DNA of 64,000 nt from Wenjunlia tyrosinilytica (GTDB taxonomy: Bacteria; Actinomycetota; Actinomycetes; Streptomycetales; Streptomycetaceae): assembly GCF_014646055.1 (NCBI RefSeq), contig NZ_BMMS01000001.1, forward strand, positions 395,892 through 459,891. Reading direction: 5' to 3'. The first letter of the stretch is position 1; every line of letters begins with the position of its first letter. The translations under genes and the position numbers were made by a program. The notes beneath the pieces were generated by a model, which was not told the DNA's origin, searched no databases, and saw nothing but the letters and a program-made list of their open reading frames with translations. Of the stretch, positions 1 to 64,000 are shown one piece after another.

Positions 1-2126
1 ACCCCTCGGGCCTCCCCGGCGGTGCCGCGCATGACCGGGACGCGGGCGGTTGCCGCCGCCCGCGCCACCATGGCGCGCTGGTCCGGCGGGTCGGCCAGGC
101 CGGTGGTCTCGATGGCGCCGACGGTCCGGCCCCGGAGCGCGCCCGGCAGACCCGCGACATGGTCGGCGTGGAAGTGGGTGAGCACCAGCAGGGGGATGCG
201 GGTGACGGCGAGTTCGCGCAGGCATGTGTCGATCGCCTCGGGTGCGGGGCCGGTGTCGACGACCACGGCGGCACCGGCTCCCGCCGCCAGGACCAGGGCA
301 TCTCCCTGGCCGACGTCGCACATCGCCATACGCCAGTGCCGGGGCGGCCAGCCGGTGACGAAGCGGGTCAGCGGTGCGGGGCGCAGGACCGCCATCATCA
401 GGAGGAGGACCAGGATCGCGCACAGCGCCGGTCTGCGCAGGAGCGGCCGGGCGACGATCACGGCGAGGGCGCACATCCCGGCGAGGAGCAGGCCGCCGAG
501 CGGGCCTCCGGGCCAGTTGAGCTGGGCGCCGGGAAGAGCTGCGCCCGTGCGGGCGATGGAGGCGATCCAACCCGCGGGCCAACCTGCCAGTCGGCACAGC
601 GCTTTGGCGATGGGCATCGCCACGGGGGCGGCTGCGAGGGCCGTGAAGCCGAGCACGGTGGCTGGGGCGACGGCCAGTTCGGCGAGCAGATTGCAGGGGA
701 CGGCGACAAGGCTGACGCGGGCGGCCATGACCGCGACGACGGGAGCGCACACGGCCTGGGCCGCCGCTGTGGCGGCGACGACTTCTGCGAGGCGGCCGGG
801 CATTCCGCGGTGCCGCAGGCTCTCGCTCCAGCGTGGGGCGATGACCAGCAGAGCGCCGGTTGCCAGTACGGACAGCAGGAAGCCGTAGGAGCGGGACAGC
901 CAGGGGAAGAACAGCACGAGGAGGAGAACGGCTCCGGCGAGGCCGGGGACGAGGGAGCGACGGCGCCCGGTGCCAATGGCCACCAGGGTGATGAGGCCGC
1001 AGGCGGCGGCGCGCAGGACGCTCGGCTCGGGGCGGCAGAGGATGACAAAGCCGACCGTGAGCAAGCCCCCGAGGAGCGCGGTCAGGCGCAGCGGCAGTCC
1101 GAAGCTCGGGGCGAGACCGCCGCGTTCGGCGCGGATGGCGAGGCCGGGCGGACCGATGAGTACGGAGAGCAGGATCGTCAGGTTCGCTCCGCTCACCGCG
1201 AGGAGATGGCTGAGATCGGTCGAACGGAAGTCCTCGGTGAGCTCGGGCGGGATACGGGAGGTGTCTCCGATGACCAGGCCCGGCAGGAGGGCCCGGGCAT
1301 CGGGAGGCAGCCCGTCGGTGGCCGTGCGAAGCCCGGCACGGAGCCGCCCGGCAGCCCGCTGGACGGCGGTGGGTGCCCCGGTGACGCGTGGCACCCGGCG
1401 GACCCGCAGGACGGCGGCGATGCGGTCCCCGGGCAGGGCGGATGGGGTGAACTCGGCGTCGGCGGTCACTCGCGTCGAAGGCAGCAGGTCCATCCACTGG
1501 GCGGCGCCGGGACCTTGGGCGAGAACGAGGACGGGGGTGCGAACCCTGGTGGACTCGGTGACAGTGGTGACGCGGTCGGCGGTGGCCTCCAGCATGACCA
1601 GGGCGGGCCCCTGAGTCGCCCCCCGCACATGAGGGCGGTGGGTGCGGGGATCACCGCTGACGGTGAACTCCACGGTCGCCCGCCCATGCTCCCGGGCAAG
1701 CGCCGGAATGGGTCCCCGGTAGAGGTCGGCGGCATGGCAGGTGGCGACAAGGGCGGAGGCCGCCGCGCAGAGCAACACCCCAGCCCCCGCGGCCCGGCGT
1801 GCCCCGCGCTGGCGCCCCACGAGGAGAAGGACGGCGAGCACCAGGGCGCCGACGGTGATCGGCAGCACGACGGCCGCCGGAGCCCGGAGCGCGAGAGAGG
1901 CAGCGAGCCACGCGGCGGCCGCCGGGAGAGCCAGTCGAAGGTCGGTCGGACGACTCTCGGGGTCGGGAGCCGCGAGCCCGCGGGCAGGGGTGCCGGGGGT
2001 AGAGGTGCTGGAGGCCACGGCACCACCGCCACCCCCGGAATCGGCGGCCTCGGCGTAGGCTGCGTCGGGGCCAGTGGGGTCGCTGCCCGCAGAACCGGCA
2101 CCACTCACCTCCCTGTCGTGGGTCAT
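1..2126 (-). CDS. comEC: ComEC/Rec2-family DNA-internalisation membrane protein (3' end outside window)
   Basis: Translating the minus strand from the ATG at 2126 gives an uninterrupted frame to the window edge, about 708 residues. The first ~80 residues are Gly/Ala/Ser-rich; hydrophobic segments follow, as expected for the ComEC channel. Near residue 645 (nt 156-182) is the metallo-beta-lactamase motif THFHADHV, preceded by VVVDTGPAPE, typical of the C-terminal nuclease-like domain of ComEC. The ATG overlaps the comEA stop as ATGA, so the two are probably translationally coupled. In transformable bacteria ComEC forms the inner-membrane channel for incoming single-stranded DNA. Streptomycetes are not known to be naturally competent, so the physiological role here is open. 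The last tens of residues lie off the left edge. Confidence 0.88.
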   Translation of the reverse strand, partial: MTHDREVSGAGSAGSDPTGPDAAYAEAADSGGGGGAVASSTSTPGTPARGLAAPDPESRPTDLRLALPAAAAWLAASLALRAPAAVVLPITVGALVLAVLLLVGRQRGARRAAGAGVLLCAAASALVATCHAADLYRGPIPALAREHGRATVEFTVSGDPRTHRPHVRGATQGPALVMLEATADRVTTVTESTRVRTPVLVLAQGPGAAQWMDLLPSTRVTADAEFTPSALPGDRIAAVLRVRRVPRVTGAPTAVQRAAGRLRAGLRTATDGLPPDARALLPGLVIGDTSRIPPELTEDFRSTDLSHLLAVSGANLTILLSVLIGPPGLAIRAERGGLAPSFGLPLRLTALLGGLLTVGFVILCRPEPSVLRAAACGLITLVAIGTGRRRSLVPGLAGAVLLLVLFFPWLSRSYGFLLSVLATGALLVIAPRWSESLRHRGMPGRLAEVVAATAAAQAVCAPVVAVMAARVSLVAVPCNLLAELAVAPATVLGFTALAAAPVAMPIAKALCRLAGWPAGWIASIARTGAALPGAQLNWPGGPLGGLLLAGMCALAVIVARPLLRRPALCAILVLLLMMAVLRPAPLTRFVTGWPPRHWRMAMCDVGQGDALVLAAGAGAAVVVDTGPAPEAIDTCLRELAVTRIPLLVLTHFHADHVAGLPGALRGRTVGAIETTGLADPPDQRAMVARAAATARVPVMRGTAGEARG

Positions 2127-2986
2127 GGCTGCACGAGGGATCGGAGGTCGCTGAAGCGGCGGTTGCCGATGCCGGTTACTTCGCGGAGTTGGTCCACCGA
2201 GGTGAAGCCGCCGTGCTGGGTGCGGTAGTCGATGATGTGCTGGGCGAGGACGGGGCCCACTCCCGGCAGGGTTTCCAGTTGGTCCGCCGTCGCGGAGCTC
2301 AGGCTCACCGGTCCGGCGGTGGAGGCCGGGCCGGGGCTCGGCGGTGCGGCTGCCGGGGCGCCCACCACCACCTGTTCGCCGTCCACCAGGACGCGGGCCA
2401 GGTTGAGGCTGCTGGTGTCGGCTCCCGGCAGTGCTCCCCCGGCCGCACGCAGGGCGTCGCCCACTCGGGATCCGGAAGCCAGCTTCAGGACTCCCGGATC
2501 GTGGACCTTGCCCGCCACATCGACCACGACGGGCTTGTTCACCGGGGTCGCCCCCGGAGCCGGAGCCGGTCGCGGAACTCCCGCTGAAGGCCCGGACACC
2601 GCCGCCGGAACGGAGACACTCCGCGGGCGCCCGCTCCAGAGATGCTGCACGGCGAACACCACCGCCACGATCGCGACCACGGCCAGAACACCCACGGCCT
2701 TCATGTCCAGACCGAAGCGCAGCCGCGCCGCCGACGGCAGCCGTTCCAGGAGGGCCAGGCGCCATCGGGCCCGGCGGCCCAGGCCCAGGCCCGGGGCCGG
2801 GGCCGGGACTGGCGCTGGGGCTGGGAGTGGGAGTGGGGCCCGTGGCCGCCCGGGCGGAGGCGGTTCGGGCTTCCTGGCGTCCCGCGCCGCCTCCTCGATG
2901 CCGTCGTCGAAGAGTGCGCCGGCGCGCTGCCGGACGATGTCCGTGGATTCCCTGTGCCCGGGCCGGGTCGGAGTCGACATACTCAT
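2123..2986 (-). CDS. comEA: ComEA-like helix-hairpin-helix DNA-binding protein
   Basis: This 287-residue protein has a Pro-rich cytoplasmic N-terminus, one membrane segment around residues 95-115 (GVLAVVAIVAVVFAV), and a Pro/Ala linker. A SLBB-type region follows (VVVDVAGKVHDPGVLKL). The C-terminus has a double helix-hairpin-helix (LETLPGVGPVLAQHIIDYR and VTGIGNRRFSDLR). This is the ComEA layout: a membrane-anchored receptor that binds double-stranded DNA outside the cell and passes it to ComEC, which overlaps it directly downstream. A TAGCGT hexamer at 2994-2999 sits 7 nt before the ATG, so the mRNA may be leaderless. Family assignment is firm; a role in DNA uptake is inferred only from the family. 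Confidence 0.92.
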   Translation of the reverse strand: MSMSTPTRPGHRESTDIVRQRAGALFDDGIEEAARDARKPEPPPPGRPRAPLPLPAPAPVPAPAPGLGLGRRARWRLALLERLPSAARLRFGLDMKAVGVLAVVAIVAVVFAVQHLWSGRPRSVSVPAAVSGPSAGVPRPAPAPGATPVNKPVVVDVAGKVHDPGVLKLASGSRVGDALRAAGGALPGADTSSLNLARVLVDGEQVVVGAPAAAPPSPGPASTAGPVSLSSATADQLETLPGVGPVLAQHIIDYRTQHGGFTSVDQLREVTGIGNRRFSDLRSLVQP

Positions 2987-3091
2987 GCCCCGGACGCTAG
3001 GCGAATTCCCCTTCCGCCCTTTTCTCCGGACCGAATCCTGTGGACAGAGCGGCCGTTGTGGAAAACTCCGCCACCCGCAAGAGTGGCCGGA

Positions 3092-3937
3092 TCACCTGGG
3101 AGAGACGACCACACCCAGAAGTCCGGGCCCCGCATGGGCCCCGATCACCGCGCCCACCTCACTCACCTGAAGGTCCACGATCCCGGGAATTCGCCCCCGC
3201 AGGTGCCCGGCCAGCGTCTCGGCCCTTTCCGCCGCGGCGAGATGATGGACCGCCACATCGACGGAGCCCGTCCCCGCCCGTTCCGCCGAGATCTCCTCGA
3301 GGCGGGCGATGGCCCTCGCCGCCGTGCGCACCTTCTCCAGGGGCTGGATCCGTCCGTCCGCGAGGTGCAGCAGGGGCTTGACCGCCAGCGCCGAGCCCAA
3401 AAGCGCCTGCGCGGCACCGATCCGCCCGCCCTTGCGCAGGTAGTCGAGCGTGTCGACGTAGAAGAAGGCGGATGTCTCCCCCGCCCGCTTCTCGGCGGCG
3501 GCCACGACCTCGTCGGCGCTGCCGCCCGACTCGGCGGTCTCCGCCGCCGCCAGGACGGCGTATCCGAGCGCCATGGCCACCATCCGTGTGTCCACCACAC
3601 GCACCGGGACCGGCGCGTCCTCCGCGGCCAGGCAGGCGGAGTCGTAGGTGCCGGAGAGCTCGGCCGACAGATGGAGCGAGACGACCTCGCCGGCACCGGC
3701 CTCGGCGGCCGCCCGGTAGACGGACGCGAACTCCCCCGGATTGGGCCGGGAGGTACTCACCGGCCGACGGCGCTGCAGGGCGTAGGCGACGGAGCGCGCC
3801 GAGACCTCGTTGCCCTCCTCCAGCGCCTCGTCGCCGAGCACCACGGTCAGGGGAACCACCGTGACCCCGTGCCGGTCCAGGGCCTCCTGAGGCAGGTACG
3901 CCGTGGAATCGGTGACGATAGCGACATGGCTGGACAT
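3092..3937 (-). CDS. DegV family (EDD fold) fatty-acid-binding protein
   Basis: The ATG at 3937 gives 281 residues, the usual DegV length. A longer frame continues upstream to 4102, but the family N-terminus is HVAIVTDSTAYLP, which starts here. Other family features are PLTVVLGD, STSRPNPGEF with the Ser/Thr lipid-head contacts, the central YVDTLDYLRKGGRIG stretch, and the C-terminal GAVIGAHAGPGLLG. DegV proteins bind a fatty acid in a buried pocket; in some Gram-positives the relatives FakB1/FakB2 present it to the kinase FakA. No fakA-like gene is adjacent. A TAACCT hexamer at 3945-3950 lies 7 nt before the ATG with no Shine-Dalgarno, suggesting a leaderless transcript. Confidence 0.9.
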   Translation of the reverse strand: MSSHVAIVTDSTAYLPQEALDRHGVTVVPLTVVLGDEALEEGNEVSARSVAYALQRRRPVSTSRPNPGEFASVYRAAAEAGAGEVVSLHLSAELSGTYDSACLAAEDAPVPVRVVDTRMVAMALGYAVLAAAETAESGGSADEVVAAAEKRAGETSAFFYVDTLDYLRKGGRIGAAQALLGSALAVKPLLHLADGRIQPLEKVRTAARAIARLEEISAERAGTGSVDVAVHHLAAAERAETLAGHLRGRIPGIVDLQVSEVGAVIGAHAGPGLLGVVVSPR

Positions 3938-4011
3938 GACCGCGAGGTTACCGGCAGTTCGCCCACGTGGGACAGGCCCGGGCGGCGCTGGAGGACGCGT
4001 CCGGTCAGGCT

Positions 4012-4617
4012 CTAGCCCGCCGGGGGGAACGCCTTGGGCTCGCGCGAGGCGCCGACGGTCGGGGCCGTCCAGTGACGCAGCGCCCCCGCCTCCGTCTCGC
4101 ACTGGCGGCTCAGCTCGGCCAGGTCGTCGTCGGCGAAGCGGCGCGCCCGGTCCTGAGCCGCCCAGCGCAGCGCGTCGGCGGAGTGCGTGATGCGCTCGGC
4201 GCGCTCACGCAGCTCGGGCAGGCGGGCCTGGGCCCTGGGTCTGTCCGGCTCGCGCTCGAGGAGCTTCAGCTCGCCGTCTATCGCGCGGGCGTGCTCCGCG
4301 AGGCGGGTGCACAGGGCGAGCGCCTCGGTGAGGGAGGCGTCCTCGGCCGAGGACGCCTCGAGCATGCGGCGGGTGCTGTCCACGCTGGTGTGCAGCGACA
4401 GGCGCAGCGCGGCGAGCTCGCCCGCCACACCGGGCTGGGTCAGCTTCTTCGCGGTGAGCGTGGCTCTGAGCGTGGTGTCCTCGACCATGCGGCGGGCCTG
4501 CGGGACATGCCGCTCCAGGCCGCGCTGCACGGCCCGCTTGGTCTTGACCACGGCGAGGGCTCCGAGTCCGGCCGTGGCGACGAAGAACAGCGCGACGATG
4601 ACGAGGAGAATTTCCAC
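4012..4617 (-). CDS. Conserved membrane-anchored helical protein, function unknown
   Basis: I chose the GTG at 4617, which has GGAGG 7 nt upstream and puts the membrane helix (EILLVIVALFFVATAGLGAL) at the extreme N-terminus. A longer frame starts at 4689. The product is 201 residues. The rest is charged and probably helical, with many Leu/Ala/Arg/Glu heptad-like stretches (residues ~25-180), ending in a short Pro-rich tail. The shape suggests an N-terminally anchored cytoplasmic coiled-coil protein. It lies between leuS and degV on the same strand, 139 nt from leuS. I do not recognise a named family. Confidence 0.75.
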   Translation of the reverse strand: MEILLVIVALFFVATAGLGALAVVKTKRAVQRGLERHVPQARRMVEDTTLRATLTAKKLTQPGVAGELAALRLSLHTSVDSTRRMLEASSAEDASLTEALALCTRLAEHARAIDGELKLLEREPDRPRAQARLPELRERAERITHSADALRWAAQDRARRFADDDLAELSRQCETEAGALRHWTAPTVGASREPKAFPPAG

Positions 4618-4756
4618 GGGCGCGCCTCCAGCGGCGGATGTGACAGCGGATGTGACAACGACTGTAAGAGCGGGGTCCTCCCTCAACAACGCCTCGGGCG
4701 GGCCCAGGGTTCCTCGAAGAGCCCCGGCCCGCCCGAAAGCGTTACGACCAGGCGTG

Positions 4757-7594
4757 TTACGCCGGGACGATGTTCACCAGCTTCGGGGCCCGGACGACGA
4801 CCTTGCGGATGTCCGCTCCGCCCAGCGCGCTCTGCACGGCGGCGTCGGCCAGCGCCAGCGCCTCCAGCTCGCTGTCGGAGATCGACGGGGGCACCTCCAG
4901 CCGTGCCTTGACCTTGCCCTTGATCTGGACGACGCAGGTGACCGCCTCGTCCTGGACCAGCGCGGGGTCCGCCACCGGGAACGGCTCATGGACCAGCGAG
5001 GTCTCGTGGCCCAGCTTGCGCCACAGCTCCTCGGCGATGTGCGGGGCCAGCGGGGCGACCAGCAGGACCAGCGGCTCGGCCACCGAACGCGGCACGGAAC
5101 CGGCCTTCGTCAGGTGGTTGTTCAGCTCCGTCGCCTTGGCGATGGCGGTGTTGAAGCGCAGCCCCTCCATGTCGGCGCGAACACCGTCGATCGTCTTGTG
5201 CAGGGCGCGCAGTGTGGCCTCGTCCGGCTCGTCGTCGGTGACGACGACCTCGCCGGTGGACTCGTCGACGACGTTGCGCCACAGCCGCTGCAGGAAGCGG
5301 TACGAGCCGATGACGGCGCGGGTGTCCCACGGGCGGGAGACGTCCAGCGGGCCCATCGCCATCTCGTACAGGCGCAGCGTGTCCGCGCCGTACTCGGCGC
5401 AGATCTCGTCGGGTGTGACGGCGTTCTTCAGGGACTTGCCCATCTTGCCCAGCTCGCGCTTGACCTGCTCGCCCTGGTGGAAGAACTTCCCGTCGCGCTC
5501 CTCGACCTCGGCCGCCGGAACGGGGAAGCCGCGGGAGTCGCGGTAGACGTACGCCTGGATCATGCCCTGGTTGAACAGGCGGTGGAACGGCTCCTTGGAG
5601 GAGACGTGCCCCAGATCGAACAGCACCTTGTGCCAAAAGCGCGCGTACAGCAGGTGCAGCACGGCGTGCTCGGCGCCGCCCACGTACAGGTCCACACCGC
5701 CGGAGCCGCCGGGGGCCTTGGGGCCCATCCAGTACTCCTCGACCGCGGGGTCCACCACCTGCTCGGTGTTCTCCGGATCCAGGTAGCGCAGCTCGTACCA
5801 GCACGAACCGGCCCAGTTGGGCATGGTGTTCGTCTCGCGGCGGTACTTCTTCGGGCCGTCGCCCAGGTCCAGGGTGGCCTCGACCCACTCCTCGTTGCGG
5901 GACAGCGGGGTCTCGGGGCTGGTGTCCGCGTCGTCCGGGTCGAAGGTGCGCGGTGAGTAGTCCTCGATCTCGGGCAGCTCGACGGGCAGCATCGAGTCGG
6001 GCAGCGCGTGGGGCACGCCCTCCTCGTCGTAGACGATCGGGAACGGCTCGCCCCAGTACCGCTGGCGGCTGAACAGCCAGTCGCGCAGGCGGTAGTTGAC
6101 CGTGCCCTCGCCGATACCGCGGGCCTCCAGCCACTCGGTGATCCGCTGCTTGGCCTCGCCGACCGCCAGGCCGTTCAGGCTGATCTCGTCATTGGCGGAG
6201 TTGATGGCCGGGCCCTGGCCGGTGAACGCCTCGCCCTCCCAGCCCTCCGGCGGCTCGACGGTGCGGACGATGGGCAGCTCGAAGGCCTCCGCGAACTCCC
6301 AGTCGCGCTCGTCCTGGCCCGGCACCGCCATGATCGCGCCGGTGCCGTAGCCCATCAGCACGTAGTCGGCGATGAAGACGGGGATCCGCTTGCCGGTGAC
6401 GGGGTTGACGGCGTGGGCGCCGGTGAAGACACCGGTCTTGTCCTTGCCCTCGGTCTGCCGCTCGACGTCGGACTTGGACTGCGCCTGCTTGCGGTACGCG
6501 GCCACGGCCTCGGCCGGGGTGGCCGCGCCGCCCGTCCACACGCCGGGGACGCCCTCGGGCCAGGCGTCGGCGACGACGGTGTCGACCAGGCCGTGCTCGG
6601 GCGCCAGCACCATGTAGGTGGCGCCGAACAGGGTGTCCGGCCGGGTGGTGAAGACCGTGATCCTCTCGTCGTGGCCGTCGACGGCGAAGTCGACGCGGGC
6701 GCCCTCGGAGCGGCCGATCCAGTTGCGCTGCTGCAGCTTGATGGCCTCGGGCCAGTCCAGCAGGTCCAGATCCCCCAGCAGGCGGTCCGCGTAGGCGGTG
6801 ATCCGCATCATCCACTGGCGCAGATTGGCACGGAAGACGGGGAAGTTGCCGCGCTCGGAGCGGCCGTCGGCGGTGACCTCCTCGTTGGCCAGCACGGTAC
6901 CCAGGCCCGGGCACCAGTTGACCGGGGCCTGCTTGGCGTAGGCCAGGCGGAAGTCGTCCAGGACGGAGGAGCGCTCGGCCGCCGACAGCCGCGACCAGGG
7001 GCGGCCGTCCGGGGTCTCGCGGGTGCCCGCCGCGAACTGCTCGACCAGTTCGGCGATGGGACGGGCGCGGCCCGCGGACTCGTCGTACCAGGAGTTGAAG
7101 ATCTGCAGGAAGATCCACTGGGTCCACTTGTAGTACCCGGGATCGATGGTGGAGACGGAGCGGCGGCTGTCGTGGCCCAGGCCCAGGCGGCGCAGCTGCT
7201 GGCGCATATTGGCGATGTTCGCCTCGGTGGTCACCCGCGGATGGGTGCCGGTCTGGACGGCGTACTGCTCGGCGGGCAGGCCGAACGCGTCGTAGCCCAG
7301 CGTGTGCAGCACGTTGTGGCCGGTCATCCGCAGGTAGCGGCTGTAGACGTCGGTGGCGATGTAGCCCAGGGGGTGCCCGACGTGCAGACCCGCACCCGAG
7401 GGGTACGGGAACATGTCCATGACGTACGCCTTGGGCCGGTCCGCGGACCCGTCCGGGTCGCCCAGCGGCCCGGTGGGGTTCGGGGCGTGGAATGTGCCCC
7501 TCTTCTCCCACTCGTCCTGCCAGCGGGACTCGATCTCGGCTGCCAGATCGGCCGTGTAGCGGTGCGGCTCAACGGCCGGGGTGGTGTCGCTCAT
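4757..7594 (-). CDS. leuS: Leucyl-tRNA synthetase
   Basis: The 945-residue protein charges tRNA-Leu in the cytoplasm. The class I HIGH signature appears as HVGH at residues 71-74 ([12 protein letters not shown]). The KMSKS loop appears as KMGKS near residue 714 ([16 protein letters not shown]); Gly replacing the first Ser is a modest deviation. The editing domain lies between them ([32 protein letters not shown]). The C-terminal anticodon-binding region ends in [21 protein letters not shown] lies just before the ATG. A leader peptide and an intrinsic terminator lie upstream (7654-7754), pointing to attenuation control by leucine supply. Identity is certain. Confidence 0.98.
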
Positions 7595-7653
7595 CGTCCT
7601 CGGGGCTCCATCGACGTCATGGCGGCCGAATACCGCGTCTGCTGGTGGACCAA

Positions 7654-7680
7654 TAAAAAATCCCCTCGCACAGGAGGGGA
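7654..7680 (-). terminator. Rho-independent terminator (attenuator) in the leuS leader
   Basis: On the minus strand a 7-bp stem TCCCCTC/GAGGGGA (7661-7680) with a 6-nt loop is followed at once by a run of T residues (7654-7660). Textbook U-tract terminators are uncommon in Streptomyces, and this one sits between a leader peptide and leuS rather than after a gene, so it probably acts as an attenuator. Confidence 0.8.
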
Positions 7681-7715
7681 CGCCGCGCCGACTCCGGCCC
7701 GGGGGCCGGTCCTGA

Positions 7716-7754
7716 TCAGCGCGGCCGACTAAGCAGACGGCTCACGGCTCGCAT
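7716..7754 (-). CDS. leuS leader peptide with tandem Leu codons
   Basis: A 12-codon ORF encodes [12 protein letters not shown], with consecutive Leu codons CTG CTT at positions 7-8, ending 36 nt before the attenuator stem. Its ATG lies 7 nt from a TACCCT -10-like hexamer, so translation may be leaderless. The last codons (7718-7725) form one arm of a GCCGCGC/GCGCGGC pairing with 7683-7689, enclosing a CCGGCCC/GGGCCGG hairpin. A ribosome stalled at the Leu codons would cover the upstream arm. The design is that of a leader peptide sensing charged tRNA-Leu. Function is inferred; the sequence elements are directly visible. Confidence 0.6.
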
Positions 7755-7761
7755 AGGGGCC

Positions 7762-7767
7762 AGGGTA
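7762..7767 (-). promoter_or_regulatory. Candidate -10 element for leuS
   Basis: TACCCT on the minus strand, 7 nt upstream of the leader-peptide ATG. No convincing -35 hexamer is visible at 17-18 bp, so this is a candidate only. Confidence 0.4.
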
Positions 7768-7800
7768 CCGCAGCGGCTCAGCGCCCCGCACTCAGCGTCC

Positions 7801-8266
7801 CCACGACGGCACCCTCCGAGGGCAGCCCTCGCGGACACGGGCTCGCCCCGCCCGGCGGATGGCGGCGCGGGTGGCGAAGCCCCCGCAACGAACGGCCAGT
7901 AATAGACGACGGAGCCTTCGACTGCGCCTTCCACAGACACGAGCTGGCCCGGCCAGGCGGATGGGGATGGGGGTGGCGAAGGCCAAGCCGCGCAGAAACA
8001 ACGACGGAGCCTTGGTCTGCGGCCTTCCACGGACACGGGCTCGCCCCGCCCGGCAGACGGGGGGCGCGGGTGGCGAAGCCCCCGCAACGAACGGCCAGTA
8101 ATAGACGACGGAGCCTTGGTCTGCGGCCTTCCACGGACACGGGCTCGCCCGGCCAGGCGGATGGGGGTGCGGGTGGCGAAGCCCCCGCAGCGCGCGGCGA
8201 AGCCGCGCAGAAACGACGAGGGAGCCCTGTCTGCGCTTTCCGCAGACAGGGCTCCCCGCTTCCGAG
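7801..8266. repeat. Degenerate ~100-bp tandem repeat array next to tRNA-Ala copy 1
   Basis: Four imperfect units recognised by GGGTGGCGAAG starts at 7869, 7971, 8068 and 8171 (spacings 102, 97, 103). Units 1 and 3 share the core CCCCCGCAACGAACGGCCAG. Unit 4 has the GCGCGGCGAAGCCGCGC palindrome. The last unit runs directly into the tRNA terminator. The array is homologous to the cleaner one at 11851-12258. The 7755-8266 gap between the leuS leader and the tRNA contains only this; open frames here have repeat-derived, low-complexity translations and are not genes. Confidence 0.85.
8220..8256 (-). terminator. Terminator of tRNA-Ala copy 1
   Basis: A 16-bp perfect stem GGGAGCCCTGTCTGCG / CGCAGACAGGGCTCCC with a 5-nt loop, starting 10 nt after the tRNA 3' end on the minus strand and followed by a weakly T-rich stretch. 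Confidence 0.75.
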
Positions 8267-8339
8267 TGGAGCTAAGGGGATTTGAACCCCTGACCCCTTG
8301 CATGCCATGCAAGTGCTCTACCAGCTGAGCTATAGCCCC
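8267..8339 (-). tRNA. tRNA-Ala(GGC), copy 1
   Basis: 73 nt on the minus strand: acceptor stem GGGGCTA/TAGCTCC, D-arm AGCTCAGCTGGTAGAGC, anticodon stem CTTGC/GCAAG with loop ATGGCAT (anticodon GGC, reading GCC), T-arm AGGGGTTCAAATCCCCT, discriminator A, CCA not encoded. It is identical to the copy at 12259-12331. Confidence 0.97.
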
Positions 8340-8504
8340 GAGTGTTTTCCGCCAGTTCGCCCGGCGGCCCGGCCTACATTACACGGAGCGCGCAGGGTTT
8401 GACCAAACGGTTTGGGCGGCACCCGCTTTAGGACAACTGGCCGGTACTGTCGTCCGTCAACGACCGATTTGACCGCCACATCCCTCTTTATGGAGCCGCG
8501 CACC

Positions 8505-9872
8505 GTGACTGCGACGCAGCTGCTCGCGACCCCCCGCCCGCTCACTGTGCGGTCGTTCATAGTGCGCAGGCCGACGCTCATCGCTGCGGCTCTCTGCCTG
8601 CTGTCCCTCACGGCGTTCTGCCTTGCCCAGCACGCGGCTCATGTGTCCATGATCGACCTCATGGTGTACCGGGCCGAGGGCTGGACGGTCCGCGGCGGTC
8701 AGGACCTGTACGCGATGCGCGCCACGCACGCGGGGCTGCCGACCACCTACCCGCCTTTCGCCTCCTTGTTGTTCGTGCCCCTGACCTGGGTGGGCGTGGA
8801 CGCGATGCGCACCGCGGCGATAGTGGGCAATCTCGGCCTCCTCCTGGCGCTCGCCCATCTGTCCCTGCGGCTGACCGGGCGGCCACGGCGGCTGCCCCGC
8901 ACGGCCGCGGCCCTCGCCGTGACGGCGGTGGCGGTGTGGTGCGAGCCGGTGTGGACGACGCTGCGCTACGGCCAGATCAACCTCCTGGTCACGGTGCTGG
9001 TGCTGTGGGACCTCACCCGCCGCGCCGACCACCGCTGGGCGGGCGTGGGCATCGGTATCGCCGCGGGGATCAAGCTCACCCCCGCCCTCTTCGCGGTCTT
9101 CCTCGCCGTGGTGGGCGTGGCCCAGGCGTGGAGCAGGCTGCGCCGGCAGCGCGGTCGGCTGTGGAACCCCTGGCTGCGCCGGGCAGCTGTCGCCCTCGGC
9201 GCGTTCACCGGGACGGTCGCGCTCGCGGCGGGCGCGCTCCCCCGGGACTCGGTGCGCTTCTGGAGCGGCACGGTCTTCTCCACCAGCCGGGTGGGTCACA
9301 CCGAGGACACCGCCAACCAGTCCCTGCGCGGCATCCTCGCCCGGCTGCTGCACACCGGGAACCCCGGTCTGTGGTGGGTGGTGGCCGCCGCCGTGGCCGT
9401 CGCCCTGGGGCTGGCCGTCGCCGCCGCGGCGGCCATCGCCGGATCGAGCCTGCCGGGCGCCCCGGCGTGGGCCGCGGTGGCCTGCGCCACGACAGCCCTC
9501 CTGGTGAGCCCGGTCTCCTGGTCGCACCACTGGGTGTGGTGCGTACCGATGGTGCTTCTGCTCGGCTCGGAGGCTGCCGGTAGGCGCAGCCCGCTGTGGT
9601 GGACCGCCACCGTAGCCACCGCTCTGCTCTTCACCAGTTATCTCTTCTGGCTGGTGCCGCACGGTCCGGGGCGCCATGAGCTCTCCCAGGACGCGGGCGA
9701 GATGATGCTGTCCTCGCTGTACCCTCTGGCCGGCACGGCGGTCCTCTGCGTCGCGGGATTCCTCGCCGCACGGGCTCTGCACACTGGGTCGCCCCAACTA
9801 CCGGACCAGGTCTGGATCCCGGGCCCCGCCGGGCCGCTGTCCGACCGGCGCGTGCATGTGTATCGCCACTGA
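8505..9872 (+). CDS. GT87-family polyprenol-phosphate-mannose-dependent mannosyltransferase-like membrane protein
   Basis: I chose the GTG at 8505 because GGAG lies 9 nt upstream; longer frames begin at 8412 and 8490. The product is 455 residues with about ten hydrophobic segments. An acidic pair sits in the first external loop (MIDLMVYRAEG), followed by TTYPPFASLLFVPL, LRYGQINLLV, GIAAGIKLTPALF and the late VSPVSWSHHWVW. This is the pattern of GT-C family 87, whose members use polyprenyl-phosphate-mannose to add alpha-1,2-mannose to glycolipids or glycans outside the membrane. It is one of few plus-strand genes here and lies in the segment between the two tRNA-Ala copies. The acceptor is unknown. 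Confidence 0.8.
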   Translation: MTATQLLATPRPLTVRSFIVRRPTLIAAALCLLSLTAFCLAQHAAHVSMIDLMVYRAEGWTVRGGQDLYAMRATHAGLPTTYPPFASLLFVPLTWVGVDAMRTAAIVGNLGLLLALAHLSLRLTGRPRRLPRTAAALAVTAVAVWCEPVWTTLRYGQINLLVTVLVLWDLTRRADHRWAGVGIGIAAGIKLTPALFAVFLAVVGVAQAWSRLRRQRGRLWNPWLRRAAVALGAFTGTVALAAGALPRDSVRFWSGTVFSTSRVGHTEDTANQSLRGILARLLHTGNPGLWWVVAAAVAVALGLAVAAAAAIAGSSLPGAPAWAAVACATTALLVSPVSWSHHWVWCVPMVLLLGSEAAGRRSPLWWTATVATALLFTSYLFWLVPHGPGRHELSQDAGEMMLSSLYPLAGTAVLCVAGFLAARALHTGSPQLPDQVWIPGPAGPLSDRRVHVYRH

Positions 9873-9916
9873 GCACCGCGGGTGATAGGCCGCCACCCGC
9901 GTGCCCGCACTCCGGA

Positions 9917-10150
9917 TCATGTCTCGGGCACGGCGCCCGCCTCCCCTGAGGCGAGGTCCTCGCCGTCGTCCCCCTGCTGCGCCGCCGAGTCGGACTCGGG
10001 ATCGGCATCCATCAACCTACGTAACGCGAGCACCTGCTCCACGATGTCGGACAACGCCCAACCCCCGTGACTCCCCCACACGCCGCCGTCCGTAGTGCGG
10101 CGACTGCTCTTAGTGACTACGACGCTCAAGAAGAGCCGGAGGTTCCGCAT
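9917..10150 (-). CDS. Possible small protein, unknown
   Basis: 77 codons from the ATG at 10150, which has GGGAG 9 nt upstream; a longer frame starts at 10192. The sequence begins MRNLRLFLSVVVTKSSRR and contains WALSDIVEQVLALRRLMDADP, which looks like a real amphipathic helix, then a short acidic tail. No family recognised. It lies between the convergent GT87 gene and the MFS gene stop. It could be spurious, because GC-rich DNA yields many such frames. Confidence 0.4.
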   Translation of the reverse strand: MRNLRLFLSVVVTKSSRRTTDGGVWGSHGGWALSDIVEQVLALRRLMDADPESDSAAQQGDDGEDLASGEAGAVPET

Positions 10151-10207
10151 ATCCCGTCGCTCCCGATACGCCATACGCAGTGATGAACGCACGGCGGATG
10201 GGCGCTG

Positions 10208-11644
10208 TCAGGGCGCCGCTCGCCCACGCAGCAGCCTCAGCCCGAAGAGCGCGCCGACCGCGCTGGTAGCGGCCAGGGCCACGGCGGTGACCGCCATGGA
10301 GTCACTGGAGCGGCTGAGGAACACGGTGCCGAAGGCGGCCACGCCCAGGACCACACCCAGTTGGGTGACGGTCGTGAGCAGGCCGGTGGCGTCGGCCGCG
10401 TCCTGGGGCCGCACCTTGGCCAGGGCGAGGGCCAGCACCGGCCCGACCGTGCCACCGAGGCCGACGCCCGCCCCGCCGAGCAGAACGGGCAGGACCGCGC
10501 CCCCGCCACCGTCGTCTCGGACGACCAGGGCCACACCGCCGAAGGAAGCCGCGGCCGCCACGAAGCCCAGGGTGCCCAGCCATGGATGGAGGCGTTCGGG
10601 GAGCCGCCGCCAGTACAGCGCCACCAGTCCGAATCCGACGGCGGTGGGGAGGAAGGTGAGGCCGGTGGCGAGCGCGCTGCGGCCGATCACCGACTCCAGA
10701 TGGAGCGCCACCGCGAACAGCAGTCCGGCGTTGACGGTCATCGCCAGGAAGATGCCGAACGACGCCGCCCCCATCGTGGGCGCCCTCAGCACCCTGCCCG
10801 GGACCAGCGGCGCTCCTCCCCGCCGGGCCTCGCGACGCTCGACGGCGGCGAACACCGCGAAGGCCACGGGACTCAGGGCCAGGCACACCCATACCCACAG
10901 CGGCCATCCCTGCTCACGTCCGAGAACGAGCGGCACCACGAGGAGGGTGACCGCCGCCCCCAGCGCCAGCAGTCCGGGCAGGTCGAGGCGGTGGGACACC
11001 TCGGCACCCGAACCCCGGTCACGCGGCAGCATCCGCGCCCCCACGACGAGCAGGGCGGCCCCGAGAGGCACATTGACCAGGAACACCGGCCGCCACCCCG
11101 TGCCGAACAGGTCCGCCGTGACCAGCGCGCCTCCCGCCACTTGGCCGACCGCGGCTCCGGAGGCCATCACCGCCGAGTAGACGCTGAGGGCGCGCAGCCT
11201 TGCCTGGCCCGTGAAGGTGCGCTGGATCAGGCTCAGCACCTGCGGGATCATCCCCGCGGCGCCCACGCCCTGGACCATGCGGAAGCCGATGAGCTGATAC
11301 GCGCTCCGGCCGAGACCGCAGGCGAGGGATGCGGCGGTGAAGACGGCGAGCCCGGCGAGGAAGACCCTGCGGTGGCCGAGGAGCGCGCCGAGCCGGGCAC
11401 CGGTGATCAACAGGACCGCGTACGTGATGGTGTAACCGGCGACGATGAGTTGGAGCTGGGCCCCCGAGGGGTGCAGGTCCGCCCGCAGGTCGGGGACGGC
11501 GACGTTGAAGATGAAGGCGTCGAGCAGGGCCATGAACTGCCCGGCCAGCACGACGAACAGCAGCCACCCGGAGCGCGGCGGGACAACGCCCTCCGTCCCC
11601 GCCCCCGCGTCGGCGGGCGTACTCACCGCAGCGCTGTCGACCAT
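10208..11644 (-). CDS. MFS drug/metabolite exporter, DHA2 (EmrB/QacA) type
   Basis: The ATG at 11644 (GAAGG just upstream) gives 478 residues; the frame extends to 11710 but that adds only Pro/Ser-rich sequence. It has many membrane segments, about 12-14. Helix 1 carries the DHA2 hallmark FMALLDAFIFNVAVPDL. The helix 2-3 loop is GARLGALLGHRRVFLAG, and helix 5 motif C is represented by SGAAVGQVAGGALV. Such transporters use proton motive force to export drugs or metabolites. No TetR regulator is adjacent. It sits within the tRNA-Ala-bracketed segment, and the direct repeats around 11744-11825 fall in its upstream region. Confidence 0.88.
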   Translation of the reverse strand: MVDSAAVSTPADAGAGTEGVVPPRSGWLLFVVLAGQFMALLDAFIFNVAVPDLRADLHPSGAQLQLIVAGYTITYAVLLITGARLGALLGHRRVFLAGLAVFTAASLACGLGRSAYQLIGFRMVQGVGAAGMIPQVLSLIQRTFTGQARLRALSVYSAVMASGAAVGQVAGGALVTADLFGTGWRPVFLVNVPLGAALLVVGARMLPRDRGSGAEVSHRLDLPGLLALGAAVTLLVVPLVLGREQGWPLWVWVCLALSPVAFAVFAAVERREARRGGAPLVPGRVLRAPTMGAASFGIFLAMTVNAGLLFAVALHLESVIGRSALATGLTFLPTAVGFGLVALYWRRLPERLHPWLGTLGFVAAAASFGGVALVVRDDGGGGAVLPVLLGGAGVGLGGTVGPVLALALAKVRPQDAADATGLLTTVTQLGVVLGVAAFGTVFLSRSSDSMAVTAVALAATSAVGALFGLRLLRGRAAP

Positions 11645-11743
11645 GACGCCTTCCGGGGTACCAGCGCCATCTGGACCCCGACTGGAGCGAGCACCTGGAC
11701 GCGCGGACACGGGCGCAGACGCAGGCTACACGGAGACCAGCCC

Positions 11744-11825
11744 ACGCCCCACCCCACGGACACGAGCTCACCTCAGGCGCGGGTCCACACAGGCGACGAG
11801 CACACGCCCCACCCCACGAACACGG
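11744..11825. repeat. Two direct repeats 60 bp apart upstream of the MFS gene
   Basis: ACGCCCCACCCCACG followed by (G/A)ACACG occurs at 11744 and again at 11804. The second copy leads into ACTGGCCC and then the 103-bp array, matching the border of the array at copy 1. Confidence 0.6.
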
Positions 11826-11850
11826 ACTGGCCCAACCTGGCGGGCGGGGG

Positions 11851-12258
11851 TGCGGGTGGCGGAGCCCCCGCACCGCGCGGCGAAGCCGCGCAGAAACGAC
11901 GAGGAAGCCCTGTCTGCGCCTTCCGCAGACAGGGTTCGCCTGGGCAAAGGGGGTGCGGGTGGCGGAGCCCCCGCACCGCGCGGCGAAGCCGCGCAGAAAC
12001 GACGAGGAAGCCCTGTCTGCGCCTTCCGCAGACAGGGTTCGCCTGGGCAAAGGGGGTGCGGGTGGCGGAGCCCCCGCACCGCGCGGCGAAGCCGCGCAGA
12101 AACGACGAGGAAGCCCTGTCTGCGCCTTCCGCAGACAGGGTTCGCCTGGGCAAAGGGGGTGCGGGTGGCGGAGCCCCCGCACCGCGCGGCGAAGCCGCGC
12201 AGAAACGACGAGGAAGCCCTGTCTGCGCCTTCCGCAGACAGGGCTTCCCGCTTCCGAG
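11851..12258. repeat. Near-perfect 103-bp tandem repeat array next to tRNA-Ala copy 2
   Basis: Units begin TGCGGGTGGCGGAG at 11851, 11954, 12057 and 12160, exactly 103 bp apart and apparently identical apart from the last unit's right end. Each holds three inverted repeats: TGCGGG/CCCGCA; GCGCGGC-GAA-GCCGCGC; and CCCTGTCTGCG-CCTTC-CGCAGACAGGG. The third is the tRNA terminator stem, so the array looks like amplified tRNA 3' flank. The 11645-12258 gap contains no gene; frames translate to the repeated peptide VRVAEPPHRAAKPRRND and are spurious. Confidence 0.93.
12212..12248 (-). terminator. Terminator of tRNA-Ala copy 2
   Basis: A 16-bp stem GGAAGCCCTGTCTGCG / CGCAGACAGGGCTTCC with a 5-nt loop just after the tRNA on the minus strand. 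In the three upstream array units the outer arm no longer pairs fully (CAGGGTTCGCC), so only this copy forms the full stem. Confidence 0.75.
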
Positions 12259-12331
12259 TGGAGCTAAGGGGATTTGAACCCCTGACCCCTTGCATGCCAT
12301 GCAAGTGCTCTACCAGCTGAGCTATAGCCCC
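12259..12331 (-). tRNA. tRNA-Ala(GGC), copy 2
   Basis: 73 nt, identical to the tRNA at 8267-8339 (anticodon GGC, CCA not encoded). The 3' flank is shared with copy 1, while the 5' flank diverges right after the first base of the tRNA. Confidence 0.97.
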
Positions 12332-12443
12332 GCCGTTCCGGCGCCTGCGCCGTGAACGGAAGAAAGCTTAGCGGGTCACCGGCTGAAGCACGAAATCCGT
12401 GCTCAGGACGGATTCCGGCCCTCCCGGCCGCACGCGTCGACCC

Positions 12444-12488
12444 CCGGTCGCTGCCTCGCCGCCGGTCGCTGCCTCGCCGCCGGTCGCC
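12444..12488. repeat. 18-bp direct repeat, about 2.3 copies
   Basis: CCGGTCGCTGCCTCGCCG at 12444-12461 and 12462-12479, with a partial third copy from 12480 that reaches the stop of the phosphatase gene. Nothing else is seen between the tRNA and that stop. Confidence 0.75.
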
Positions 12489-12490
12489 CG

Positions 12491-13144
12491 TCAGTCGTCG
12501 TCCCCGAGGACCGGCTCGGGCAGCGTGCCCGCGTTGTGCTCCATCAGACGCCAGCCGCGGGCGCCCTCCCCGAGCACGGACCAACAGCAGTTGGACAGAC
12601 CGCCCAACGACTCCCACGTGTGCGGCGCCAGCCCCAGCAGGCGTCCGATCGTTACCCGGATGGCGCCGCCGTGGCTGGCCACGACCAGCGTGCCGCCGTC
12701 CGGCAGTGCATCGGCGGCGGCGAGTACCACGGGTGCAGCCCGGTCCGCGACCTCGGTCTCCAGCTCACCGCCGCCGCGCCGCACCGGCTCGCCGCGCTTC
12801 CAGGCGGCGTACTGCTCGCCGTACTTCTCCTGGATCTCGTCGCCGGTCAGCCCCTGCCAGACACCGGCGTAGGTCTCCCGCAGTGCCTCGTGGTGCCTGA
12901 CCTCCAGGCCGGTGATCGAGACGAGCTCGTCGGCGGTGGCCGCAGCGCGCTTGAGGTCCGAGGAGACGATCGCGTCCGGGCGCAGTGCGGCGAGCAGACG
13001 GGCGGATCGGCGTGCCTGGGCGATGCCCGTCTCGGTGAGCGGGATGTCGGTGCTGCCCTGGAAGCGCCGTTCCAGGTTCCACGCCGTCTGCCCGTGCCGC
13101 CACAGGACGATCTTGCGTCCGCGGACCCTGGCCTGCCCGTTCAG
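12491..13144 (-). CDS. Histidine phosphatase superfamily (phosphoglycerate-mutase-like) protein, probable CTG start
   Basis: A 217-residue frame has the catalytic RHG motif at the N-terminus (KIVLWRHGQTAWN, about residues 11-23), the second Arg region SSDLKRAAATA, the GVWQGLTGDEI acidic loop and the C-terminal catalytic His in VVASHGGAIR. The frame has no ATG, GTG or TTG before the RHG motif. A CTG at 13144, spaced 7 nt from GGAG, overlaps the rsfS stop as CTGA, the position where relatives would be expected to have GTGA or ATGA. Any later start would delete the catalytic His, so CTG initiation (or a sequence error) is the best reading. The substrate is unknown. Confidence 0.85.
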   Translation of the reverse strand: MNGQARVRGRKIVLWRHGQTAWNLERRFQGSTDIPLTETGIAQARRSARLLAALRPDAIVSSDLKRAAATADELVSITGLEVRHHEALRETYAGVWQGLTGDEIQEKYGEQYAAWKRGEPVRRGGGELETEVADRAAPVVLAAADALPDGGTLVVASHGGAIRVTIGRLLGLAPHTWESLGGLSNCCWSVLGEGARGWRLMEHNAGTLPEPVLGDDD

Positions 13145-13617
13145 CGCCGGTCTCCGTCCTGACCGTGGAAGCCGCCGATGCGGTCGGCGTCACTGAGGTC
13201 GTCATCGGCGGCTTGGGCCTCGGCGTGCTCGGCGGCCTTGCCGCGCGTCTTCACGGCGTCCTCGGGCAGGTCCAGCTCCGGGCAGTCCTTCCACAGCCGC
13301 TCCAGGGCGTAGAAGACACGCTCCTCGGAGTGCTGCACATGCACCACGACGTCGATGTAGTCGAGCAGCACCCAGCGGCCGTCCCGCTCGCCCTCGCGGC
13401 GCACCGGCTTGGCCTGGCACTCCTTGAGCAACCGCTCCTCGACCTCGTCGACGATCGATTTCACCATCCGGTCGTTGGGCGCGGAGGCCAGAACGAAGGC
13501 GTCGGTGATGGCGAGGACGTCGCTGACGTCGTAGGCGATGATGTCGTGGGCGAGCTTGTCGGCTGCCGCCTGGGCGGCGGCGTTGACGAGTTCGACTGCG
13601 TGGTCGGTTGCGGTCAC
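13141..13617 (-). CDS. rsfS: Ribosomal silencing factor RsfS
   Basis: 158 residues from a GTG. It matches the RsfS/Iojap family: AAADKLAHDIIAYDVSDV, ITDAFVLASAPNDRMVKSIVDEVEERL, and DGRWVLLDYIDVVVHVQHSEERVFYALERLW. RsfS binds ribosomal protein L14 and blocks joining of the 30S and 50S subunits when nutrients are scarce. A ~40-residue acidic tail extends beyond the core. It is in the usual actinobacterial neighbourhood downstream of nadD and a LytR-type gene, and overlaps the phosphatase start. Confidence 0.96.
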   Translation of the reverse strand: MTATDHAVELVNAAAQAAADKLAHDIIAYDVSDVLAITDAFVLASAPNDRMVKSIVDEVEERLLKECQAKPVRREGERDGRWVLLDYIDVVVHVQHSEERVFYALERLWKDCPELDLPEDAVKTRGKAAEHAEAQAADDDLSDADRIGGFHGQDGDRR

Positions 13618-13713
13618 AGTTGAGCTTTCGGGTTCGGGAACGGGCTACACGCTCCAGGATGTCATGTCCTGCCGATGCCCCCGTCCCACTTTTCCCGCCC
13701 GTGCCCTTTCCCC

Positions 13714-13865
13714 GTCCGGGCCGTTTCCCCCGTCCGGGCCGGAACTGGTTCCCCCCGCCCGGGCCGGAACAGGTTCCCCTCCGGGCCGGAACAGGCTCCC
13801 CCCTCCGGGCCGGAACAGGTTCCGCTGTCCGGGCCGGAACGGGTTCCCCCGCCCGGCCCGTCTCC
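13714..13865. repeat. ~24-bp GC-rich tandem repeat between rsfS and the LCP gene
   Basis: About five to six units of TCCGGGCCGGAACNGGTTCC type begin near 13714, 13732, 13757, 13779, 13803 and 13828, at 18-25-bp spacing. GGAACNGGTTCC inside the unit is palindromic, so each copy can form a small hairpin. It occupies most of the 257-nt gap directly upstream of rsfS. Confidence 0.85.
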
Positions 13866-13874
13866 GGCCCCGCC

Positions 13875-15785
13875 TCAGCCCTTGTAGTCCTGGCCGAGGA
13901 CCACGGCGACGTCGGCGTTCTGCGAGCCGGACGCCTTCTTCACCGCCGTCTTCGGCAGCCCCAGGGTCTGGGCGACCTCCTTGGCCGTGTCCGCCTGGAG
14001 GTCGTTGGCGTAGGTCACCGCGGACTTCGCGACCGGCGTGGAGGCCTTGCCCGCCGAGGTGTAGGTGTAGCCGGCGTTGATCAGCGTCACCTGCGCATTG
14101 CCCGAGGCCGTGGAGGTGCCGGTGGCGTCCTTGACGCTCACCCGCGGAGTCGCCTTGGGGTCGGCGTTCTTCACCGTGCCGCCGAGCACATCCTTGACCA
14201 GGCCGTTGTTCGTCGCGTCGGTCAGCGTCCCGTCCGCCGCGACGGGCAGCGGCACCGTCTTGTACTGCCCCGTCTTGGCGTCCTCGGCCAGGGGCGCCAG
14301 CGACGCTCCGAGCTCGTTCTCGGGCAGTGAGGGGTCGGCGACGGAGCCCAGGTTCTTGACCGTCTCGGTGGCGGCGGACGCTTCGCTCGGCATCTGCTTC
14401 AGTACCGACTGCATCACCTGGCCGAACCGGGCTAGCTGCTTGTCCGCGGCCTCGCCGGGCGCGTGGTAGGTGGCGTAGGCGACGGCGCCGACACCGTTGA
14501 GCCGCTGCTGGGGACCCTTCTTGACCAGTGTCTTCGCCTTGTTCTTGCCCGTTCCCTTCACCTCGGAGTCGGTGTCGACGGTGATACCGCCGACCGACTC
14601 GACGAGGAGTTCGAGGAATGGGGTGTCGAGGCGCCAGGTGCCCTTGATCTCGGCGCCGAGCAGCGTGGACAGCGCGTCACGCGTGGGACCCATTCCGGCC
14701 TGGTCCACGGACTTGCCGAGCGTGGTGGAGCCCGCGTCGTCGGTGCTGACGGCGAGGGAGTTCGGCACGAGCACGGCGGTGCCCTTGCCGGTGGTCCTGT
14801 TGTCGACCAGCAGGGCCGTGGAGCTGCGGTCGGCGTCGAGTTCCTTGAGGTGCACGACTATGAGGTCGCGTTTTTGCCCTGCTCCGGCGGCGGCGGCGTT
14901 CTTGGCGCCCCCGAACGGCAGCTCGCCGCGCCACCACAGGTAGCCGACGCCGCCCGCGAGGGCGACGACCAGGACGAGGCCGAGGGAGACGACCCGGTTG
15001 CGCAGTACGCGCTTGCGCTCGTCGCGGCGCTCGCTGCGGGTCTCGGCGAACTTGAGCCAGTCGATGACCTCCTCGTCCTCCTCGTCGTCGACGAAGGAGA
15101 ACTGCTCGGTCCGGTAGTCCGTCCTGGCCGAACCCTGGCCCGGGGACGCGTCGTCGTCACCGTCGGGATCCGGGGTGCGCAGCTCGGCGAGCTCGGCGTA
15201 GGGGTCCTGGACGGACTGCCTCGGCGGCGCGGCGGGGGCCGCGGCGGGGGCTTCCTGCTGTGCGTAGCCGTCCTGGGGATACGCCGGGTACGGGCCGGTC
15301 TCATAGCCGGTGTCGTAGCCGCCGTCATAACTCTCGCCGTAGCTGGTGGTCTGCTGCTGCGGGATGTACGGCTCGGCGTAGCCGGTGCTCTGCTGCTGCG
15401 CCGAGTAGGGGTCGTAGCCGTGGCCCTGCTGGTACTGGCCGCCGCCGTAGGGGTCGGTGTACTGGTCGCCGGCGCCCGGCTGCTGGTATTGCCCGTACTG
15501 GCCGGTGCCGTCGTACTGGCTGCCCTGGGTGTACTGGTCGCCCTGCGGGTACTGGCTGCTCTCGGGGTACTGGCTGCCTTGCGGGTACTGACTGCCCTGG
15601 GGGTACTGATTGCCGTACTGGTCGTACTGGTCGTGCTGAGCGTGGTTCTGGCCCTGACCGTACTGGGCGGTGTAGTCGGCCTGGTCCGCGTAGTCTCCCT
15701 GCTCGCCGCCGTACGGGGCGTCGGGGCGCGGCTCACGTCGGGGTTCTCCCGCGGCGTCGCGCCACGGGGAGTTTGCGTCGGTCAC
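13875..15785 (-). CDS. LytR-CpsA-Psr (LCP) family cell-envelope protein with LytR C-terminal domain
   Basis: 636 residues from a GTG with AGGGG 4 nt upstream. Residues 1-~210 are low-complexity, rich in Gln, Tyr and Gly, with tandem hexads such as QYPQGS. An acidic stretch follows (VDDEEDEEVIDW), then one membrane helix at about 263-283 (VVSLGLVLVVALAGGVGYLWW). The external part has LCP-like features (TALLVDNRTTG, GGITVDTDSEV, RLNGVGAVAYATYHAPGEA) and ends in a LytR_C domain (INAGYTYTSAGKAS to VVLGQDYKG). LCP enzymes attach wall polymers to peptidoglycan. The strict Arg/Asp signature of classical LCP ligases is weak here, so a non-catalytic role is possible. It starts 27 nt after nadD ends. 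Confidence 0.82.
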   Translation of the reverse strand: MTDANSPWRDAAGEPRREPRPDAPYGGEQGDYADQADYTAQYGQGQNHAQHDQYDQYGNQYPQGSQYPQGSQYPESSQYPQGDQYTQGSQYDGTGQYGQYQQPGAGDQYTDPYGGGQYQQGHGYDPYSAQQQSTGYAEPYIPQQQTTSYGESYDGGYDTGYETGPYPAYPQDGYAQQEAPAAAPAAPPRQSVQDPYAELAELRTPDPDGDDDASPGQGSARTDYRTEQFSFVDDEEDEEVIDWLKFAETRSERRDERKRVLRNRVVSLGLVLVVALAGGVGYLWWRGELPFGGAKNAAAAGAGQKRDLIVVHLKELDADRSSTALLVDNRTTGKGTAVLVPNSLAVSTDDAGSTTLGKSVDQAGMGPTRDALSTLLGAEIKGTWRLDTPFLELLVESVGGITVDTDSEVKGTGKNKAKTLVKKGPQQRLNGVGAVAYATYHAPGEAADKQLARFGQVMQSVLKQMPSEASAATETVKNLGSVADPSLPENELGASLAPLAEDAKTGQYKTVPLPVAADGTLTDATNNGLVKDVLGGTVKNADPKATPRVSVKDATGTSTASGNAQVTLINAGYTYTSAGKASTPVAKSAVTYANDLQADTAKEVAQTLGLPKTAVKKASGSQNADVAVVLGQDYKG

Positions 15786-15812
15786 AGCGCCCCTTCGGTC
15801 GTCCGCAGCACG

Positions 15813-16403
15813 CTATCCGGTCTCCCGGTAGAGCGCCCTCTTGCTGATGTACTGCACAACCCCGTCGGGCACCAGGTACCAGACCGGTTCTCCCTTCGCC
15901 ACGCGCTCGCGGCATCCGGTCGAGGAGATCGCCAGAGCGGGCACCTCCACGAGTGAGACACCGCCTTCCGGAAAACCCGGGTCCGACAGAGTGTGCCCCG
16001 GACGGGTGACCCCGATGAAATGCGCGAGGTCGAAGAGGTCCTTGTGGTTGCGCCAGGAGATGATCTGCGACAGCGCGTCGGCGCCGGTGATGAAGAAGAG
16101 GTCGGCGTCGCCGTGCTCGGCCCGCAGATCACGCAGCGTGTCTATGGTGTACGTCGGCCCGCCGCGGTCGATGTCGATGCGGCTGACCGAGAACTGCGGG
16201 TTGGACGCCGTGGCGATCACGGTCATGAGGTAGCGGTCCTCGGCCGGCGAGACCACGCGGTCGCTCTTCTGCCACGGCTGGCCGGTCGGCACGAAGACCA
16301 CCTCGTCGAGGTGGAACAGGCTCGCGACCTCACTGGCCGCCACGAGGTGGCCGTGGTGGATGGGGTCGAACGTTCCGCCCATCACCCCGAGTCGCTTGGT
16401 CAT
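15813..16403 (-). CDS. nadD: Nicotinate-mononucleotide adenylyltransferase
   Basis: The ATG at 16403 (GGGAG upstream) gives 196 residues; the frame is open to 16487 but family homology starts at [17 protein letters not shown]. That stretch contains the nucleotidyltransferase (T/H)xGH motif. Further features are [29 protein letters not shown] and the C-terminal [10 protein letters not shown]. It joins NaMN and ATP to form NaAD in NAD synthesis. It is probably co-transcribed with the LCP gene and rsfS. Confidence 0.96.
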
Positions 16404-16422
16404 GACGCCCAGGCTCCCGCGG

Positions 16423-16569
16423 TCAGCGGTCGCGGTTGAAGCGCGTGGTGATCCAGAGCAGCAGGAGCAGGGCCCCCAGGGCACCACCGCCCGTCAGGTA
16501 CGGGCTGAGGCTGGCGTGGCCGTGCTCGCTCGCCTCGGCGAGCCGGGTGAGCGCGTGGTGTGCAGTCAT
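16423..16569 (-). CDS. 48-residue single-span membrane protein
   Basis: The ATG at 16569 has GAGGG 9 nt upstream; a longer frame to 16638 is less likely. The product is [19 protein letters not shown], a short linker, one membrane helix ([15 protein letters not shown]), and a basic end RFNRDR. It ends 19 nt before nadD on the same strand, so it may be co-transcribed. The His/Ala-rich N-terminus and positive C-terminus suggest N-out topology. No known family. Confidence 0.65.
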
Positions 16570-16678
16570 CGTGGCGGGCCCTCGGTCTGTCAGTGGATCC
16601 GGACGTGGGTGTGGCCCATGGTACGGGCGGGACGGCAAGGAACCTCACGCAGGCTCCGCGCGTCCTTGTATCCAGTGC

Positions 16679-16831
16679 TCAGTCCTTGTCCTTGTAGCCG
16701 CGCAGCAGGAACCAGGCCAGGAACACCACACCGACGATCACGATCACGATGACCCATTTGAGCAGGACGCCGGGGCCGCCCCGGGAGGTGGCGGCGAGAA
16801 GTTCCGGCAGGTGGGAGGGGACGGCGGGCAT
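16679..16831 (-). CDS. 50-residue single-span membrane protein
   Basis: ATG at 16831 with GAGGAG 10 nt upstream. The protein runs MPAVPSHLPELLAATSRGGP, then a strong membrane helix (VLLKWVIVIVIVGVVFLAW), then FLLRGYKDKD. It is the first minus-strand gene of the nadD group, diverging from the M48 protease gene. The translation was made by hand because the gene is short. Resembles the 48-residue protein in design but not in sequence. Function unknown. Confidence 0.65.
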   Translation of the reverse strand: MPAVPSHLPELLAATSRGGPGVLLKWVIVIVIVGVVFLAWFLLRGYKDKD

Positions 16832-16980
16832 GGCGGAAGCACTCCTCGACGTGGGGGCCGATCGTCATGATCGAGCGGACGAACCAGCCTAACTCCGGCC
16901 GTTCCCCGGCCGACGGCGGGCTGTCGCACAGCAGGTCGCAACGAGACGTCAGTACCGGCAAACCAGGGGGTTGACACCCG

Positions 16981-18078
16981 ATGACCGAGTCCAATGAACA
17001 CCCGCCGAGCCGCAGCAGGATCAGGTTCCCGGGAATCTCCTCCAGGGCCTACGAGCACCCGGCCGACCGGTCCGCGCTGGTCGCCCTTCGCAAGCTCACC
17101 GGCTTCGACACCGTGTTCAAGGCGCTCAGCGGCCTGCTGCCCGAGCGGTCCATGCGGCTGCTGTTCCTGTCGGACTCGGTGAGGGTCAGCGACCAGCAGT
17201 TCGCACATCTGAACGACATGCTGAGGGACGCCTGCTACATCCTGGACCTGGAGAAGGTCCCGCCGATGTACGTCACGCAGGACCCCCAGCCCAACGCCAT
17301 GTGCATCGGCCTGGACGAGCCGATCATCGTGGTCACCACCGGTCTGGTCGAGCTGCTCGACGAGGAGGAGATGCGGGCGGTCGTCGGACACGAGGTCGGG
17401 CACGCGCTGTCCGGGCACGCGGTCTACCGCACGATCCTGCTCTTCCTGACCACCCTGGCGGTCCGGGTGGCCTGGATCCCGCTCGGCAGCCTCGCGATCA
17501 TGGCGCTCGTCACGGCGCTGCGGGAGTGGTTCCGCAAGTCGGAGCTGTCCTGCGACCGGGCGGGGCTGCTGGTCGGCCAGGACCTGAAGGCGTCCATGCG
17601 CGGCCTGATGAAGATCGCGGGCGGCAACCACCTGCACGAGATGAACGTCGACGCGTTCCTCAAGCAGGCCGAGGAGTACGACTCGGGCGGTGACCTGCGG
17701 GACTCCGTGCTGAAGATCCTCAATGTGCTGCCGCGCAGCCACCCGTTCACCACGGTGCGCGCCGCCGAGCTGAAGAAGTGGGCCGAGAGCCGCGACTACC
17801 AGCGGATCATGGACGGCCACTACCCGCGCCGCTCGGAGGACAAGGACGCCTCCGTGTCGGAGGCGTTCCGCGACTCGGCCAACTCCTACGCGGACGGGGT
17901 CAAGGCCAGCAAGGACCCGCTGATGGGCCTGATACGGGACATCGGCTCGGGTGCGGGCGACATGGGCAGCAAACTGCGGGACAAGTTCACCGGCGCCCGG
18001 GGGGCCAACGGCACCGACCAGGCCGGTGGCGGCCCGCAGGACGGCGACGGGGGCACCGGGGGCGGCAGCACCGACTGA
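16981..18078 (+). CDS. M48 family zinc metalloprotease (HtpX/Ste24-like)
   Basis: 365 residues. The zinc-binding HEVGH motif is at residues 137-141 (MRAVVGHEVGHALSGHA), preceded by PNAMCIGLDEPIIVVTTGLVELL. The third ligand region is probably RKSELSCDRAGLL. One or two hydrophobic stretches follow the motif (TILLFLTTLAVRVAWIPLGSLAIMAL). The C-terminus is a Gly/Asp-rich tail. M48 membrane peptidases degrade misfolded membrane proteins; this cytoplasmic-facing type is widespread in actinobacteria. It diverges from the 50-residue membrane protein. Confidence 0.9.
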   Translation: MTESNEHPPSRSRIRFPGISSRAYEHPADRSALVALRKLTGFDTVFKALSGLLPERSMRLLFLSDSVRVSDQQFAHLNDMLRDACYILDLEKVPPMYVTQDPQPNAMCIGLDEPIIVVTTGLVELLDEEEMRAVVGHEVGHALSGHAVYRTILLFLTTLAVRVAWIPLGSLAIMALVTALREWFRKSELSCDRAGLLVGQDLKASMRGLMKIAGGNHLHEMNVDAFLKQAEEYDSGGDLRDSVLKILNVLPRSHPFTTVRAAELKKWAESRDYQRIMDGHYPRRSEDKDASVSEAFRDSANSYADGVKASKDPLMGLIRDIGSGAGDMGSKLRDKFTGARGANGTDQAGGGPQDGDGGTGGGSTD

Positions 18079-18105
18079 GGCGTCGGACGGCGGGCGGCCC
18101 GGCCG

Positions 18106-18165
18106 AGGCCGGACGGTTCCAGGCCGGACGGTTCCAGGCCGGACGGTTCCAGGCCGGACGGTTTC
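18106..18165. repeat. 15-bp tandem repeat, four copies
   Basis: AGGCCGGACGGTTCC at 18106, 18121, 18136 and 18151 (last copy ends GTTTC). It lies just after the M48 stop, between convergent genes. Confidence 0.9.
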
Positions 18166-18218
18166 GCCCCCGGGCTGGACTTGAGGAGCCGACGAGCGGC
18201 ACGTCATGGGCGCCCGGG

Positions 18219-19298
18219 TCAGCCCTGGGCGCCCGCCGCCAGCTGCCCGCAGGTCGCCCCGACGGGCTTGTCGTGGTCGAACGGGTCGGTCCCGCCGCTC
18301 TTGCCCGGGTCGCCGCCGCTCTTGAGGGTGCCCGGCAGCACCGGCTGGAAGTACATCGACGCGTCCACCGAGCACAGCTGCGGCCCGGCCTCGGAGGAGG
18401 ACTCCAGCAGGACGGGCTGGGACTCCCGCAGCGCCGTGCGGTCGAAGCCCAGCCTGAGCTCGCGGCGGACGGTGTACAGCGCGGCCGCCTTGTCGGCCTT
18501 CCCGTCGCCCCTGGCCGACCCGACCGCGTAGACGAAGGTGTGGTCGGTGGTCACCTGGAGCGAGTCGGCGTCCGTCTCGCGCACCTGGATGGAGCCATCC
18601 ACCCGGACCCCCTGGTCCGCGAGCTTCACTTTGGCCGGATCGAAGCGCACCATCCAGCCCGTGGCGGCGTGCCGCCCGTCGTCGGCGGGGCGGGTCAGGC
18701 TGCGGTCGAACTGCGCCTGCTGCTCCGGTGCCAGCATCCGGCGCACCGGCCGGGTCTGCCGGCTCATGAGCACGTCGGGGTTGATCGAGGAGGCGACGAG
18801 GTACTCCTTGGCCGCCATGGCCGCCTGGAGGACCTGGCTCACGGAGAAGTGGTCCGTGCGCCGTACGGCGGGCAGGGCGATCCCGTCGGCACCGACCCGG
18901 TACTGGGAGGCCGGCCCCTTCTTGAACAGGTCCCTGGGCGCCCCCGTGGGCGGCTCGCCGCCACGGGCGGGGGCCAGCGGGATCATGGCCATCGTCGCCT
19001 GCGTGGGGACGGCCGTGTCCGGCTGGCGGTAGGGGTGCCGTATGCCCATGTAGACGGCCGTGCCGAAGGCCAGCGCGATGAGCAGGATCAGGGCGAAGGC
19101 CTGCCGGGAGACGGAGCCGTGCAGCCTGCCGCGGGTGCGGACCGCCCGTGCGTCGCTGCGCATACGCTCCGTGGCGGAGAACTCCTGAATCCGCGCAGCC
19201 CGCACAAACGATTCGTCGAAGACGACGGATCGGTACTCGTCGTCACCTCCGGGGATACCGTCCGGCGCCCCCTCGGGAGGGTCTCCACGCCCGGTCAT
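18219..19298 (-). CDS. Membrane-anchored secreted-domain protein, unknown (paralogue A)
   Basis: 359 residues. A cytoplasmic N-terminus carries a conserved patch (DDEYRSVVFDESFVRAARIQE), followed by a single membrane helix at ~67-85 (AFALILLIALAFGTAVYMG) and a ~270-residue external region. The latter has repeated beta-rich segments (YRVGADGIALPAVRRTDHFSV; TTDHTFVYAVGSA; RRELRLGFDRTALRE) and two Cys (LCSVDAS, ATCGQL) that may pair. No known family. The following gene on the same strand (19415-19948) shares the cytoplasmic patch, so they are paralogues at that end. Confidence 0.75.
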   Translation of the reverse strand: MTGRGDPPEGAPDGIPGGDDEYRSVVFDESFVRAARIQEFSATERMRSDARAVRTRGRLHGSVSRQAFALILLIALAFGTAVYMGIRHPYRQPDTAVPTQATMAMIPLAPARGGEPPTGAPRDLFKKGPASQYRVGADGIALPAVRRTDHFSVSQVLQAAMAAKEYLVASSINPDVLMSRQTRPVRRMLAPEQQAQFDRSLTRPADDGRHAATGWMVRFDPAKVKLADQGVRVDGSIQVRETDADSLQVTTDHTFVYAVGSARGDGKADKAAALYTVRRELRLGFDRTALRESQPVLLESSSEAGPQLCSVDASMYFQPVLPGTLKSGGDPGKSGGTDPFDHDKPVGATCGQLAAGAQG

Positions 19299-19414
19299 AC
19301 CTCCAGGGTAAGTCCGCGGGCGCGCCCATGAATGCCCGGCGGCCGGACATCTTCTGACGTCATGTCATCGGGGTGAGAACCACATGGGTGCGGCGGTGCC
19401 CGGCAGGCTCCTCC

Positions 19415-19948
19415 TCACGGCCTCGGGGAGACCGGTTCGGCGCCAACAGGCAGTCCGGCAGGGGCCGATGGGCTGTCCATCCGGCTGTTCCCCGGCGGTG
19501 GAGCGGGCTGCTGCCTTCCCCCGGATGCCCCCCGGTAGACCGCGGCGACGGTCAGCAGGACCACGCCGACCCCCATGACGACGGCCAGTACCCACGCCAC
19601 CGTGCGGTGCCAGCGCGTGTGGGCCCGACGGTAACCGTACGGCGACTCCTCGTAGCGGTCGTCGTCCTCGTCCCAGTCGGGGCCGTACTCGTCGTCCCGG
19701 TAGGCGCCCGGATAGCCCTCGTCCCCGTCCTCGGCGCCGGTCTCGTCCTCCGGCCCTCCGACCCTCGTACGGGTCTCGGCCTCCGTCCTGGCCTGGGCCG
19801 CCGCCACCATGCGCTCATGCGCCGTGGGCTCATGTATTCGGGCCGACCGGATGAAGGCCTCATCGAACACCACGGCTGCGAACTCGTCGTCCGCGCCTCC
19901 GTGGTCACTCCCGTCCGAGAACGGCGTACCCCCCACATCATCCGGCAC
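19415..19948 (-). CDS. Membrane-anchored protein, unknown (paralogue B)
   Basis: 177 residues from a GTG. The patch DDEFAAVVFDEAFIRSARIHE closely matches paralogue A, and both are followed by a T/SA-x-ERM turn. A long acidic Asp/Glu/Tyr-rich stretch follows, then one membrane helix near residues 118-138 (VAWVLAVVMGVGVVLLTVAAV) and a short Pro-rich outside tail. It lacks the large external domain of A. It ends 116 nt upstream of A. A TAATAC hexamer at 19958-19963 sits 9 nt before the start. Confidence 0.7.
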   Translation of the reverse strand: MPDDVGGTPFSDGSDHGGADDEFAAVVFDEAFIRSARIHEPTAHERMVAAAQARTEAETRTRVGGPEDETGAEDGDEGYPGAYRDDEYGPDWDEDDDRYEESPYGYRRAHTRWHRTVAWVLAVVMGVGVVLLTVAAVYRGASGGRQQPAPPPGNSRMDSPSAPAGLPVGAEPVSPRP

Positions 19949-20056
19949 CCTGCCAGCGTATTACCGACTGCACGAGCATGGACATAGAAGCGGTCAGATC
20001 GGGTGGCGGGCCTTGCGCCGCAACGGCTCCCGGTGCCCGCCCCACGCCCCCGGCCT

Positions 20057-21328
20057 CTAGCGGATGTGCCCGTCGCCGGTGACCACGTACTTCGTGGAGG
20101 TCAGCTCCGGCAGGCCCATGGGGCCGCGGGCGTGCAGTTTCTGCGTGGAGATGCCGATCTCGGCGCCGAATCCGAACTCGCTGCCGTCGGTGAAGCGCGT
20201 CGAGGCATTGACGAGCACGGTGGTGGAATCCACCAACTGGGTGAACCGGCGGGCCGCGGGCTGCGAACGGGTGATGATCGCCTCGGAGTGGCCGGAGGAC
20301 CAGCGGCGGATGTGCCGCACGGCGGCGTCCAGGTCCGGGACGACCGCGGCGGCGATGTCGTAGGAGAGGTACTCGGTCTCCCAGTCCTCGTCCGTGGCGG
20401 GCACGATCGTGGCGTCGCAGACACCGGAGAAGCGCTGGACGGCCTCGTCGCCGTGCACGGTCACTCCCGCCTCGGCCAGGGCCTTCAGCGCCCGCGGCAG
20501 GAACTCCTCGGCGGTATCGGCGTGCACCAGCAGGGTCTCCGCCGCGTTGCACACGCTGGGCCGGGACGCCTTGGCGTTGATCAGGATCCGCACGGCCATG
20601 TCGAGGTCGGCGTCGGCGTCGACGTAGACATGGCAGTTGCCCACACCGGTCTCGATCACCGGCACGGTCGACTCCTCGACGACCGTGCGGATCAGCGAGG
20701 CTCCGCCGCGGGGGATGAGAACGTCCACCAGGCCTCGGGCGCGCATCAGCTCACCCACCGACTCCCGGCTCTCGCCGGGGACGAGCTGGACGACGTCCGC
20801 GGGCAGCCCGGCCTCGGCCACGGCGTCGCGCAGGACGCCGACCAGCGCGGTGTTGGAGGCGTAGGCGGAGGAGGAGCCGCGCAGGAGCACCGCGTTGCCC
20901 GACTTCAGGCACAGGGCGGCGGCGTCCACCGTCACATTCGGCCTGGCCTCGTAGATGATCCCGACGACTCCGAAGGGCACCCGGATCTGGCGCAGCTCGA
21001 GCCCGTTCGGCAGCGTCGAGCCGCGGACCAGCTCGCCCACCGGGTCGGGCAGCGCCACGACGTCCCGCACGTCCGAGGCGATGGCCTCGATCCGCTCGGT
21101 GGTGAGGGTCAGGCGGTCGACGATCGACTCGCTGGTGCCGCTCGCACGGGCCTTGGCCACGTCCTGGGCGTTCGCCTCGACGATCTCCGGGGCGCGGGCG
21201 ACCAGCGCGTCGGCGACAGCGAGCAGCGCGCCGTCCCGCGCGGTGCGCGGCAGCGGCGCGAGCACGGCGGCCGCCTCCCTCGCTCGACGGGCGGTGTCGA
21301 TGACAGGTGAAGTGGATTCGCTGCTCAT
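20057..21328 (-). CDS. proA: Gamma-glutamyl-phosphate reductase
   Basis: I chose the ATG at 21328 (423 residues); the frame extends to 21376 but [18 protein letters not shown] is the normal N-terminus. It is an aldehyde-dehydrogenase-fold enzyme reducing gamma-glutamyl phosphate with NADPH in proline synthesis. Seen: [20 protein letters not shown], the dinucleotide loop [24 protein letters not shown], and the catalytic Cys near residue 258 in [14 protein letters not shown]. The C-terminal signature [15 protein letters not shown] is intact. proB lies upstream, separated by one gene. Confidence 0.97.
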
Positions 21329-21449
21329 AACGGGCAGCCTACTGAGCCGGACGGACAAGTCACTCGAGAGTTTCACCAGCCGAGATGCCGCAAGGAGGGC
21401 CCGAGAACCCCGGTGAGCGCCCGCGGCCGCCCCGCGGGAGGCTCGGCGC

Positions 21450-22055
21450 TCAGAAGGGGTGCACTCCGACCGGCGTGGCCGGCAGCGGCCCGTACCCCTC
21501 GGCGATGCGCTGGTGGTAGGTCTGCCGGTCGATCACCTCGAGTCCGACGATCTCCCACGGCGGCAGCTTGGCCGTCGAGCGGTGCTCGCCCCACAGCCGC
21601 AGCGCCATGGCCGCCGCGTCGTGCAGATCGCGGGCCTCCTCCCAGTAGCGGATCTCCGCGTGGTCGTCGGCGTAGCGGCTGGTGAGGAGGAACGGATGGT
21701 CGTGGGCGAGCTGTTCCAGTCCGCGCCTGACCTCGGACAGCGGCGCCTCCGCGCCGGAGACGCTGAGGGTGACGTGCCACAGCCGGGGCTGCTCGGCCTC
21801 GCGGGGGGCGTCCACCCCGTCCTCCTCGCCGGTGTCGAGGTCCGGCTCGAGGTCGGGCACGGCACGCGGCCCCGGCTGGGCGCAGGCCCCCCGGTCGTGT
21901 GACGGATGGGGCAGCCGGGAGGCAGGGGCGGCCACGGACGCGGCTTCGCCACCCGCTCTGCCGTCCGTGTGCCTCTCGACACTGGCGAGCGTTCGTTCCG
22001 CCGCTCCCCGGGGCGGCGGCCCTGGGCGCCCTCGTCTCACCGGCGGCCTCCTCAT
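21450..22055 (-). CDS. Conserved protein of unknown function between proB and proA
   Basis: 201 residues from the ATG at 22055; the exact start is uncertain because residues 1-70 are Arg/Pro/Gly-rich. The C-terminal ~130 residues look like a compact domain: [83 protein letters not shown]. The alternation of strands and helices suggests a small alpha/beta fold. No named family recognised. Position inside the proline pair suggests co-transcription but not necessarily a role in proline synthesis. Confidence 0.75.
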
Positions 22056-22104
22056 ACGGTGTGGTGCGCTGACGCGGCTGCCAGGCCGTTTCCCCCGGCC
22101 GGGC

Positions 22105-23232
22105 TCAGGTGTGCAGGACCACCAGGTCGTCCCGGTGCACGACTTCCCGCTCGTACGCCGGGCCCAGCTCGCGAGCCAGCTCCCGCGTGGACCGGCCCAG
22201 GAGCCTGGGCAGCTCCTTCGCATCAAAGTTGACCAGCCCGCGGGCCACGGCGTGGCCGTTTTCATCAAGAAGGTCCACAGGATCACCCGCGGAGAACTCA
22301 CCTTCGAGTCCGGTCACCCCGGCCGGGAGGAGGGACTTCCTCCGCTCCACGACGGCCCGGACGGCGCCCTCGTCCAGCAGCAGCGCCCCCCGCGGGGTGC
22401 TGGCGTGGGCCAGCCAGAGCAGGCGGTCGGCCGAACGCCGTCCGGTGCGGTGGAACAGGGTTCCGGTCACCCGGCCGGACAGGGCGTCCGCGGCGTAGGT
22501 GGCGGAGGTGAGGACGACGGGGATGCCGGCCGCCGCGGCGATCCTGGCGGCCTCGACCTTGGTCACCATGCCTCCGGTGCCCACCCCGCCCTTGCCGGTG
22601 CTGCCGACGGAGACGCCCCGCAGGTCCTCGGGGCCCGCGACCTCGTCGATCCTGGAGGTGCCCGGACTGCTGGGATTGCCGTCGTACAGGCCGTCCACGT
22701 CGGACAGGAGCACCAGCAGGTCGGCGCGGACGAGGTGGGCGACGAGCGCGGCCAGCCGGTCGTTGTCGCCGAACCGGATCTCGTCGGTGGCCACGGTGTC
22801 GTTCTCGTTGACGATGGGCAGCGCCCCCATCGCCAGGAGCTTGTCCAGGGTCCGGTAGGCATTGCGGTAGTGGGATCGGCGGCTGACGTCGTCGGAGGTC
22901 AGCAGCACCTGGCCGACGCGTACGCCGTAGCGGGCGAAGGAGGAGGTGTAGCGGGCCAGCAGGAGCCCCTGCCCCACGCTCGCCGCCGCCTGCTGCCGGG
23001 CCAGGTCCTTGGGCCGCCGGTCCAGCCCCAGCGGGGCGAGCCCGGCGGCGATGGCGCCGGAGGAGACCAGCACTATCTCCTTGGCCTGCCCGTCGCGGGC
23101 CTTGGCCAGGACGTCGACCAGCGCGTCGACCCGGTCGGCGTCGAGCCCGCCCGCCGCCGTGGTCAGCGAGGAGGACCCCACCTTGACCACGACCCTGCGG
23201 GCCTCCACAACGTCCTGCCTCGCCGCTGCCAC
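22105..23232 (-). CDS. proB: Glutamate 5-kinase with C-terminal PUA domain
   Basis: 375 residues from a GTG with GGGA 7 nt upstream. It catalyses the first committed step of proline synthesis. Amino-acid-kinase features are VVVKVGSSSLTT at the N-terminus, EIVLVSSGAIAAG, GALPIVNENDTVATDEIRFGDNDRLAALVA and STGKGGVGTGGMVTKVEAARIA. The C-terminal ~95 residues (GALLLDEGAVRAVVERRKSLLPAGVT to RGLVNFDAKEL) form the PUA domain. It overlaps nothing and precedes the unknown gene by 49 nt. Confidence 0.97.
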   Translation of the reverse strand: MAAARQDVVEARRVVVKVGSSSLTTAAGGLDADRVDALVDVLAKARDGQAKEIVLVSSGAIAAGLAPLGLDRRPKDLARQQAAASVGQGLLLARYTSSFARYGVRVGQVLLTSDDVSRRSHYRNAYRTLDKLLAMGALPIVNENDTVATDEIRFGDNDRLAALVAHLVRADLLVLLSDVDGLYDGNPSSPGTSRIDEVAGPEDLRGVSVGSTGKGGVGTGGMVTKVEAARIAAAAGIPVVLTSATYAADALSGRVTGTLFHRTGRRSADRLLWLAHASTPRGALLLDEGAVRAVVERRKSLLPAGVTGLEGEFSAGDPVDLLDENGHAVARGLVNFDAKELPRLLGRSTRELARELGPAYEREVVHRDDLVVLHT

Positions 23233-23399
23233 CGTGCCGTCCCATCGTCGCTCCGCCGCGCGGCCGGCCGGTGTCCCGGCCGCCCGAAGGGTGGAATGCC
23301 CCTTGCGTGCAATCTACGGGAGCGCCCTAGAGCCGCGCTCCGGCGCCCGGGGTGTGGGACGAGGGAGGCCGGCTCCCGTCCGACGGGCGCGGACGGCGG

Positions 23400-23464
23400 G
23401 CCCGCCGCCGGCCGGAGATTGCCCGCCGACCGGCCGGATTGTGCCCGCCCGACCGGCCGGAAAT
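23400..23464. repeat. ~21-bp imperfect tandem repeat upstream of proB
   Basis: Three units of GCCCGCCGACCGGCCGGATT type at about 23400, 23421 and 23443 in the 274-nt gap between the GT2 stop and proB. A TAGATT hexamer near 23315-23320 (minus strand) is a weak candidate -10 for proB. Confidence 0.65.
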
Positions 23465-23506
23465 CCGGGGCTCCCCGGGCGGGGCACGGGGCTGCGCGGC
23501 TCATGT

Positions 23507-24742
23507 TCAGGACCGGGAGGGACCGGCGGTCACCGCCCTCATCGTCCGGGCCACGGCGCGGCTCAGCCTCGGCCCCAGGAGCCTTCGGGCCCCTCTGCGG
23601 ACGCGCTGCAGGGCGGTCGGTGAATCCCGGAAGACCAGCCGCTCCTTCGGGAGCCGCCCGGTCGCGTCGTAGACGGAGTCGGGGATGCCCGCGGAAGGGT
23701 CCCGGAAGTGCGGGTACGCCAGGTAGGCCCGGCGCGCCCGGTGGTCGAGGACGATCTCCGGCTCCTGCTTGGACCGGATGAATTCGAGGACGTCCTTGAG
23801 CAGGTCCAGCCGCCCGGCCGCCACCAGGTGCAGGCGCAGACGCTCCTCGACGCTCAGTCTTCGGGCCACCCCGTCGTTCCAGTGGGCGTCGAACAGCGGC
23901 TCGGCGAGTTCCATGCGGTGCCGCTGCGCCTTCTCGGGCTGCTTGAGCAGGCCCACCTTGAACTGCGGCGACAGCGTGATGGTGAAGGGCCTGACCATGA
24001 GGTCGTCGCGCTTGTCCCCGGGCGGAACGAACCTGGCTATGAGGTCCATCAGCGCGGCGGCCGAGTCGAAGCGCAGGGTGTAGCTGCCGCTCTTGGTGAC
24101 CTGCCGGCCGTCGTCGCGGCCGACGAGGTGGTAGCAGTCGTAGTCGGCCACGACGGACAGGCCGTCGGCCCTCAGATACGCCTCCAGCGTGAAGACGGCG
24201 TCCTCACCGGTCTTGAGCTCCTCGGGGAAGCGCAGGCCGTGCTCCACCAGCAGGCTTCGCCGGAACAGCTTCTGGGCGCTGAGCGTGAACTTCACCTTGG
24301 ACGAGAAGACGTCGGTGCGGTCGAGGTTCCTGCCCCACATGGACTTGGGCGCGCTGCGGTTGATCCCGACGACCTTGCCGAGCACGACGTCGGTGCCGTT
24401 GCGCTCGCCCATGTCGACCAGGCGATCGAGGGCCTCGTCGCCGAAGTAGTCGTCGGCGTCGAGGAAGAACACCCAGCGGCCGGTGGCCAGTTCGAGGCCG
24501 GTGTTGCGTGGGGCGCTGGGGCCGCCGGAGTTGGCCTGGTGGACCACCCGGGTGGGGATCTTCGAGTGGGCTGCGAAGCGGTCCAGTTCCTCGCCGCTTC
24601 CGTCGGTGGACCCGTCGTCCACCGCGATGAGCTCCATGCGGTCGGCGCCGATGGTCTGCGCTTCCACGGACTCCAGGCACCGTGTCAGGTAGGGCATGGC
24701 GTTATAGACCCCGACGATCACACTCACATCGGGACTGGTCAT
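23507..24742 (-). CDS. GT2 (GT-A) glycosyltransferase of the wall-polymer cluster
   Basis: 411 residues, ATG with GGAG 9 nt upstream. N-terminal GT-A domain: SVIVGVYNAMPYLTRCLESV, nucleotide-sugar motif VDDGSTDGS (residues 41-49), NSGGPSAPRNTGLELA, metal-binding DADDYF (95-100). A helical region follows with KTGEDAVFTLEAY, likely the acceptor ED motif, and a ~150-residue basic C-terminal part. The layout resembles enzymes that decorate teichoic acids with sugars. It diverges from the adjacent glycerophosphotransferase-like gene, so a role in glycosylating that polymer is inferred from context. Confidence 0.85.
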   Translation of the reverse strand: MTSPDVSVIVGVYNAMPYLTRCLESVEAQTIGADRMELIAVDDGSTDGSGEELDRFAAHSKIPTRVVHQANSGGPSAPRNTGLELATGRWVFFLDADDYFGDEALDRLVDMGERNGTDVVLGKVVGINRSAPKSMWGRNLDRTDVFSSKVKFTLSAQKLFRRSLLVEHGLRFPEELKTGEDAVFTLEAYLRADGLSVVADYDCYHLVGRDDGRQVTKSGSYTLRFDSAAALMDLIARFVPPGDKRDDLMVRPFTITLSPQFKVGLLKQPEKAQRHRMELAEPLFDAHWNDGVARRLSVEERLRLHLVAAGRLDLLKDVLEFIRSKQEPEIVLDHRARRAYLAYPHFRDPSAGIPDSVYDATGRLPKERLVFRDSPTALQRVRRGARRLLGPRLSRAVARTMRAVTAGPSRS

Positions 24743-25059
24743 ATGTTAAGTCTCCAAGTGTCATCAACTTTCCACACCTGACACGACCAAGGGGAGCGGC
24801 GGATGGTTGCCTTTGTTTTCATGGTTCTTACCTGTAATTCCGTTCTCTTACATCGCCCTTACATTCGAGCAAGGGCACATTCGGCCGCATTTCCCATCCG
24901 CTCGGGAGCGTGAAACAGGTCGCCGATCCATTGCCGCGGCACCCCTCGGCTCGTTCTCCCGATACCTGCCTCCGTCACTCGGGGAGATGTCGCGCATACG
25001 CGGGGAGCCCCGGACGGGGACGGGCACGACCCGTCGCCGAGCCGCTTGGAGTCCCGCCT
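24743..25059. promoter_or_regulatory. Divergent, locally AT-rich intergenic region
   Basis: 317 nt between the GT2 gene (minus) and the TagF-like gene (plus). From about 24750 to 24890 the composition drops well below the surroundings (for example TTGTTTTCATGG and two TTACAT boxes). This suggests promoters for both directions, but I could not assign paired -35/-10 hexamers. Confidence 0.5.
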
Positions 25060-27204
25060 GTGCCCCCTGTCGGCCCCGTTCTGCGCCGAGTGCCGCAACT
25101 GACCGCCCTGGCCCTCCTGCCCACCGCCTACGCCGCCGAACTCGTCGGCGCCCTGCTGCCGGATGTGCGCCTCCTGGTGGGCGCGACAGCCGCCGTCGTG
25201 GTCGCCGAGCTCCATCTGCTGCGTCGTCGGCGCACCCTGGCCTCGGTCCTGAGCCGGATGCGCGCCGACACCACCGTGCGGCAGCTGCTCAGGGACCTGC
25301 TGCTGATCACGGGTCTGCTCGCGCTGGGCACCCACGACACCACCGCCGTACGCCTGCCGCTGCTCTGCGGCCTGCTCGGCTTCTACTCGCTGCACTTCGT
25401 CTGCCAGGCGATGAGCATCCTGGTGCGCCGCGACCGGACGCTGCCCGTGGTGACGCGCAATATCGACACCTCCGCGCTGCGGCTGCGGCCGGCTCCCCCC
25501 GCCGTCCTGCTGCGCCGCGCGGACCACCGGCTGTCGCTGTTCGGGCTGCCGGCCACCACGGGCCTGGCGCTGACCGCCGTGACGGACCACCCGGCACTGG
25601 GCGCCGCCGGCATCGCCCTGTCCGCGGGGCTGGCCCTGACGGGCGCGCTGGTCCTGGCCGGGCACCTCCTGCCGGGCCGCCGGGCGCCGCGCGAGGAGGA
25701 GGTGCTCCAGTGGCTCGACGACTGGGTGGAGCGCTACCGCCCGACGGTGGGCATGTACTTCTCCGGCGGGACCAGCTCCGCGTACCAGGCCAATATGTGG
25801 CTCTCCACGCTGGCCCGGCTCGACGGCCGGCCGCTGCTCGTGCTGCGCGAGCGCTTCATGGTGCAGAAGATCGAGGCCACCGACGTCCCGATCGTGTGCA
25901 TCCCCAAGGTCGCCCATCTCATGCGGCTGGAGCGCTCGTCGCTGAAGGTGCTGATCCATCCGGCCAACTCGGGCAAGACCTCCCAGGTCCTGCGCATCCC
26001 GTCGATCAAGCACGCCTTCACCAACCACGGCGAGAGCGACAAGCTGTCCAGCTGCAACCCCTACGCCAAGGCGTACGACGAGGTGTGGGTCGCCGGTCCC
26101 GCGGCCCGCGAGCGCTACGCCGTCGCCGACATCGGGGTGGAGGACAAGGACGTGGTGGAGGTCGGCCGGCCCCAGCTCGCCCCCATCCGCGCGGGCGGGC
26201 CGGATCCCGGGGCGGAGTTCACCACCGTGCTGTACGCGCCCACCTGGGAGGGGTGGACGGACGACCCCGGCAACACCTCGGTCGTCCTGGCCGGGGAGAA
26301 CATCGTCCGCGAGCTCCTGAACGACCCCCGGGTCCGCCTGCTCTACAAGCCGCACCCGATGACGGGGACCGTCGACCCCCGGGCTCGCGCCGCCAATCTG
26401 CGGATCATGGCCATGATCGAGGCGGCCGACGCGGCACGGGCCGCCGACCCCCGGCACCACGGCGCCGTGGCCTCCGCCGCGGCGGCCGAGCGCCTGGCCC
26501 TGTGCACCACGGAGCTGGACCGCCTCGCCAGGTCCTCGCCGCGCGGCAGCGCGGACGAGGTGGAGCGCATGTCCCTGCAGGGGCGTCCCGAGCCCGGCTG
26601 GCGGGAGCGGATGGAGGCGGCGGCGCAGGAGTGGGAGGCCGCGCACTGGGACTCGGTGCCCCTGTGGTGCCACCAGGTCGTCAAGGGGCCCCGGCCGTCG
26701 CTGTACTCGTGCTTCAACCAGGCGCACCTGCTCATCAGCGACGTCTCCAGCGTGGTGTCGGACTACCTCAGCAGTGAGAAGCCCTACGCGGTGACGAACA
26801 CCACGTCGATGGGCGAGGAGGAGTTCCGCGCGGCCTTCCCCACCGTGCGGGCCGCCACGATCCTCACCCCCGACGCGTCGGGGGTGCGTGAACTGCTGGC
26901 GCGGGTACGGAGTGAGGCCCCCGACACCCTCGCCGAGGCAAGGCGTGAGCTGAAGCACCATCTGCTCGGCCCCTCCGAGCCCAGTTCGCTGGTCCGCTTC
27001 AACCAGGCCGCCCTGGCCCTGGCCGCACGCGCCGACGAGCGCAGGGCGCGCCAGGAGGCCGCCGCCTCGGCCGTTCCCCAGCAGCGCGGCGGGCCCCTCG
27101 GCGTCCGCCCGTCCACCGTCCGGGAAGCGCACTCGTCGGACACCCTCGAAGTCGGCCCCGGCGGCGCCCCCGAGGGGGCGGGCCAGGGCCGCGCCCAGGG
27201 CTGA
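25060..27204 (+). CDS. Membrane protein with C-terminal CDP-glycerol glycerophosphotransferase (TagF-like) domain, copy 1
   Basis: I chose the GTG at 25060, 8 nt after GGAG; the frame is open from 24910. 714 residues. The first ~200 hold four to six hydrophobic segments, then RLPVVTRNIDT-like sequence (here LPVVTRNIDTSALR). The rest is TagF/TagB-like: MYFSGGTSSAYQANMW, HAFTNHGESDK, AYDEVWVAGPAARERY, VLYAPTWEGW, LLYKPHPMTG and ISDVSSVVSDYLSSEKPYAV. These enzymes transfer alditol-phosphate units from CDP-activated donors to build teichoic acid. An Ala-rich helical insertion (~residues 445-510) interrupts the domain. It shares all parts with the copy at 29171. Confidence 0.87.
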   Translation: MPPVGPVLRRVPQLTALALLPTAYAAELVGALLPDVRLLVGATAAVVVAELHLLRRRRTLASVLSRMRADTTVRQLLRDLLLITGLLALGTHDTTAVRLPLLCGLLGFYSLHFVCQAMSILVRRDRTLPVVTRNIDTSALRLRPAPPAVLLRRADHRLSLFGLPATTGLALTAVTDHPALGAAGIALSAGLALTGALVLAGHLLPGRRAPREEEVLQWLDDWVERYRPTVGMYFSGGTSSAYQANMWLSTLARLDGRPLLVLRERFMVQKIEATDVPIVCIPKVAHLMRLERSSLKVLIHPANSGKTSQVLRIPSIKHAFTNHGESDKLSSCNPYAKAYDEVWVAGPAARERYAVADIGVEDKDVVEVGRPQLAPIRAGGPDPGAEFTTVLYAPTWEGWTDDPGNTSVVLAGENIVRELLNDPRVRLLYKPHPMTGTVDPRARAANLRIMAMIEAADAARAADPRHHGAVASAAAAERLALCTTELDRLARSSPRGSADEVERMSLQGRPEPGWRERMEAAAQEWEAAHWDSVPLWCHQVVKGPRPSLYSCFNQAHLLISDVSSVVSDYLSSEKPYAVTNTTSMGEEEFRAAFPTVRAATILTPDASGVRELLARVRSEAPDTLAEARRELKHHLLGPSEPSSLVRFNQAALALAARADERRARQEAAASAVPQQRGGPLGVRPSTVREAHSSDTLEVGPGGAPEGAGQGRAQG

Positions 27205-27650
27205 ACCGACGCCGCACGAGCGCGCGCTCCGGACGGCCTCCGGGGCGCGCTTCGGCGTCCCCGGCCGCCCGGACCAGGGCGCCCGTGCCCGAAGCGGTAA
27301 AGAATGGGTAACTTTCACCGCTCGCGCGCCGACCCCCAACGCCCCGCGCGAGGGCGAGTTGTGGAAGACATGGGGTGCGACGGCGTGCACAGTGGCGGCA
27401 GCTTCGGCGGGAGGGCGCTCCACCCGACCCACAAGGCGGACAAATCGTCCATGCAACCTTGTGAGGCTTGTCACCGTCCAACCCTACGGAGGGCACGGGA
27501 TGTTTAGGAGTTCGCGCCCGAGTGGATAACCTGATGTTTCCCGGGCCGTCACCGTGGACATGCAGCCGCGGCCCCCGCGCCCTCTCAGGCGCACGTTGCG
27601 CAACGTCGCTCAACAAGATCGTCGATCCGAAGGAAGTCGAGGCAGGTCCT
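27205..27650. other. Intergenic region upstream of the cytidylyltransferase-reductase gene
   Basis: 446 nt without a supported gene. A hairpin at 27222-27250 (GCGCGC-T-CCGG / CCGG-G-GCGCGC) probably ends the upstream transcript. Past 27300 the sequence is less GC-rich and should hold the promoter of the next gene; TAACCT at 27527-27532 is a weak -10 candidate. A reading frame from 27468 joins the next gene but has no convincing start of its own. Confidence 0.5.
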
Positions 27651-29174
27651 GTGCCCGAATACAAGACCGGGGTCCGCACCGCGGCCGTAGTGCTGGCGGG
27701 AGGGACCGGCCAGCGCGTCGGCCTGGCGATACCGAAGCAGCTGCTGAAGATCGCCGGCAAGACGATCATTGAGCACACCCTCTCGGCGTTCGAGGAGAGC
27801 CCCGAGATCGACGAGATCATCGTACTGATGGCTCATGGCTACGTGCCCGAGGTGGAGCAGATCGTCGCCAAGGCCGGCCTGCGCAAGGTGACCAAGGTCC
27901 TCGAGGGCGGCGCGACCCGCAACGACACCACCACCATCGCCATCACCACCCTGGGCGAGGGCCTGGCCGAGGGAGAGGACATGAACGTCCTCTTCCACGA
28001 CGCCGTCCGCCCCCTGCTGTCCGAGCGGGTCATATCGGACTGCGTCGCCGCCCTGGAGAAGTACCAGGCCGTGGACGTGGCGATCCCCTCCGCGGACACG
28101 ATCATCACCACCCGCACCCACGGGGAGGACGGTGAGTTCATCACCGAGATCCCCGACCGCTCCCGGCTGCGCCGCGGGCAGACGCCCCAGGCGTTCAAGC
28201 TCTCCACCATCCGCGAGGCCTACGCCATCGCCGCCGGCGACCCGCACTTCCAGGCCACCGACGACTGCTCGGTCGTCCTCAAGTACCTGCCCGACGTGCC
28301 GATCTACGTCGTGCAGGGCGAAGAGCACAACATGAAGGTGACGCAGCCCGTCGACATCTTCATCGCGGACAAGCTCTTCCAGCTCGCCTCCCAAACCGCA
28401 CCGTCGCAGCCCGACGACGCCGCGTACCGCGAGCTCCTCACCGGAAAGACGATGGTCGTCTTCGGCGGCTCCTACGGCATCGGCGCCGACGTGGCCGAGC
28501 TCGCCCGCAGCCACGGGGCCACCGTCTACGCCCTCGGCCGCAGCACCACCGGCACCCACGTCGAGGACCCGGCCCAGGTCGAGGCCGCCCTGGCCAAGGC
28601 GCACAGCGAGACCGGCCGAGTCGACTACGTCGTCAACACCGCGGGGATCCTGCGCATCGGCAAGCTCGCCGAGACCGACGACGAGGTCATCGAGGAAGCC
28701 CTCAAGGTCAACTACCTCGCCCCGGTCTACATGGCCCGCAGCGCCTACAAGTACCTGTCCAAGACCCAGGGCCAGCTGCTGCTCTACACCTCCAGCAGCT
28801 ACACCCGCGGCCGCGGCGACTACAGCCTCTACTCCTCCACCAAGGCCGCGATGGTCAACCTCACGCAGGCCCTGGCCGACGAGTGGGCCGCCGACGGCAT
28901 CCGGGTCAACTGCGTCAACCCCGAGCGCACCCGCACCCCGATGCGCACCAAGGCGTTCGGCAACGAGCCCGAGGGCTCGCTGCTCAGCTCCGAGGCCGTC
29001 GCCCGCACCTCACTGGACGTCCTGCTGTCCTCGCTGACCGGCCACGTCATCGACGTCCGCCGCCAGGACCCCACCCGGGGCTCGGCCTCCGCCCGCTCCT
29101 TCAGCGAGGCGCTGACCGCCGCGCTGGCCAACGACCACGCCGCCCTGGACTCCGTGGACGGGGAAGCCGAGTGA
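27651..29174 (+). CDS. Fused cytidylyltransferase / short-chain reductase, probable CDP-ribitol synthase (Bcs1-like)
   Basis: I chose the GTG at 27651 with GAGG 8 nt upstream (507 residues). Residues 1-~245 are an IspD/TarI-type nucleotidyltransferase: AVVLAGGTGQRVGLAIPKQLL at 12-32, GGATRNDT, VLFHDAVRPLL, RGQTPQAFK and KVTQPVDIFIADKL. Residues ~260-507 are a short-chain dehydrogenase: VFGGSYGIGADVAELA (nucleotide loop), VNTAGI, and catalytic YSLYSSTKA near residue 394. The same order occurs in Haemophilus Bcs1, which reduces ribulose-5-phosphate and makes CDP-ribitol. The stop overlaps the next start as GTGA. Substrate is inferred from architecture and neighbours. Confidence 0.85.
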   Translation: MPEYKTGVRTAAVVLAGGTGQRVGLAIPKQLLKIAGKTIIEHTLSAFEESPEIDEIIVLMAHGYVPEVEQIVAKAGLRKVTKVLEGGATRNDTTTIAITTLGEGLAEGEDMNVLFHDAVRPLLSERVISDCVAALEKYQAVDVAIPSADTIITTRTHGEDGEFITEIPDRSRLRRGQTPQAFKLSTIREAYAIAAGDPHFQATDDCSVVLKYLPDVPIYVVQGEEHNMKVTQPVDIFIADKLFQLASQTAPSQPDDAAYRELLTGKTMVVFGGSYGIGADVAELARSHGATVYALGRSTTGTHVEDPAQVEAALAKAHSETGRVDYVVNTAGILRIGKLAETDDEVIEEALKVNYLAPVYMARSAYKYLSKTQGQLLLYTSSSYTRGRGDYSLYSSTKAAMVNLTQALADEWAADGIRVNCVNPERTRTPMRTKAFGNEPEGSLLSSEAVARTSLDVLLSSLTGHVIDVRRQDPTRGSASARSFSEALTAALANDHAALDSVDGEAE

Positions 29175-31303
29175 TCTCCACCGCCGTCCGACTGGCCCGG
29201 GTGGGCAGCACCTCGGAGCTGGGAGCGGCCGCCCTGCTGTTCCTCGGCTTCCCCGTCATGCTGCTGGCAGCGCTGCTGCCGAACCTGTGGCTGTTCACCG
29301 CCGCCGCGGCCGCGACCTACGCGGGCGACTGGTGGCTGCACCGGCAGGGCTCGCGCATGGTGGCGCTCCTGCGCCGCGTCAGGGCGGGACTGTCGATCCG
29401 CTTCCTCGCGCGTGAGCTCCTGCTCGTGCTGCTGCTGTCGCGGATGGGCTTCTCCGGCACCGCCGCGTTCTACCTCGGGGTCTCCGGCTTCCTGGTCTTC
29501 TACGGGCTCCAGGCCCCGCACGCGGCGCTGCTGACGCTCATCCGCAACAGCCGCAGGCTGCCGGTGGTCACCCGCAACATCGACATGTCCGGGCTGCGCA
29601 TCCCCGGCGCCCCCCCGCGCCTGCTCACCAGGCGCGCCGCGGAGAAGATGCTGCACCTCGACCTGGCGATGGTGGCCGGGCTGATCATCACCGCGGCCAC
29701 GGAGCGCACCCTCTTCGGCCTCGTGGGCGCCGTGATCACCGTGGCGCTCGGCACCGCCTTCACCGTCGCCCTGCTGCCGTACCTGCGCTCCTCGCGCAAG
29801 CCCGCGCGCACCGAGCGGGTCCTGGAGTACATGGACGAGTGGCTGCGCGGTTACCGGCCCACGGTGGCGCTGTACTTCTCCGGCTCCCGCACCTCGGCTT
29901 ACCAGGCCAACATGTGGCTGGAGACCCTGGCCGCCCTGGACGAGCGCCCGCTGGTCATCCTGCGCGAGCGCTACATCGTCCCCAAGCTCGCCCCCACCTC
30001 CGTTCCGGTGCTGTGCGTGCCGAGCGCGGTGCATCTGATGGGCATGGACCTGACCAGCCTGCGGGTGGCGCTCTACCCGGCCAACGTGGGCAAGAACATC
30101 CACATGCTGCGCGAGCCGGGCATGAAGCACGTGTTCATCGGCCACGGCGACAGCGACAAGATCGCCTCGGTCAACCCGTACAGCAAGGCGTACGACGAGG
30201 TGTGGACGGCGGGGCGCGCCGGCCGCGACCGGTACGCGCTCGCGGACGTCGGTGTCCGGGACGACGACATAGTCGAGGTGGGCCGCCCGCAGCTGGGCGC
30301 CATCGTGGCGGGGACCGGCGAGCCCGTCGGCCCGATGCCGACCGTGCTGTACGCCCCCACGTGGGAGGGCTGGACGGACGACCCGGGCAACACCTCGCTC
30401 ATCCTCGCTGGGGAGAACGTCGTCAAGCAGCTCGTCGCGGCCCGTCCCGAGGTCCGGGTGCTGTACAAGCCGCACCCGTTCACCGGTTCGCGCTGCCCGA
30501 AGGCCAAGGCCGCCCACGAGCGGATCCTGTCCGTGATCGAGCAGGCCAACGCCGAGCGCTCCGCCGAGCCGCAGTGGCGTGAGCGGGCCGCCGCCGACGC
30601 CGCTGAGCGGGACACCGCCGCCGCCGAGGTCCGGCGCATCGCCGCCCGCCTCGCGGAGCTGGAGACCGCGGTCAAGGAGGACGCCGACGAGGCGGAGGGG
30701 TCGCGCGACGGCGTCATGGACCCCGCGCACGCCGCCGAGGCGGAGCGGCTGCGGGCACAGTGGAACGACGCCTACTGGAAGTCGTTCGGCTGGTGGGAGC
30801 ACCGGGTGATCACCGGCTCCCGGCCGCATCTGTACGACTGCTTCAACCGCGGCGACATGATGGTCTCGGACATCTCCAGCGTGGTCTCCGACTTCATCGC
30901 GAGCGAGAAGCCGTACGCGATCACGGACACCACGGGGCTCGGCGCCGAGGAGTTCAAGCGCCAGAACTCCACGGCCAGGGCCGCGTTCATCCTCACCCCC
31001 GACGCCTCGGGTGTGCCGGAGCTGCTGGAGTCCGTGCGCGGCTCCGCGTCCGACCCGCTGGCCCATGACCGCCGCACGCTCAAGGAGTACCTGCTCGGCC
31101 CGGACGAGCCGACGTCGCTGGTGCGGTTCGGGCAGGCGATCAAGGAGCTCTCGGCGAAGGCCGAGGCACGGCTCGGCCGCCTCGAGCGGGCCGGGATCCA
31201 CGACAGCGACCTGGTGGAGATCCCGCAGCCGCGGGAGGAGCCGGAAGCCGTCGAGGTGCGCGAGGACGCCGACGCCGCGGAGTCGGTCACGTCGGCGGGC
31301 TGA
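29171..31303 (+). CDS. Membrane protein with C-terminal CDP-alditol phosphotransferase (TagF-like) domain, copy 2
   Basis: GTG at 29171 overlaps the preceding stop (GTGA), so translation is probably coupled; the frame itself is open from 28883. 710 residues. The N-terminal ~210 residues have several membrane segments, then RLPVVTRNIDMSGLRIPGAP. The transferase part matches copy 1: LYFSGSRTSAYQANMW, HVFIGHGDSDK, AYDEVWTAGRAGRDRY, VLYAPTWEGWTDDPGN, LYKPHPFTG and SDISSVVSDFIASEKPYAI. A charged coiled-coil-like insertion (EVRRIAARLAELETAVKED) occupies the same place as the Ala-rich insertion in copy 1. Coupling to the CDP-ribitol-type enzyme suggests a ribitol-phosphate polymerase or primase. Confidence 0.87.
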   Translation: MISTAVRLARVGSTSELGAAALLFLGFPVMLLAALLPNLWLFTAAAAATYAGDWWLHRQGSRMVALLRRVRAGLSIRFLARELLLVLLLSRMGFSGTAAFYLGVSGFLVFYGLQAPHAALLTLIRNSRRLPVVTRNIDMSGLRIPGAPPRLLTRRAAEKMLHLDLAMVAGLIITAATERTLFGLVGAVITVALGTAFTVALLPYLRSSRKPARTERVLEYMDEWLRGYRPTVALYFSGSRTSAYQANMWLETLAALDERPLVILRERYIVPKLAPTSVPVLCVPSAVHLMGMDLTSLRVALYPANVGKNIHMLREPGMKHVFIGHGDSDKIASVNPYSKAYDEVWTAGRAGRDRYALADVGVRDDDIVEVGRPQLGAIVAGTGEPVGPMPTVLYAPTWEGWTDDPGNTSLILAGENVVKQLVAARPEVRVLYKPHPFTGSRCPKAKAAHERILSVIEQANAERSAEPQWRERAAADAAERDTAAAEVRRIAARLAELETAVKEDADEAEGSRDGVMDPAHAAEAERLRAQWNDAYWKSFGWWEHRVITGSRPHLYDCFNRGDMMVSDISSVVSDFIASEKPYAITDTTGLGAEEFKRQNSTARAAFILTPDASGVPELLESVRGSASDPLAHDRRTLKEYLLGPDEPTSLVRFGQAIKELSAKAEARLGRLERAGIHDSDLVEIPQPREEPEAVEVREDADAAESVTSAG

Positions 31304-31328
31304 ACCACCCGCGGGCACGACGCTTGCA

Positions 31329-31361
31329 GGCCCCCGGGAGCGGGTAACGCTCTCGGGGGCC
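31329..31361 (+). terminator. Terminator after the wall-polymer genes
   Basis: 14-bp stem GGCCCCCGGGAGCG / CGCTCTCGGGGGCC (one G-T wobble) with loop GGTAA, 25 nt after the stop. It lies between convergent genes and may serve phoD in the other direction. Confidence 0.75.
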
Positions 31362-31434
31362 TTGCTGTCCGCGTGATTCGGGCAGGACGCCGCGCGTACG
31401 CGGTGTGGTTCAGGCCGCGCGTACGCTGTGCGGT

Positions 31435-32985
31435 TCAGACGGTCTCGACGCCCCGTTTGCCGTTGCGGACCCGCAGCCGGGAGACGGTGCTCGCCGGCGA
31501 CTGGGGCCGGCGCACGGTCTCCACGGCGCGCACCTGGGCGTCGACGCAGTGGTGGTCGATGTCGAACAGGTGGTAGCCGCGGTGGCCGTCGACGAGTTTC
31601 CAGTGCGGATTGTCGGGCCTGCGCGGGTCCCACTCGGCGTTGAACGCGGCCTCGTCCAGGTCGCCGCCGCTGGTGATCGAGGTGCCGACGAACTCCGCCC
31701 CGACCACCTGGGACGACGGGTCGGCGAAGTCGCGCTTGAGGTCGCTGATCATCGTCAGGTGCCGGTCCCCGGTCATCACGACGGGGTTGCGGACGCGGGC
31801 GAACTCCCCCATCAGTTCGTCGCGTTCGACCTGGTAGCCGTCCCAGGCGTCGTAGAACCACAGCTTGCCGGGGCCGACCTGGAGATCCGTCTCGGCCATC
31901 ATGATCTGGGAGGCGATCAGATTCCAGCGCGCGTGCGAGCGGTGCAGCCCGTTGAGCAGCCAGGCCTTCTGGTCCTGCCCCAGCATCGTCATCGACGGGT
32001 CCTGCGCGCCCTCCGCGGTGGTGGCCTGGTCGCTGCGGAACTGACGGGTGTCCAGCACATGCAGCCGGGCGAGGTACCCGAAGTCGAAGCTGCGGTGCAT
32101 CCTGATGTGCGGCCCGTCGGGCACCGCCGTGGCACGGACCGGCATGTGCTCGTAGTACGCCTGGTAGGCGGCGGTCAGCCGGGCGACGAAGGCGTCGTGG
32201 GACTGCTTGTCGGGGTCCTGGGGGATCTCCCCGGCGAAGTCGTTGTCCACCTCGTGGTCGTCGAAGGTCACGATCCACGGGGCCGCGGCATGCATCGCCG
32301 CGAGGTCGGGGTCGGTGCGGTACTGCGCGTAGCGGTTGCGGTACTGCACGAGGGAGTACGGCTCGCCCTTGCCCTCGTGGCGGCGCACGGCCGTGGACGA
32401 GGGGCCGCTCTCGTAGATGTAGTCGCCGACGAACAGGACCACGTCCGGGTCCTGGGCGGCCATGTCCGCGTAGGCGTTGAAGTACCCGTGCTGCCAGTTC
32501 TGGCAGGAGGCCAGCGCCACACGCAGCCGGTTGGCGAACAGGCCGGGCGCGGTGCGGGTGCGGCCGACCGGGGAGATCTGGTCCTCGACGCGGAAGCGGT
32601 ACCAGTAGTCGCGGTGGGGGCGCAGGCCGCGTACATCCACATGGACGCTGTGGCCCAACTGCGGGACGGCCTGGGTCTGCCCCTGCCGGACCACGCGCTT
32701 GAACGTGTCGTCCTCGGCGATCTGCCAGCCCACGTCGACGGCGGCGTCCGGCATGCCTCCGCCGTTGAGCGGGTCCGGTGCCAGGCGGGTCCACAGCACG
32801 ACGCCGTCGCGCAGCGGGTCGCCGGAGGCCACTCCGAGGGTGAACAGGCCGTCGGGCAGGGTGCCCGCCGCCGCGGCGCTTCCCGCGGTGGCGAGGCCGA
32901 CGAAGGCGGCGCTGAGCGCCGCGGCTCCGGTGGCGAGGATGGTGCGTCGATTGGGTGTGTGAACCCCGGTCAGGCGTCCGGACAT
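31435..32985 (-). CDS. phoD: PhoD-family alkaline phosphatase/phosphodiesterase, Tat-exported
   Basis: ATG at 32985 with GGGAGG 9 nt upstream; the open frame to 33138 is not needed. 516 residues. A twin-arginine signal (PNRRTILATG at 11-20, then a hydrophobic stretch ending AAAA near 40) predicts export of a folded, metal-loaded enzyme. Mature features are FTLGVASGDPLRDGVVLWTRL, VALASCQNW, VVLFVGDYIYESG, VTFDDHEVDNDFAG and VVMTGDRHLTM, matching the PhoD metallophosphatase fold with Ca and Fe ligands. It releases phosphate from esters outside the cell; B. subtilis PhoD also degrades teichoic acid, which fits the adjacent polymer cluster. Confidence 0.93.
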   Translation of the reverse strand: MSGRLTGVHTPNRRTILATGAAALSAAFVGLATAGSAAAAGTLPDGLFTLGVASGDPLRDGVVLWTRLAPDPLNGGGMPDAAVDVGWQIAEDDTFKRVVRQGQTQAVPQLGHSVHVDVRGLRPHRDYWYRFRVEDQISPVGRTRTAPGLFANRLRVALASCQNWQHGYFNAYADMAAQDPDVVLFVGDYIYESGPSSTAVRRHEGKGEPYSLVQYRNRYAQYRTDPDLAAMHAAAPWIVTFDDHEVDNDFAGEIPQDPDKQSHDAFVARLTAAYQAYYEHMPVRATAVPDGPHIRMHRSFDFGYLARLHVLDTRQFRSDQATTAEGAQDPSMTMLGQDQKAWLLNGLHRSHARWNLIASQIMMAETDLQVGPGKLWFYDAWDGYQVERDELMGEFARVRNPVVMTGDRHLTMISDLKRDFADPSSQVVGAEFVGTSITSGGDLDEAAFNAEWDPRRPDNPHWKLVDGHRGYHLFDIDHHCVDAQVRAVETVRRPQSPASTVSRLRVRNGKRGVETV

Positions 32986-33005
32986 CTGAGGTTGCCTCCC
33001 GTCAG

Positions 33006-33019
33006 TTGCCATACGGCAA
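33006..33019. promoter_or_regulatory. Small palindrome upstream of phoD
   Basis: TTGCC-ATAC-GGCAA, 21 nt upstream of the phoD start and just before its ribosome binding site. It could be an operator or chance. I did not find a clear PhoP box (11-bp GTTCACC-type direct repeats) nearby; only one GTTCAC occurs. Confidence 0.3.
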
Positions 33020-33145
33020 TGGGAAGTTCTCAGATGACGAGGGTCCAGTACGTGAACAAGACACTTCAGGCGCATGACAACATTCGGACGGTCACACGCC
33101 GAGCGCCCCCGAGGTCGTCCCTCGAGGGCGCTCTCCACGGCGCGT

Positions 33146-34237
33146 TCAGCGCTTCTGCCGCTTCCTGACCCTGAACGCCCAGTCCATCCCGGGCTCCACG
33201 ACGGGCCGGAAAAGAACCCTGAACGGCGCGGTGCCGAGCACGACCGCCACGGCGGCGGCGACCAGGGTGACGACGACCTCGCCCTTCGGGGTGTGCACGA
33301 AGCTGTTGTCGTACCAGTGCCCGTACTCGGCGCCCTTCACCAGGAAGCCGTGGAGGAGGTACACGTACAGCGTCGTCGCCCCCATCCCGGTCACCCACAG
33401 GCGCCGCCCGGGCACCCAGGAGAAGAACCCGGCCACGAGCACCAGCGAGCAGGCGAACATCGCCAGCGTCATCACCAGGGGCACCGGGGTGGAGACACCC
33501 AGTTCCTCCGCGCTCTCGCGGTGGTAGAACCAGTCCATCGCCATCCTCGGCGCCGCCCAGTAGGCGAACGCGGTGACCACGGCGAAGAACGGCACGGCGA
33601 GCAGGCGCACATTCCACGAGCGCACCATCGCGAAGTGCTTCGGCTGGAGGCACAGACCCAGCACGAAGAACGGCATGAACTGCAGGACGCGCTGGAGGTC
33701 GAGGTCGTCACCGATCTTCGAGGTCCCGGCGAGCGCGGCCACGGCGAGCGCGACCGGCACCGGCCAGCGGACGATCCGCCAGATCGGCGCGGTGAGCCTC
33801 CAGATGAACAGCGCGATGAGGAACCACGTCAGGTACCACGGGTCGATCAGGCTGACCGGATGGGTCGGGTCCCCGCCCGCGACGCGTTTGAAGAGGCTGT
33901 ACGCCGTCTCGAAGACCAGGTACGGCACCACCACACCGGTCAACAGCCGCTGGAGGCGGTCCGCGCGGGAGTCAAAGGTGCGCGAGAAGTAGCCGGAGAT
34001 GATGATGAACGCCGGCATGTGGAACGCGTACACGACCATGTACAGCGCGCGGGTGGTGCGGCTGCTGTCGATCAGCGGCTCCCACGAGTGCGCGATCACG
34101 ACCAGGACAATCGCGAAGAACTTCGCGTTGTCGAAGAAATGCTCCCGCTGGGGTGCGGGCTTGGCCTGCCCCTCCTGGGAGTCCTTCGCGTGCGCGGCCT
34201 TCTCGGCGCCGGCGGGCCAGGTCTGAAGGGGGATCAC
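33146..34237 (-). CDS. Membrane acyltransferase family 3 (fucose 4-O-acetylase-like)
   Basis: GTG at 34237 gives 363 residues; an upstream extension to 34735 runs through the FG-GAP relic and obgE in another frame and is not real. The protein has about ten membrane segments. The N-terminal signature HFFDNAKFFAIVLVVIAHSWEPLI carries the His essential in this acyltransferase superfamily; FHMPAFIIISGYFSR follows. Members transfer acetyl or other acyl groups onto surface polysaccharides and lipids. It follows phoD and the polymer cluster, so O-acylation of a surface polymer is a reasonable but unproven role. Confidence 0.83.
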   Translation of the reverse strand: MIPLQTWPAGAEKAAHAKDSQEGQAKPAPQREHFFDNAKFFAIVLVVIAHSWEPLIDSSRTTRALYMVVYAFHMPAFIIISGYFSRTFDSRADRLQRLLTGVVVPYLVFETAYSLFKRVAGGDPTHPVSLIDPWYLTWFLIALFIWRLTAPIWRIVRWPVPVALAVAALAGTSKIGDDLDLQRVLQFMPFFVLGLCLQPKHFAMVRSWNVRLLAVPFFAVVTAFAYWAAPRMAMDWFYHRESAEELGVSTPVPLVMTLAMFACSLVLVAGFFSWVPGRRLWVTGMGATTLYVYLLHGFLVKGAEYGHWYDNSFVHTPKGEVVVTLVAAAVAVVLGTAPFRVLFRPVVEPGMDWAFRVRKRQKR

Positions 34238-34310
34238 CGGGCCACCCACCGAGGACGCACGAAAGCGGAACTGGGCCGTCTGACGTCTTGGGGTATCCGC
34301 CGTGCCTTCT

Positions 34311-34622
34311 TCATTCGCAGCACCGTACCCACCAATGGCGGTTCCACGCCAAACTCGCCGGTGGTGACCGTGCGGGCACGCGGCGGCTCCCCCGGCGCCG
34401 GGCGCGGGGGGCCGCTGCCCGGTCCCAGCGGCCGAAGGTCCCGCCGGATCGGGCCCCGGTGACCGGCGACCCCAGCCCGCTCGCACCGAACGCGTAGGAG
34501 CCCGTGGCCGTTGTCGCGCCCTTGACGTTGGGAAGGATCCACACCAGGCCGTCGCCCGCGTGCTCGTTCGGGCCGCCGACGGCCGGCGAGGCACGGCCGT
34601 CGCCGTTGTCGTCGATCGCCGC
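34311..34622 (-). pseudogene. Remnant of an FG-GAP (integrin-like) repeat protein
   Basis: Directly after the obgE stop, and in the same frame, the minus strand reads IDDNGDGRASPAVGG, then GDGLVWILPNVKGATTATG and SYAFGASGLGSPVTG. This is the calcium-binding DxNGDG and FG-GAP pattern of secreted beta-propeller proteins. It has no start codon, covers roughly one blade, and its C-terminal 45 codons are Arg/Pro-rich nonsense before the stop. It reads as the 3' end of a lost gene. It explains the otherwise empty 34238-34622 gap. Confidence 0.5.
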
Positions 34623-36065
34623 CTATGCGAAGGGGTCGAACTCGTGGTACTCCGAATCCACGTCGTCCCTGGCCGCCTCGCGCTCACGGCGGCGGTCAGC
34701 GGCCGGGCGCTGGCCCTGGAAGCGGTGGTCCTCACCGCGGCGGCCCAGCATCTCGGCGCCGGTGGCCATCGTGGGCTCCCAGTCGAAGACCACGGCGTCC
34801 TCGGTGCCGCCGATCACGACCTCCGCCCCCTGCTTGGCCCCGGCCTTCAGCAGCTCCTCCTCGACACCGAGGCGGGCGAGGCGGTCGGCCAGGTAGCCCA
34901 CGGCCTCGTCGTTGCTGAAGTCGGTCTGCTTGACCCAGCGCTCCGGCTTCTCGCCACGCACCCGGAAGAAGCCCTCGGGCTCGGCCACGACCGTGAACCC
35001 GGCGTCGTCGACCGCCTTGGGGCGGATGACGACGCGCGTGGCCTCCTCCACGGGCTTCGCGGCCCTGGCCTCGGCCACGATGCCCGCCAGGGCGAAGGAG
35101 AGCTCCTTGAGGCCCTTGTGGGAGGCCGCGGAGACCTCGAAGACCCTCAGCCCCCGGGCCTCCAGGTCGGCGCGCACGATGTCGGCCAGGTCCTGCCCGT
35201 CCGGGACGTCCACCTTGTTGAGGGCCACCAGGCGGGGCCGGTCGTCCAGACCGCCGTACGCGGCCAGCTCCGCCTCGATCATGTCGAGGTCCGAGACCGG
35301 GTCGCGGTCCGACTCCAGCGCCGCGCAGTCCAGGACGTGCACGAGCACCGAGCACCGCTCGACATGCCGCAGGAACTCCAGGCCGAGGCCCTTGCCCTGG
35401 CTGGCCCCGGGGATGAGCCCGGGGACATCGGCGACGGTGTAGACGGTCGAGCCCGCGGTGACCACGCCGAGGTTGGGCACGAGGGTGGTGAACGGGTAGT
35501 CCGCGATCTTCGGCTTGGCCTTGCTGAGCACGGAGATCAGCGAGGACTTGCCGGCGCTCGGGTAGCCCACCAGCGCCACGTCGGCGACGGTCTTCAGCTC
35601 CAGGACGTAGGCGCCGCGGTCACCGGGCTCGCCGAGGAGCGCGAAGCCGGGGGCCTTGCGGCGGGCCGACGCCAAAGCGGCGTTGCCCAGTCCCCCGCGC
35701 CCACCCTGGGCCATCACGAAAGTCGTCCCGTGGCCGATCAGGTCCGCGATGGTCTCTCCGGTGCGGGCGTCCTTGACGACGGTGCCGTCGGGAACGGGCA
35801 GCACCAGGTCCTCGCCGTCGGCGCCGAAGCGGTTGCCGCCCATGCCCGGCTTGCCATTGGTGGCCTTGCGGTGCGGGGAGTGGTGGTAGTCGAGCAGCGT
35901 CGTCACATTGGCGTCGACGACGAGGCTCACATCGCCGCCCCGGCCGCCGTTGCCCCCGTCGGGGCCGCCGAGCGGCTTGAACTTCTCCCGGTGTACGGAG
36001 GCGCAGCCGTGGCCTCCGTTACCCGCGGCGACGTGCAGTTCGACGCGGTCCACGAAGGTCGTCAT
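34623..36065 (-). CDS. obgE: GTPase Obg/CgtA
   Basis: ATG at 36065 with GGAGG 7 nt upstream (480 residues). The N-terminal glycine-rich Obg fold (residues ~1-158: [43 protein letters not shown]) precedes the G domain. G1 is GYPSAGKS at 167-174, then DVPGLI and [10 protein letters not shown]-terminal OCT domain follows, with a short acidic tail. Obg binds the 50S subunit and links ribosome assembly to nutrient state; in S. coelicolor it affects aerial mycelium formation. It sits in the conserved rplU-rpmA-obgE order, 122 nt after rpmA. Confidence 0.98.
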
Positions 36066-36187
36066 GTCCTGGCCTCCTAGTAGATGACGTTGGATCTCGT
36101 ACAACGCGCCGAGGGCGGACCGGCTTCCCCGCGCACGGCGAGGAAGGCGGTCCGCCCTCGGTGTTGCTGTGTGTCGTCCGGGGCTGA

Positions 36188-36448
36188 TTACTCAGCGGCT
36201 GCCGGAACGATGTTCACGACCTTGCGGCCGCGACGCGTGCCGAACTCGACCGCACCGGCGGCGAGGGCGAACAGCGTGTCGTCGCCGCCACGGCCGACGT
36301 TCACACCGGGGTGGAAGTGGGTGCCGCGCTGGCGGACGATGATCTCGCCGGCGTTGACGACCTGGCCGCCGAAACGCTTGACGCCGAGCCGCTGAGCGTT
36401 GGAGTCGCGCCCGTTCCGCGTGGAAGAGGCGCCCTTCTTGTGTGCCAT
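36188..36448 (-). CDS. rpmA: 50S ribosomal protein L27
   Basis: 86 residues with the L27 N-terminus [19 protein letters not shown] and core [22 protein letters not shown] followed by GTHFHPG. L27 reaches toward the peptidyl-transferase centre. The N-terminus matches the form without a cleaved leader, unlike Firmicutes. It is 13 nt downstream of rplU. Confidence 0.99.
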
Positions 36449-36461
36449 CTCTTAACGCCCC

Positions 36462-36779
36462 TTACTTGGCAGCGGAGTCGATGCCGGTGACCTTGATCGC
36501 CGTGTACTGCTGGCGGTGGCCAAGGCGCTTGCGGTAACCGGTCTTGTTCTTGTACTTCAGGATGTCGATCTTGGCGCCCTTGGTCTGGTCGACGACCTCG
36601 GCGTGAACCTTCACACCGGCCAGGACCCACGGGTCACTCGTGATCGAGTCACCGTCGACGACGAGCAGCGTGGAGAGCTCCACGGTGTCACCGGGCTTCG
36701 CCTGGATCTTGTCAACCTCAAGGACATCGCCGACGGCAACCTTGTGCTGCCTGCCGCCGCTACGCACGATCGCGTACAC
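36462..36779 (-). CDS. rplU: 50S ribosomal protein L21
   Basis: 105 residues from a [24 protein letters not shown], the middle [23 protein letters not shown], and the C-terminal [21 protein letters not shown]21 binds 23S rRNA domain I. First gene of the rplU-rpmA-obgE operon, with an untranslated leader of roughly 120 nt after the promoter at 36906-36934. A known leader type was not recognised, though the 36848-36872 stretch can form a stem (CTCTCCCGGCG / CGGGAGGGG). Confidence 0.99.
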
Positions 36780-36905
36780 CGCGAACTCACTCTCTGCTCG
36801 GTCGGGGCCCCTGACGCCAGCCGGCCCGATCGGACGTCGGGCGGCCTCTCCCGGCGTAGCGGGAGGGGTTTGCTCAGGAGCTGGCGCGAAACACGCCGAG
36901 GGTCA

Positions 36906-36934
36906 AGATTACGGAGTGCCCGTCCCGGGGTCAA
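36906..36934 (-). promoter_or_regulatory. Sigma-70-type promoter of rplU-rpmA-obgE
   Basis: Minus strand: -35 TTGACC (36929-36934), exactly 17 bp, then -10 TAATCT (36906-36911). This is the best consensus-like housekeeping promoter in the window and lies directly after the RNase E gene. Confidence 0.8.
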
Positions 36935-36957
36935 ACCGGCCCCTGGCCGGGCACTCC
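36913..36957 (-). terminator. Inverted repeat overlapping the rplU promoter, possible RNase E terminator
   Basis: GGAGTGCCCG at 36913-36922 pairs with CGGGCACTCC at 36948-36957. Inside it, next to the -35, is CCGGCC-AGG-GGCCGG followed by TTT on the minus strand. It starts 14 nt after the RNase E stop, so it probably ends that transcript while hosting the next promoter. Confidence 0.5.
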
Positions 36958-36970
36958 ATACCACTCGCCA

Positions 36971-39900
36971 CTACGCGGACTGGACGTCCGCCTCGCTCGG
37001 AACCGCGGTGGCCGACACCCCGGGCGGGGGTGTCTGCGGGGCCGCGGCGGTCTTCTTGGCGGCGGCCTTCTTGGTGGCCGGCTTCTTCGCCGCCGCCTTG
37101 GCCGCCGTCTTCTTGGCGGTGGTCTTCTTCGCCGCCGCCTTGGCCGGAGCCTTCTTGGCGGCGGTCTTGCGGGTGGCGCGCTTCCTGGGCTGCTCCGGCT
37201 CGGGCTCCGCCAGGTCCCCGGCGGGCTCCGGGGCCTCCTGCTCCGAGGTCACCGCGGGAGCGGCGGCCTCATCGGCCGCGGCCTCGGTGGGGGCCTCGGT
37301 AGGGGCATCCGTGGGGGCCTCGGCGCTCGGCTCGGTGTCCACGGCGGCCGCGGCCCCGGTGTCCACGGAGACGCGGGAGGCCGCGGCCTCAGCGGGCGCT
37401 TCCGGGGCTTCCGGGGCTTCCGGGGCTTCCGGGGCTTCCGGGGCTTCCGGGGCTTCCCGCGAATCCTCGGAGGCCGGAGCCTTCACGACCACCACGGCCG
37501 CGTCCTGCGCCGACGGCGGGGGACCCGCCGGAGCCATCGCCTTGCGGGAGGCACGGCGACGGGTCCGGGCCGGCCTGGCCTCCGGCTCGGCGGGCTCCGC
37601 CGCCACGGGCTCCGCCTCCACGACCGGCTCGGCCGCCGCCCGCTCGGCCCGCGGCTCGTCCACCACGGCCGAGGCGGCGACCGTCTCCGGCTCCTGCTCG
37701 ACCCGCTCGAAGTCGACATCCACCGCTTCGGTGTCCTCGACCTCGGCCGGCTCGGGCAGCTCGTGGACGTGCTCACGGCCCGGGGCGCCCTTGCCCTTGC
37801 GGCGACGCTTGCCGCCACCGCCTCCGCCGGACGTGGTGGCCTGGTCCATGTGCACGATCACACCGCGACCGTTGCAGTGGACACAGGTCTCGGAGAAGGA
37901 CTCCAGCAGCCCCTGGCCGACCCGCTTGCGGGTCATCTGCACCAGGCCCAGCGAGGTGACCTCCGCCACCTGGTGCTTGGTCCGGTCCCGGCCCAGGCAC
38001 TCCAGCAGCCTGCGCAGCACCAGATCCCGGTTGGACTCCAGCACCATGTCGATGAAGTCGATCACGATGATGCCGCCGAGGTCTCGCAGCCGCAGCTGGC
38101 GGACGATCTCCTCGGCCGCCTCCAGGTTGTTCCTGGTGACGGTCTCCTCGAGGTTGCCGCCCTGACCGGTGAACTTACCGGTGTTGACGTCGACCACGAC
38201 CATCGCCTCGGTCCGGTCAATGACCAGCGAGCCACCGGAGGGCAGCCAGACCTTGCGGTCCAGGGCCTTCAGCAGCTGCTCGTCGATCCGGTACGTGGCG
38301 AACACGTCGACCTCGCTGGTCCACCGCTGGAGGCGGTCGGCCAGGTCGGGGGCGACATGCGTGACGTAGTCGTGGATCGTCTCCCAGGCGTCGTCACCCG
38401 AGACGATGACCTTGGTGAAGTCCTCGTTGAAGATGTCGCGGACCACGCGCACGGTCATGTCCGGCTCGCCGTAGAGCAGGCTCGGGGCGTTCCCGGACGA
38501 GGCCTTCTTCTGGATCTCCTCCCACTGCGCCTGCAGACGGGCGACGTCGCGGTAGAGCTCCTCCTCGCTCGCGCCCTCGGCGGCGGTGCGGACGATGACG
38601 CCCGCGTCCTCGGGGACGATCTTCTTCAGGATCTGCTTCAGCCGGGCCCGTTCGGTGTCCGGGAGCTTGCGGCTGATGCCGGTCATCGAGCCCTCGGGCA
38701 CATAGACCAGGTAGCGGCCCGGGAGGGAGACCTGGCTGGTCAGCCGGGCGCCCTTGTGGCCGATCGGGTCCTTGGTGACCTGGACGAGCACGGGCTGGCC
38801 GGACTTGAGCGCGGTCTCGATACGGCGGGGCCCGCCGTGCAGGCCGAGCGCGTCGAAGTTGACCTCGCCCGCGTACAGCACCGCGTTGCGGCCCTTGCCG
38901 ATGTCGACGAAGGCGGCCTCCATCGACGGCAGCACATTCTGCACCTTGCCCAGGTACACATTGCCGACGTACGAGGTGGACTGTTCCTTGTTGACGAAGT
39001 GCTCGACCAGCACGTTGTCCTCGAGGACGCCGATCTGCGTGCGGTCGCCCTGCTGGCGCACGACCATGACGCGCTCGACGGCCTCGCGGCGCGCGAGGAA
39101 CTCCGCCTCGGTGATGATCGGCACCCGGCGGCGGCCCTGCTCGCGCCCCTCGCGGCGGCGCTGCTTCTTCGCCTCCAGACGGGTGGAGCCCTTGATGGAC
39201 TGCACCTCGTCCGGGTCGGTCTCCGACTTGCGGCGCGGCTCGCGGACCTTCACGACCGTGCGCTCGGGGTCGTCGGCTCCGGCCTCGGTCTCGCCGGCGC
39301 CCTCACCGCTGCGGCGACGGCGGCGACGGCGGCGACGGCTGCTGGAGGAGGAGGCGACACCCTCGCCGGACTCGGCGTGGTCCTCGTCCTCCTCCTCCTC
39401 GGAGGAGGCGCGCTCGGACCCGGTGTCCGAGAAACCCTGCTCGTCGTGCTGCTCGTGCGAGTCGTCGGCACCGTCCCCGGCGTCACCGCGCCGGCGGCGA
39501 CGGCCACCACGGCGACGGCGGCGCGAGGGGCGCTCGTCGTGCTCGTCGTGGTCCTCGCCGTCCGCTGCCTCGGGGGACTCGGCGGGTTCGGCGGACTCGG
39601 GGGACTCCGCCTCCGGCTCGGTGTCCGTGGAGGCGGCGGGCGCCTCGGCGGGCTCGCCGCGGCGGCGGCGACGGCGACGCGAGGGGGCCTCGGGCTGCTG
39701 GGCGGTCTCCTCCCGCTCCTCCTCTTCCTCTTCCTCGGCCTCCTGGACCGGGGTGGGCGCGGTGAAGACCGGGGCCTCGAAGACGGGCGCCTGGAAGACG
39801 GCGGTCGGCGGGCGCACAGCACGGCGGCGGGTGCGCTCCGGCTTCGGCTCGGGCTCGGCGGCAGTCTCGGGCTGCCCTTCGGTCTGTGCGCCCTCTGTGG

Positions 39901-40915
39901 AAGCGCCCTCGGAAGGAGTGACCCCGGTGGAAGTGACCCCAGCGGAAGTCCCTGCTGCCTCCTCGGTCTCTTCTTCCTCCTCCTCGGCCTCGTCGGCGCT
40001 CTGCGCGACCACGGGCTCGACCGGCTCGGCGGCCACCGGCGCACCGGCGGCGGCCTGGGCACGGCGACGGGTACGGCGCGGCCGCTCGGCCGGAGCCTGC
40101 TCGGCGGGGGCTTCGGCGGCAGGCGCCTGCTCGGCCCCGGCGGACTCGGTGGACTCGGCGGACTCCGCGGCGGCGGGCTCACCGGCCGGAGCCTGAGCCC
40201 GGCGACGGGTGCGCTTGGGCCGCTCGGCAGGGGCCGGGGCCTCCTCGGCGGCGGCTTCCTGGAGCGCCTTGGCCGGAGCGTCCTCGGACACGGCGGCCTC
40301 GGACACCCCTGCCCGGGACCCCCCTGCCTCGGCGGGAGCGGGGACACCCGCGGGTGCCTGGGCACGGCGGCGGGTCCGCCTGGGGGCGGGCTCGGCAGTC
40401 TCGGGCTGGGCAGCCGTGGCGGGCTCGGCGGGCGCTTCCTGCGCCTGCGCGGCCTCGGCGGTGGCGGAGTCCAGCAGCGGCTGGGCGGACTCGGCCTGGG
40501 CCAGAGTCTCCGCGGTGGTGGGCGCGGGGGCGCCGGCCGGAGCCTGGGCCCGGCGGCGGGTGCGCTTGGGCTTCTCGGCCGCGACGGCCGCCTCGGAGCC
40601 CGTGGTCTCGGAGCCCGCAGTCTCGGACGCCGCAGGGGCAGCCTCGGGCTCCGCCTCGGCGCGCTTGCGGGTACGGCGGGTGCGCTGCGGCTTCTCCTGT
40701 GCCGCGGCCCCGTCGTCGGCGCGGGCGTCGTCCGCCGCAGGCGGTATCGGCTGACCGGCTCCGGCCGCCGTGGGAGCGGCCGGAGGTCCGGCCGGGCGCG
40801 ATGCCGCACGCCGACGGCGCCGGGGAGCGGCGGTTTCGTTGGGTTCGGTTCCGGCGCTGTCGCCGGAGGGCTCGCCGAACGACGAAGTCTCGTTCGGCTC
40901 GGTGTTCTCGAGCAT
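36971..40915 (-). CDS. Ribonuclease E/G with long disordered arms
   Basis: 1314 residues, ATG with GGGAG 10 nt upstream. The first ~590 residues are Ala/Glu/Pro-rich with many RRTRRRAQAPAG-type basic patches. The catalytic core runs ~599-1015: S1 domain (VEHFVNKEQSTSYVGNVYLGKVQ), RNase domain with metal-binding Asp in VVVDVNTGKFTG (~903) and IIVIDFIDM (~951), and the zinc-link CVHCNGRG (~1007). The tail has seven EAP repeats and ends in Lys/Ala-rich sequence. It makes endonucleolytic cuts in mRNA and rRNA precursors; the Streptomyces enzyme (RNase ES) has this same layout with a degradosome-binding arm. Confidence 0.95.
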   Translation of the reverse strand: MLENTEPNETSSFGEPSGDSAGTEPNETAAPRRRRRAASRPAGPPAAPTAAGAGQPIPPAADDARADDGAAAQEKPQRTRRTRKRAEAEPEAAPAASETAGSETTGSEAAVAAEKPKRTRRRAQAPAGAPAPTTAETLAQAESAQPLLDSATAEAAQAQEAPAEPATAAQPETAEPAPRRTRRRAQAPAGVPAPAEAGGSRAGVSEAAVSEDAPAKALQEAAAEEAPAPAERPKRTRRRAQAPAGEPAAAESAESTESAGAEQAPAAEAPAEQAPAERPRRTRRRAQAAAGAPVAAEPVEPVVAQSADEAEEEEEETEEAAGTSAGVTSTGVTPSEGASTEGAQTEGQPETAAEPEPKPERTRRRAVRPPTAVFQAPVFEAPVFTAPTPVQEAEEEEEEEREETAQQPEAPSRRRRRRRGEPAEAPAASTDTEPEAESPESAEPAESPEAADGEDHDEHDERPSRRRRRGGRRRRRGDAGDGADDSHEQHDEQGFSDTGSERASSEEEEDEDHAESGEGVASSSSSRRRRRRRRRSGEGAGETEAGADDPERTVVKVREPRRKSETDPDEVQSIKGSTRLEAKKQRRREGREQGRRRVPIITEAEFLARREAVERVMVVRQQGDRTQIGVLEDNVLVEHFVNKEQSTSYVGNVYLGKVQNVLPSMEAAFVDIGKGRNAVLYAGEVNFDALGLHGGPRRIETALKSGQPVLVQVTKDPIGHKGARLTSQVSLPGRYLVYVPEGSMTGISRKLPDTERARLKQILKKIVPEDAGVIVRTAAEGASEEELYRDVARLQAQWEEIQKKASSGNAPSLLYGEPDMTVRVVRDIFNEDFTKVIVSGDDAWETIHDYVTHVAPDLADRLQRWTSEVDVFATYRIDEQLLKALDRKVWLPSGGSLVIDRTEAMVVVDVNTGKFTGQGGNLEETVTRNNLEAAEEIVRQLRLRDLGGIIVIDFIDMVLESNRDLVLRRLLECLGRDRTKHQVAEVTSLGLVQMTRKRVGQGLLESFSETCVHCNGRGVIVHMDQATTSGGGGGGKRRRKGKGAPGREHVHELPEPAEVEDTEAVDVDFERVEQEPETVAASAVVDEPRAERAAAEPVVEAEPVAAEPAEPEARPARTRRRASRKAMAPAGPPPSAQDAAVVVVKAPASEDSREAPEAPEAPEAPEAPEAPEAPAEAAASRVSVDTGAAAAVDTEPSAEAPTDAPTEAPTEAAADEAAAPAVTSEQEAPEPAGDLAEPEPEQPRKRATRKTAAKKAPAKAAAKKTTAKKTAAKAAAKKPATKKAAAKKTAAAPQTPPPGVSATAVPSEADVQSA
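37398..37458. repeat. 9-bp coding repeat (Glu-Ala-Pro) inside RNase E
   Basis: GCTTCCGGG is repeated head to tail six times plus a partial copy, encoding EAP units in the disordered tail. The perfect repetition at DNA level suggests recent slippage. Confidence 0.9.
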
Positions 40916-41131
40916 GCGGGCGGTTCTCCCGTCACGCTCCCGGGCGCCGCGCCATGGTCCGGCCGTGGCCCGCTCTGGGCGGTGCCGCGTTCCGGGGGCG
41001 CGGGCGCCGCACGGGAGCTGTCGTCTCGCTCGTCGGCGCCGGCTCTGCGGTACCGACGAAAGTCTTGTGTGTCGGTGCGTCGCCGGTCCCGGGTGGCTCC
41101 CAGCACTTCGGCGGCGCGTCGACGACTGTCC

Positions 41132-41968
41132 TTACGCGGTGCCTGCCTGCGTTCCCCCGCGAGCGGGAGGCACCCCTGCCGCGGCGGAGAGCCCGGCGGT
41201 CGTGGATGGGACGGCCGTGGCGGCGTCGCGGTCGGGTCCGAACGGGTCGGTCACCGTGCCGGTCACCTCGTCCAGCGGCCCCTGCGCCAGCCTGGTCACC
41301 GCTGCGGGGACCGGCGGCGCCAGGTCGGCCGCCGCACGGAGGCCGGACAGAACGTCGTCAGGTCGCACGGCAGGTGTCAGATGCCGAACAACCAGCCGCA
41401 GTATCGCACAGGCACCGGCCCCGGACCTATCGGGGGTGCCTTCGGCACCGCCCGTCACAGCGTCCGCGACCTGCCCGTCCACCGTTTCCAGGGCCACGAC
41501 GGCGCCGCGCGCGTCGAAGGCCCGCTCTCCGTTCTTGGTCATGCGCCGGACCTCGACGTGCTCCTGCGCGAGGAACTTCTCCACCGCGACGTCGGCCTCC
41601 TCGCGGGGCACGCCGTCGAGGCGCACCTGCCACACGGAAGCCTGGAGCTGGTCGGCGAAGCCGGAGGTGTGGACCTCGACCGCCTCGAGGACGTCGAGCC
41701 CCGGGGGAAGGGACTCGTCGAGCAGGGCCCGGAGCGTCAGCGGGTCGCGGTGAGCGGTGAGCGCGATCTCCAGGTACTCGGCCTCGCTGCCCACGCCGGT
41801 GGGTGCGGCATTGGCGTAGGAGACCTTGGGGTGCGGGGTGAAACCCGCGGAGTACGCCATCGGGACCTCGGCCCTGCGCAGCGCGCGCTCGAAGGCTCGC
41901 TGGAAGTCACGGTGGCTGGTGAACCGAAGGCGGCCCCGCTTGGTGTAGCGCAGTCGGATGCGCTGCAC
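41132..41968 (-). CDS. DUF2344 / radical-SAM-linked protein (TIGR03936)
   Basis: 278 residues from a GTG: QRIRLRYTKRGRLRFTSHRDFQRAFERALRRAEVPMAYSAGFTPHPKVSYANA matches the family N-terminus (split here across residues 2-55), followed by a variable half. Members are found next to or fused to B12-binding radical SAM proteins, as here (the radical SAM gene is immediately upstream on the same strand). The biochemical role is not established. Residues beyond ~230 are Ala/Thr/Pro-rich and likely disordered. Confidence 0.88.
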   Translation of the reverse strand: MQRIRLRYTKRGRLRFTSHRDFQRAFERALRRAEVPMAYSAGFTPHPKVSYANAAPTGVGSEAEYLEIALTAHRDPLTLRALLDESLPPGLDVLEAVEVHTSGFADQLQASVWQVRLDGVPREEADVAVEKFLAQEHVEVRRMTKNGERAFDARGAVVALETVDGQVADAVTGGAEGTPDRSGAGACAILRLVVRHLTPAVRPDDVLSGLRAAADLAPPVPAAVTRLAQGPLDEVTGTVTDPFGPDRDAATAVPSTTAGLSAAAGVPPARGGTQAGTA

Positions 41969-42109
41969 CGCGGGTGCGGGCGGCGGCCCTTCGGGCTGTC
42001 GGCGTCCCAGTGTGGTTCAGTCCTTCGAGAGTCTGTAGGTCCTGACCCACCCAGGGTACGCGGCCCGAAGCCCCCCGCGCTCCGGTGCGTCACCCCCCGA
42101 GACCCGCCC

Positions 42110-42173
42110 GAGCCGGGAACCGGGCCGCCCCGAAGGACGGCCCGGCGGCGAGGGACGGCGCGGTTCCCGGCTC
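42110..42173 (-). terminator. Large hairpin after the radical SAM gene
   Basis: 12-bp perfect outer stem GAGCCGGGAACC / GGTTCCCGGCTC with an inner GGGCCG/CGGCCC stem. It lies 10 nt after the radical SAM stop, between that gene and DUF2344. A TACCCT on the minus strand near 42053-42058 may be the -10 of a separate DUF2344 promoter. Confidence 0.7.
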
Positions 42174-42182
42174 AAGCCGTCC

Positions 42183-44117
42183 TCACCCGTTGACCACGGT
42201 GAGCGGCAGCAGCTTCTTGCCTGTCGGGCCGACCTGGATCTCGGTCTGCATGGCGGGGCAGACGCCGCAGTCGAAGCACGGGGTCCAGCGGCAGTCCTCG
42301 ACCTCGACCTCTTCGAGGGAGTCCTGCCAGTCCTCCCACAGCCAGTCCTTGTCGAGGCCCGAGTCGAGGTGGTCCCAGGGCAGGACCTCCTCGTAGGTGC
42401 GCTCGCGAGTGGTGTACCAGTCCACGTCCACGATCTCGTCGGCCAGGGCCTTGTCCGCGCAGCGCATCCAGCGCTCGAAGGAGAAGTGCTCGCGCCAGCC
42501 GTCGAAGCGGCCGCCGTCCTCGTAGACCGCGCGGACGACCTGGCCCAGGCGGCGGTCTCCGCGCGAGAGCAGGCCCTCGACGATGCCTGGCTTGCCGTCG
42601 TGGTAGCGGAAGCCGATGGAGCGGCCGTACTTCTTGTCCTCGCGGATGGCGTCCCGCAGCTTCTCCAGACGGGCGTCGGTCTCCTCGGCGCCGAGCTGCG
42701 GCGCCCACTGGAACGGGGTGTGCGGCTTGGGCACGAAGCCGCCGATGGAGACGGTGCAGCGGATGTCCGAGCGTCCGGAGACCTCGCGGCCCTTCTGGAT
42801 GACGCGTTTGGCCATCTCGGCGATCTGCAGCACGTCCTCGTCGGTCTCGGTGGGCAGGCCGCACATGAAGTACAGCTTCACCTGCCGCCAGCCGTTGCCG
42901 TACGCGGTGGCCACGGTGCGGATGAGGTCCTCTTCCGAGACCATCTTGTTGATGACCTTGCGGATGCGCTCGGAGCCGCCCTCGGGGGCGAAGGTCAGGC
43001 CGGAGCGGCGCCCGTTGCGGGTCAGCTCGTTGGCCAGGTCGATGTTGAACGCGTCCACGCGCGTCGAGGGCAGGGACAGGCCGATCTTGTCCTCCTCGTA
43101 GCGGTCCGCGAGCCCCTTGGCGATGTCGCCGATCTCGGAGTGGTCGGCGGAGGACAGCGAGAGCAGGCCGACCTCCTCGAAGCCGGTGGCGTTGAGGCCC
43201 TTCTCCACCATGTCGCCGATGCCGGTGATGGAGCGCTCGCGCACGGGGCGGGTGATCATGCCCGCCTGGCAGAAGCGGCAGCCGCGGGTGCAGCCGCGGA
43301 AGATCTCGACCGACATCCGCTCGTGCACGGTCTCGGCGAGCGGGACGAGCGGCTGCTTGGGGTACGGCCACTCGTCGAGGTCCATGACGGTGTGCTTCGA
43401 GACCCGCCACGGCACACCGGGGGTGTTGGGGACGACCCGGCTGATCCGGCCGTCGGGCAGGTACTCGACGTCGTAGAACCTCGGCACGTAGACGCCACCG
43501 GTGCGGGCGAGGCGCAGCAGCGCCTCCTCGCGGCCGCCGGGCCGCCCCTCGGCCTTCCAGGCGCGGACGACGTCGGTGATCTCGAGGACGGCCTGCTCGC
43601 CGTCGCCGACGACGACGCAGTCGAGGAAGTCGGCGATGGGCTCGGGGTTGAACGCGGCGTGGCCGCCCGCGACGACGATGGGGTCGTCGAGGCCGCGGTC
43701 CCGGGCCTCGAGGGGGATGCCGGACAGGTCGAGCGCGGTGAGCAGGTTGGTGTAGCCGAGTTCGGTGGAGAAGCTGACGCCGAACACGTCGAACGCCTTG
43801 ACCGGGCGGTGGGCGTCCACGGTGAACTGCGGTACGCCGTGCTCGCGCATGAGCGCTTCGAGGTCCGGCCAGACGCTGTACGTGCGCTCGGCGAGGACGC
43901 CCTCGCGCTCGTTGAGCACCTCGTAGAGGATCATGACGCCCTGGTTCGGCAGCCCCACCTCGTAGGCGTCCGGGTACATCAGGGCCCAGCGCACGTCCGC
44001 GCTGTCCCAGTCCTTGACTGTGGAATTGAGCTCGCCGCCGACGTACTGGATCGGCTTCTGGACGTGCGGAAGCAGGGCTTCCAGGCGCGGGAAGACCGAT
44101 TCGACAGGCATGATCAT
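42183..44117 (-). CDS. B12-binding-domain radical SAM protein (TIGR03960)
   Basis: 644 residues. The N-terminal region resembles a cobalamin-binding Rossmann domain (ALMYPDAYEVGLPNQGVMILYEVLN; VFGVSFSTELGYTNLLTALDLSGIPL; VAGGHAAFNPEPIADFLDCVVVGDGE). The radical SAM core has CTRGCRFC near residues 275-282, which binds the 4Fe-4S cluster, followed by LTFAPEGGSERIRKVINKMV. The C-terminus has another Cys cluster (CFDCGVCPAM). The substrate is unknown. Paired with DUF2344 downstream, the standard arrangement of this family, which suggests an RNA- or cofactor-modifying role; this is inference. Confidence 0.93.
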   Translation of the reverse strand: MIMPVESVFPRLEALLPHVQKPIQYVGGELNSTVKDWDSADVRWALMYPDAYEVGLPNQGVMILYEVLNEREGVLAERTYSVWPDLEALMREHGVPQFTVDAHRPVKAFDVFGVSFSTELGYTNLLTALDLSGIPLEARDRGLDDPIVVAGGHAAFNPEPIADFLDCVVVGDGEQAVLEITDVVRAWKAEGRPGGREEALLRLARTGGVYVPRFYDVEYLPDGRISRVVPNTPGVPWRVSKHTVMDLDEWPYPKQPLVPLAETVHERMSVEIFRGCTRGCRFCQAGMITRPVRERSITGIGDMVEKGLNATGFEEVGLLSLSSADHSEIGDIAKGLADRYEEDKIGLSLPSTRVDAFNIDLANELTRNGRRSGLTFAPEGGSERIRKVINKMVSEEDLIRTVATAYGNGWRQVKLYFMCGLPTETDEDVLQIAEMAKRVIQKGREVSGRSDIRCTVSIGGFVPKPHTPFQWAPQLGAEETDARLEKLRDAIREDKKYGRSIGFRYHDGKPGIVEGLLSRGDRRLGQVVRAVYEDGGRFDGWREHFSFERWMRCADKALADEIVDVDWYTTRERTYEEVLPWDHLDSGLDKDWLWEDWQDSLEEVEVEDCRWTPCFDCGVCPAMQTEIQVGPTGKKLLPLTVVNG

Positions 44118-44187
44118 GGTCTCTCGTCGTGTCGGTGCAAGGGGATGACCCTTCAGGGTAACGCGGTTGACGGCCCCCGGTGTCCGC

Positions 44188-45798
44188 TCAATCGATCTTG
44201 AAGTCGCGGTGCTCCTCCCGCGCCGCCTGCTCCCAGACCCCCTCGAACCGTGCTGCCGCCGCCTTGGCGCGCCGCGTCTCGCGCTCGTGCAGCAGTCCGT
44301 AGGTGAAGGTGTTCTCTCCGCTGAGGTGGGCCTGGACGGCCAGTTCGCGCAGGGCGGCGCGCGTGACGGCGCAGTCGTTGTACTCCCCCAGCACCTCCTG
44401 GACCTCCTTCATGCGCTGGGCGAACGCCTTCGCCTGCGTGCCGAGCACGGGGCGGGCGGCCTCGGCGGCGTAGCGGGCGCGTTTGGCTGCCTTGCGCACC
44501 TCGTGGCGTTCCTCGTCGGTGTTGGCGGCGGCCACGCGCTTGGCGAGGCGCCGGTAGTCGCGCAGGACTCCACGGCGCAGTCCTTCCGCGGCGGGGGCGG
44601 CGGCCGCGGGCAGGAGCGGCGGTTCGGCGAGGAGGGTGTCGAGGGCGGAGAGCAGTTCGAGGTAGCGGGCGCTGTTCAACGCGGTGATGGCGCGCCTTCT
44701 GGTGCTGGAGCGGCGGGTGGTGGCCCAGGTGCGCAGGCGTCCGCGCACCGGTCCCAGCACCTCGTGGCGCGGCAGGGGATCGATGAGTTCGTACAGCCGC
44801 AGGGTGAGGACTTCGCGGTCGCGGTCCGCACCGAGTTCCGTGCCGAGCCGGCGCAGTCCTTCGGTGACATGCCGGGTGGCCTCGGGGTCGAGGACGAAGC
44901 GGAAGGTGCTCAGCGCGCTGCGCAGGCGGCGGGCGGCGACGCGCATGCGGTGCACGGAGTCGGGCAGGTCGCGGCGTACGGCCGGGTCGAGGGCGACGAG
45001 TTCGCTCACCTGCTCGCGCAGGTAGGCCATGACGGCGTCGCCGACGGTGGCCGCGCGCTCGACGGGGGCCGTGGAGGGCTTGGGGACGCGTTTGCCGAGT
45101 GCTCTGCCGAGCTTGGACTTCGCGCGGCTGCGGCGGGCGCCCGCGGCGGCGAGGTGCTCCTCCATGGCGTCGAGGAAGGCCGCGGTGCCCGCCTCCGCGA
45201 GTTCGACCTCGATCTCCGCCCAGGCGCGGGACTTCCCCGAGGGCAGGGAGTCGGCGGTCACCTGGTCGTAGGAGACCTCGGCGAGGCGCCGCCCGTGCTT
45301 GTCCAGCAGGTGCCGTACGTCGCGTTGGGAGCGCAGCCGGGCGACGGGGACGAGCGGGGCGCCCCGGGTCCGTGAGCGCACCAGTCGGACGAGTTGCGGC
45401 GGCACGGTGGCGCCCGGACCGCCCTCGGACACGTCAGCGCCCCCGGACCCGTCAGCGCCCGCTGCCCCGTCGACGCGCCCGGTGCCCTCCGAGCCCACGC
45501 CCGCGCAGGCGCCCGCACCCGCCCCTGCCCGCAGCGGCACCCGGATCTCGTCGCGGGCGTCGGTCCCGGCGGGCAGTTTCAGGTGCCAGCCCGCGTCCTC
45601 GCCGCCGGTGCGGCGTCTGAGGGTGACTCCGGCGGCGGCCAGCCGCAGGTCGGCGGTGTCGTAGTAGACGGCGTCGAGGGCGACCGAGCCGCGGTCCTCG
45701 ACACAGGCGACGCGGCGCAGTCCGGTCAGGTCCGGAAGCCCGGGGCTGCCCGGTGCCTCGTACTTGCGCTCGATCTCCCGTACTTCGACCGTGGTCAC
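44188..45798 (-). CDS. CYTH and CHAD domain protein
   Basis: 536 residues from a GTG with GGAGG 5 nt upstream. The N-terminus has the CYTH ExExK signature (REIERKYEAPG), then VYYDTADLRLAAAGVTLRRRTGG; the CYTH part continues to ~210 with a Gly/Asp-rich insertion. The CHAD domain (~240-520) has the His/Arg-rich helices SVHRMRVAARRLRSALSTF, LRRLGTELGADRDREVL and ERHEVRKAAKRARYAAEA. CYTH domains bind triphosphates and CHAD domains bind polyphosphate, so a role in polyphosphate metabolism is likely but unproven. It is 195 nt from rodA. Confidence 0.92.
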   Translation of the reverse strand: MTTVEVREIERKYEAPGSPGLPDLTGLRRVACVEDRGSVALDAVYYDTADLRLAAAGVTLRRRTGGEDAGWHLKLPAGTDARDEIRVPLRAGAGAGACAGVGSEGTGRVDGAAGADGSGGADVSEGGPGATVPPQLVRLVRSRTRGAPLVPVARLRSQRDVRHLLDKHGRRLAEVSYDQVTADSLPSGKSRAWAEIEVELAEAGTAAFLDAMEEHLAAAGARRSRAKSKLGRALGKRVPKPSTAPVERAATVGDAVMAYLREQVSELVALDPAVRRDLPDSVHRMRVAARRLRSALSTFRFVLDPEATRHVTEGLRRLGTELGADRDREVLTLRLYELIDPLPRHEVLGPVRGRLRTWATTRRSSTRRRAITALNSARYLELLSALDTLLAEPPLLPAAAAPAAEGLRRGVLRDYRRLAKRVAAANTDEERHEVRKAAKRARYAAEAARPVLGTQAKAFAQRMKEVQEVLGEYNDCAVTRAALRELAVQAHLSGENTFTYGLLHERETRRAKAAAARFEGVWEQAAREEHRDFKID

Positions 45799-45959
45799 GC
45801 ACGCCTCCTGGAGCCCCGCGGTTCTTGCGTGGAACCTAACCGCGCGCCGCCCGCCTGCAAAGACCGCTGCCGCAAACGACCGCGCGCGGCGGCCCGCCGC
45901 ACCGGCTCCCGGAAACGGGCTCCCGGAATCGGCTCCCAGGAGGACCGGCTCATGCCGAC

Positions 45960-45989
45960 GGCCCCGGCGGTGGCCCCACCGCCGGGGCC
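45960..45989 (-). terminator. Terminator after rodA
   Basis: A 14-bp perfect arm pair GGCCCCGGCGGTGG / CCACCGCCGGGGCC, 2-nt spacer, 5 nt after the rodA stop. It ends the mreB-to-rodA cluster. Confidence 0.8.
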
Positions 45990-45994
45990 GCGGC

Positions 45995-47191
45995 TCAGGC
46001 GGAGACCGGTTTCTTGACCTGGATGGACTGCAGCAGCCCCACCGCTATCCACACGGCGAACATCGACGAGCCGCCGTAGGAGACGAAGGGCAGCGGAAGA
46101 CCGGCCACGGGCATGATGCCGAGCGTCATCCCGATGTTCTCGAACGCCTGGAAGGCGAACCAGGCCACGATGCCGGCGGCCACTATCGTGCTGTACAGGT
46201 CGCCCGCGTTCCGCGCGATGCGGCACGCCCTCCACAGGACCACGCCGATCAGGAGGATGAGCGCGCCCGCCCCCACGAAGCCGAGTTCCTCACCGGCGAC
46301 GGTGAAGACGAAGTCGGTCTGCTGCTCCGGCACGAACTGGCCCGAGGTCTGGCTGCCGTGGAAGAGCCCCTTGCCGAGCAGCCCCCCGGAACCGATCGCG
46401 ATCCGGGCCTGGTTGGTGTTGTAGCCGACGCCGGACGGGTCGAGGGCGGGATTGGCGAACGCGGCGAAGCGGTCGATCTGGTACTGGTCGAGGACGCCGA
46501 GCTTCCAGATGAGCGTGGCGCCGAGACCTCCCGCGGCGATGAGTCCGACGACCCAGCGGTTGGAGGCGCCCGAGGCCAGCAGGATACCGAGGACGATCAC
46601 CACCATCACCATGACCGACCCCATGTCGGGCATCAGCATGATGACGGCCATGGGCACGGCGGACAGCGCCAGCGCCTGCATCACCGTGCGGTGGTCCGGG
46701 TGCTTGCGGTCCCCCGCGTCCACCTTGGTGGCCAGCAGCACGGCCATCCCCAGGATGATCGTGATCTTGGCGAACTCCGAGGGCTGGAGCGAGAATCCGC
46801 CGCCGATGACGATCCAGGCGTGAGCGCCGTTGATGGTGCTGCCGAGCGGGGTGAGCACGGCCAGCAGGAGGACGACCGAGGTGATGTAGAGCACCGGGAC
46901 CGCTCCGCGCAGGCGGCGGTGCCCCACCGCCACGACGGCCACGGCGAGGGCGAAGCCGATGCCCACGTTGAGGACGTTGCGCAGCAGGAAGTAGTACCTG
47001 TCGCCGTGGTTGAGCTCGGTGCGGCCGCGGGTGGCGGAGTAGACGAGCAGGGTGCCGACGGCGGACAGCACGAGGGCGGAGCCGAGCAGTATCCAGTCCA
47101 GCCGCCACAGCAGCGAGTCCCGGGCGAAGACCTTCCCCATCGTGCCGCGTTCCGGTGTGTAGCGGCGGACCGAGTAGCTGTGACTGCTCAC
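45995..47191 (-). CDS. rodA: RodA/FtsW-family SEDS peptidoglycan glycosyltransferase
   Basis: 398 residues with about ten membrane segments. SEDS hallmarks: NGAHAWIVIGGGFSLQPSEFAK, PDMGSVMVMVVIVLG, QARIAIGSGGLLGKGLF and PEQQTDFVFTVAGEELGFVG, followed by PVAGLPLPFVSYGGSSM near the C-terminus. It polymerises glycan strands with the partner PBP2. It overlaps mrdA as GTGA, so both are probably produced together. In Streptomyces, this cluster is chiefly needed for spore wall synthesis. Confidence 0.96.
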   Translation of the reverse strand: MSSHSYSVRRYTPERGTMGKVFARDSLLWRLDWILLGSALVLSAVGTLLVYSATRGRTELNHGDRYYFLLRNVLNVGIGFALAVAVVAVGHRRLRGAVPVLYITSVVLLLAVLTPLGSTINGAHAWIVIGGGFSLQPSEFAKITIILGMAVLLATKVDAGDRKHPDHRTVMQALALSAVPMAVIMLMPDMGSVMVMVVIVLGILLASGASNRWVVGLIAAGGLGATLIWKLGVLDQYQIDRFAAFANPALDPSGVGYNTNQARIAIGSGGLLGKGLFHGSQTSGQFVPEQQTDFVFTVAGEELGFVGAGALILLIGVVLWRACRIARNAGDLYSTIVAAGIVAWFAFQAFENIGMTLGIMPVAGLPLPFVSYGGSSMFAVWIAVGLLQSIQVKKPVSA

Positions 47192-49407
47192 GACAGCCTC
47201 CGCGGTTTCCTCGTGTCGCCCCGGTACTCGGGGTTTCGCGGCGACAGGGCGAACGGGCTCAGCGGGCCGGAGGCGTTCGCGGAGGTGTCCGGCGGCTCGA
47301 CGTTGTTGAGCTTGTCCGGCGCCGGGATCTGCTTGATGGTGCCGTCGTGGTTCACGGTCGGCAGCTTGGTCTGCGGCTTGGGCAGCCAGGCCTTCTTCGG
47401 GTCGATCTGCCCGCCCTCGGACACGCCGTAGAGCGCGTTGTAGATCTTGCGCACGGCGGGCGCGGAGGCACCGGAGCCGGTACCGCCCTGCGAGATCGTC
47501 ATGACGATCGCGTAGTCCTTGGTGTAGCTGGCGAACCAGGACGTGGTCTGCTTGCCGTAGACCTCGGCGGTACCGGTCTTGGCGTGCATGGTGATGTCGT
47601 TCTGCGGCCAGCCCTGGAAGCGCCAGGCGGCGGTACCCCGGGTGGCGACGCCCGCGAACGCCTCGTCCATGTAGTCGCGGGTCTCCTTGCTGATCGGCAG
47701 CTTGCCGACGACCTTGGGCTTGATCTCCTTGACGTGCCCGTCGGGGCTGATGACGGCCTTGCCGAGCTCGGGCTGGTACATGGTGCCGCCGTTGCTGACG
47801 GCCGCGTAGATCCGGGCCATCTGGATCGGCGTCACCAGGGTGTCGCCCTGGCCGATGGAGTAGTTGACGCTGTCACCGGCGCGCATCTTGAAGCCCTCGG
47901 CGCAGTTCTCGCGGGCGACCTTGGTGGCGTAGTCGTTGTCCTTGGACTTCGCCTGGTCGCACCACGCCTCCTTGTTGGCCTCGTAGTAGTCCTTCTTCCA
48001 CTTCCGGTCCGGGATGCGGCCGGTGACCTCGGAGGGAAGGTCGACGCCGGTCCTGGCGCCGAGGCCGAACTGGTGGGCGGTCCTGTAGAACCAGTCCTTG
48101 GGGTGCTTGGGGTTGTTGCCGCCGTCCTTCTGCCACTGCTCGTAGGCGAGCCGGTAGAAGACGGTGTCGCAGGACACCTCGAGGGCGCGGCCGAGGGAGA
48201 TGCCGCCGAAGCTCTCGGACTCGAAGTTCTTGAAGACCTGGCCGCCGATGTTGAACGAGGAGCTGCACTCGTAGCCCCCGTCGGCCGGGTAACCGGCGTT
48301 TATGGCGGCGGCGGTGGAGACGACCTTGAAGATGGAGCCGGGGGCGGCCTGGCCCTGGATGGCGCGGTTCAGCAGCGGGAAGTTGGACTTCTGGCTGGTG
48401 AGCCACTTGTAGGTCTTCGGCTTGATGCCGCCGACCCAGGCGTTGGGGTTGTACGTGGGGTTGCTGGCCATGGCGATCACGCGGCCGGTCCTGGCCTCCA
48501 TCACCACCACGGCGCCGGAGTCGGCCTTGTAGGGGACGCCCGTGTTGCGGTCGATCTGCTTGCGGGCCTCCTTCATCGCGGCGTCCAGCTCGCGCTCGGC
48601 CAGTCCCTGCACACGGGCGTCGATGCTGGTGACGAGGGAGGAACCGGGCCTGGCGGGGGTGTTGCCGGCGCTGCCGATCACCCGTCCGAGGTTGTCCACC
48701 TGGTGCCGGTTGACGCCGGCGGTGCCGCGCAACTGCGCGTCGTAGGTGCGCTCGAGGCCCGATCGGCCGATCTGGTCGGAGCGCTGGAGCGGGCTGCCGG
48801 ACTTCTCGCGCTCGGCGATCTCCTCGTCGCTGACGGGCGAGAGGTAGCCGAGCACCTGCGCCGCCCCGGCGCCCTTGGGGGCGGCGTAGCGGCGCACGGC
48901 GGTGGGCTCGGCGGTGATCCCGGGGAAGTCGTCGCGGCGCTCGACGATGGCCAGCGCCTGCTTGGTCGTGGCCTCGGCCGTTATGGGAATGGGCTGGTAC
49001 GGGGAACCGTTCCAGCACGGCTGCGGGGTCTTGGAGTCGCAGAGGCGGACCTTGTCCTGGACCTCCTGCGGCTTCATGTCGAGCACGTCGGCCAGCCGGG
49101 CCAGGACGGACTTGCCGTCGTCCTTCTGCCGCAGCAGCTCGGTGCGGTCCGCGCTGACCACGAGGCGGTTCTCGTTGTCGGCCAGCGGGATGCCGTTGGC
49201 GTCGAGGATGGAGCCGCGCACGGCCGGGGTGATGACCTCCTGCACCTGGTTGCGGGAGGCCTTCTCGGTGTACTCCTGGCCGTTGCGGATCTGCAGGTAC
49301 CACAGGCGCCCGCCGAGCGTGGCCAGCAGTGAGACGACAAGGATCTGCAGGGCGATCAGCCGGATCGCCACCCGCGGAGTGCGGCCGGTCTCCGGGATGT
49401 TGGTCAT
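47188..49407 (-). CDS. mrdA: Class B penicillin-binding protein 2 (transpeptidase)
   Basis: 739 residues. One N-terminal membrane helix (IRLIALQILVVSLLATLGG), a PBP dimerisation region (LVVSADRTELLRQ; RRYAAPKGAGAAQVLGYLSPV), then the transpeptidase domain. Active-site serine motif GSIFK (~356), SVN (~512, GDSVNYSIGQG) and KTG (~607, MHAKTGTAEVYG). Several Cys (SCD, WCDQ, ENCAEG) are present in the external part and may form disulphides. It cross-links peptidoglycan together with RodA. The start overlaps the mreD stop (ATGA). The C-terminal ~60 residues are Pro/Asn-rich. Confidence 0.96.
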   Translation of the reverse strand: MTNIPETGRTPRVAIRLIALQILVVSLLATLGGRLWYLQIRNGQEYTEKASRNQVQEVITPAVRGSILDANGIPLADNENRLVVSADRTELLRQKDDGKSVLARLADVLDMKPQEVQDKVRLCDSKTPQPCWNGSPYQPIPITAEATTKQALAIVERRDDFPGITAEPTAVRRYAAPKGAGAAQVLGYLSPVSDEEIAEREKSGSPLQRSDQIGRSGLERTYDAQLRGTAGVNRHQVDNLGRVIGSAGNTPARPGSSLVTSIDARVQGLAERELDAAMKEARKQIDRNTGVPYKADSGAVVVMEARTGRVIAMASNPTYNPNAWVGGIKPKTYKWLTSQKSNFPLLNRAIQGQAAPGSIFKVVSTAAAINAGYPADGGYECSSSFNIGGQVFKNFESESFGGISLGRALEVSCDTVFYRLAYEQWQKDGGNNPKHPKDWFYRTAHQFGLGARTGVDLPSEVTGRIPDRKWKKDYYEANKEAWCDQAKSKDNDYATKVARENCAEGFKMRAGDSVNYSIGQGDTLVTPIQMARIYAAVSNGGTMYQPELGKAVISPDGHVKEIKPKVVGKLPISKETRDYMDEAFAGVATRGTAAWRFQGWPQNDITMHAKTGTAEVYGKQTTSWFASYTKDYAIVMTISQGGTGSGASAPAVRKIYNALYGVSEGGQIDPKKAWLPKPQTKLPTVNHDGTIKQIPAPDKLNNVEPPDTSANASGPLSPFALSPRNPEYRGDTRKPRRLS

Positions 49408-50138
49408 GGACGCTTCCCCAGCTTGCCGAATCCATTGCGGTTGAGGGACCGGCCGAAGCCCGAGCGCTGGCCGCCGATCCTGGTGCGGCCGGGCCGCAGC
49501 AGGCCGGAGCGCACCCGCCCGGTCCCGTTGAGCTTGCCCGTGGCGCTGAACCGGCTGCCCCGGCCGTTGGCGGCGGACAGCCAGCCCTGGGCGGCGGCGG
49601 CCGACGCGCTGCCCTCCCCGGGGGTGCCCAGTGGGTCGGGATCGAGCTTCCTGGCCAGGGCCATGACCCAGGGCACGGTGAAGGGGGCGAGCAGCAGGTC
49701 GTAGAGCAGCGCGGACAGGACGAGGCTGCTGAAGCCGACGTTGCGGGCGGCGGTGTCACCCACGAGGGAGCCGACGCCCGCGTACAGGACGGTGCTGGCC
49801 ACGGCGGCGCACGCCACGACGAACATGGGCTTGGTGGCCGAGCGCAGCGGACCGGTCTCGGGCCGGACGAGACCGGCGAGGTAGCCGATCAGGCACAGCA
49901 CGAGGGCGTAGCGGCCCGCCGCGTGGTCGGCGGGGGGCGCGAGGTCGGTCAGCAGCCCCGCGCCGAATCCCACGAGGCTGCCGCCCATGGGTCCGTAGGT
50001 GATGGCCAGGCCCACGACGACCAGCAGGGTCAGGTCGGGGACGGCGCCGGGCAGGTGGAGCCTGGCGAGGATGCTGACCTGGAGGACCAGTGCCACGGCG
50101 AGGAGGAGGCAGGAGAGCAGCAGTCGGTTGAGGCGCAT
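49404..50138 (-). CDS. mreD: Rod-shape/sporulation protein MreD
   Basis: 244 residues; about five membrane segments in the first ~165 residues (LLLSCLLLAVALVLQVSIL, LTLLVVVGLAITYG, GFGAGLLTDLAPP, YALVLCLIGYLAGLV). MreD links MreBC to the RodA-PBP2 synthase. An unusual ~80-residue Gly/Arg/Ser-rich tail, very basic, follows the membrane part; it would lie in the cytoplasm or along the membrane. It follows mreC by 3 nt and overlaps mrdA. Confidence 0.9.
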   Translation of the reverse strand: MRLNRLLLSCLLLAVALVLQVSILARLHLPGAVPDLTLLVVVGLAITYGPMGGSLVGFGAGLLTDLAPPADHAAGRYALVLCLIGYLAGLVRPETGPLRSATKPMFVVACAAVASTVLYAGVGSLVGDTAARNVGFSSLVLSALLYDLLLAPFTVPWVMALARKLDPDPLGTPGEGSASAAAAQGWLSAANGRGSRFSATGKLNGTGRVRSGLLRPGRTRIGGQRSGFGRSLNRNGFGKLGKRP

Positions 50139-50141
50139 GGG

Positions 50142-51296
50142 TCAGCCCCTCCTGAGGCCTGAGATGGCGGTGCCGGTGCCACCGGTGGGGGTGGCGGGAG
50201 GCGTTGACCCGGGGGGCGGTGGCCCGTTGTCGGGTTCCGGCTGCCGGTCCTGGCCCGTCGGGTCGGTCCCGGCGGGATCCTGCCCGCCGCCGCGGTCCTG
50301 CGCGGTGCCGCCGGGGGTCGGCTGGACGGCCTGCCCGGCCTCGTTCTGCTGGGTGCTCCGGCCGGTCCGGGTGTCCTGCCCGCCGCTCTTGTCCGGGTCC
50401 GGGCTCGCCTTGGGTTCCTTCTTCGGCGTGGGCCTGGGCACGGGCGGCAGCACACTGTCGCGCGGGTCCTTGCGCGGGCCCTGGACCACGACGCCCACGA
50501 GGTCGAGACGGGTGAACGAGACATACGGCTGGACCTGCACGGTCCGGGTGAGGTTGCCGCCCGCGCGCTCGACGCGGACGACCTTGCCGACGGGCACACC
50601 GGGGACGAACGGCTTGCCCGCCTGCGAGCCGAAGGTGACCATGCGGTCGCCGGTCTTGACCTGGGCCTTGCCGTTGAGGAGCTGCACCCGCAGCGGCCGG
50701 TCGCCCTGGCCGGTGGCGAAGCCGAGCTCCATGGAGTTCTCGAGGCGCGTGCCGACGGTGAAGTCGGGGTCGTTGGCCAGCAGCACCGTGGCGGTGGAGG
50801 GGCCGACGGTGGTGACCCGGCCGACGAGGCCGTCGCCGTTGAGTACGGTCATGTCGCGCGTGAGGCCGTCCATGCTCCCGGCGTCGATGGTGACGGTCCA
50901 GGAGAAGCCCTGGGCGGCTCCTATGGCGATGATCTGGGCCGCCTTGACGGTGTAGCGGCCGGCGCCCGCGGTCTTGAGCAGCTTGTCGAGCTCGGCGACG
51001 CGGCTGCGGTTGACGGCGCTGCTGCCGAGCTTCTCCTTGAGCTGGGCGTTCTCCCGCTCGAGTTCGGCCACGCGCCCGGCGCGGCCACCGGAGTCGCGCA
51101 CGGCCGAGATGGCGTCGCCCACCGGGCGGGTGAAGGCGGAGACCTTGTCCTCAGCAGGGCCGAAGACCTTGGCGGCGGCGGTGCGCGCCCCGTCGATCGG
51201 AGACTCCTCACCGCCCCTGATGTCCACGGTGATGAGCGCGAAAGCGATCGCGACCAGCAGCACCAACAGCAGCCGGCTCTCTCGGGTGTCCCTCAC
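50142..51296 (-). CDS. mreC: Rod-shape/sporulation protein MreC
   Basis: 384 residues from a GTG. One N-terminal membrane helix (LLLVLLVAIAFALITV), a coiled coil (RVAELERENAQLKEKLGSS), then the MreC beta-barrel core (SWTVTIDAGSMDGLTRDMTVLNGDGLVGRV; VLLANDPDFTVGTRLE). The last ~110 residues are a Pro/Gly/Asp-rich tail absent from most MreC proteins outside actinobacteria. MreC scaffolds PBP2-RodA on the outer face of the membrane. Confidence 0.95.
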   Translation of the reverse strand: MRDTRESRLLLVLLVAIAFALITVDIRGGEESPIDGARTAAAKVFGPAEDKVSAFTRPVGDAISAVRDSGGRAGRVAELERENAQLKEKLGSSAVNRSRVAELDKLLKTAGAGRYTVKAAQIIAIGAAQGFSWTVTIDAGSMDGLTRDMTVLNGDGLVGRVTTVGPSTATVLLANDPDFTVGTRLENSMELGFATGQGDRPLRVQLLNGKAQVKTGDRMVTFGSQAGKPFVPGVPVGKVVRVERAGGNLTRTVQVQPYVSFTRLDLVGVVVQGPRKDPRDSVLPPVPRPTPKKEPKASPDPDKSGGQDTRTGRSTQQNEAGQAVQPTPGGTAQDRGGGQDPAGTDPTGQDRQPEPDNGPPPPGSTPPATPTGGTGTAISGLRRG

Positions 51297-51397
51297 GGTG
51301 CGCGGCTGTGCCTTCCTCGAAGGACCGGTCCGGTGCGCCTCGCGGTGGACGGACCGGTCAGGAGATGTCGTACCGGATCAGCAGAGGGGCCGCACGC

Positions 51398-51425
51398 CTC
51401 CCGCGGCGGGATCCCACCGCGGGAG
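51398..51425 (-). other. Hairpin between mreB and mreC
   Basis: CTCCCGCGG / CCGCGGGAG, 9-bp perfect stem around a GGATCC centre, 10 nt after the mreB stop. It may limit read-through so mreB exceeds mreCD, or be an mRNA processing site. There is a 138-nt gap between the two genes. Confidence 0.6.
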
Positions 51426-51434
51426 ACGCCGGAC

Positions 51435-52472
51435 TCATCTGCGAGGTTGCGCGTCCAGCACCTGCTGGAGCGCCTCGAACTCCTCGACGCACTTGCCCGC
51501 GCCCAGCGCGACGGAGTCCAGCGGGTCCTCGGCGATGTGGATCGGCATACCGGTCTCGCGGCGCAGCCGCTCGTCGAGGCCGCGCAGGAGGCCGCCGCCG
51601 CCGGTGAGGACGATACCGCGGTCCATGATGTCGCCCGACAGTTCGGGCGGGCACTTGTCGAGCGTCGTCTTGACCGCGTCAACGATCGCGTTGACGGGCT
51701 CCTCGATGGCCTTGCGCACCTCACCGGCCGAGATGACCACGGTCTTGGGCAGTCCGCTGACGAGGTCGCGGCCGCGGATCTCGGTGTGCTCGTCCTTCTC
51801 CATCTCGGAGGCGTGCGCCGAGCCGATCGTCATCTTGATGTGCTCGGCGGTGCGCTCACCGAGGAGGAGGGAGTACTCCTTCTTGATGTGCTGGATGATC
51901 GCGTTGTCCAGCTCGTCCCCCGCGACGCGGATCGACTGGGCGGTGACGATCCCTCCGAGGGAGATGACGGCGACCTCGGTGGTGCCTCCGCCGATGTCCA
52001 CCACCATGTTGCCGGTGGCCTCGTGCACCGGGAGCCCGGCGCCGATGGCCGCGGCCATGGGCTCCTCGATGATGTGGACGGTGCGGGCGCCGGCCTGCGA
52101 GGACGCCTCGATCACGGCACGGCGCTCGACCCCGGTGATACCCGAGGGGACGCACACCACGACTCGGGGGCGGGCCAGGTAGCGGCGGCGGTGGATCTTG
52201 AGGATGAAGTACCGCAGCATCCGCTCGGTGATCTCGAAGTCGGCGATGACGCCGTCCTTGAGCGGGCGGATCGCCACGATGTTGCCCGGCGTGCGGCCGA
52301 TCATCTTCTTGGCCTCGGCCCCGACCGCGAGGATGCCGCCGGTGTTGGTGTTGATTGCGACGACTGACGGCTCGTTCAGAACGATGCCGCGACCTCTCAC
52401 GTACACCAGCGTGTTGGCGGTCCCGAGGTCGACAGCCATGTCCCGGCCGATGAACGACATGTTGTTCGCCAT
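51435..52472 (-). CDS. mreB: Actin-like shape/sporulation protein MreB
   Basis: 345 residues with actin-fold motifs: phosphate 1 [29 protein letters not shown], phosphate 2 [18 protein letters not shown], and the adenosine motif [17 protein letters not shown]. The start could be ATG 52472 or the internal ATG four codons later (MSFIGRDM). MreB polymers organise wall synthesis; in Streptomyces it is used mainly in sporulation. The 266-nt region upstream to ndk should carry its promoter; no single site stands out. Confidence 0.98.
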
Positions 52473-52738
52473 GGGTATACGGAAGCCTTCCCGAGCTGGA
52501 GCGATGAGGGCGGCAGAGAGTGCGAGGGGCGGGAGATTGTTCGGTCGAGGACCGGACTTTCCATGGTAGTCACGCTTGCCCCGGCGGGCATTGTGGGTGC
52601 CGCGGAAATTGTCTGCTTAAGGACTGATCGTCCCCTGTATTGGTGACGCCGTGTCGGGGTTATTGGTTCCGCTGGAGCAATCCGCGGACCCCCATTCGGC
52701 GGATCCCCCGGTCGTCGGCGCGGCCCCCCGACGGTGGT

Positions 52739-53152
52739 TCAGGCGAGCCCGGGGAAGAAGATCTTCACTTCGCGCTCGGCCGACTCCTCGGAGTCCGAGG
52801 CATGGATCAGGTTCTCACGGACGACAGTACCGAAGTCACCGCGGATACTGCCCGGTGCCGCGGCGATCGGGTCGGTCGGGCCGGCCAGCGCGCGCACACC
52901 CTCGATGACGCGCTCGCCCTCGGCGATCAGCGCCACGACCGGCCCGGATGCCATGAACTCGACGAGCGGCTCGTAGAAGGGCTTTCCGACGTGCTCGGCG
53001 TAGTGCTGCTCGAGCACCGCGCGGTCCAGGGTGCGCAGTTCCAGGGCGGTGATCCGCCAGTCGGCCTTCCGCTCGATACGGCCGACGATCTCGCCGACCA
53101 GGCCCCGGCGGACACCGTCGGGCTTGATCAGGACAAGGGTGCGCTGGCTCAC
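52739..53152 (-). CDS. ndk: Nucleoside diphosphate kinase
   Basis: 137 residues from a GTG with GGAG 7 nt upstream. RTLVLIKPDGVRRGLVGEI at the N-terminus and the catalytic His117 in NLIHASDSEESAEREV. It transfers the gamma phosphate from ATP to other NDPs. Single gene, downstream of the DUF4233 gene. Confidence 0.99.
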   Translation of the reverse strand: MSQRTLVLIKPDGVRRGLVGEIVGRIERKADWRITALELRTLDRAVLEQHYAEHVGKPFYEPLVEFMASGPVVALIAEGERVIEGVRALAGPTDPIAAAPGSIRGDFGTVVRENLIHASDSEESAEREVKIFFPGLA

Positions 53153-53239
53153 GGTACGGCTCCTATGAGGGTGTGATGCGGACGTGGGGGTGGGGGAGGT
53201 GAAGACATTACCCGGAGGGTGAAAACATCTTCGCGGCAG

Positions 53240-53587
53240 CTACGCGGTTTCCGCCGACTGCGTCGCGGCGCGTTCCGCCTTCAGGGCATCGATCCTGCGT
53301 CCGTAGTGCACCGCTGCCCACCACAGAACGGCGAAAACCACACCGAGTGCGAACATCGGGGGTACCACGAAGCCACTGGCGATGAGGGCGCCCTGAAGGA
53401 CCCAGCCGATCCACACGCCGCCGGGCCGGGTAATCAGCCCGCAAAGCGTCACGCACAGAACCATCGCAATACCGCTCACCGACCAGACGGTGCCCGTCGA
53501 GATGTCGGACAGCCGCATGGCGACAAGCCCCGCGAAACCGATCACCATCGCTTCCGCGATGAGCGTGGAAGAACACAGGGTCCGCAT
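53240..53587 (-). CDS. DUF4233 membrane protein
   Basis: 115 residues with four predicted membrane helices (LIAEAMVIGFAGLVAMRL, SVSGIAMVLCVTLCGLI, WIGWVLQGALIASGFVV, FALGVVFAVLWWAAVHY) and a short charged tail. This family is found in actinobacteria between folC and ndk. It starts 6 nt after folC, so is co-translated with it. Function unknown. Confidence 0.88.
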   Translation of the reverse strand: MRTLCSSTLIAEAMVIGFAGLVAMRLSDISTGTVWSVSGIAMVLCVTLCGLITRPGGVWIGWVLQGALIASGFVVPPMFALGVVFAVLWWAAVHYGRRIDALKAERAATQSAETA

Positions 53588-53593
53588 TGCGAG

Positions 53594-55015
53594 TCACTCC
53601 TTGCCCAGCAGGAGCCGGGCCTCTCCGACGGTGATGACCGATCCGGTGACGAGCACACCGGCCCCCGCGAACTCGCCCTCCTCCTCGGCCAGCTCGACCG
53701 CCGCCGACAGGGCGTCGTCCAGCCGGGGCTCGACCTGCACCCGCTCCGCGCCGAAGACCTCGACGGCCAGCGCCGCCAGATCGTCGGCGGGCATGGCGCG
53801 CGGGGTCGAGTTCTGGGTGACGACGACCTCGGCGAGAACCGGCTCGAACGCCTCCAGGACGGCCTTGACGTCCTTGTCAGCGCTCGTCCCGACAACACCG
53901 ACCAGACGGGTGAAGCCGAACGCCTCCGACACACCTGCCGCCGACGCCGCCGCGCCCGCCGGATTGTGGGCGGCGTCGAGCACGACGGTGGGGCTGCGCC
54001 GCACGACCTCGAGCCGCCCCGGGGAGGTCGCCTCGGCGAAGGCCCGGCGGACGGTGCCGATGTCAAGCTGGTCGGTCTGGTTGGAGCCGACGCCGAAGAA
54101 CGCCTCGACGGCCGCCAGCGCCACCGCCGCGTTGTGCGCCTGGTGCGCTCCGTGCAGCGGGAGGAAAAGGTCCGGGTACTCGCCACCGAGCCCGCGCAGC
54201 GTCACCAGCTGGCCGCCGACGGCGACCTCGCGCTGCATCACACCGAACTCCATGCCCTCGCGGGCGACCGTGGCGTCCACGTCCACGGCGTACTTGAGCA
54301 GGACATGCGCGGCGTCGACCGGCTGCTGGGCGATGACGGCGGCCGAGTCCTTCTTGATGATCCCGGCCTTCTCCACCGCGATGTCGCCGGGCGTGCCGCC
54401 CAGCCGTTCGGTGTGGTCCAGCGAGATCGGCGCCACCACGGCCACGGCTGCGTCGATGACGTTCGTGGCGTCCCAGCCGCCGCCCATGCCCACCTCGACC
54501 ACGGCGACATCCACGGGGGCGTCCGCGAAGGCCGCGTAGCCCATCCCCGTCATCACCTCGAAGAAGGACATGGGATGCGGCTGCGAGGCGTCCACCATGG
54601 CCACGTAGGGGGCGATGTCGCGGTATGTGGCGATGAAGCGCTCCGGCGAGATCGACTCACCGTCCAGGCTGATGCGCTCGGTGATCGACTGCACGTGCGG
54701 GCTGGTGTAGCGGCCGGTGCGCAGGTCGAAGGCGCGCAGCAGGGACTCGACGATCCTCGCCGTGCTGGTCTTGCCGTTGGTGCCGGTGATGTGGATGCTC
54801 TGGTAGGCCCGCTGGGGCTCGCCCAGGATGTCCATGAGCGCCCGGATCCGGTCGAGCGACGGCTCCAGCCTCGTCTCCGGCCAGCGGGCGTTCAGCTCCG
54901 CCTCGACCTGGCGCAGCTCCGCGCGGATGTCCTGCTCTCCACCCTTGCCGGCGCTGCGCTGATCGGCGGAATTGTTGTCGGCTCGCTCATCGGCCCGCCG
55001 GGAACGTTCGCTCAC
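53594..55015 (-). CDS. folC: Bifunctional dihydrofolate/folylpolyglutamate synthase
   Basis: 473 residues from a GTG. Mur-ligase-type ATP loop ITGTNGKTSTARIVE (~75-89), RYTSPHVQSITERI, EVGMGGGWDATNV and the C-terminal VVLDAAHNPAGA. It adds glutamates to folates and may join dihydropteroate to glutamate. The first ~30 residues are charged and probably disordered. The TAGACT hexamer 6 nt upstream of GTG suggests a leaderless transcript separate from valS. Confidence 0.97.
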   Translation of the reverse strand: MSERSRRADERADNNSADQRSAGKGGEQDIRAELRQVEAELNARWPETRLEPSLDRIRALMDILGEPQRAYQSIHITGTNGKTSTARIVESLLRAFDLRTGRYTSPHVQSITERISLDGESISPERFIATYRDIAPYVAMVDASQPHPMSFFEVMTGMGYAAFADAPVDVAVVEVGMGGGWDATNVIDAAVAVVAPISLDHTERLGGTPGDIAVEKAGIIKKDSAAVIAQQPVDAAHVLLKYAVDVDATVAREGMEFGVMQREVAVGGQLVTLRGLGGEYPDLFLPLHGAHQAHNAAVALAAVEAFFGVGSNQTDQLDIGTVRRAFAEATSPGRLEVVRRSPTVVLDAAHNPAGAAASAAGVSEAFGFTRLVGVVGTSADKDVKAVLEAFEPVLAEVVVTQNSTPRAMPADDLAALAVEVFGAERVQVEPRLDDALSAAVELAEEEGEFAGAGVLVTGSVITVGEARLLLGKE

Positions 55016-55021
55016 GGGACA

Positions 55022-55027
55022 AGTCTA
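55022..55027 (-). promoter_or_regulatory. Candidate -10 of folC
   Basis: TAGACT on the minus strand, 6 nt before the GTG start; no Shine-Dalgarno follows, so initiation on a leaderless mRNA is likely. The valS start has the same hexamer and spacing. Confidence 0.5.
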
Positions 55028-55104
55028 CGGAGCCCCGCGGGCACGGACGCGCACGCCCCCGCGTCGAGCGCGCCGACGGCGGGGCTCCCCCGGCCGGGGA
55101 CGGC

Positions 55105-55130
55105 GGAGGGGGCGCCGAAGCGCCCCCTCC
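55105..55130 (-). terminator. Terminator after valS
   Basis: 11-bp perfect stem GGAGGGGGCGC / GCGCCCCCTCC with a CGAA loop, 24 nt after the valS stop. Confidence 0.8.
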
Positions 55131-55154
55131 CGAGCCCGTGAGGGCCGTTCGCGC

Positions 55155-57788
55155 TCAGCTGTCCGGCAGCGAGTCCAGCTGGGCCGTCAGCCGGACGATG
55201 TCCTGCTCCGCGGCGGCGAGGCGGGCGCGGATCTTCTCCACGACCGGCTCCGGGGCCTTGGCCAGGAACGCCTCGTTGCCCAGCTTGGCCGTGGTCTGGC
55301 TCTTCTCCTTCTCGGCCGCGGCCAGGTCCTTGGCCAGGCGCTTGCGCTCGGCCTCGACATCGATCGCGCCCGACAGGTCGAGGGAGACCGTCGCGCCGGC
55401 GACCGGCAGGCTCGCGGTGGCCTGGAAGCCCTCCTCGGCGGGCTGCAGGCGCAGCAGCTGGCGGATGGCGTCCTCGTGGGCGACCAGCGCGGTGCCCTCG
55501 AGCCCGAGGCGTGCCGGGACCTTCTGGCCGGGCTTGAGGCCCTGCTCGGCACGGAAGCGGCGGACCTCGGTGACGACCTGCTGGACGGTGGCGATCTCCT
55601 CGCGGGCCTGCTTGTCGCGGAAGCCGCTGTCGTCCGGCCACTCGGCGACGACGAGCGACTCGCTGCCCGTCAGAGCCGTCCACAGCGCCTCGGTGACGAA
55701 CGGGACCACCGGGTGCAGCAGGCGCAGTGTGACATCCAGGACCTCGCCGAGGACGCGGCGCGAGGCGTCGGCCTGCGGTCCGCCCTTGGCCAGGGTGGTC
55801 TTGGACAGCTCGACGTACCAGTCGAAGACCTCGTCCCACGCGAAGTGGAACAGCGCGTCGGAGAGCTTGGCGAACTGGAAGTCCTCGTAGAGCGCGTCCA
55901 CCTCGGCGACTGTCTCGTTGAGCCGGGAGAGGATCCACCGGTCGGCCGCGGTGAGCTCCCCGGCCTGCGGGACCGGGCCCTCGACGGTGGCGCCGTTCAT
56001 GAGCGCGAACCGCGTGGCGTTCCAGATCTTGTTGCAGAAGTTGCGCGAGGCCTGGACCCAGTCCTCACCGATGGGCACGTCGACACCGGGGTTGGCGCCC
56101 CGGGCGAGGGTGAACCGGACGGCGTCGGAGCCGTACTTGTCCATCCAGTCCAGGGGGTCGACCGCGTTGCCGAACGACTTCGACATCTTCTTGCCGAACT
56201 GGTCGCGGACCATGCCGTGCAGGGCGATGGTCCGGAACGGCGGGGTGCCGTCCATCGCGTAGAGGCCGAACATCATCATCCTGGCGACCCAGAAGAAGAG
56301 GATGTCGTAGCCGGTGACCAGGACGGACGTCGGGTAGAACTTCTCCAGGCCCGCGGTCTGCTCCGGCCAGCCGAGCGTGGAGAACGGCCACAGGCCGGAG
56401 GAGAACCAGGTGTCGAGGACGTCGGTGTCCTGGTGCCAGCCCTCGCCCGTCGGCGGCTCCTCGTCCGGTCCGACGCAGACGACCTCGCCGGCCGGGCCGT
56501 ACCAGACCGGGATGCGGTGGCCCCACCACAGCTGGCGCGAGATGCACCAGTCGTGGAGGTTGTCGACCCAGCCGAAGTAGCGGGACTCCATCTCCTTGGG
56601 GTGGATCCGGACCCGGCCGTCGCGGACGGCGTCGCCCGCGGCCTGGGCCAGCGGGCCGACCTTGACCCACCACTGCATGGAAAGCCGGGGCTCGATGGTC
56701 GTCTTGCAGCGCGAGCAGTGGCCGACCGAGTGCGTGTACGGGCGCTTCTCGGCGACGATCCTGCCCTCGGCGCGTAGCGCGGCGACGATGGCCGAGCGGG
56801 CCTCGAAGCGGTCCAGGCCCTGGAAGGGGCCATGGGCGGTGATGACACCGCGCTCGTCGAGGACGGCCAACGCCGGGAGGTCGTGGCGGCGGCCGATCTC
56901 GAAGTCGTTCGGGTCGTGGGCCGGGGTGACCTTGACCGCGCCGGTGCCGAACTCCGGGTCGACGTGCTCGTCCGCGACGACCGGGATACGGCGGCCGGTC
57001 AGCGGCAGCTCGATCTCGGTGCCGACCAGGTGCCGGTACCGGCCGTCGTCCGGGTGGACGGCGACGGCGGTGTCACCGAGCATCGTCTCCGCGCGGGTGG
57101 TGGCGACGACGATGCTCTCCTCACCCTCGCCGTAGCGGACGGAGACCAGTTCGCCCTCGTCGTCCTGGTACTCCACCTCGATGTCGGAGATGGCGGTCAG
57201 GCAGCGCGGGCACCAGTTGATGATGCGCTCGGCGCGGTAGATCAGCTCGTCGTCGTAGAGCTTCTTGAAGATGGTCTGGACGGCCTCGGACAGGCCCTCG
57301 TCCATGGTGAATCGCTCACGCGACCAGTCGACGCCGTCGCCGAGGCGGCGCATCTGGCCGAGGATCCGGCCCCCGGACTCCTCCTTCCACTGCCAGACGC
57401 GCTCGACGAAGGCATCCCTGCCGAGGTCGTGGCGGGACTTGCCCTCCTTGGCCAGCTCGCGCTCGACGACGTTCTGCGTGGCGATACCGGCGTGGTCCAT
57501 GCCGGGCTGCCACAGCGTCTCGTAGCCCTGCATCCGCTTGCGGCGGGTGAGGGAGTCGATGATCGTGTGCTCGAAGGCGTGACCGAGGTGGAGGCTGCCC
57601 GTGACGTTCGGCGGGGGGATGACGATGCAGAACGGCGGCTTGTCGCTCTTCTCGTCCGCCTCGAAGTAACCGGCCTCTACCCAGCGCTCGTACAGCGTCC
57701 CCTCTACCTCAGCAGGCGTGTACTGGGTGGACAGGTGCTCGGACGCGCTGGAGGCCCCGCCGTCGGGGCGCTGGTTAGTGTCGGTCAC
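55155..57788 (-). CDS. valS: Valyl-tRNA synthetase
   Basis: 877 residues from a GTG. HIGH motif HLGH at 67-70 ([19 protein letters not shown]), KMSKS near 532 ([14 protein letters not shown]), editing domain with [17 protein letters not shown], and the C-terminal coiled coil ([21 protein letters not shown]) typical of ValRS. It charges tRNA-Val and hydrolyses mischarged Thr-tRNA. No T-box or leader peptide was found upstream. The start lies 6 nt after TAGACT. Confidence 0.98.
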
Positions 57789-57794
57789 GGCGCC

Positions 57795-57800
57795 AGTCTA
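57795..57800 (-). promoter_or_regulatory. Candidate -10 of valS
   Basis: TAGACT, 6 nt upstream of the GTG; TCGTGA-like sequence lies about 18 bp further upstream and may be the -35. No ribosome binding site is visible. Confidence 0.5.
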
Positions 57801-57980
57801 CGGAAACCGGCCCCCTGCTCACGAACCGGTAATAGCGGCGGCCGCCGGGGCGCCGCGGGGGGCGTGCGTACGTCCGTGGCCGCGCCCGACCGGGTAGCGG
57901 CCGGTCCCTCTGTGTAGTCACGGGCTCCCGGGGGCACGCAGGGGCACCGGAAGCGCGCGGAAGGCGAGCACGCTCAAATC

Positions 57981-58043
57981 AGAGAACGCTGAACGCAGAG
58001 AACGCAGAAATCAGCGAACGCAGAGAACGCTGAAGTCGGAGAA
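57981..58043. repeat. 16-bp imperfect tandem repeat between clpX and valS
   Basis: AGAGAACGCTGAACGC, AGAGAACGCAGAAATC, a shortened AGCGAACGC, AGAGAACGCTGAAGTC and a final GGAGAACGG. The run is visibly less GC-rich than its surroundings. Together with the terminator at 58046-58075 it accounts for most of the 331-nt gap. Confidence 0.8.
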
Positions 58044-58045
58044 CG

Positions 58046-58075
58046 GGGCCCGCACCGGTGGTCCGGTACGGGCCC
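58046..58075 (-). terminator. Terminator after clpX
   Basis: GGGCCCG-C-ACCGG / CCGGT-A-CGGGCCC stem (one mismatch) with a 4-nt loop, 44 nt past the clpX stop. Confidence 0.75.
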
Positions 58076-58119
58076 TGCCGCGGTCGTGTGCGGCCCTGCC
58101 GCAGCGAACTCCCGGCCGC

Positions 58120-59406
58120 TCAGGCGCTCTTCTCGTGCCGCTCGCCCTTGTTGATGCTGCGGGGCTCGCGCGGGACCAGGGTGGGATTGACGTTGGAGAG
58201 GACGACGTCCTCGGTGACGACGACGCGGGCCACGTCCTTGCGGGAGGGCACCTCGTACATCACCGACATCAGCACCTCCTCCATGATCGCGCGAAGACCT
58301 CGGGCGCCGGTGCCGCGCAGGATCGCCTGGTCGGCGATGGCCTCCAGCGCCGTGCGGTCGAACTCGAGCTGCACTCCGTCGAGTTCGAAGAGGCGCTGGT
58401 ACTGCTTCACCAGCGCGTTGCGAGGCTCGACGAGGATCTGGAGGAGCGCCTCGCGGTCGAGGTTGTGCACGCTCGTGATGACCGGAAGACGGCCGATGAA
58501 CTCCGGGATCATCCCGAACTTCACCAGGTCCTCCGGCATGACCTCGGAGAACATGTCGGCGGCGTCGATCTCGTGCTTCGACAGGATCGTGGCGCCGAAG
58601 CCGATGCCCTTCTTGCCCGCGCGCGCCTCGATGATCTTCTCCAGACCGGCGAAGGCACCGCCCACGATGAACAGCACGTTCGTCGTGTCGATCTGGATGA
58701 ACTCCTGGTGCGGGTGCTTGCGACCGCCCTGCGGGGGAACGGAGGCGGTCGTGCCCTCGAGGATCTTCAGCAGCGCCTGCTGCACGCCCTCGCCGGAGAC
58801 GTCACGCGTGATCGACGGGTTCTCGCTCTTGCGGGCGACCTTGTCGATCTCGTCGATGTAGATGATGCCCGTCTCGGCCTTCTTGACGTCGTAGTCGGCC
58901 GCCTGGATGAGCTTGAGCAGGATGTTCTCGACGTCCTCGCCGACGTACCCGGCCTCGGTGAGGGCGGTGGCGTCCGCGATGGCGAACGGGACGTTGAGCA
59001 TCCGGGCCAGGGTCTGGGCCAGCAGCGTCTTGCCGGAGCCGGTGGGGCCGAGCAGGAGGATGTTGGACTTGGCGAGCTCGATGCCGTCGTCGCGGTTGCC
59101 GGCGTTCTCGCCCGCCTGGACCCGCTTGTAGTGGTTGTACACCGCTACGGACAGGGCCTTCTTCGCGGACTCCTGCCCCACCACGTAGCCCTCGAGGAAC
59201 TCGTAGATCTCCCGGGGCTTGGGCAGGTCCTCCCAGCGCACCTCGGAGGTCTCGGCGAGCTCCTCCTCGATGATCTCGTTGCACAGGTCGATGCACTCGT
59301 CGCAGATGTACACCCCAGGACCTGCAATGAGCTTCTTGACTTGCTTCTGGCTCTTACCGCAGAACGAGCACTTGAGCAGATCGCCGCCATCACCGATGCG
59401 TGCCAC
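58120..59406 (-). CDS. clpX: ATP-dependent Clp protease ATP-binding subunit ClpX
   Basis: GTG at 59406 with AAGGAG 9 nt upstream (428 residues); the frame to 59766 is not coding. Zinc-binding domain with Cys 13, 16, 35 and 38. Walker A GPTGSGKT at 120-127, Walker [10 protein letters not shown] at 181-189, sensor and pore regions ISGEG-like [12 protein letters not shown] and [10 protein letters not shown]. The IGF loop for ClpP docking is [10 protein letters not shown]. It unfolds substrates for ClpP. It follows clpP2 with a 145-nt gap. Confidence 0.98.
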
Positions 59407-59551
59407 GGGGTGCTTCTCCTTCGCGTCGGTCCCTGGTTTCCGCGAGACCTGGTGCTTGATATCCGACCGTACCCTGACTGGCCCGGTGAATGGCCCCCCT
59501 TGGGCCGACTTCCTCTGTGCCGGCTCCATCGGCCCAAGGGTGACGCATGTG

Positions 59552-60211
59552 TCAGGCGACCGTGGAGCTGCTCTTGCGGGTGGAGACGATCTGGTCCACC
59601 AGACCGTACTCCAGGGCCTCCTCGGCGGTGAGGATCTTGTCGCGCTCGATGTCCTCGCGCACCACCGCGATGTCCTTGTTCGAATGCTTGGCCAGCATCT
59701 CCTCGAGCTGCTCGCGCATCCGCAGGATCTCCTTGGCCTGGATCTCCAGGTCGGACACCTGCGCACGCCCGGTCTCGCTGTAGGGCTGGTGAATCAGGAT
59801 ACGGGCGTTGGGCAGTGCCATCCGCTTGCCGGGGGTACCGGCGGCGAGAAGCACCGCCGCGGCGGACGCCGCCTGGCCCATGCACACGGTCTGGATGTCC
59901 GGCTTCACGAACTGCATCGTGTCGTAGATCGCGGTGAGCGCGGTGAACGAGCCGCCGGGGCTGTTGATGTAGATCGAGATGTCGCGGTCGGGGTCCATGG
60001 ACTCCAGGCAGAGCAGCTGGGCCATGACGTCGTTCGCGGAGGCGTCGTCGATCTGCACGCCGAGGAAGATCACGCGCTCTTCGAAGAGCTTCGCGTACGG
60101 GTCGTACTCGCGGATGCCCTGCGAGGTGCGCTCGACGAAGCGCGGGACGACGTAGCGGCCCTCGGGGCGCATGCCCTCGTACAGGGAGCTCGGCTGGTTC
60201 GGGTTGATCAT
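59552..60211 (-). CDS. clpP2: Clp protease proteolytic subunit 2
   Basis: 219 residues. Catalytic Ser116 ([11 protein letters not shown]) and His141 (LIHQPY), with the Asp in DIERDKIL. The N-terminus is longer than ClpP1 ([25 protein letters not shown]-type extension, mostly propeptide). Actinobacterial ClpP1 and ClpP2 form a mixed barrel. It is 69 nt downstream of clpP1 and upstream of clpX. Confidence 0.97.
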
Positions 60212-60280
60212 CGGTGGTTCACCGTCCTGATGGTGAGCGGGCTGGGAGCGGGTGGGTTGGGATGCGGGAGCCTTGCCGGC

Positions 60281-60901
60281 TCACGCACCTGTGCCGCCCC
60301 CGCCGGGAACGCCTGCGGCGGAGTGCATGACCTCGTCGATCAGGCCGTAGGACCTGGCCTCCTCCGCCGAGAACCACCGGTCGCGGTCGGAGTCGCGGGT
60401 GATCTGCTCGACGGACTGCCCGCTGTGCTGGGCGATGAGCTCGGCCATGCGGTTCTTGGTGTGCAGAAGCTGCTCCGCCTGGATGCGGATGTCGCTCGCC
60501 GAGCCGCCCAGACCGGCCGACGGCTGGTGCATCAGGATGCGGGCGTTGGGGAGCGCGAAGCGCTTGCCCTTGGCTCCCGCGGTCAGCAGGAACTGGCCCA
60601 TGGAGGCCGCCAGGCCCATTCCGATCGTCACCACGTCGTTCTTGATGTACTGCATGGTGTCGTAGACGGCCATGCCGGCGGTCACGGAGCCGCCCGGGGA
60701 ATTGATGTAAAGGAAGATGTCCTTGTCCGGGTCCGCGGCCAGGAGAAGCATCTGGGCGGTGATCCGGTTGGCGATGTCGTCGTCGACCGGCTGGCCGAGG
60801 AAGATGATGCGCTCGTTGAGCAGTCGGTTGTAGACCTGGTCGCCAAGCCCGCCGATGTTCGGCTCAGTGCTGGCAGTGGGCATCGGGCGCGGAGTCGTCA
60901 A
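60281..60901 (-). CDS. clpP1: Clp protease proteolytic subunit 1
   Basis: 206 residues if started at TTG 60901 (AGGTGG 5 nt upstream), or 200 from the ATG at 60883; both are plausible. Catalytic Ser100 (GMGLAASMG), His125 (ILMHQPSAG) and Asp in DSDRDRWFS. The first gene of the clpP1-clpP2 pair; a ClgR operator match lies ~155 nt upstream (61056-61069). The C-terminus is Gly-rich. Confidence 0.96.
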
Positions 60902-61055
60902 CTAATCCACCTGCTCGATCTCGGACGGCGGCAGGCCGTCTCAGCGTCTTTATCGAAGGGCCTCGAAGGGCGCGTAGTGCGCGCATGGACTTCGATGCCC
61001 TCGTACAAAGGACCCTAACGCGCGGGTCCTGCACTGCCATCCCCCACGCTGAACT
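60902..61055. other. clpP1 leader/promoter region
   Basis: The 315-nt gap between tig and clpP1 holds the tig hairpin, the ClgR box, and this 154-nt stretch. GTACAAAGGACCCTA near 60994-61018 suggests promoter elements on the minus strand (TAGGGT as a candidate -10), unproven. Confidence 0.4.
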
Positions 61056-61069
61056 GTTCGCTGTGAGCG
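61056..61069 (+). promoter_or_regulatory. ClgR operator match upstream of clpP1
   Basis: GTTCGCTGTGAGCG fits the published Streptomyces ClgR consensus GTTCGC-5N-GCG exactly. ClgR activates clpP1-clpP2, clpC and lon in Streptomyces, and a site here is expected. It lies 155 nt upstream of the clpP1 start. Confidence 0.8.
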
Positions 61070-61083
61070 CAGGGTCCCCGGAC

Positions 61084-61157
61084 AGCGCGGCGGGCCCGGA
61101 CAGGGCACCTCCCGCCCATCGGGGGGGGTGGGAGGGTCCGTCCGGGCCCGCCGCGCT
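61084..61157 (-). terminator. Very long hairpin after tig
   Basis: 18-bp perfect inverted repeat AGCGCGGCGGGCCCGGAC (61084-61101) and its complement (61140-61157), 38-nt loop with an inner CTCCC/GGGAG stem. It starts 59 nt after tig and separates it from clpP1. Confidence 0.8.
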
Positions 61158-61216
61158 CAGGCTCCTGCGGTTCGGCGTCCGTACATGGGGCTACCGGCCG
61201 CTCGAGGACCGCTGGA

Positions 61217-62665
61217 TCAGGCCTCGTCCGCCTTGCCCTCGGCGTCCTCGGCCTTGTCCTGGACCGTCTCGCCGGCCTTCTCCTCGGCGGCGGGCCCGGT
61301 GCCCTCGGAGTCGGCCCGCACGGTCTCGCCGGTCTCGCCGGTCTCGTCCTCGTCGTCCTCGTCGAGGTCGATCTCGACACCGTTGGTGTCGACGACCTTG
61401 GCGGACTCGACAACGGTGGCCAGCGCCTTACCGCGGGCGACCTCGCCCACCAGCATCGGGACCTGGCCGCCCTCGACGACCGCCTGCGCGAACTGGTCGG
61501 GGCTCATCCCGGAGCCGGCGGCGCGGCGCATGAGGTGCTCGGTGAGCTCCTCCTGGTTGACCGAGAGCTGCTCCTTGGCCACGAGCTCGTCGAGGACGAA
61601 CTGGGTCTTGATGCCCTTCTTCGCCTGCTCCTCGACCTCGGCGTCGAACTCCTCGCGGCTCTTCTCCTGGATCTTCAGGTAGCCGTCGAGGTCCAGACCC
61701 ATCTGGCCGAGCTGGTGGTGCTCCAGGTTGTGCTTGCGGGTGTTGATCTCGTCCTCGAGGAGCTTCTCGGGGAGCGGGACGTCCACCAGCTCCAGGAGGG
61801 CCTCGAGGACCTTCTCCTGGGCTTGCGTGGCCTGGTCGTACTTCTTCGTCCGCTCGAGGCGCTTGCGGCTGTCGGCGCGCAGCTCCTCGATGGTGTCGAA
61901 CTCACTCGCGAGCTGGGCGAAGTCGTCGTCGAGCTCGGGCAGCTCCTTGGCCTGGACTGCGGTGATGTCGACCTTGACCTCGGCGGTCTTGCCGGCGGCG
62001 GAGCCGCCCTTGAGCTCGGAGGAGAAGGTGGCGGAGCCGCCGGCCTCCAGGCCGGTGACGGCCTCGTCGATGCCGTCGAGCAGCTGGCCGCTGCCGATGG
62101 TGTAGGTGACGCCCTTGGCGACACCGTCCTCGAGGACCTCGCCGTCGACCTGGGCCTCGAGGTCCAGCACGACGACGTCACCGTCGGCGGCGGCGCGCTC
62201 GACGGTGTTGACGGAGGCGAAGCGCTCACGCAGCTGGTCGATGCTCTCGTCGACGTCCGCGTCGGTGACCTCGACGGGGTCGACGGTGACCTCGATGCCG
62301 TCATAGGCCGGCAGCTCGATGGCCGGGCGGACGTCCACCTCGGCGGTGAACTTCAGCTGCTCGCCGTCGTTGAACTCGGTGATGTCGATGTCGGGCTGGC
62401 CGAGGACGTTGATCTCACCCTCGTTGACCGCGTCCGTGTAGAACTTCGGCAGGGCCTCGTTCACGGCCTCTTCGAGGACCGCGCCACGGCCGAACCGCTG
62501 GTCGATGATCCGGGCGGGGATCTTGCCCCTGCGGAAGCCCGGCACCGAAACCTGCTGGTTGATCTTCTTGTACGCCGCGTCGAGGCTGGGCTTGAGCTCC
62601 TCGAAGGGCACCTCGACAGTGAGCCGAACCCGGGTCGGGTTCAGGGTCTCCACGGCGCTCTTCAC
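61217..62665 (-). CDS. tig: Trigger factor
   Basis: GTG at 62665 with AAGGAG 8 nt upstream (482 residues); a longer frame to 62935 is not coding. Ribosome-binding domain with the GFRxGKxP motif ([15 protein letters not shown], ~41-55), the PPIase domain around 150-240 ([15 protein letters not shown]), and the C-terminal helical arms ([25 protein letters not shown]). The last ~60 residues are an acidic tail ([13 protein letters not shown]) common in actinobacteria. It binds nascent chains at the exit tunnel. The clp genes follow downstream, the usual order. Confidence 0.97.
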
Positions 62666-63031
62666 GGTTGGGTCTCCTTGGGGCTGACATTGGGGGTCTA
62701 GATGGACGGGTGAGGTCACCCGTTGAACGCGCCAACAGCCGGTACGGACGTCCGCTGCGATGGAGCAGCCGTGTACCGGTCGCCGACGAGACTCATGGCC
62801 GGGCTTGCGTCCGAGCTCGCGTCCGAAGCTTGCGTCCGAAGCCCTGCGTCGCCCCGCATATACAGGCGCGTCTTGCATAGTACCGGTACGGCGGTGAGGG
62901 GTGGCGCCCGCTGTCACATCGGCCGCACTGGTCACGTGGGCACCGGGGCCCCGGACGGCCGTACCGCTTCCCTACCTATTGAAGAGGGCGTGAAGAAGCC
63001 CCGCCACTGGAGGGCGGGGCCGGCGCTCGAC
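62666..63031. other. Gap between tig and tRNA-Pro
   Basis: 366 nt without a supported gene. It should hold the tig promoter; TACTAT at 62877-62882 (minus strand) is a possible -10. A three-copy 12-13-bp repeat, GCTTGCGTCCGAA-type, lies at 62803-62840. Confidence 0.5.
62803..62840. repeat. 12-13-bp direct repeat, three copies
   Basis: GCTTGCGTCCGA (62803), GCTCGCGTCCGAA (62815), GCTTGCGTCCGAA (62828), in the tig upstream region. Confidence 0.8.
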
Positions 63032-63108
63032 TGGTCGGGGTGGCCGGATTTGAACCGACGACCTTCCGCTCCCAAAGCGGACGCGCTACCAACCTGCGCC
63101 ACACCCCG
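63032..63108 (-). tRNA. tRNA-Pro(TGG)
   Basis: 77 nt on the minus strand including CCA: acceptor CGGGGTG/CACCCCG, anticodon stem TCCGC/GCGGA with loop TTTGGGA (anticodon TGG), T-arm GTCGGTTCAAATCCGGC, discriminator A, encoded CCA at 63032-63034. Confidence 0.96.
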
Positions 63109-63240
63109 TCGGGACGACACGTAGCGTACATGCCGCAGGGGGCGCTGGTCCGCCGATATCGAAGGCTGTCCGACGTGTCCCGTCGCGCCGGGAAAGGCGT
63201 GTGCCAAGGACCCGGAAGATGTGCAACAATCTTGGCCGTT

Positions 63241-63314
63241 GCGGGCGTAGCTCAATGGTAGAGCCCCAGTCTTCCAAACTGGCTACGCGGGTTCGATTCC
63301 CGTCGCCCGCTCCA
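63241..63314 (+). tRNA. tRNA-Gly(TCC)
   Basis: 74 nt including CCA: acceptor GCGGGCG/CGCCCGC, D-arm AGCTCAATGGTAGAGC, anticodon stem CCAGT/ACTGG with loop CTTCCAA (anticodon TCC), T-arm GCGGGTTCGATTCCCGT, discriminator T, CCA encoded. Confidence 0.97.
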
Positions 63315-63403
63315 TGGGACAGGCCCGGCGCCGCGGATCCTCGCGGGCCGGGCCTGTCGGCGTTCCCGGGTCGCCGTTGCGGGTCGCCCCTCCGAGGGCC
63401 GGG

Positions 63404-63598
63404 TCAGAAGTTTATGTCCGCGATCGTCTTGGCGAGCGAGTCCAGGAAATTCTGGATCTCGTCCGCGGCCCCCGTCGAGGCCAGGAAGAAGCCGAAGAGA
63501 ACGGCGACGACCGCCGGTCCCGCCTTCAGGGATCCCCCGCGCATGAGGACCACCAGGACGATGGCTAGCAGGAGCACCACGGAGACGGAGATGGCCAC
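63404..63598 (-). CDS. Small two-span membrane protein
   Basis: About 64 residues if begun at GTG 63598 (AGGA 10 nt upstream); a GTG at 63607 is an alternative. Two hydrophobic stretches (SVSVVLLLAIVLVVLMRGG and AGPAVVAVLFGFFLAS), then the soluble end ADEIQNFLDSLAKTIADINF. Similar small proteins occur in many streptomycetes and in some phage/ICE-like contexts. No function known. Confidence 0.6.
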   Translation of the reverse strand: MAISVSVVLLLAIVLVVLMRGGSLKAGPAVVAVLFGFFLASTGAADEIQNFLDSLAKTIADINF

Positions 63599-63766
63599 AC
63601 GGATCACTTCCTCGATGGATACGTCTCGCCCGTTTCGGGGTCGTTGACGTCGCCGACCGGATGATCGCCGACATCGGGCCCCGTGCACATCGTGCCATCC
63701 CGACGCACCGGGGTGGACCCACCGTCCGCACAATCGACACGCACGGCAGCGGCGCGGGGGACTTGG

Positions 63767-64000
63767 TCAGCAGGCCAGTTGACACCAGACCACCTTCCCG
63801 GCGGCGGTGGGGCGCACTCCCCAACTGCCGCTCAGCGTCTGCACCAGGAACAGCCCGCGCCCGCCGGTCGCCGTCAACTCCGGCGGATGGTGGCGTGGTT
63901 GTGCCGTCAGCGGGCGGCCGACGTCGCGCACCTCGATGCGCAGCCACCGCCCGCGCCTGACCACTACGACCGTGAACGCGCCCCTGGGACGGCTGTCCGC
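63767..64000 (-). CDS. C-terminal part of an anti-sigma-type ATP-binding protein (RsbW/SpoIIAB-like), start outside window
   Basis: The visible C-terminal ~77 residues read VVVVRRGRWLRIEVRDVG, then TGGRGLFLVQTLSGSWGVRPTAAGKVVWCQL. The GRGLxLV glycine-loop and the final KVVW(C/A)xL are those of the HATPase_c_2 family of stand-alone kinases that regulate sigma factors and are abundant in streptomycetes. The gene begins beyond the right edge. Confidence 0.8.
   Translation of the reverse strand, partial: ADSRPRGAFTVVVVRRGRWLRIEVRDVGRPLTAQPRHHPPELTATGGRGLFLVQTLSGSWGVRPTAAGKVVWCQLAC

Follow-up and report, generated by a model that had tools for sequence, protein, structure and literature searches.

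Paired TagF-like transferases in a candidate ribitol-phosphate wall-polymer cassette between obg and proB of Wenjunlia tyrosinilytica

Streptomycete wall polymers are poorly understood. In the 64,000-nucleotide stretch of the Wenjunlia tyrosinilytica genome that was analyzed here (the window), in which obg and L21 were both confirmed, the obg-proB interval holds a fused cytidylyltransferase-reductase gene, TarIJ, together with TagF-like transferase genes, TfA and TfB. The question this locus raises is which polymer such enzymes would build and whether both transferases draw on the same donor. Judging from its sequence, the cassette is very probably of the ribitol-phosphate wall-polymer type, which has already been described, with genes of candidate function. 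The first-pass annotation calls for a correction, namely that only one of the paired transferases appears to depend on ribitol. The features of the locus are as follows.

23507 to 24742, minus strand: GT2, a TarS-like glycosyltransferase (Pfam PF00535 and TarS_linker PF22181)
25060 to 27204, plus strand: TfA, a membrane-anchored TagF-like transferase of the NHGESDK clade; GTG start
27651 to 29174, plus strand: TarIJ, a Bcs1-like bifunctional CDP-ribitol synthase (candidate, by domains); GTG start
27681 to 28382, plus strand: TarI (cytidylyltransferase) half of TarIJ, residues 11-244
28437 to 29051, plus strand: SDR reductase half of TarIJ, residues ~263-467, with GGSYGIG and YxxxK motifs
29171 to 29174, plus strand: GTGA overlap, the TfB start codon lying on the TarIJ stop codon (read from the sequence)
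29171 to 31303, plus strand: TfB, a membrane-anchored TagF-like transferase of the GHGDSDK clade; GTG start
29210 to 29785, plus strand: predicted N-terminal membrane helices of TfB, residues 14-205 (hydrophobicity and model secondary structure)
30143 to 30160, plus strand: HGDSDK motif of TfB (H325 to K330), aligned to TagF H444-K449
30473 to 30475, plus strand: H435 of TfB (YKPHP), the likely counterpart of the second catalytic histidine of TagF/CroT
30497 to 30781, plus strand: helical insertion of ~95 residues in the TfB GT-B core, residues 443-537 (model secondary structure)
31435 to 33138, minus strand: PhoD-type phosphatase/phosphodiesterase (PF09423, 342.3 bits)
33146 to 34480, minus strand: membrane O-acyltransferase (PF01757); start approximate, the ORF being open to 34735

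The three ORFs of TfA, TarIJ, and TfB are all present with codon composition of the coding type, and GT2 is divergent from them. The start of TfA is supported by the many homologues that begin at the equivalent point (VPSAG and similar). A Pfam scan found GT2, PhoD, and the acyltransferase to be as the first-pass annotation had described them, and the 4-base overlap that it reported between TarIJ and TfB is present, with the paralogue TfA preceding TarIJ.

TarIJ is a putative CDP-ribitol synthase by the identity of its domains. Residues 11-241 form an IspD/TarI domain (PF01128, 159.3 bits) and residues ~263-440 an SDR domain (PF00106, 114.2 bits), and the closest PDB matches carry the name ribitol-5-phosphate cytidylyltransferase. 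The TarI half passes the D-ribitol-5-phosphate cytidylyltransferase model NF001183 (170.2 bits against a cut-off of 166) and fails the IspD equivalog TIGR00453 (173.1 against 181.3 bits), and a separate ispD-like gene lies elsewhere in the genome (33% identity; 84.1 bits, below the TarI cut-off); these three results rule out an IspD identity for this half. In an alignment of TarIJ homologues that includes the window, the glycine-rich and YxxxK motifs of the SDR half are both kept in 20 of 21 rows. The enzyme would reduce D-ribulose-5-phosphate with NADPH to D-ribitol-5-phosphate and then use CTP to form CDP-ribitol. The TarI-specific model and the fused SDR domain support the Bcs1-type CDP-ribitol synthase of the first-pass annotation. 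In Haemophilus influenzae type b, Bcs1 is likewise one protein with a reductase and a cytidylyltransferase, and CDP-ribitol formation of this kind has been reported for it (PMC10299916). The systems differ in that Bcs1 feeds the multi-domain Bcs3, whereas TarIJ would feed a Gram-positive wall polymer via a separate membrane-anchored transferase.

The substrate choice of TarIJ is not readable from sequence alone, and CDP-glucitol synthesis is reported for Campylobacter capsules (PMC10918830). TarIJ could be making another CDP-alditol, such as CDP-arabinitol or CDP-xylitol, for a polymer other than poly(ribitol phosphate). This is very unlikely given the TarI-specific model that TarIJ passes and the ribitol polymer of S. 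antibioticus and S. griseus (PMC13274773), an S. antibioticus strain holding orthologues of the cassette.

The ribitol-phosphate wall polymer was shown by NMR in both of those species; in S. antibioticus it is a 1,5-poly(ribitol phosphate) with beta-glucose, and in S. griseus it is mainly ribitol phosphate, with no glucose and some glycerol phosphate (PMC13274773). TarIJ (SGR_4956) and TagF (SGR_4957) of S. griseus, near L21/L27, were already named in that paper (PMC13274773). The genome of S. antibioticus DSM 40234 holds orthologues of TarIJ (80%), TfB (62%), GT2 (65%), TfA (63%), and PhoD (73%). This strain is presumably the same as NRRL B-1701, the one used for NMR. In Streptomyces sp. SirexAA-E, the gene order is L21, obg, TarIJ, TfB, GT2, which would fit the SGR numbering of the S. 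griseus locus. The window has the same enzymes near L21/L27 as the S. griseus and S. antibioticus loci but differs from them in the inversion of TarIJ-TfB relative to obg and proB, the 4-base overlap, TfA directly upstream, and a non-conserved acyltransferase. In the accessible part of the literature on SCO2589-SCO2592, no chemistry of this locus was found. The ribitol-phosphate polymer predicted in the first-pass annotation is supported by the TarI-specific model, by the co-occurrence of TarIJ with TfB, and by the S. antibioticus orthologues along with the published polymer.

The same enzymes could also serve an exported capsule or exopolysaccharide instead of a wall-linked teichoic acid: a fused TarIJ homologue of Parabacteroides lies within a Wzy/LicD polysaccharide locus, and Wzy_C proteins lie near TarIJ in another locus, L105 (for unlike TarIJ loci, the neighboring genes scanned were those of a chosen 30 out of the 130 listed). 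Such a product is highly improbable here, since the six genes scanned in the obg-proB interval of the window include neither a Wzy nor an export gene, the polymer published for relatives is a wall polymer (PMC13274773), and a likely orthologue of PdtA, an LCP-LytR_C protein, is encoded ~8 kb away. The first-pass annotation further took the route to be self-contained, which may or may not hold; no linkage-unit or export gene appeared in the scan of those six genes.

The wall-polymer reading also involves a transferase that travels with TarIJ. Among 150 genomes of the family, 38 are TarIJ-positive, and all 38 carry a gene of the TfA/TfB family; such a gene lies within 400 bp of 36 of the 39 TarIJ genes, which rules out a chance neighborhood, although kinship of the genomes inflates these counts. 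TarIJ and a TagF-like gene are found near obg/L21 in the window, as they are in the 28 fetched TarIJ loci whose view takes in obg. Close relatives are over-represented among loci L047-L074, which a TarIJ search supplied, and L062 and L108 belong to a single genome. The obg-proB interval gives the impression of a slot in which different wall-polymer cassettes can sit. Outside the Streptomycetaceae, TarIJ can occur without a TfB-like neighbor, as in L072, L073, L074, and L105. The translational coupling of TarIJ to its transferase, which had been proposed from the GTGA overlap, does not generalize: an overlap is seen in 1 of 32 other pairs, which rules out reading it as a conserved mark of complex formation.

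The resemblance of these transferases to TagF is real but remote. PF04464 gives 28.8 bits on TfB, above its gathering cut-off of 22.1 bits, and 20.6 bits, below it, on TfA. The model is matched by 42 of the 44 aligned homologues at E 1e-3 or better, and a search of the organism's own genome with it (E 0.001) found four other proteins and missed both TfA and TfB. When a TfA/TfB profile was searched against the PDB sequences, the one TagF-like match was weak (Cps3D, 2.2e-4), and all others, ribosomal protein eL8 among them, had E values of 0.039 or higher. Four hydrophobic N-terminal segments are present in TfB and two in TfA, and the AlphaFold2 model of TfB (pLDDT 90.4, pTM 0.87) places helices at residues 14-205 ahead of a GT-B core at ~228-666, so both proteins can still be described, as predictions, as the membrane-fused TagF-type transferases first proposed. 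Foldseek ranked TagF (3l7j) second for the model, at E 1.9e-6. Structural comparison matched the model to TarL (8va1; Z 16.9, rmsd 8.1, 324 aligned), TagF (3l7k; Z 15.7, rmsd 5.7, 322 aligned), and Bcs3 (Z 16.3), as well as to UDP-GlcNAc 2-epimerase (Z 17.5) and MurG (Z 16.8); the predicted fold is GT-B, and TagF/TarL are not singled out from other GT-B enzymes.

Residues H325, G326, S328, D329, K330, and H435 (TfB numbering) are invariant in an alignment of 44 hand-chosen sequences. The two histidines are likely counterparts, by motif rather than superposition, of the two catalytic histidines of TagF (H444 and its partner) and CroT (H96 and H233). The GT-B core, the two histidines, and a D-x-S-S motif are common to TfB, TagF of Staphylococcus epidermidis, and TarL of S. 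aureus. TfB is unlike the latter two in its remote sequence, its N-terminal membrane helices, its ~95-residue helical insertion (mostly missing from shorter homologues in the alignment, such as L032 and L036), and its serine at the site proposed to sense polyol size, TagF P447, where proline would denote glycerol and glycine ribitol (PMC10299916). That position is Ser328 in TfB, serine also in TfA, and invariant in the 44 sequences. The genome's four further PF04464 proteins have proline there, and in Nocardioides and Marmoricola, TagF-like proteins encoded in TarIJ loci carry proline too. With serine in both clades and proline types in TarIJ loci, the site is uninformative about the donor. 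TfB is a candidate ribitol-phosphate polymerase.

The first-pass annotation had assigned TfA to the same task. The two are paralogues of 46% identity that flank TarIJ in the window, and of the 28 TarIJ loci that were fetched with obg included, 24 hold a TfA of 55% or more, as would be expected if both were CDP-ribitol-dependent polymerases, or a primer and a polymerase, of one ribitol polymer. Yet 25 of the 38 TarIJ genomes have only one member of the family, and the HG[DE]SDK motif is not the same in the two clades, reading NHGESDK in TfA-type proteins and GHGDSDK in TfB-type proteins. In a tree built from 53 of the 84 family proteins, to which 2 rows from the window and 5 from the outgroup were added and from which 16 near-duplicate loci and any rows containing X were omitted, the TfA clade of 28 rows has support of 100/98, and the TfB clade 89/96, which is under one threshold. 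Family genes also occur in 15 of the 112 TarIJ-less genomes, none of the 15 with a TarI profile match above cut-off, and all 17 of these genes read NHGESDK; the last of them, fetched later, was TfA-type as predicted. (The first 16 TarIJ-less loci were chosen for holding a family gene, and TfA is in all of them by that choice.) All the GHGDSDK genes seen were in TarIJ-positive genomes or loci, including seven that stand away from TarIJ in six TarIJ-positive genomes. Because TfA-type genes occur in TarIJ-less genomes and TfB-type genes only in TarIJ-positive ones, TfA is probably independent of CDP-ribitol, and a shared dependence of both transferases is unlikely. A partnership of TfA with a CDP-glycerol source was also considered. 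The TagD model TIGR01518 was above cut-off in none of the 150 family genomes; its weak matches in 44 of them (best 68 bits against 165.4) include 6 of the 15 TfA-only genomes, which gives no clear association.

The role of GT2 as a decorating enzyme, suggested at the outset, gains support from its predicted likeness to TarS. The TarS linker PF22181 scores 41.9 bits (cut-off 27) next to a PF00535 domain, and a profile search of the PDB gave 5tze (1.7e-52) and 5tz8 (5.1e-52) as best matches, with 6h1j next (2.6e-37). The first two, listed as 'Glycosyl transferase', we take to be TarS. Sequence profiles were used in place of a fold search, the structure model being of low confidence (pLDDT 64.3). 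The GT2 domain and linker are shared with TarS of S. aureus, a poly(ribitol phosphate) glycosyltransferase, but the match covers only residues ~7-236 of the 411-residue protein. Orthologues of 60% or more are present in 17 of the 150 family genomes, all of them TarIJ-positive and all within 3 kb of TarIJ; weaker relatives occur without TarIJ (G460 at 49%, L082 at 43%). GT2 is a candidate glycosyltransferase for the ribitol-phosphate backbone and would put a sugar on the ribitol units, perhaps beta-glucose by analogy with S. antibioticus, the sugar being uncertain because glucose is absent from the wall polymer of S. griseus, which shows some glycerol phosphate. Of the two further helpers once suggested, PhoD fits, occurring in 23 of 28 TarIJ loci and 0 of 14 TarIJ-less loci among those fetched with obg in view, and might, speculatively, trim or recycle the polymer. 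The acyltransferase, found in 1 of the 28 TarIJ loci, is a neighbor and a non-conserved partner of the cassette.

Taken as a whole, the locus can with good confidence be read as a ribitol-type wall teichoic acid cassette, in which TarIJ would supply CDP-ribitol, TfB would polymerize ribitol phosphate from it, GT2 would glycosylate the product, and TfA would act independently of TarIJ, either as a related polyol-phosphate transferase drawing on a different donor or in a shared early step. A broader and more doubtful proposal is that TfA and TfB found a class of their own, membrane-anchored polymerases of polyol phosphates that differ in their donors, and that the obg-proB interval is an exchangeable slot, filled by TfA alone, by TfA with glycerol-type TagF fusions, or by TarIJ-TfB-GT2-PhoD with or without TfA.

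The distinction between TfB and TfA offers a sequence test for which species make ribitol polymers, and it leaves TfA an orphan among polyol-phosphate transferases, with TfA-only species as the place to look for its donor. If there are indeed two donor classes and an exchangeable slot, cells holding a gene of each clade would produce two different polyol-phosphate polymers, or else a single hybrid one, from the same locus. Streptomycete ribitol teichoic acids carry a receptor for umbrella toxins (PMC13274773), and an exchange of cassettes would then alter the surface polymer that these toxins, and perhaps phages, recognize.

The window, from Wenjunlia tyrosinilytica, is high in GC, and its obg-proB interval holds a gene cassette. 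The core genes of the cassette are as follows.

23507-24742, minus strand: GT2, a TarS-like glycosyltransferase transcribed away from TfA; proB and proA lie farther out on this side
25060-27204, plus strand: TfA, a membrane-anchored TagF-like transferase (ORF; start backed by homologues)
27651-29174, plus strand: TarIJ, a cytidylyltransferase-reductase fusion (ORF; start backed by homologues)
29171-31303, plus strand: TfB, a paralogue of TfA (ORF; start backed by homologues)

The end of TarIJ and the start of TfB share GTGA. On the side opposite GT2 lie PhoD and an acyltransferase, then obg and L21; proA, proB, obg and L21 all passed their models. The usual Streptomyces order is obg, PhoD, TarIJ, TfB, GT2, TfA (reversed) and proB, whereas in the window TarIJ-TfB is inverted and TfA sits between TarIJ and GT2. 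Wall-synthesis genes cluster along this stretch, including RodA-like, penicillin-binding protein, MreC and MreB genes at 45995-52472. About 8 kb off the cassette, an LCP-LytR_C protein (13875-15785) is likely the PdtA (SCO2578) orthologue; in several other loci, related genes are found on the far side of proA.

The first-pass annotation read TarIJ as a CDP-ribitol synthase feeding a ribitol-phosphate wall polymer, and domain models favor such a synthase. With 170.2 bits, the N-terminal half clears the cut-off of 166 set for the NCBI D-ribitol-5-phosphate cytidylyltransferase model, and its best solved-structure relatives bear that enzyme's name; IspD was rejected, its model scoring 173.1 against 181.3 bits. 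The C-terminal half is an SDR, and Haemophilus influenzae Bcs1 is reported to synthesize CDP-ribitol with NADPH and CTP (PMC10299916). Within the genome nothing but TarIJ itself matches over the full length; a distinct ispD-like gene and numerous SDRs match in part. The fusion is also seen in relatives from Proteus (45%) and Parabacteroides (51%), the latter carrying the annotation “bifunctional cytidylyltransferase/SDR family oxidoreductase”. A second copy in one genome (G453, L103:7584-8969, plus strand) keeps the TarI half but lacks the GGSYGIG stretch and YxxxK block of the SDR half, and is possibly a cytidylyltransferase-only derivative.

TfA and TfB are 46% identical and resemble TagF only remotely. 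Against the PF04464 cut-off of 22.1 bits, TfB scores 28.8 and TfA falls below at 20.6; of the 44 homologues in the alignment, 42 match PF04464 with an E-value no higher than 1e-3. In the predicted TfB structure (pLDDT 90.4, pTM 0.87), helices at the N-terminus precede a GT-B core. This core can be aligned with TarL (Z 16.9), Bcs3 (16.3) and TagF (15.7), yet other GT-B enzymes align just as well (7vyy, 17.5; MurG, 16.8), and the family of TfB is assigned by HMM and motifs, not by fold alone. TfB H325 and H435 are invariant across the 44 sequences. Both transferases have Ser at the position equated with TagF P447, while all four other PF04464 proteins of the genome, GT2-TagF fusions on contigs C33 (L110) and C14 (L111), three of them in tandem, carry HGTPLK, the glycerol form by the rule of PMC10299916. 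These fusions probably belong to a separate pathway for a glycerol-type polymer. The residue rule is not decisive here because Pro-bearing TagF-like proteins also occur in Nocardioides and Marmoricola TarIJ loci.

At E 1e-60 or better, TarIJ occurs in 9 of 346 genomes sampled across the phylum and 38 of 150 Streptomycetaceae; 53 of the latter have a TfA/TfB-family gene at E 1e-20 or better. All 38 TarIJ genomes have such a gene, against 15 of 112 without TarIJ (Fisher 1e-23, uncorrected for relatedness), and in 25 of the 38 it is the sole member. Among 39 TarIJ genes, a family member lies within 400 bp of 36 and within 12 kb of all, directly downstream on the same strand in 34. In 32 other TarIJ-TfB pairs the spacing, with script-chosen starts, ranges from 10 to 262 bp, and a single pair overlaps (L096). 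Pairing is looser outside the family: TarIJ loci L072, L073, L074 and L105 have no TfB-like match, and TarIJ of L074 has a GT2-PF04464 fusion (245.7 bits) at a distance of 67 bp. TagF-like proteins of L072-L074, which are Nocardioides and Marmoricola loci, carry HGYPFK, HGYPAK or HGNPGK, with PF04464 confirmed for one (L074:11495-15058), and are possibly another partner for CDP-ribitol. Directly adjoining TarIJ in another locus, L101:6401-7519 (minus strand) matches PF21311, a 5-bladed beta-propeller receptor-binding domain reminiscent of the propeller lectin of an umbrella toxin (PMC13274773).

The two transferases form separate clades. The 84 family proteins from fetched loci divide into 42 nearest TfA, all with NHGESDK, and 42 nearest TfB, with GHGDSDK (41) or HHGDSDK (1). 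In a maximum likelihood tree of 60 rows, support is 100/98 for the TfA clade of 28 rows and 89/96 for the TfB clade of 26 rows, where the first value falls short of the 95 threshold. GHGDSDK genes turned up only in TarIJ-positive genomes or loci, counting as positive L071, where TarIJ is split into two ORFs; seven are located elsewhere than the TarIJ locus, spread over six TarIJ-positive genomes (L120-L126). In the 15 TarIJ-less genomes all 17 family genes are NHGESDK, and no TarI match there exceeds the cut-off, so TfA does not rely on CDP-ribitol from any recognizable TarI. The TagD model had no match over cut-off in the 150 family genomes. The earlier proposal of a ribitol route served by both transferases holds in outline and needs correction for TfA.

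Both flanks of the obg-proB slot are visible in 34 fetched loci, 21 with TarIJ and 13 without. The TarIJ-less slots hold TfA alone in six (L078, L079, L084, L085, L087, L089), accompanied by one or two unassigned ORFs in four (L080, L091, L092, L093), with HGTPLK fusions in two (L082:11031-16116, L088:12137-14731) and with a 1468-residue GT2-like ORF in one (L086). The L082 and L088 fusions, which adjoin TfA, fit S. coelicolor SCO2589 and SCO2590, described as CDP-glycerol glycerophosphotransferases; both, with SCO2592, are counted among that species' wall teichoic acid genes (PMC3937824). Where obg is visible, 23 of 28 TarIJ loci have PhoD versus 0 of 14 TarIJ-less loci, and 1 of the 28 has the acyltransferase.

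GT2 carries the TarS linker domain, and its profile best matches 5tze (1.7e-52) and 5tz8 (5.1e-52), with a wide gap to the entry that follows. A threshold of E 1e-90 finds GT2 in 20 of 150 family genomes. Orthologues at 60% or more occur in 17, all TarIJ-positive and within 3 kb of TarIJ; relatives at 47-49% occur in three, one of them (G460) without TarIJ. TarS-linker GT2s also adjoin TarIJ or TfB in L099 and L100, loci of different order.

For S. griseus, PMC13274773 reports a ribitol-phosphate wall teichoic acid that contains some glycerol phosphate but lacks glucose, and it names SGR_4956 and SGR_4957, near L21/L27, as TarIJ and TagF; the ribitol-phosphate wall teichoic acid of S. antibioticus is, by the same account, beta-glucosylated. 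The available text of that paper describes no mutant of tarIJ or tagF. S. antibioticus DSM 40234 (L059) has orthologues of the cassette, and together with the published chemistry this ties the locus to a ribitol polymer. Gene structure, domains, motifs, linkage and clades are established by the analysis itself. TarIJ would make CDP-ribitol, TfB would polymerize ribitol phosphate and GT2 would glycosylate the product; more speculatively, PhoD might trim it and TfA might be a second polymerase or serve a shared early step. The cassette is one more example of an already known kind of locus.
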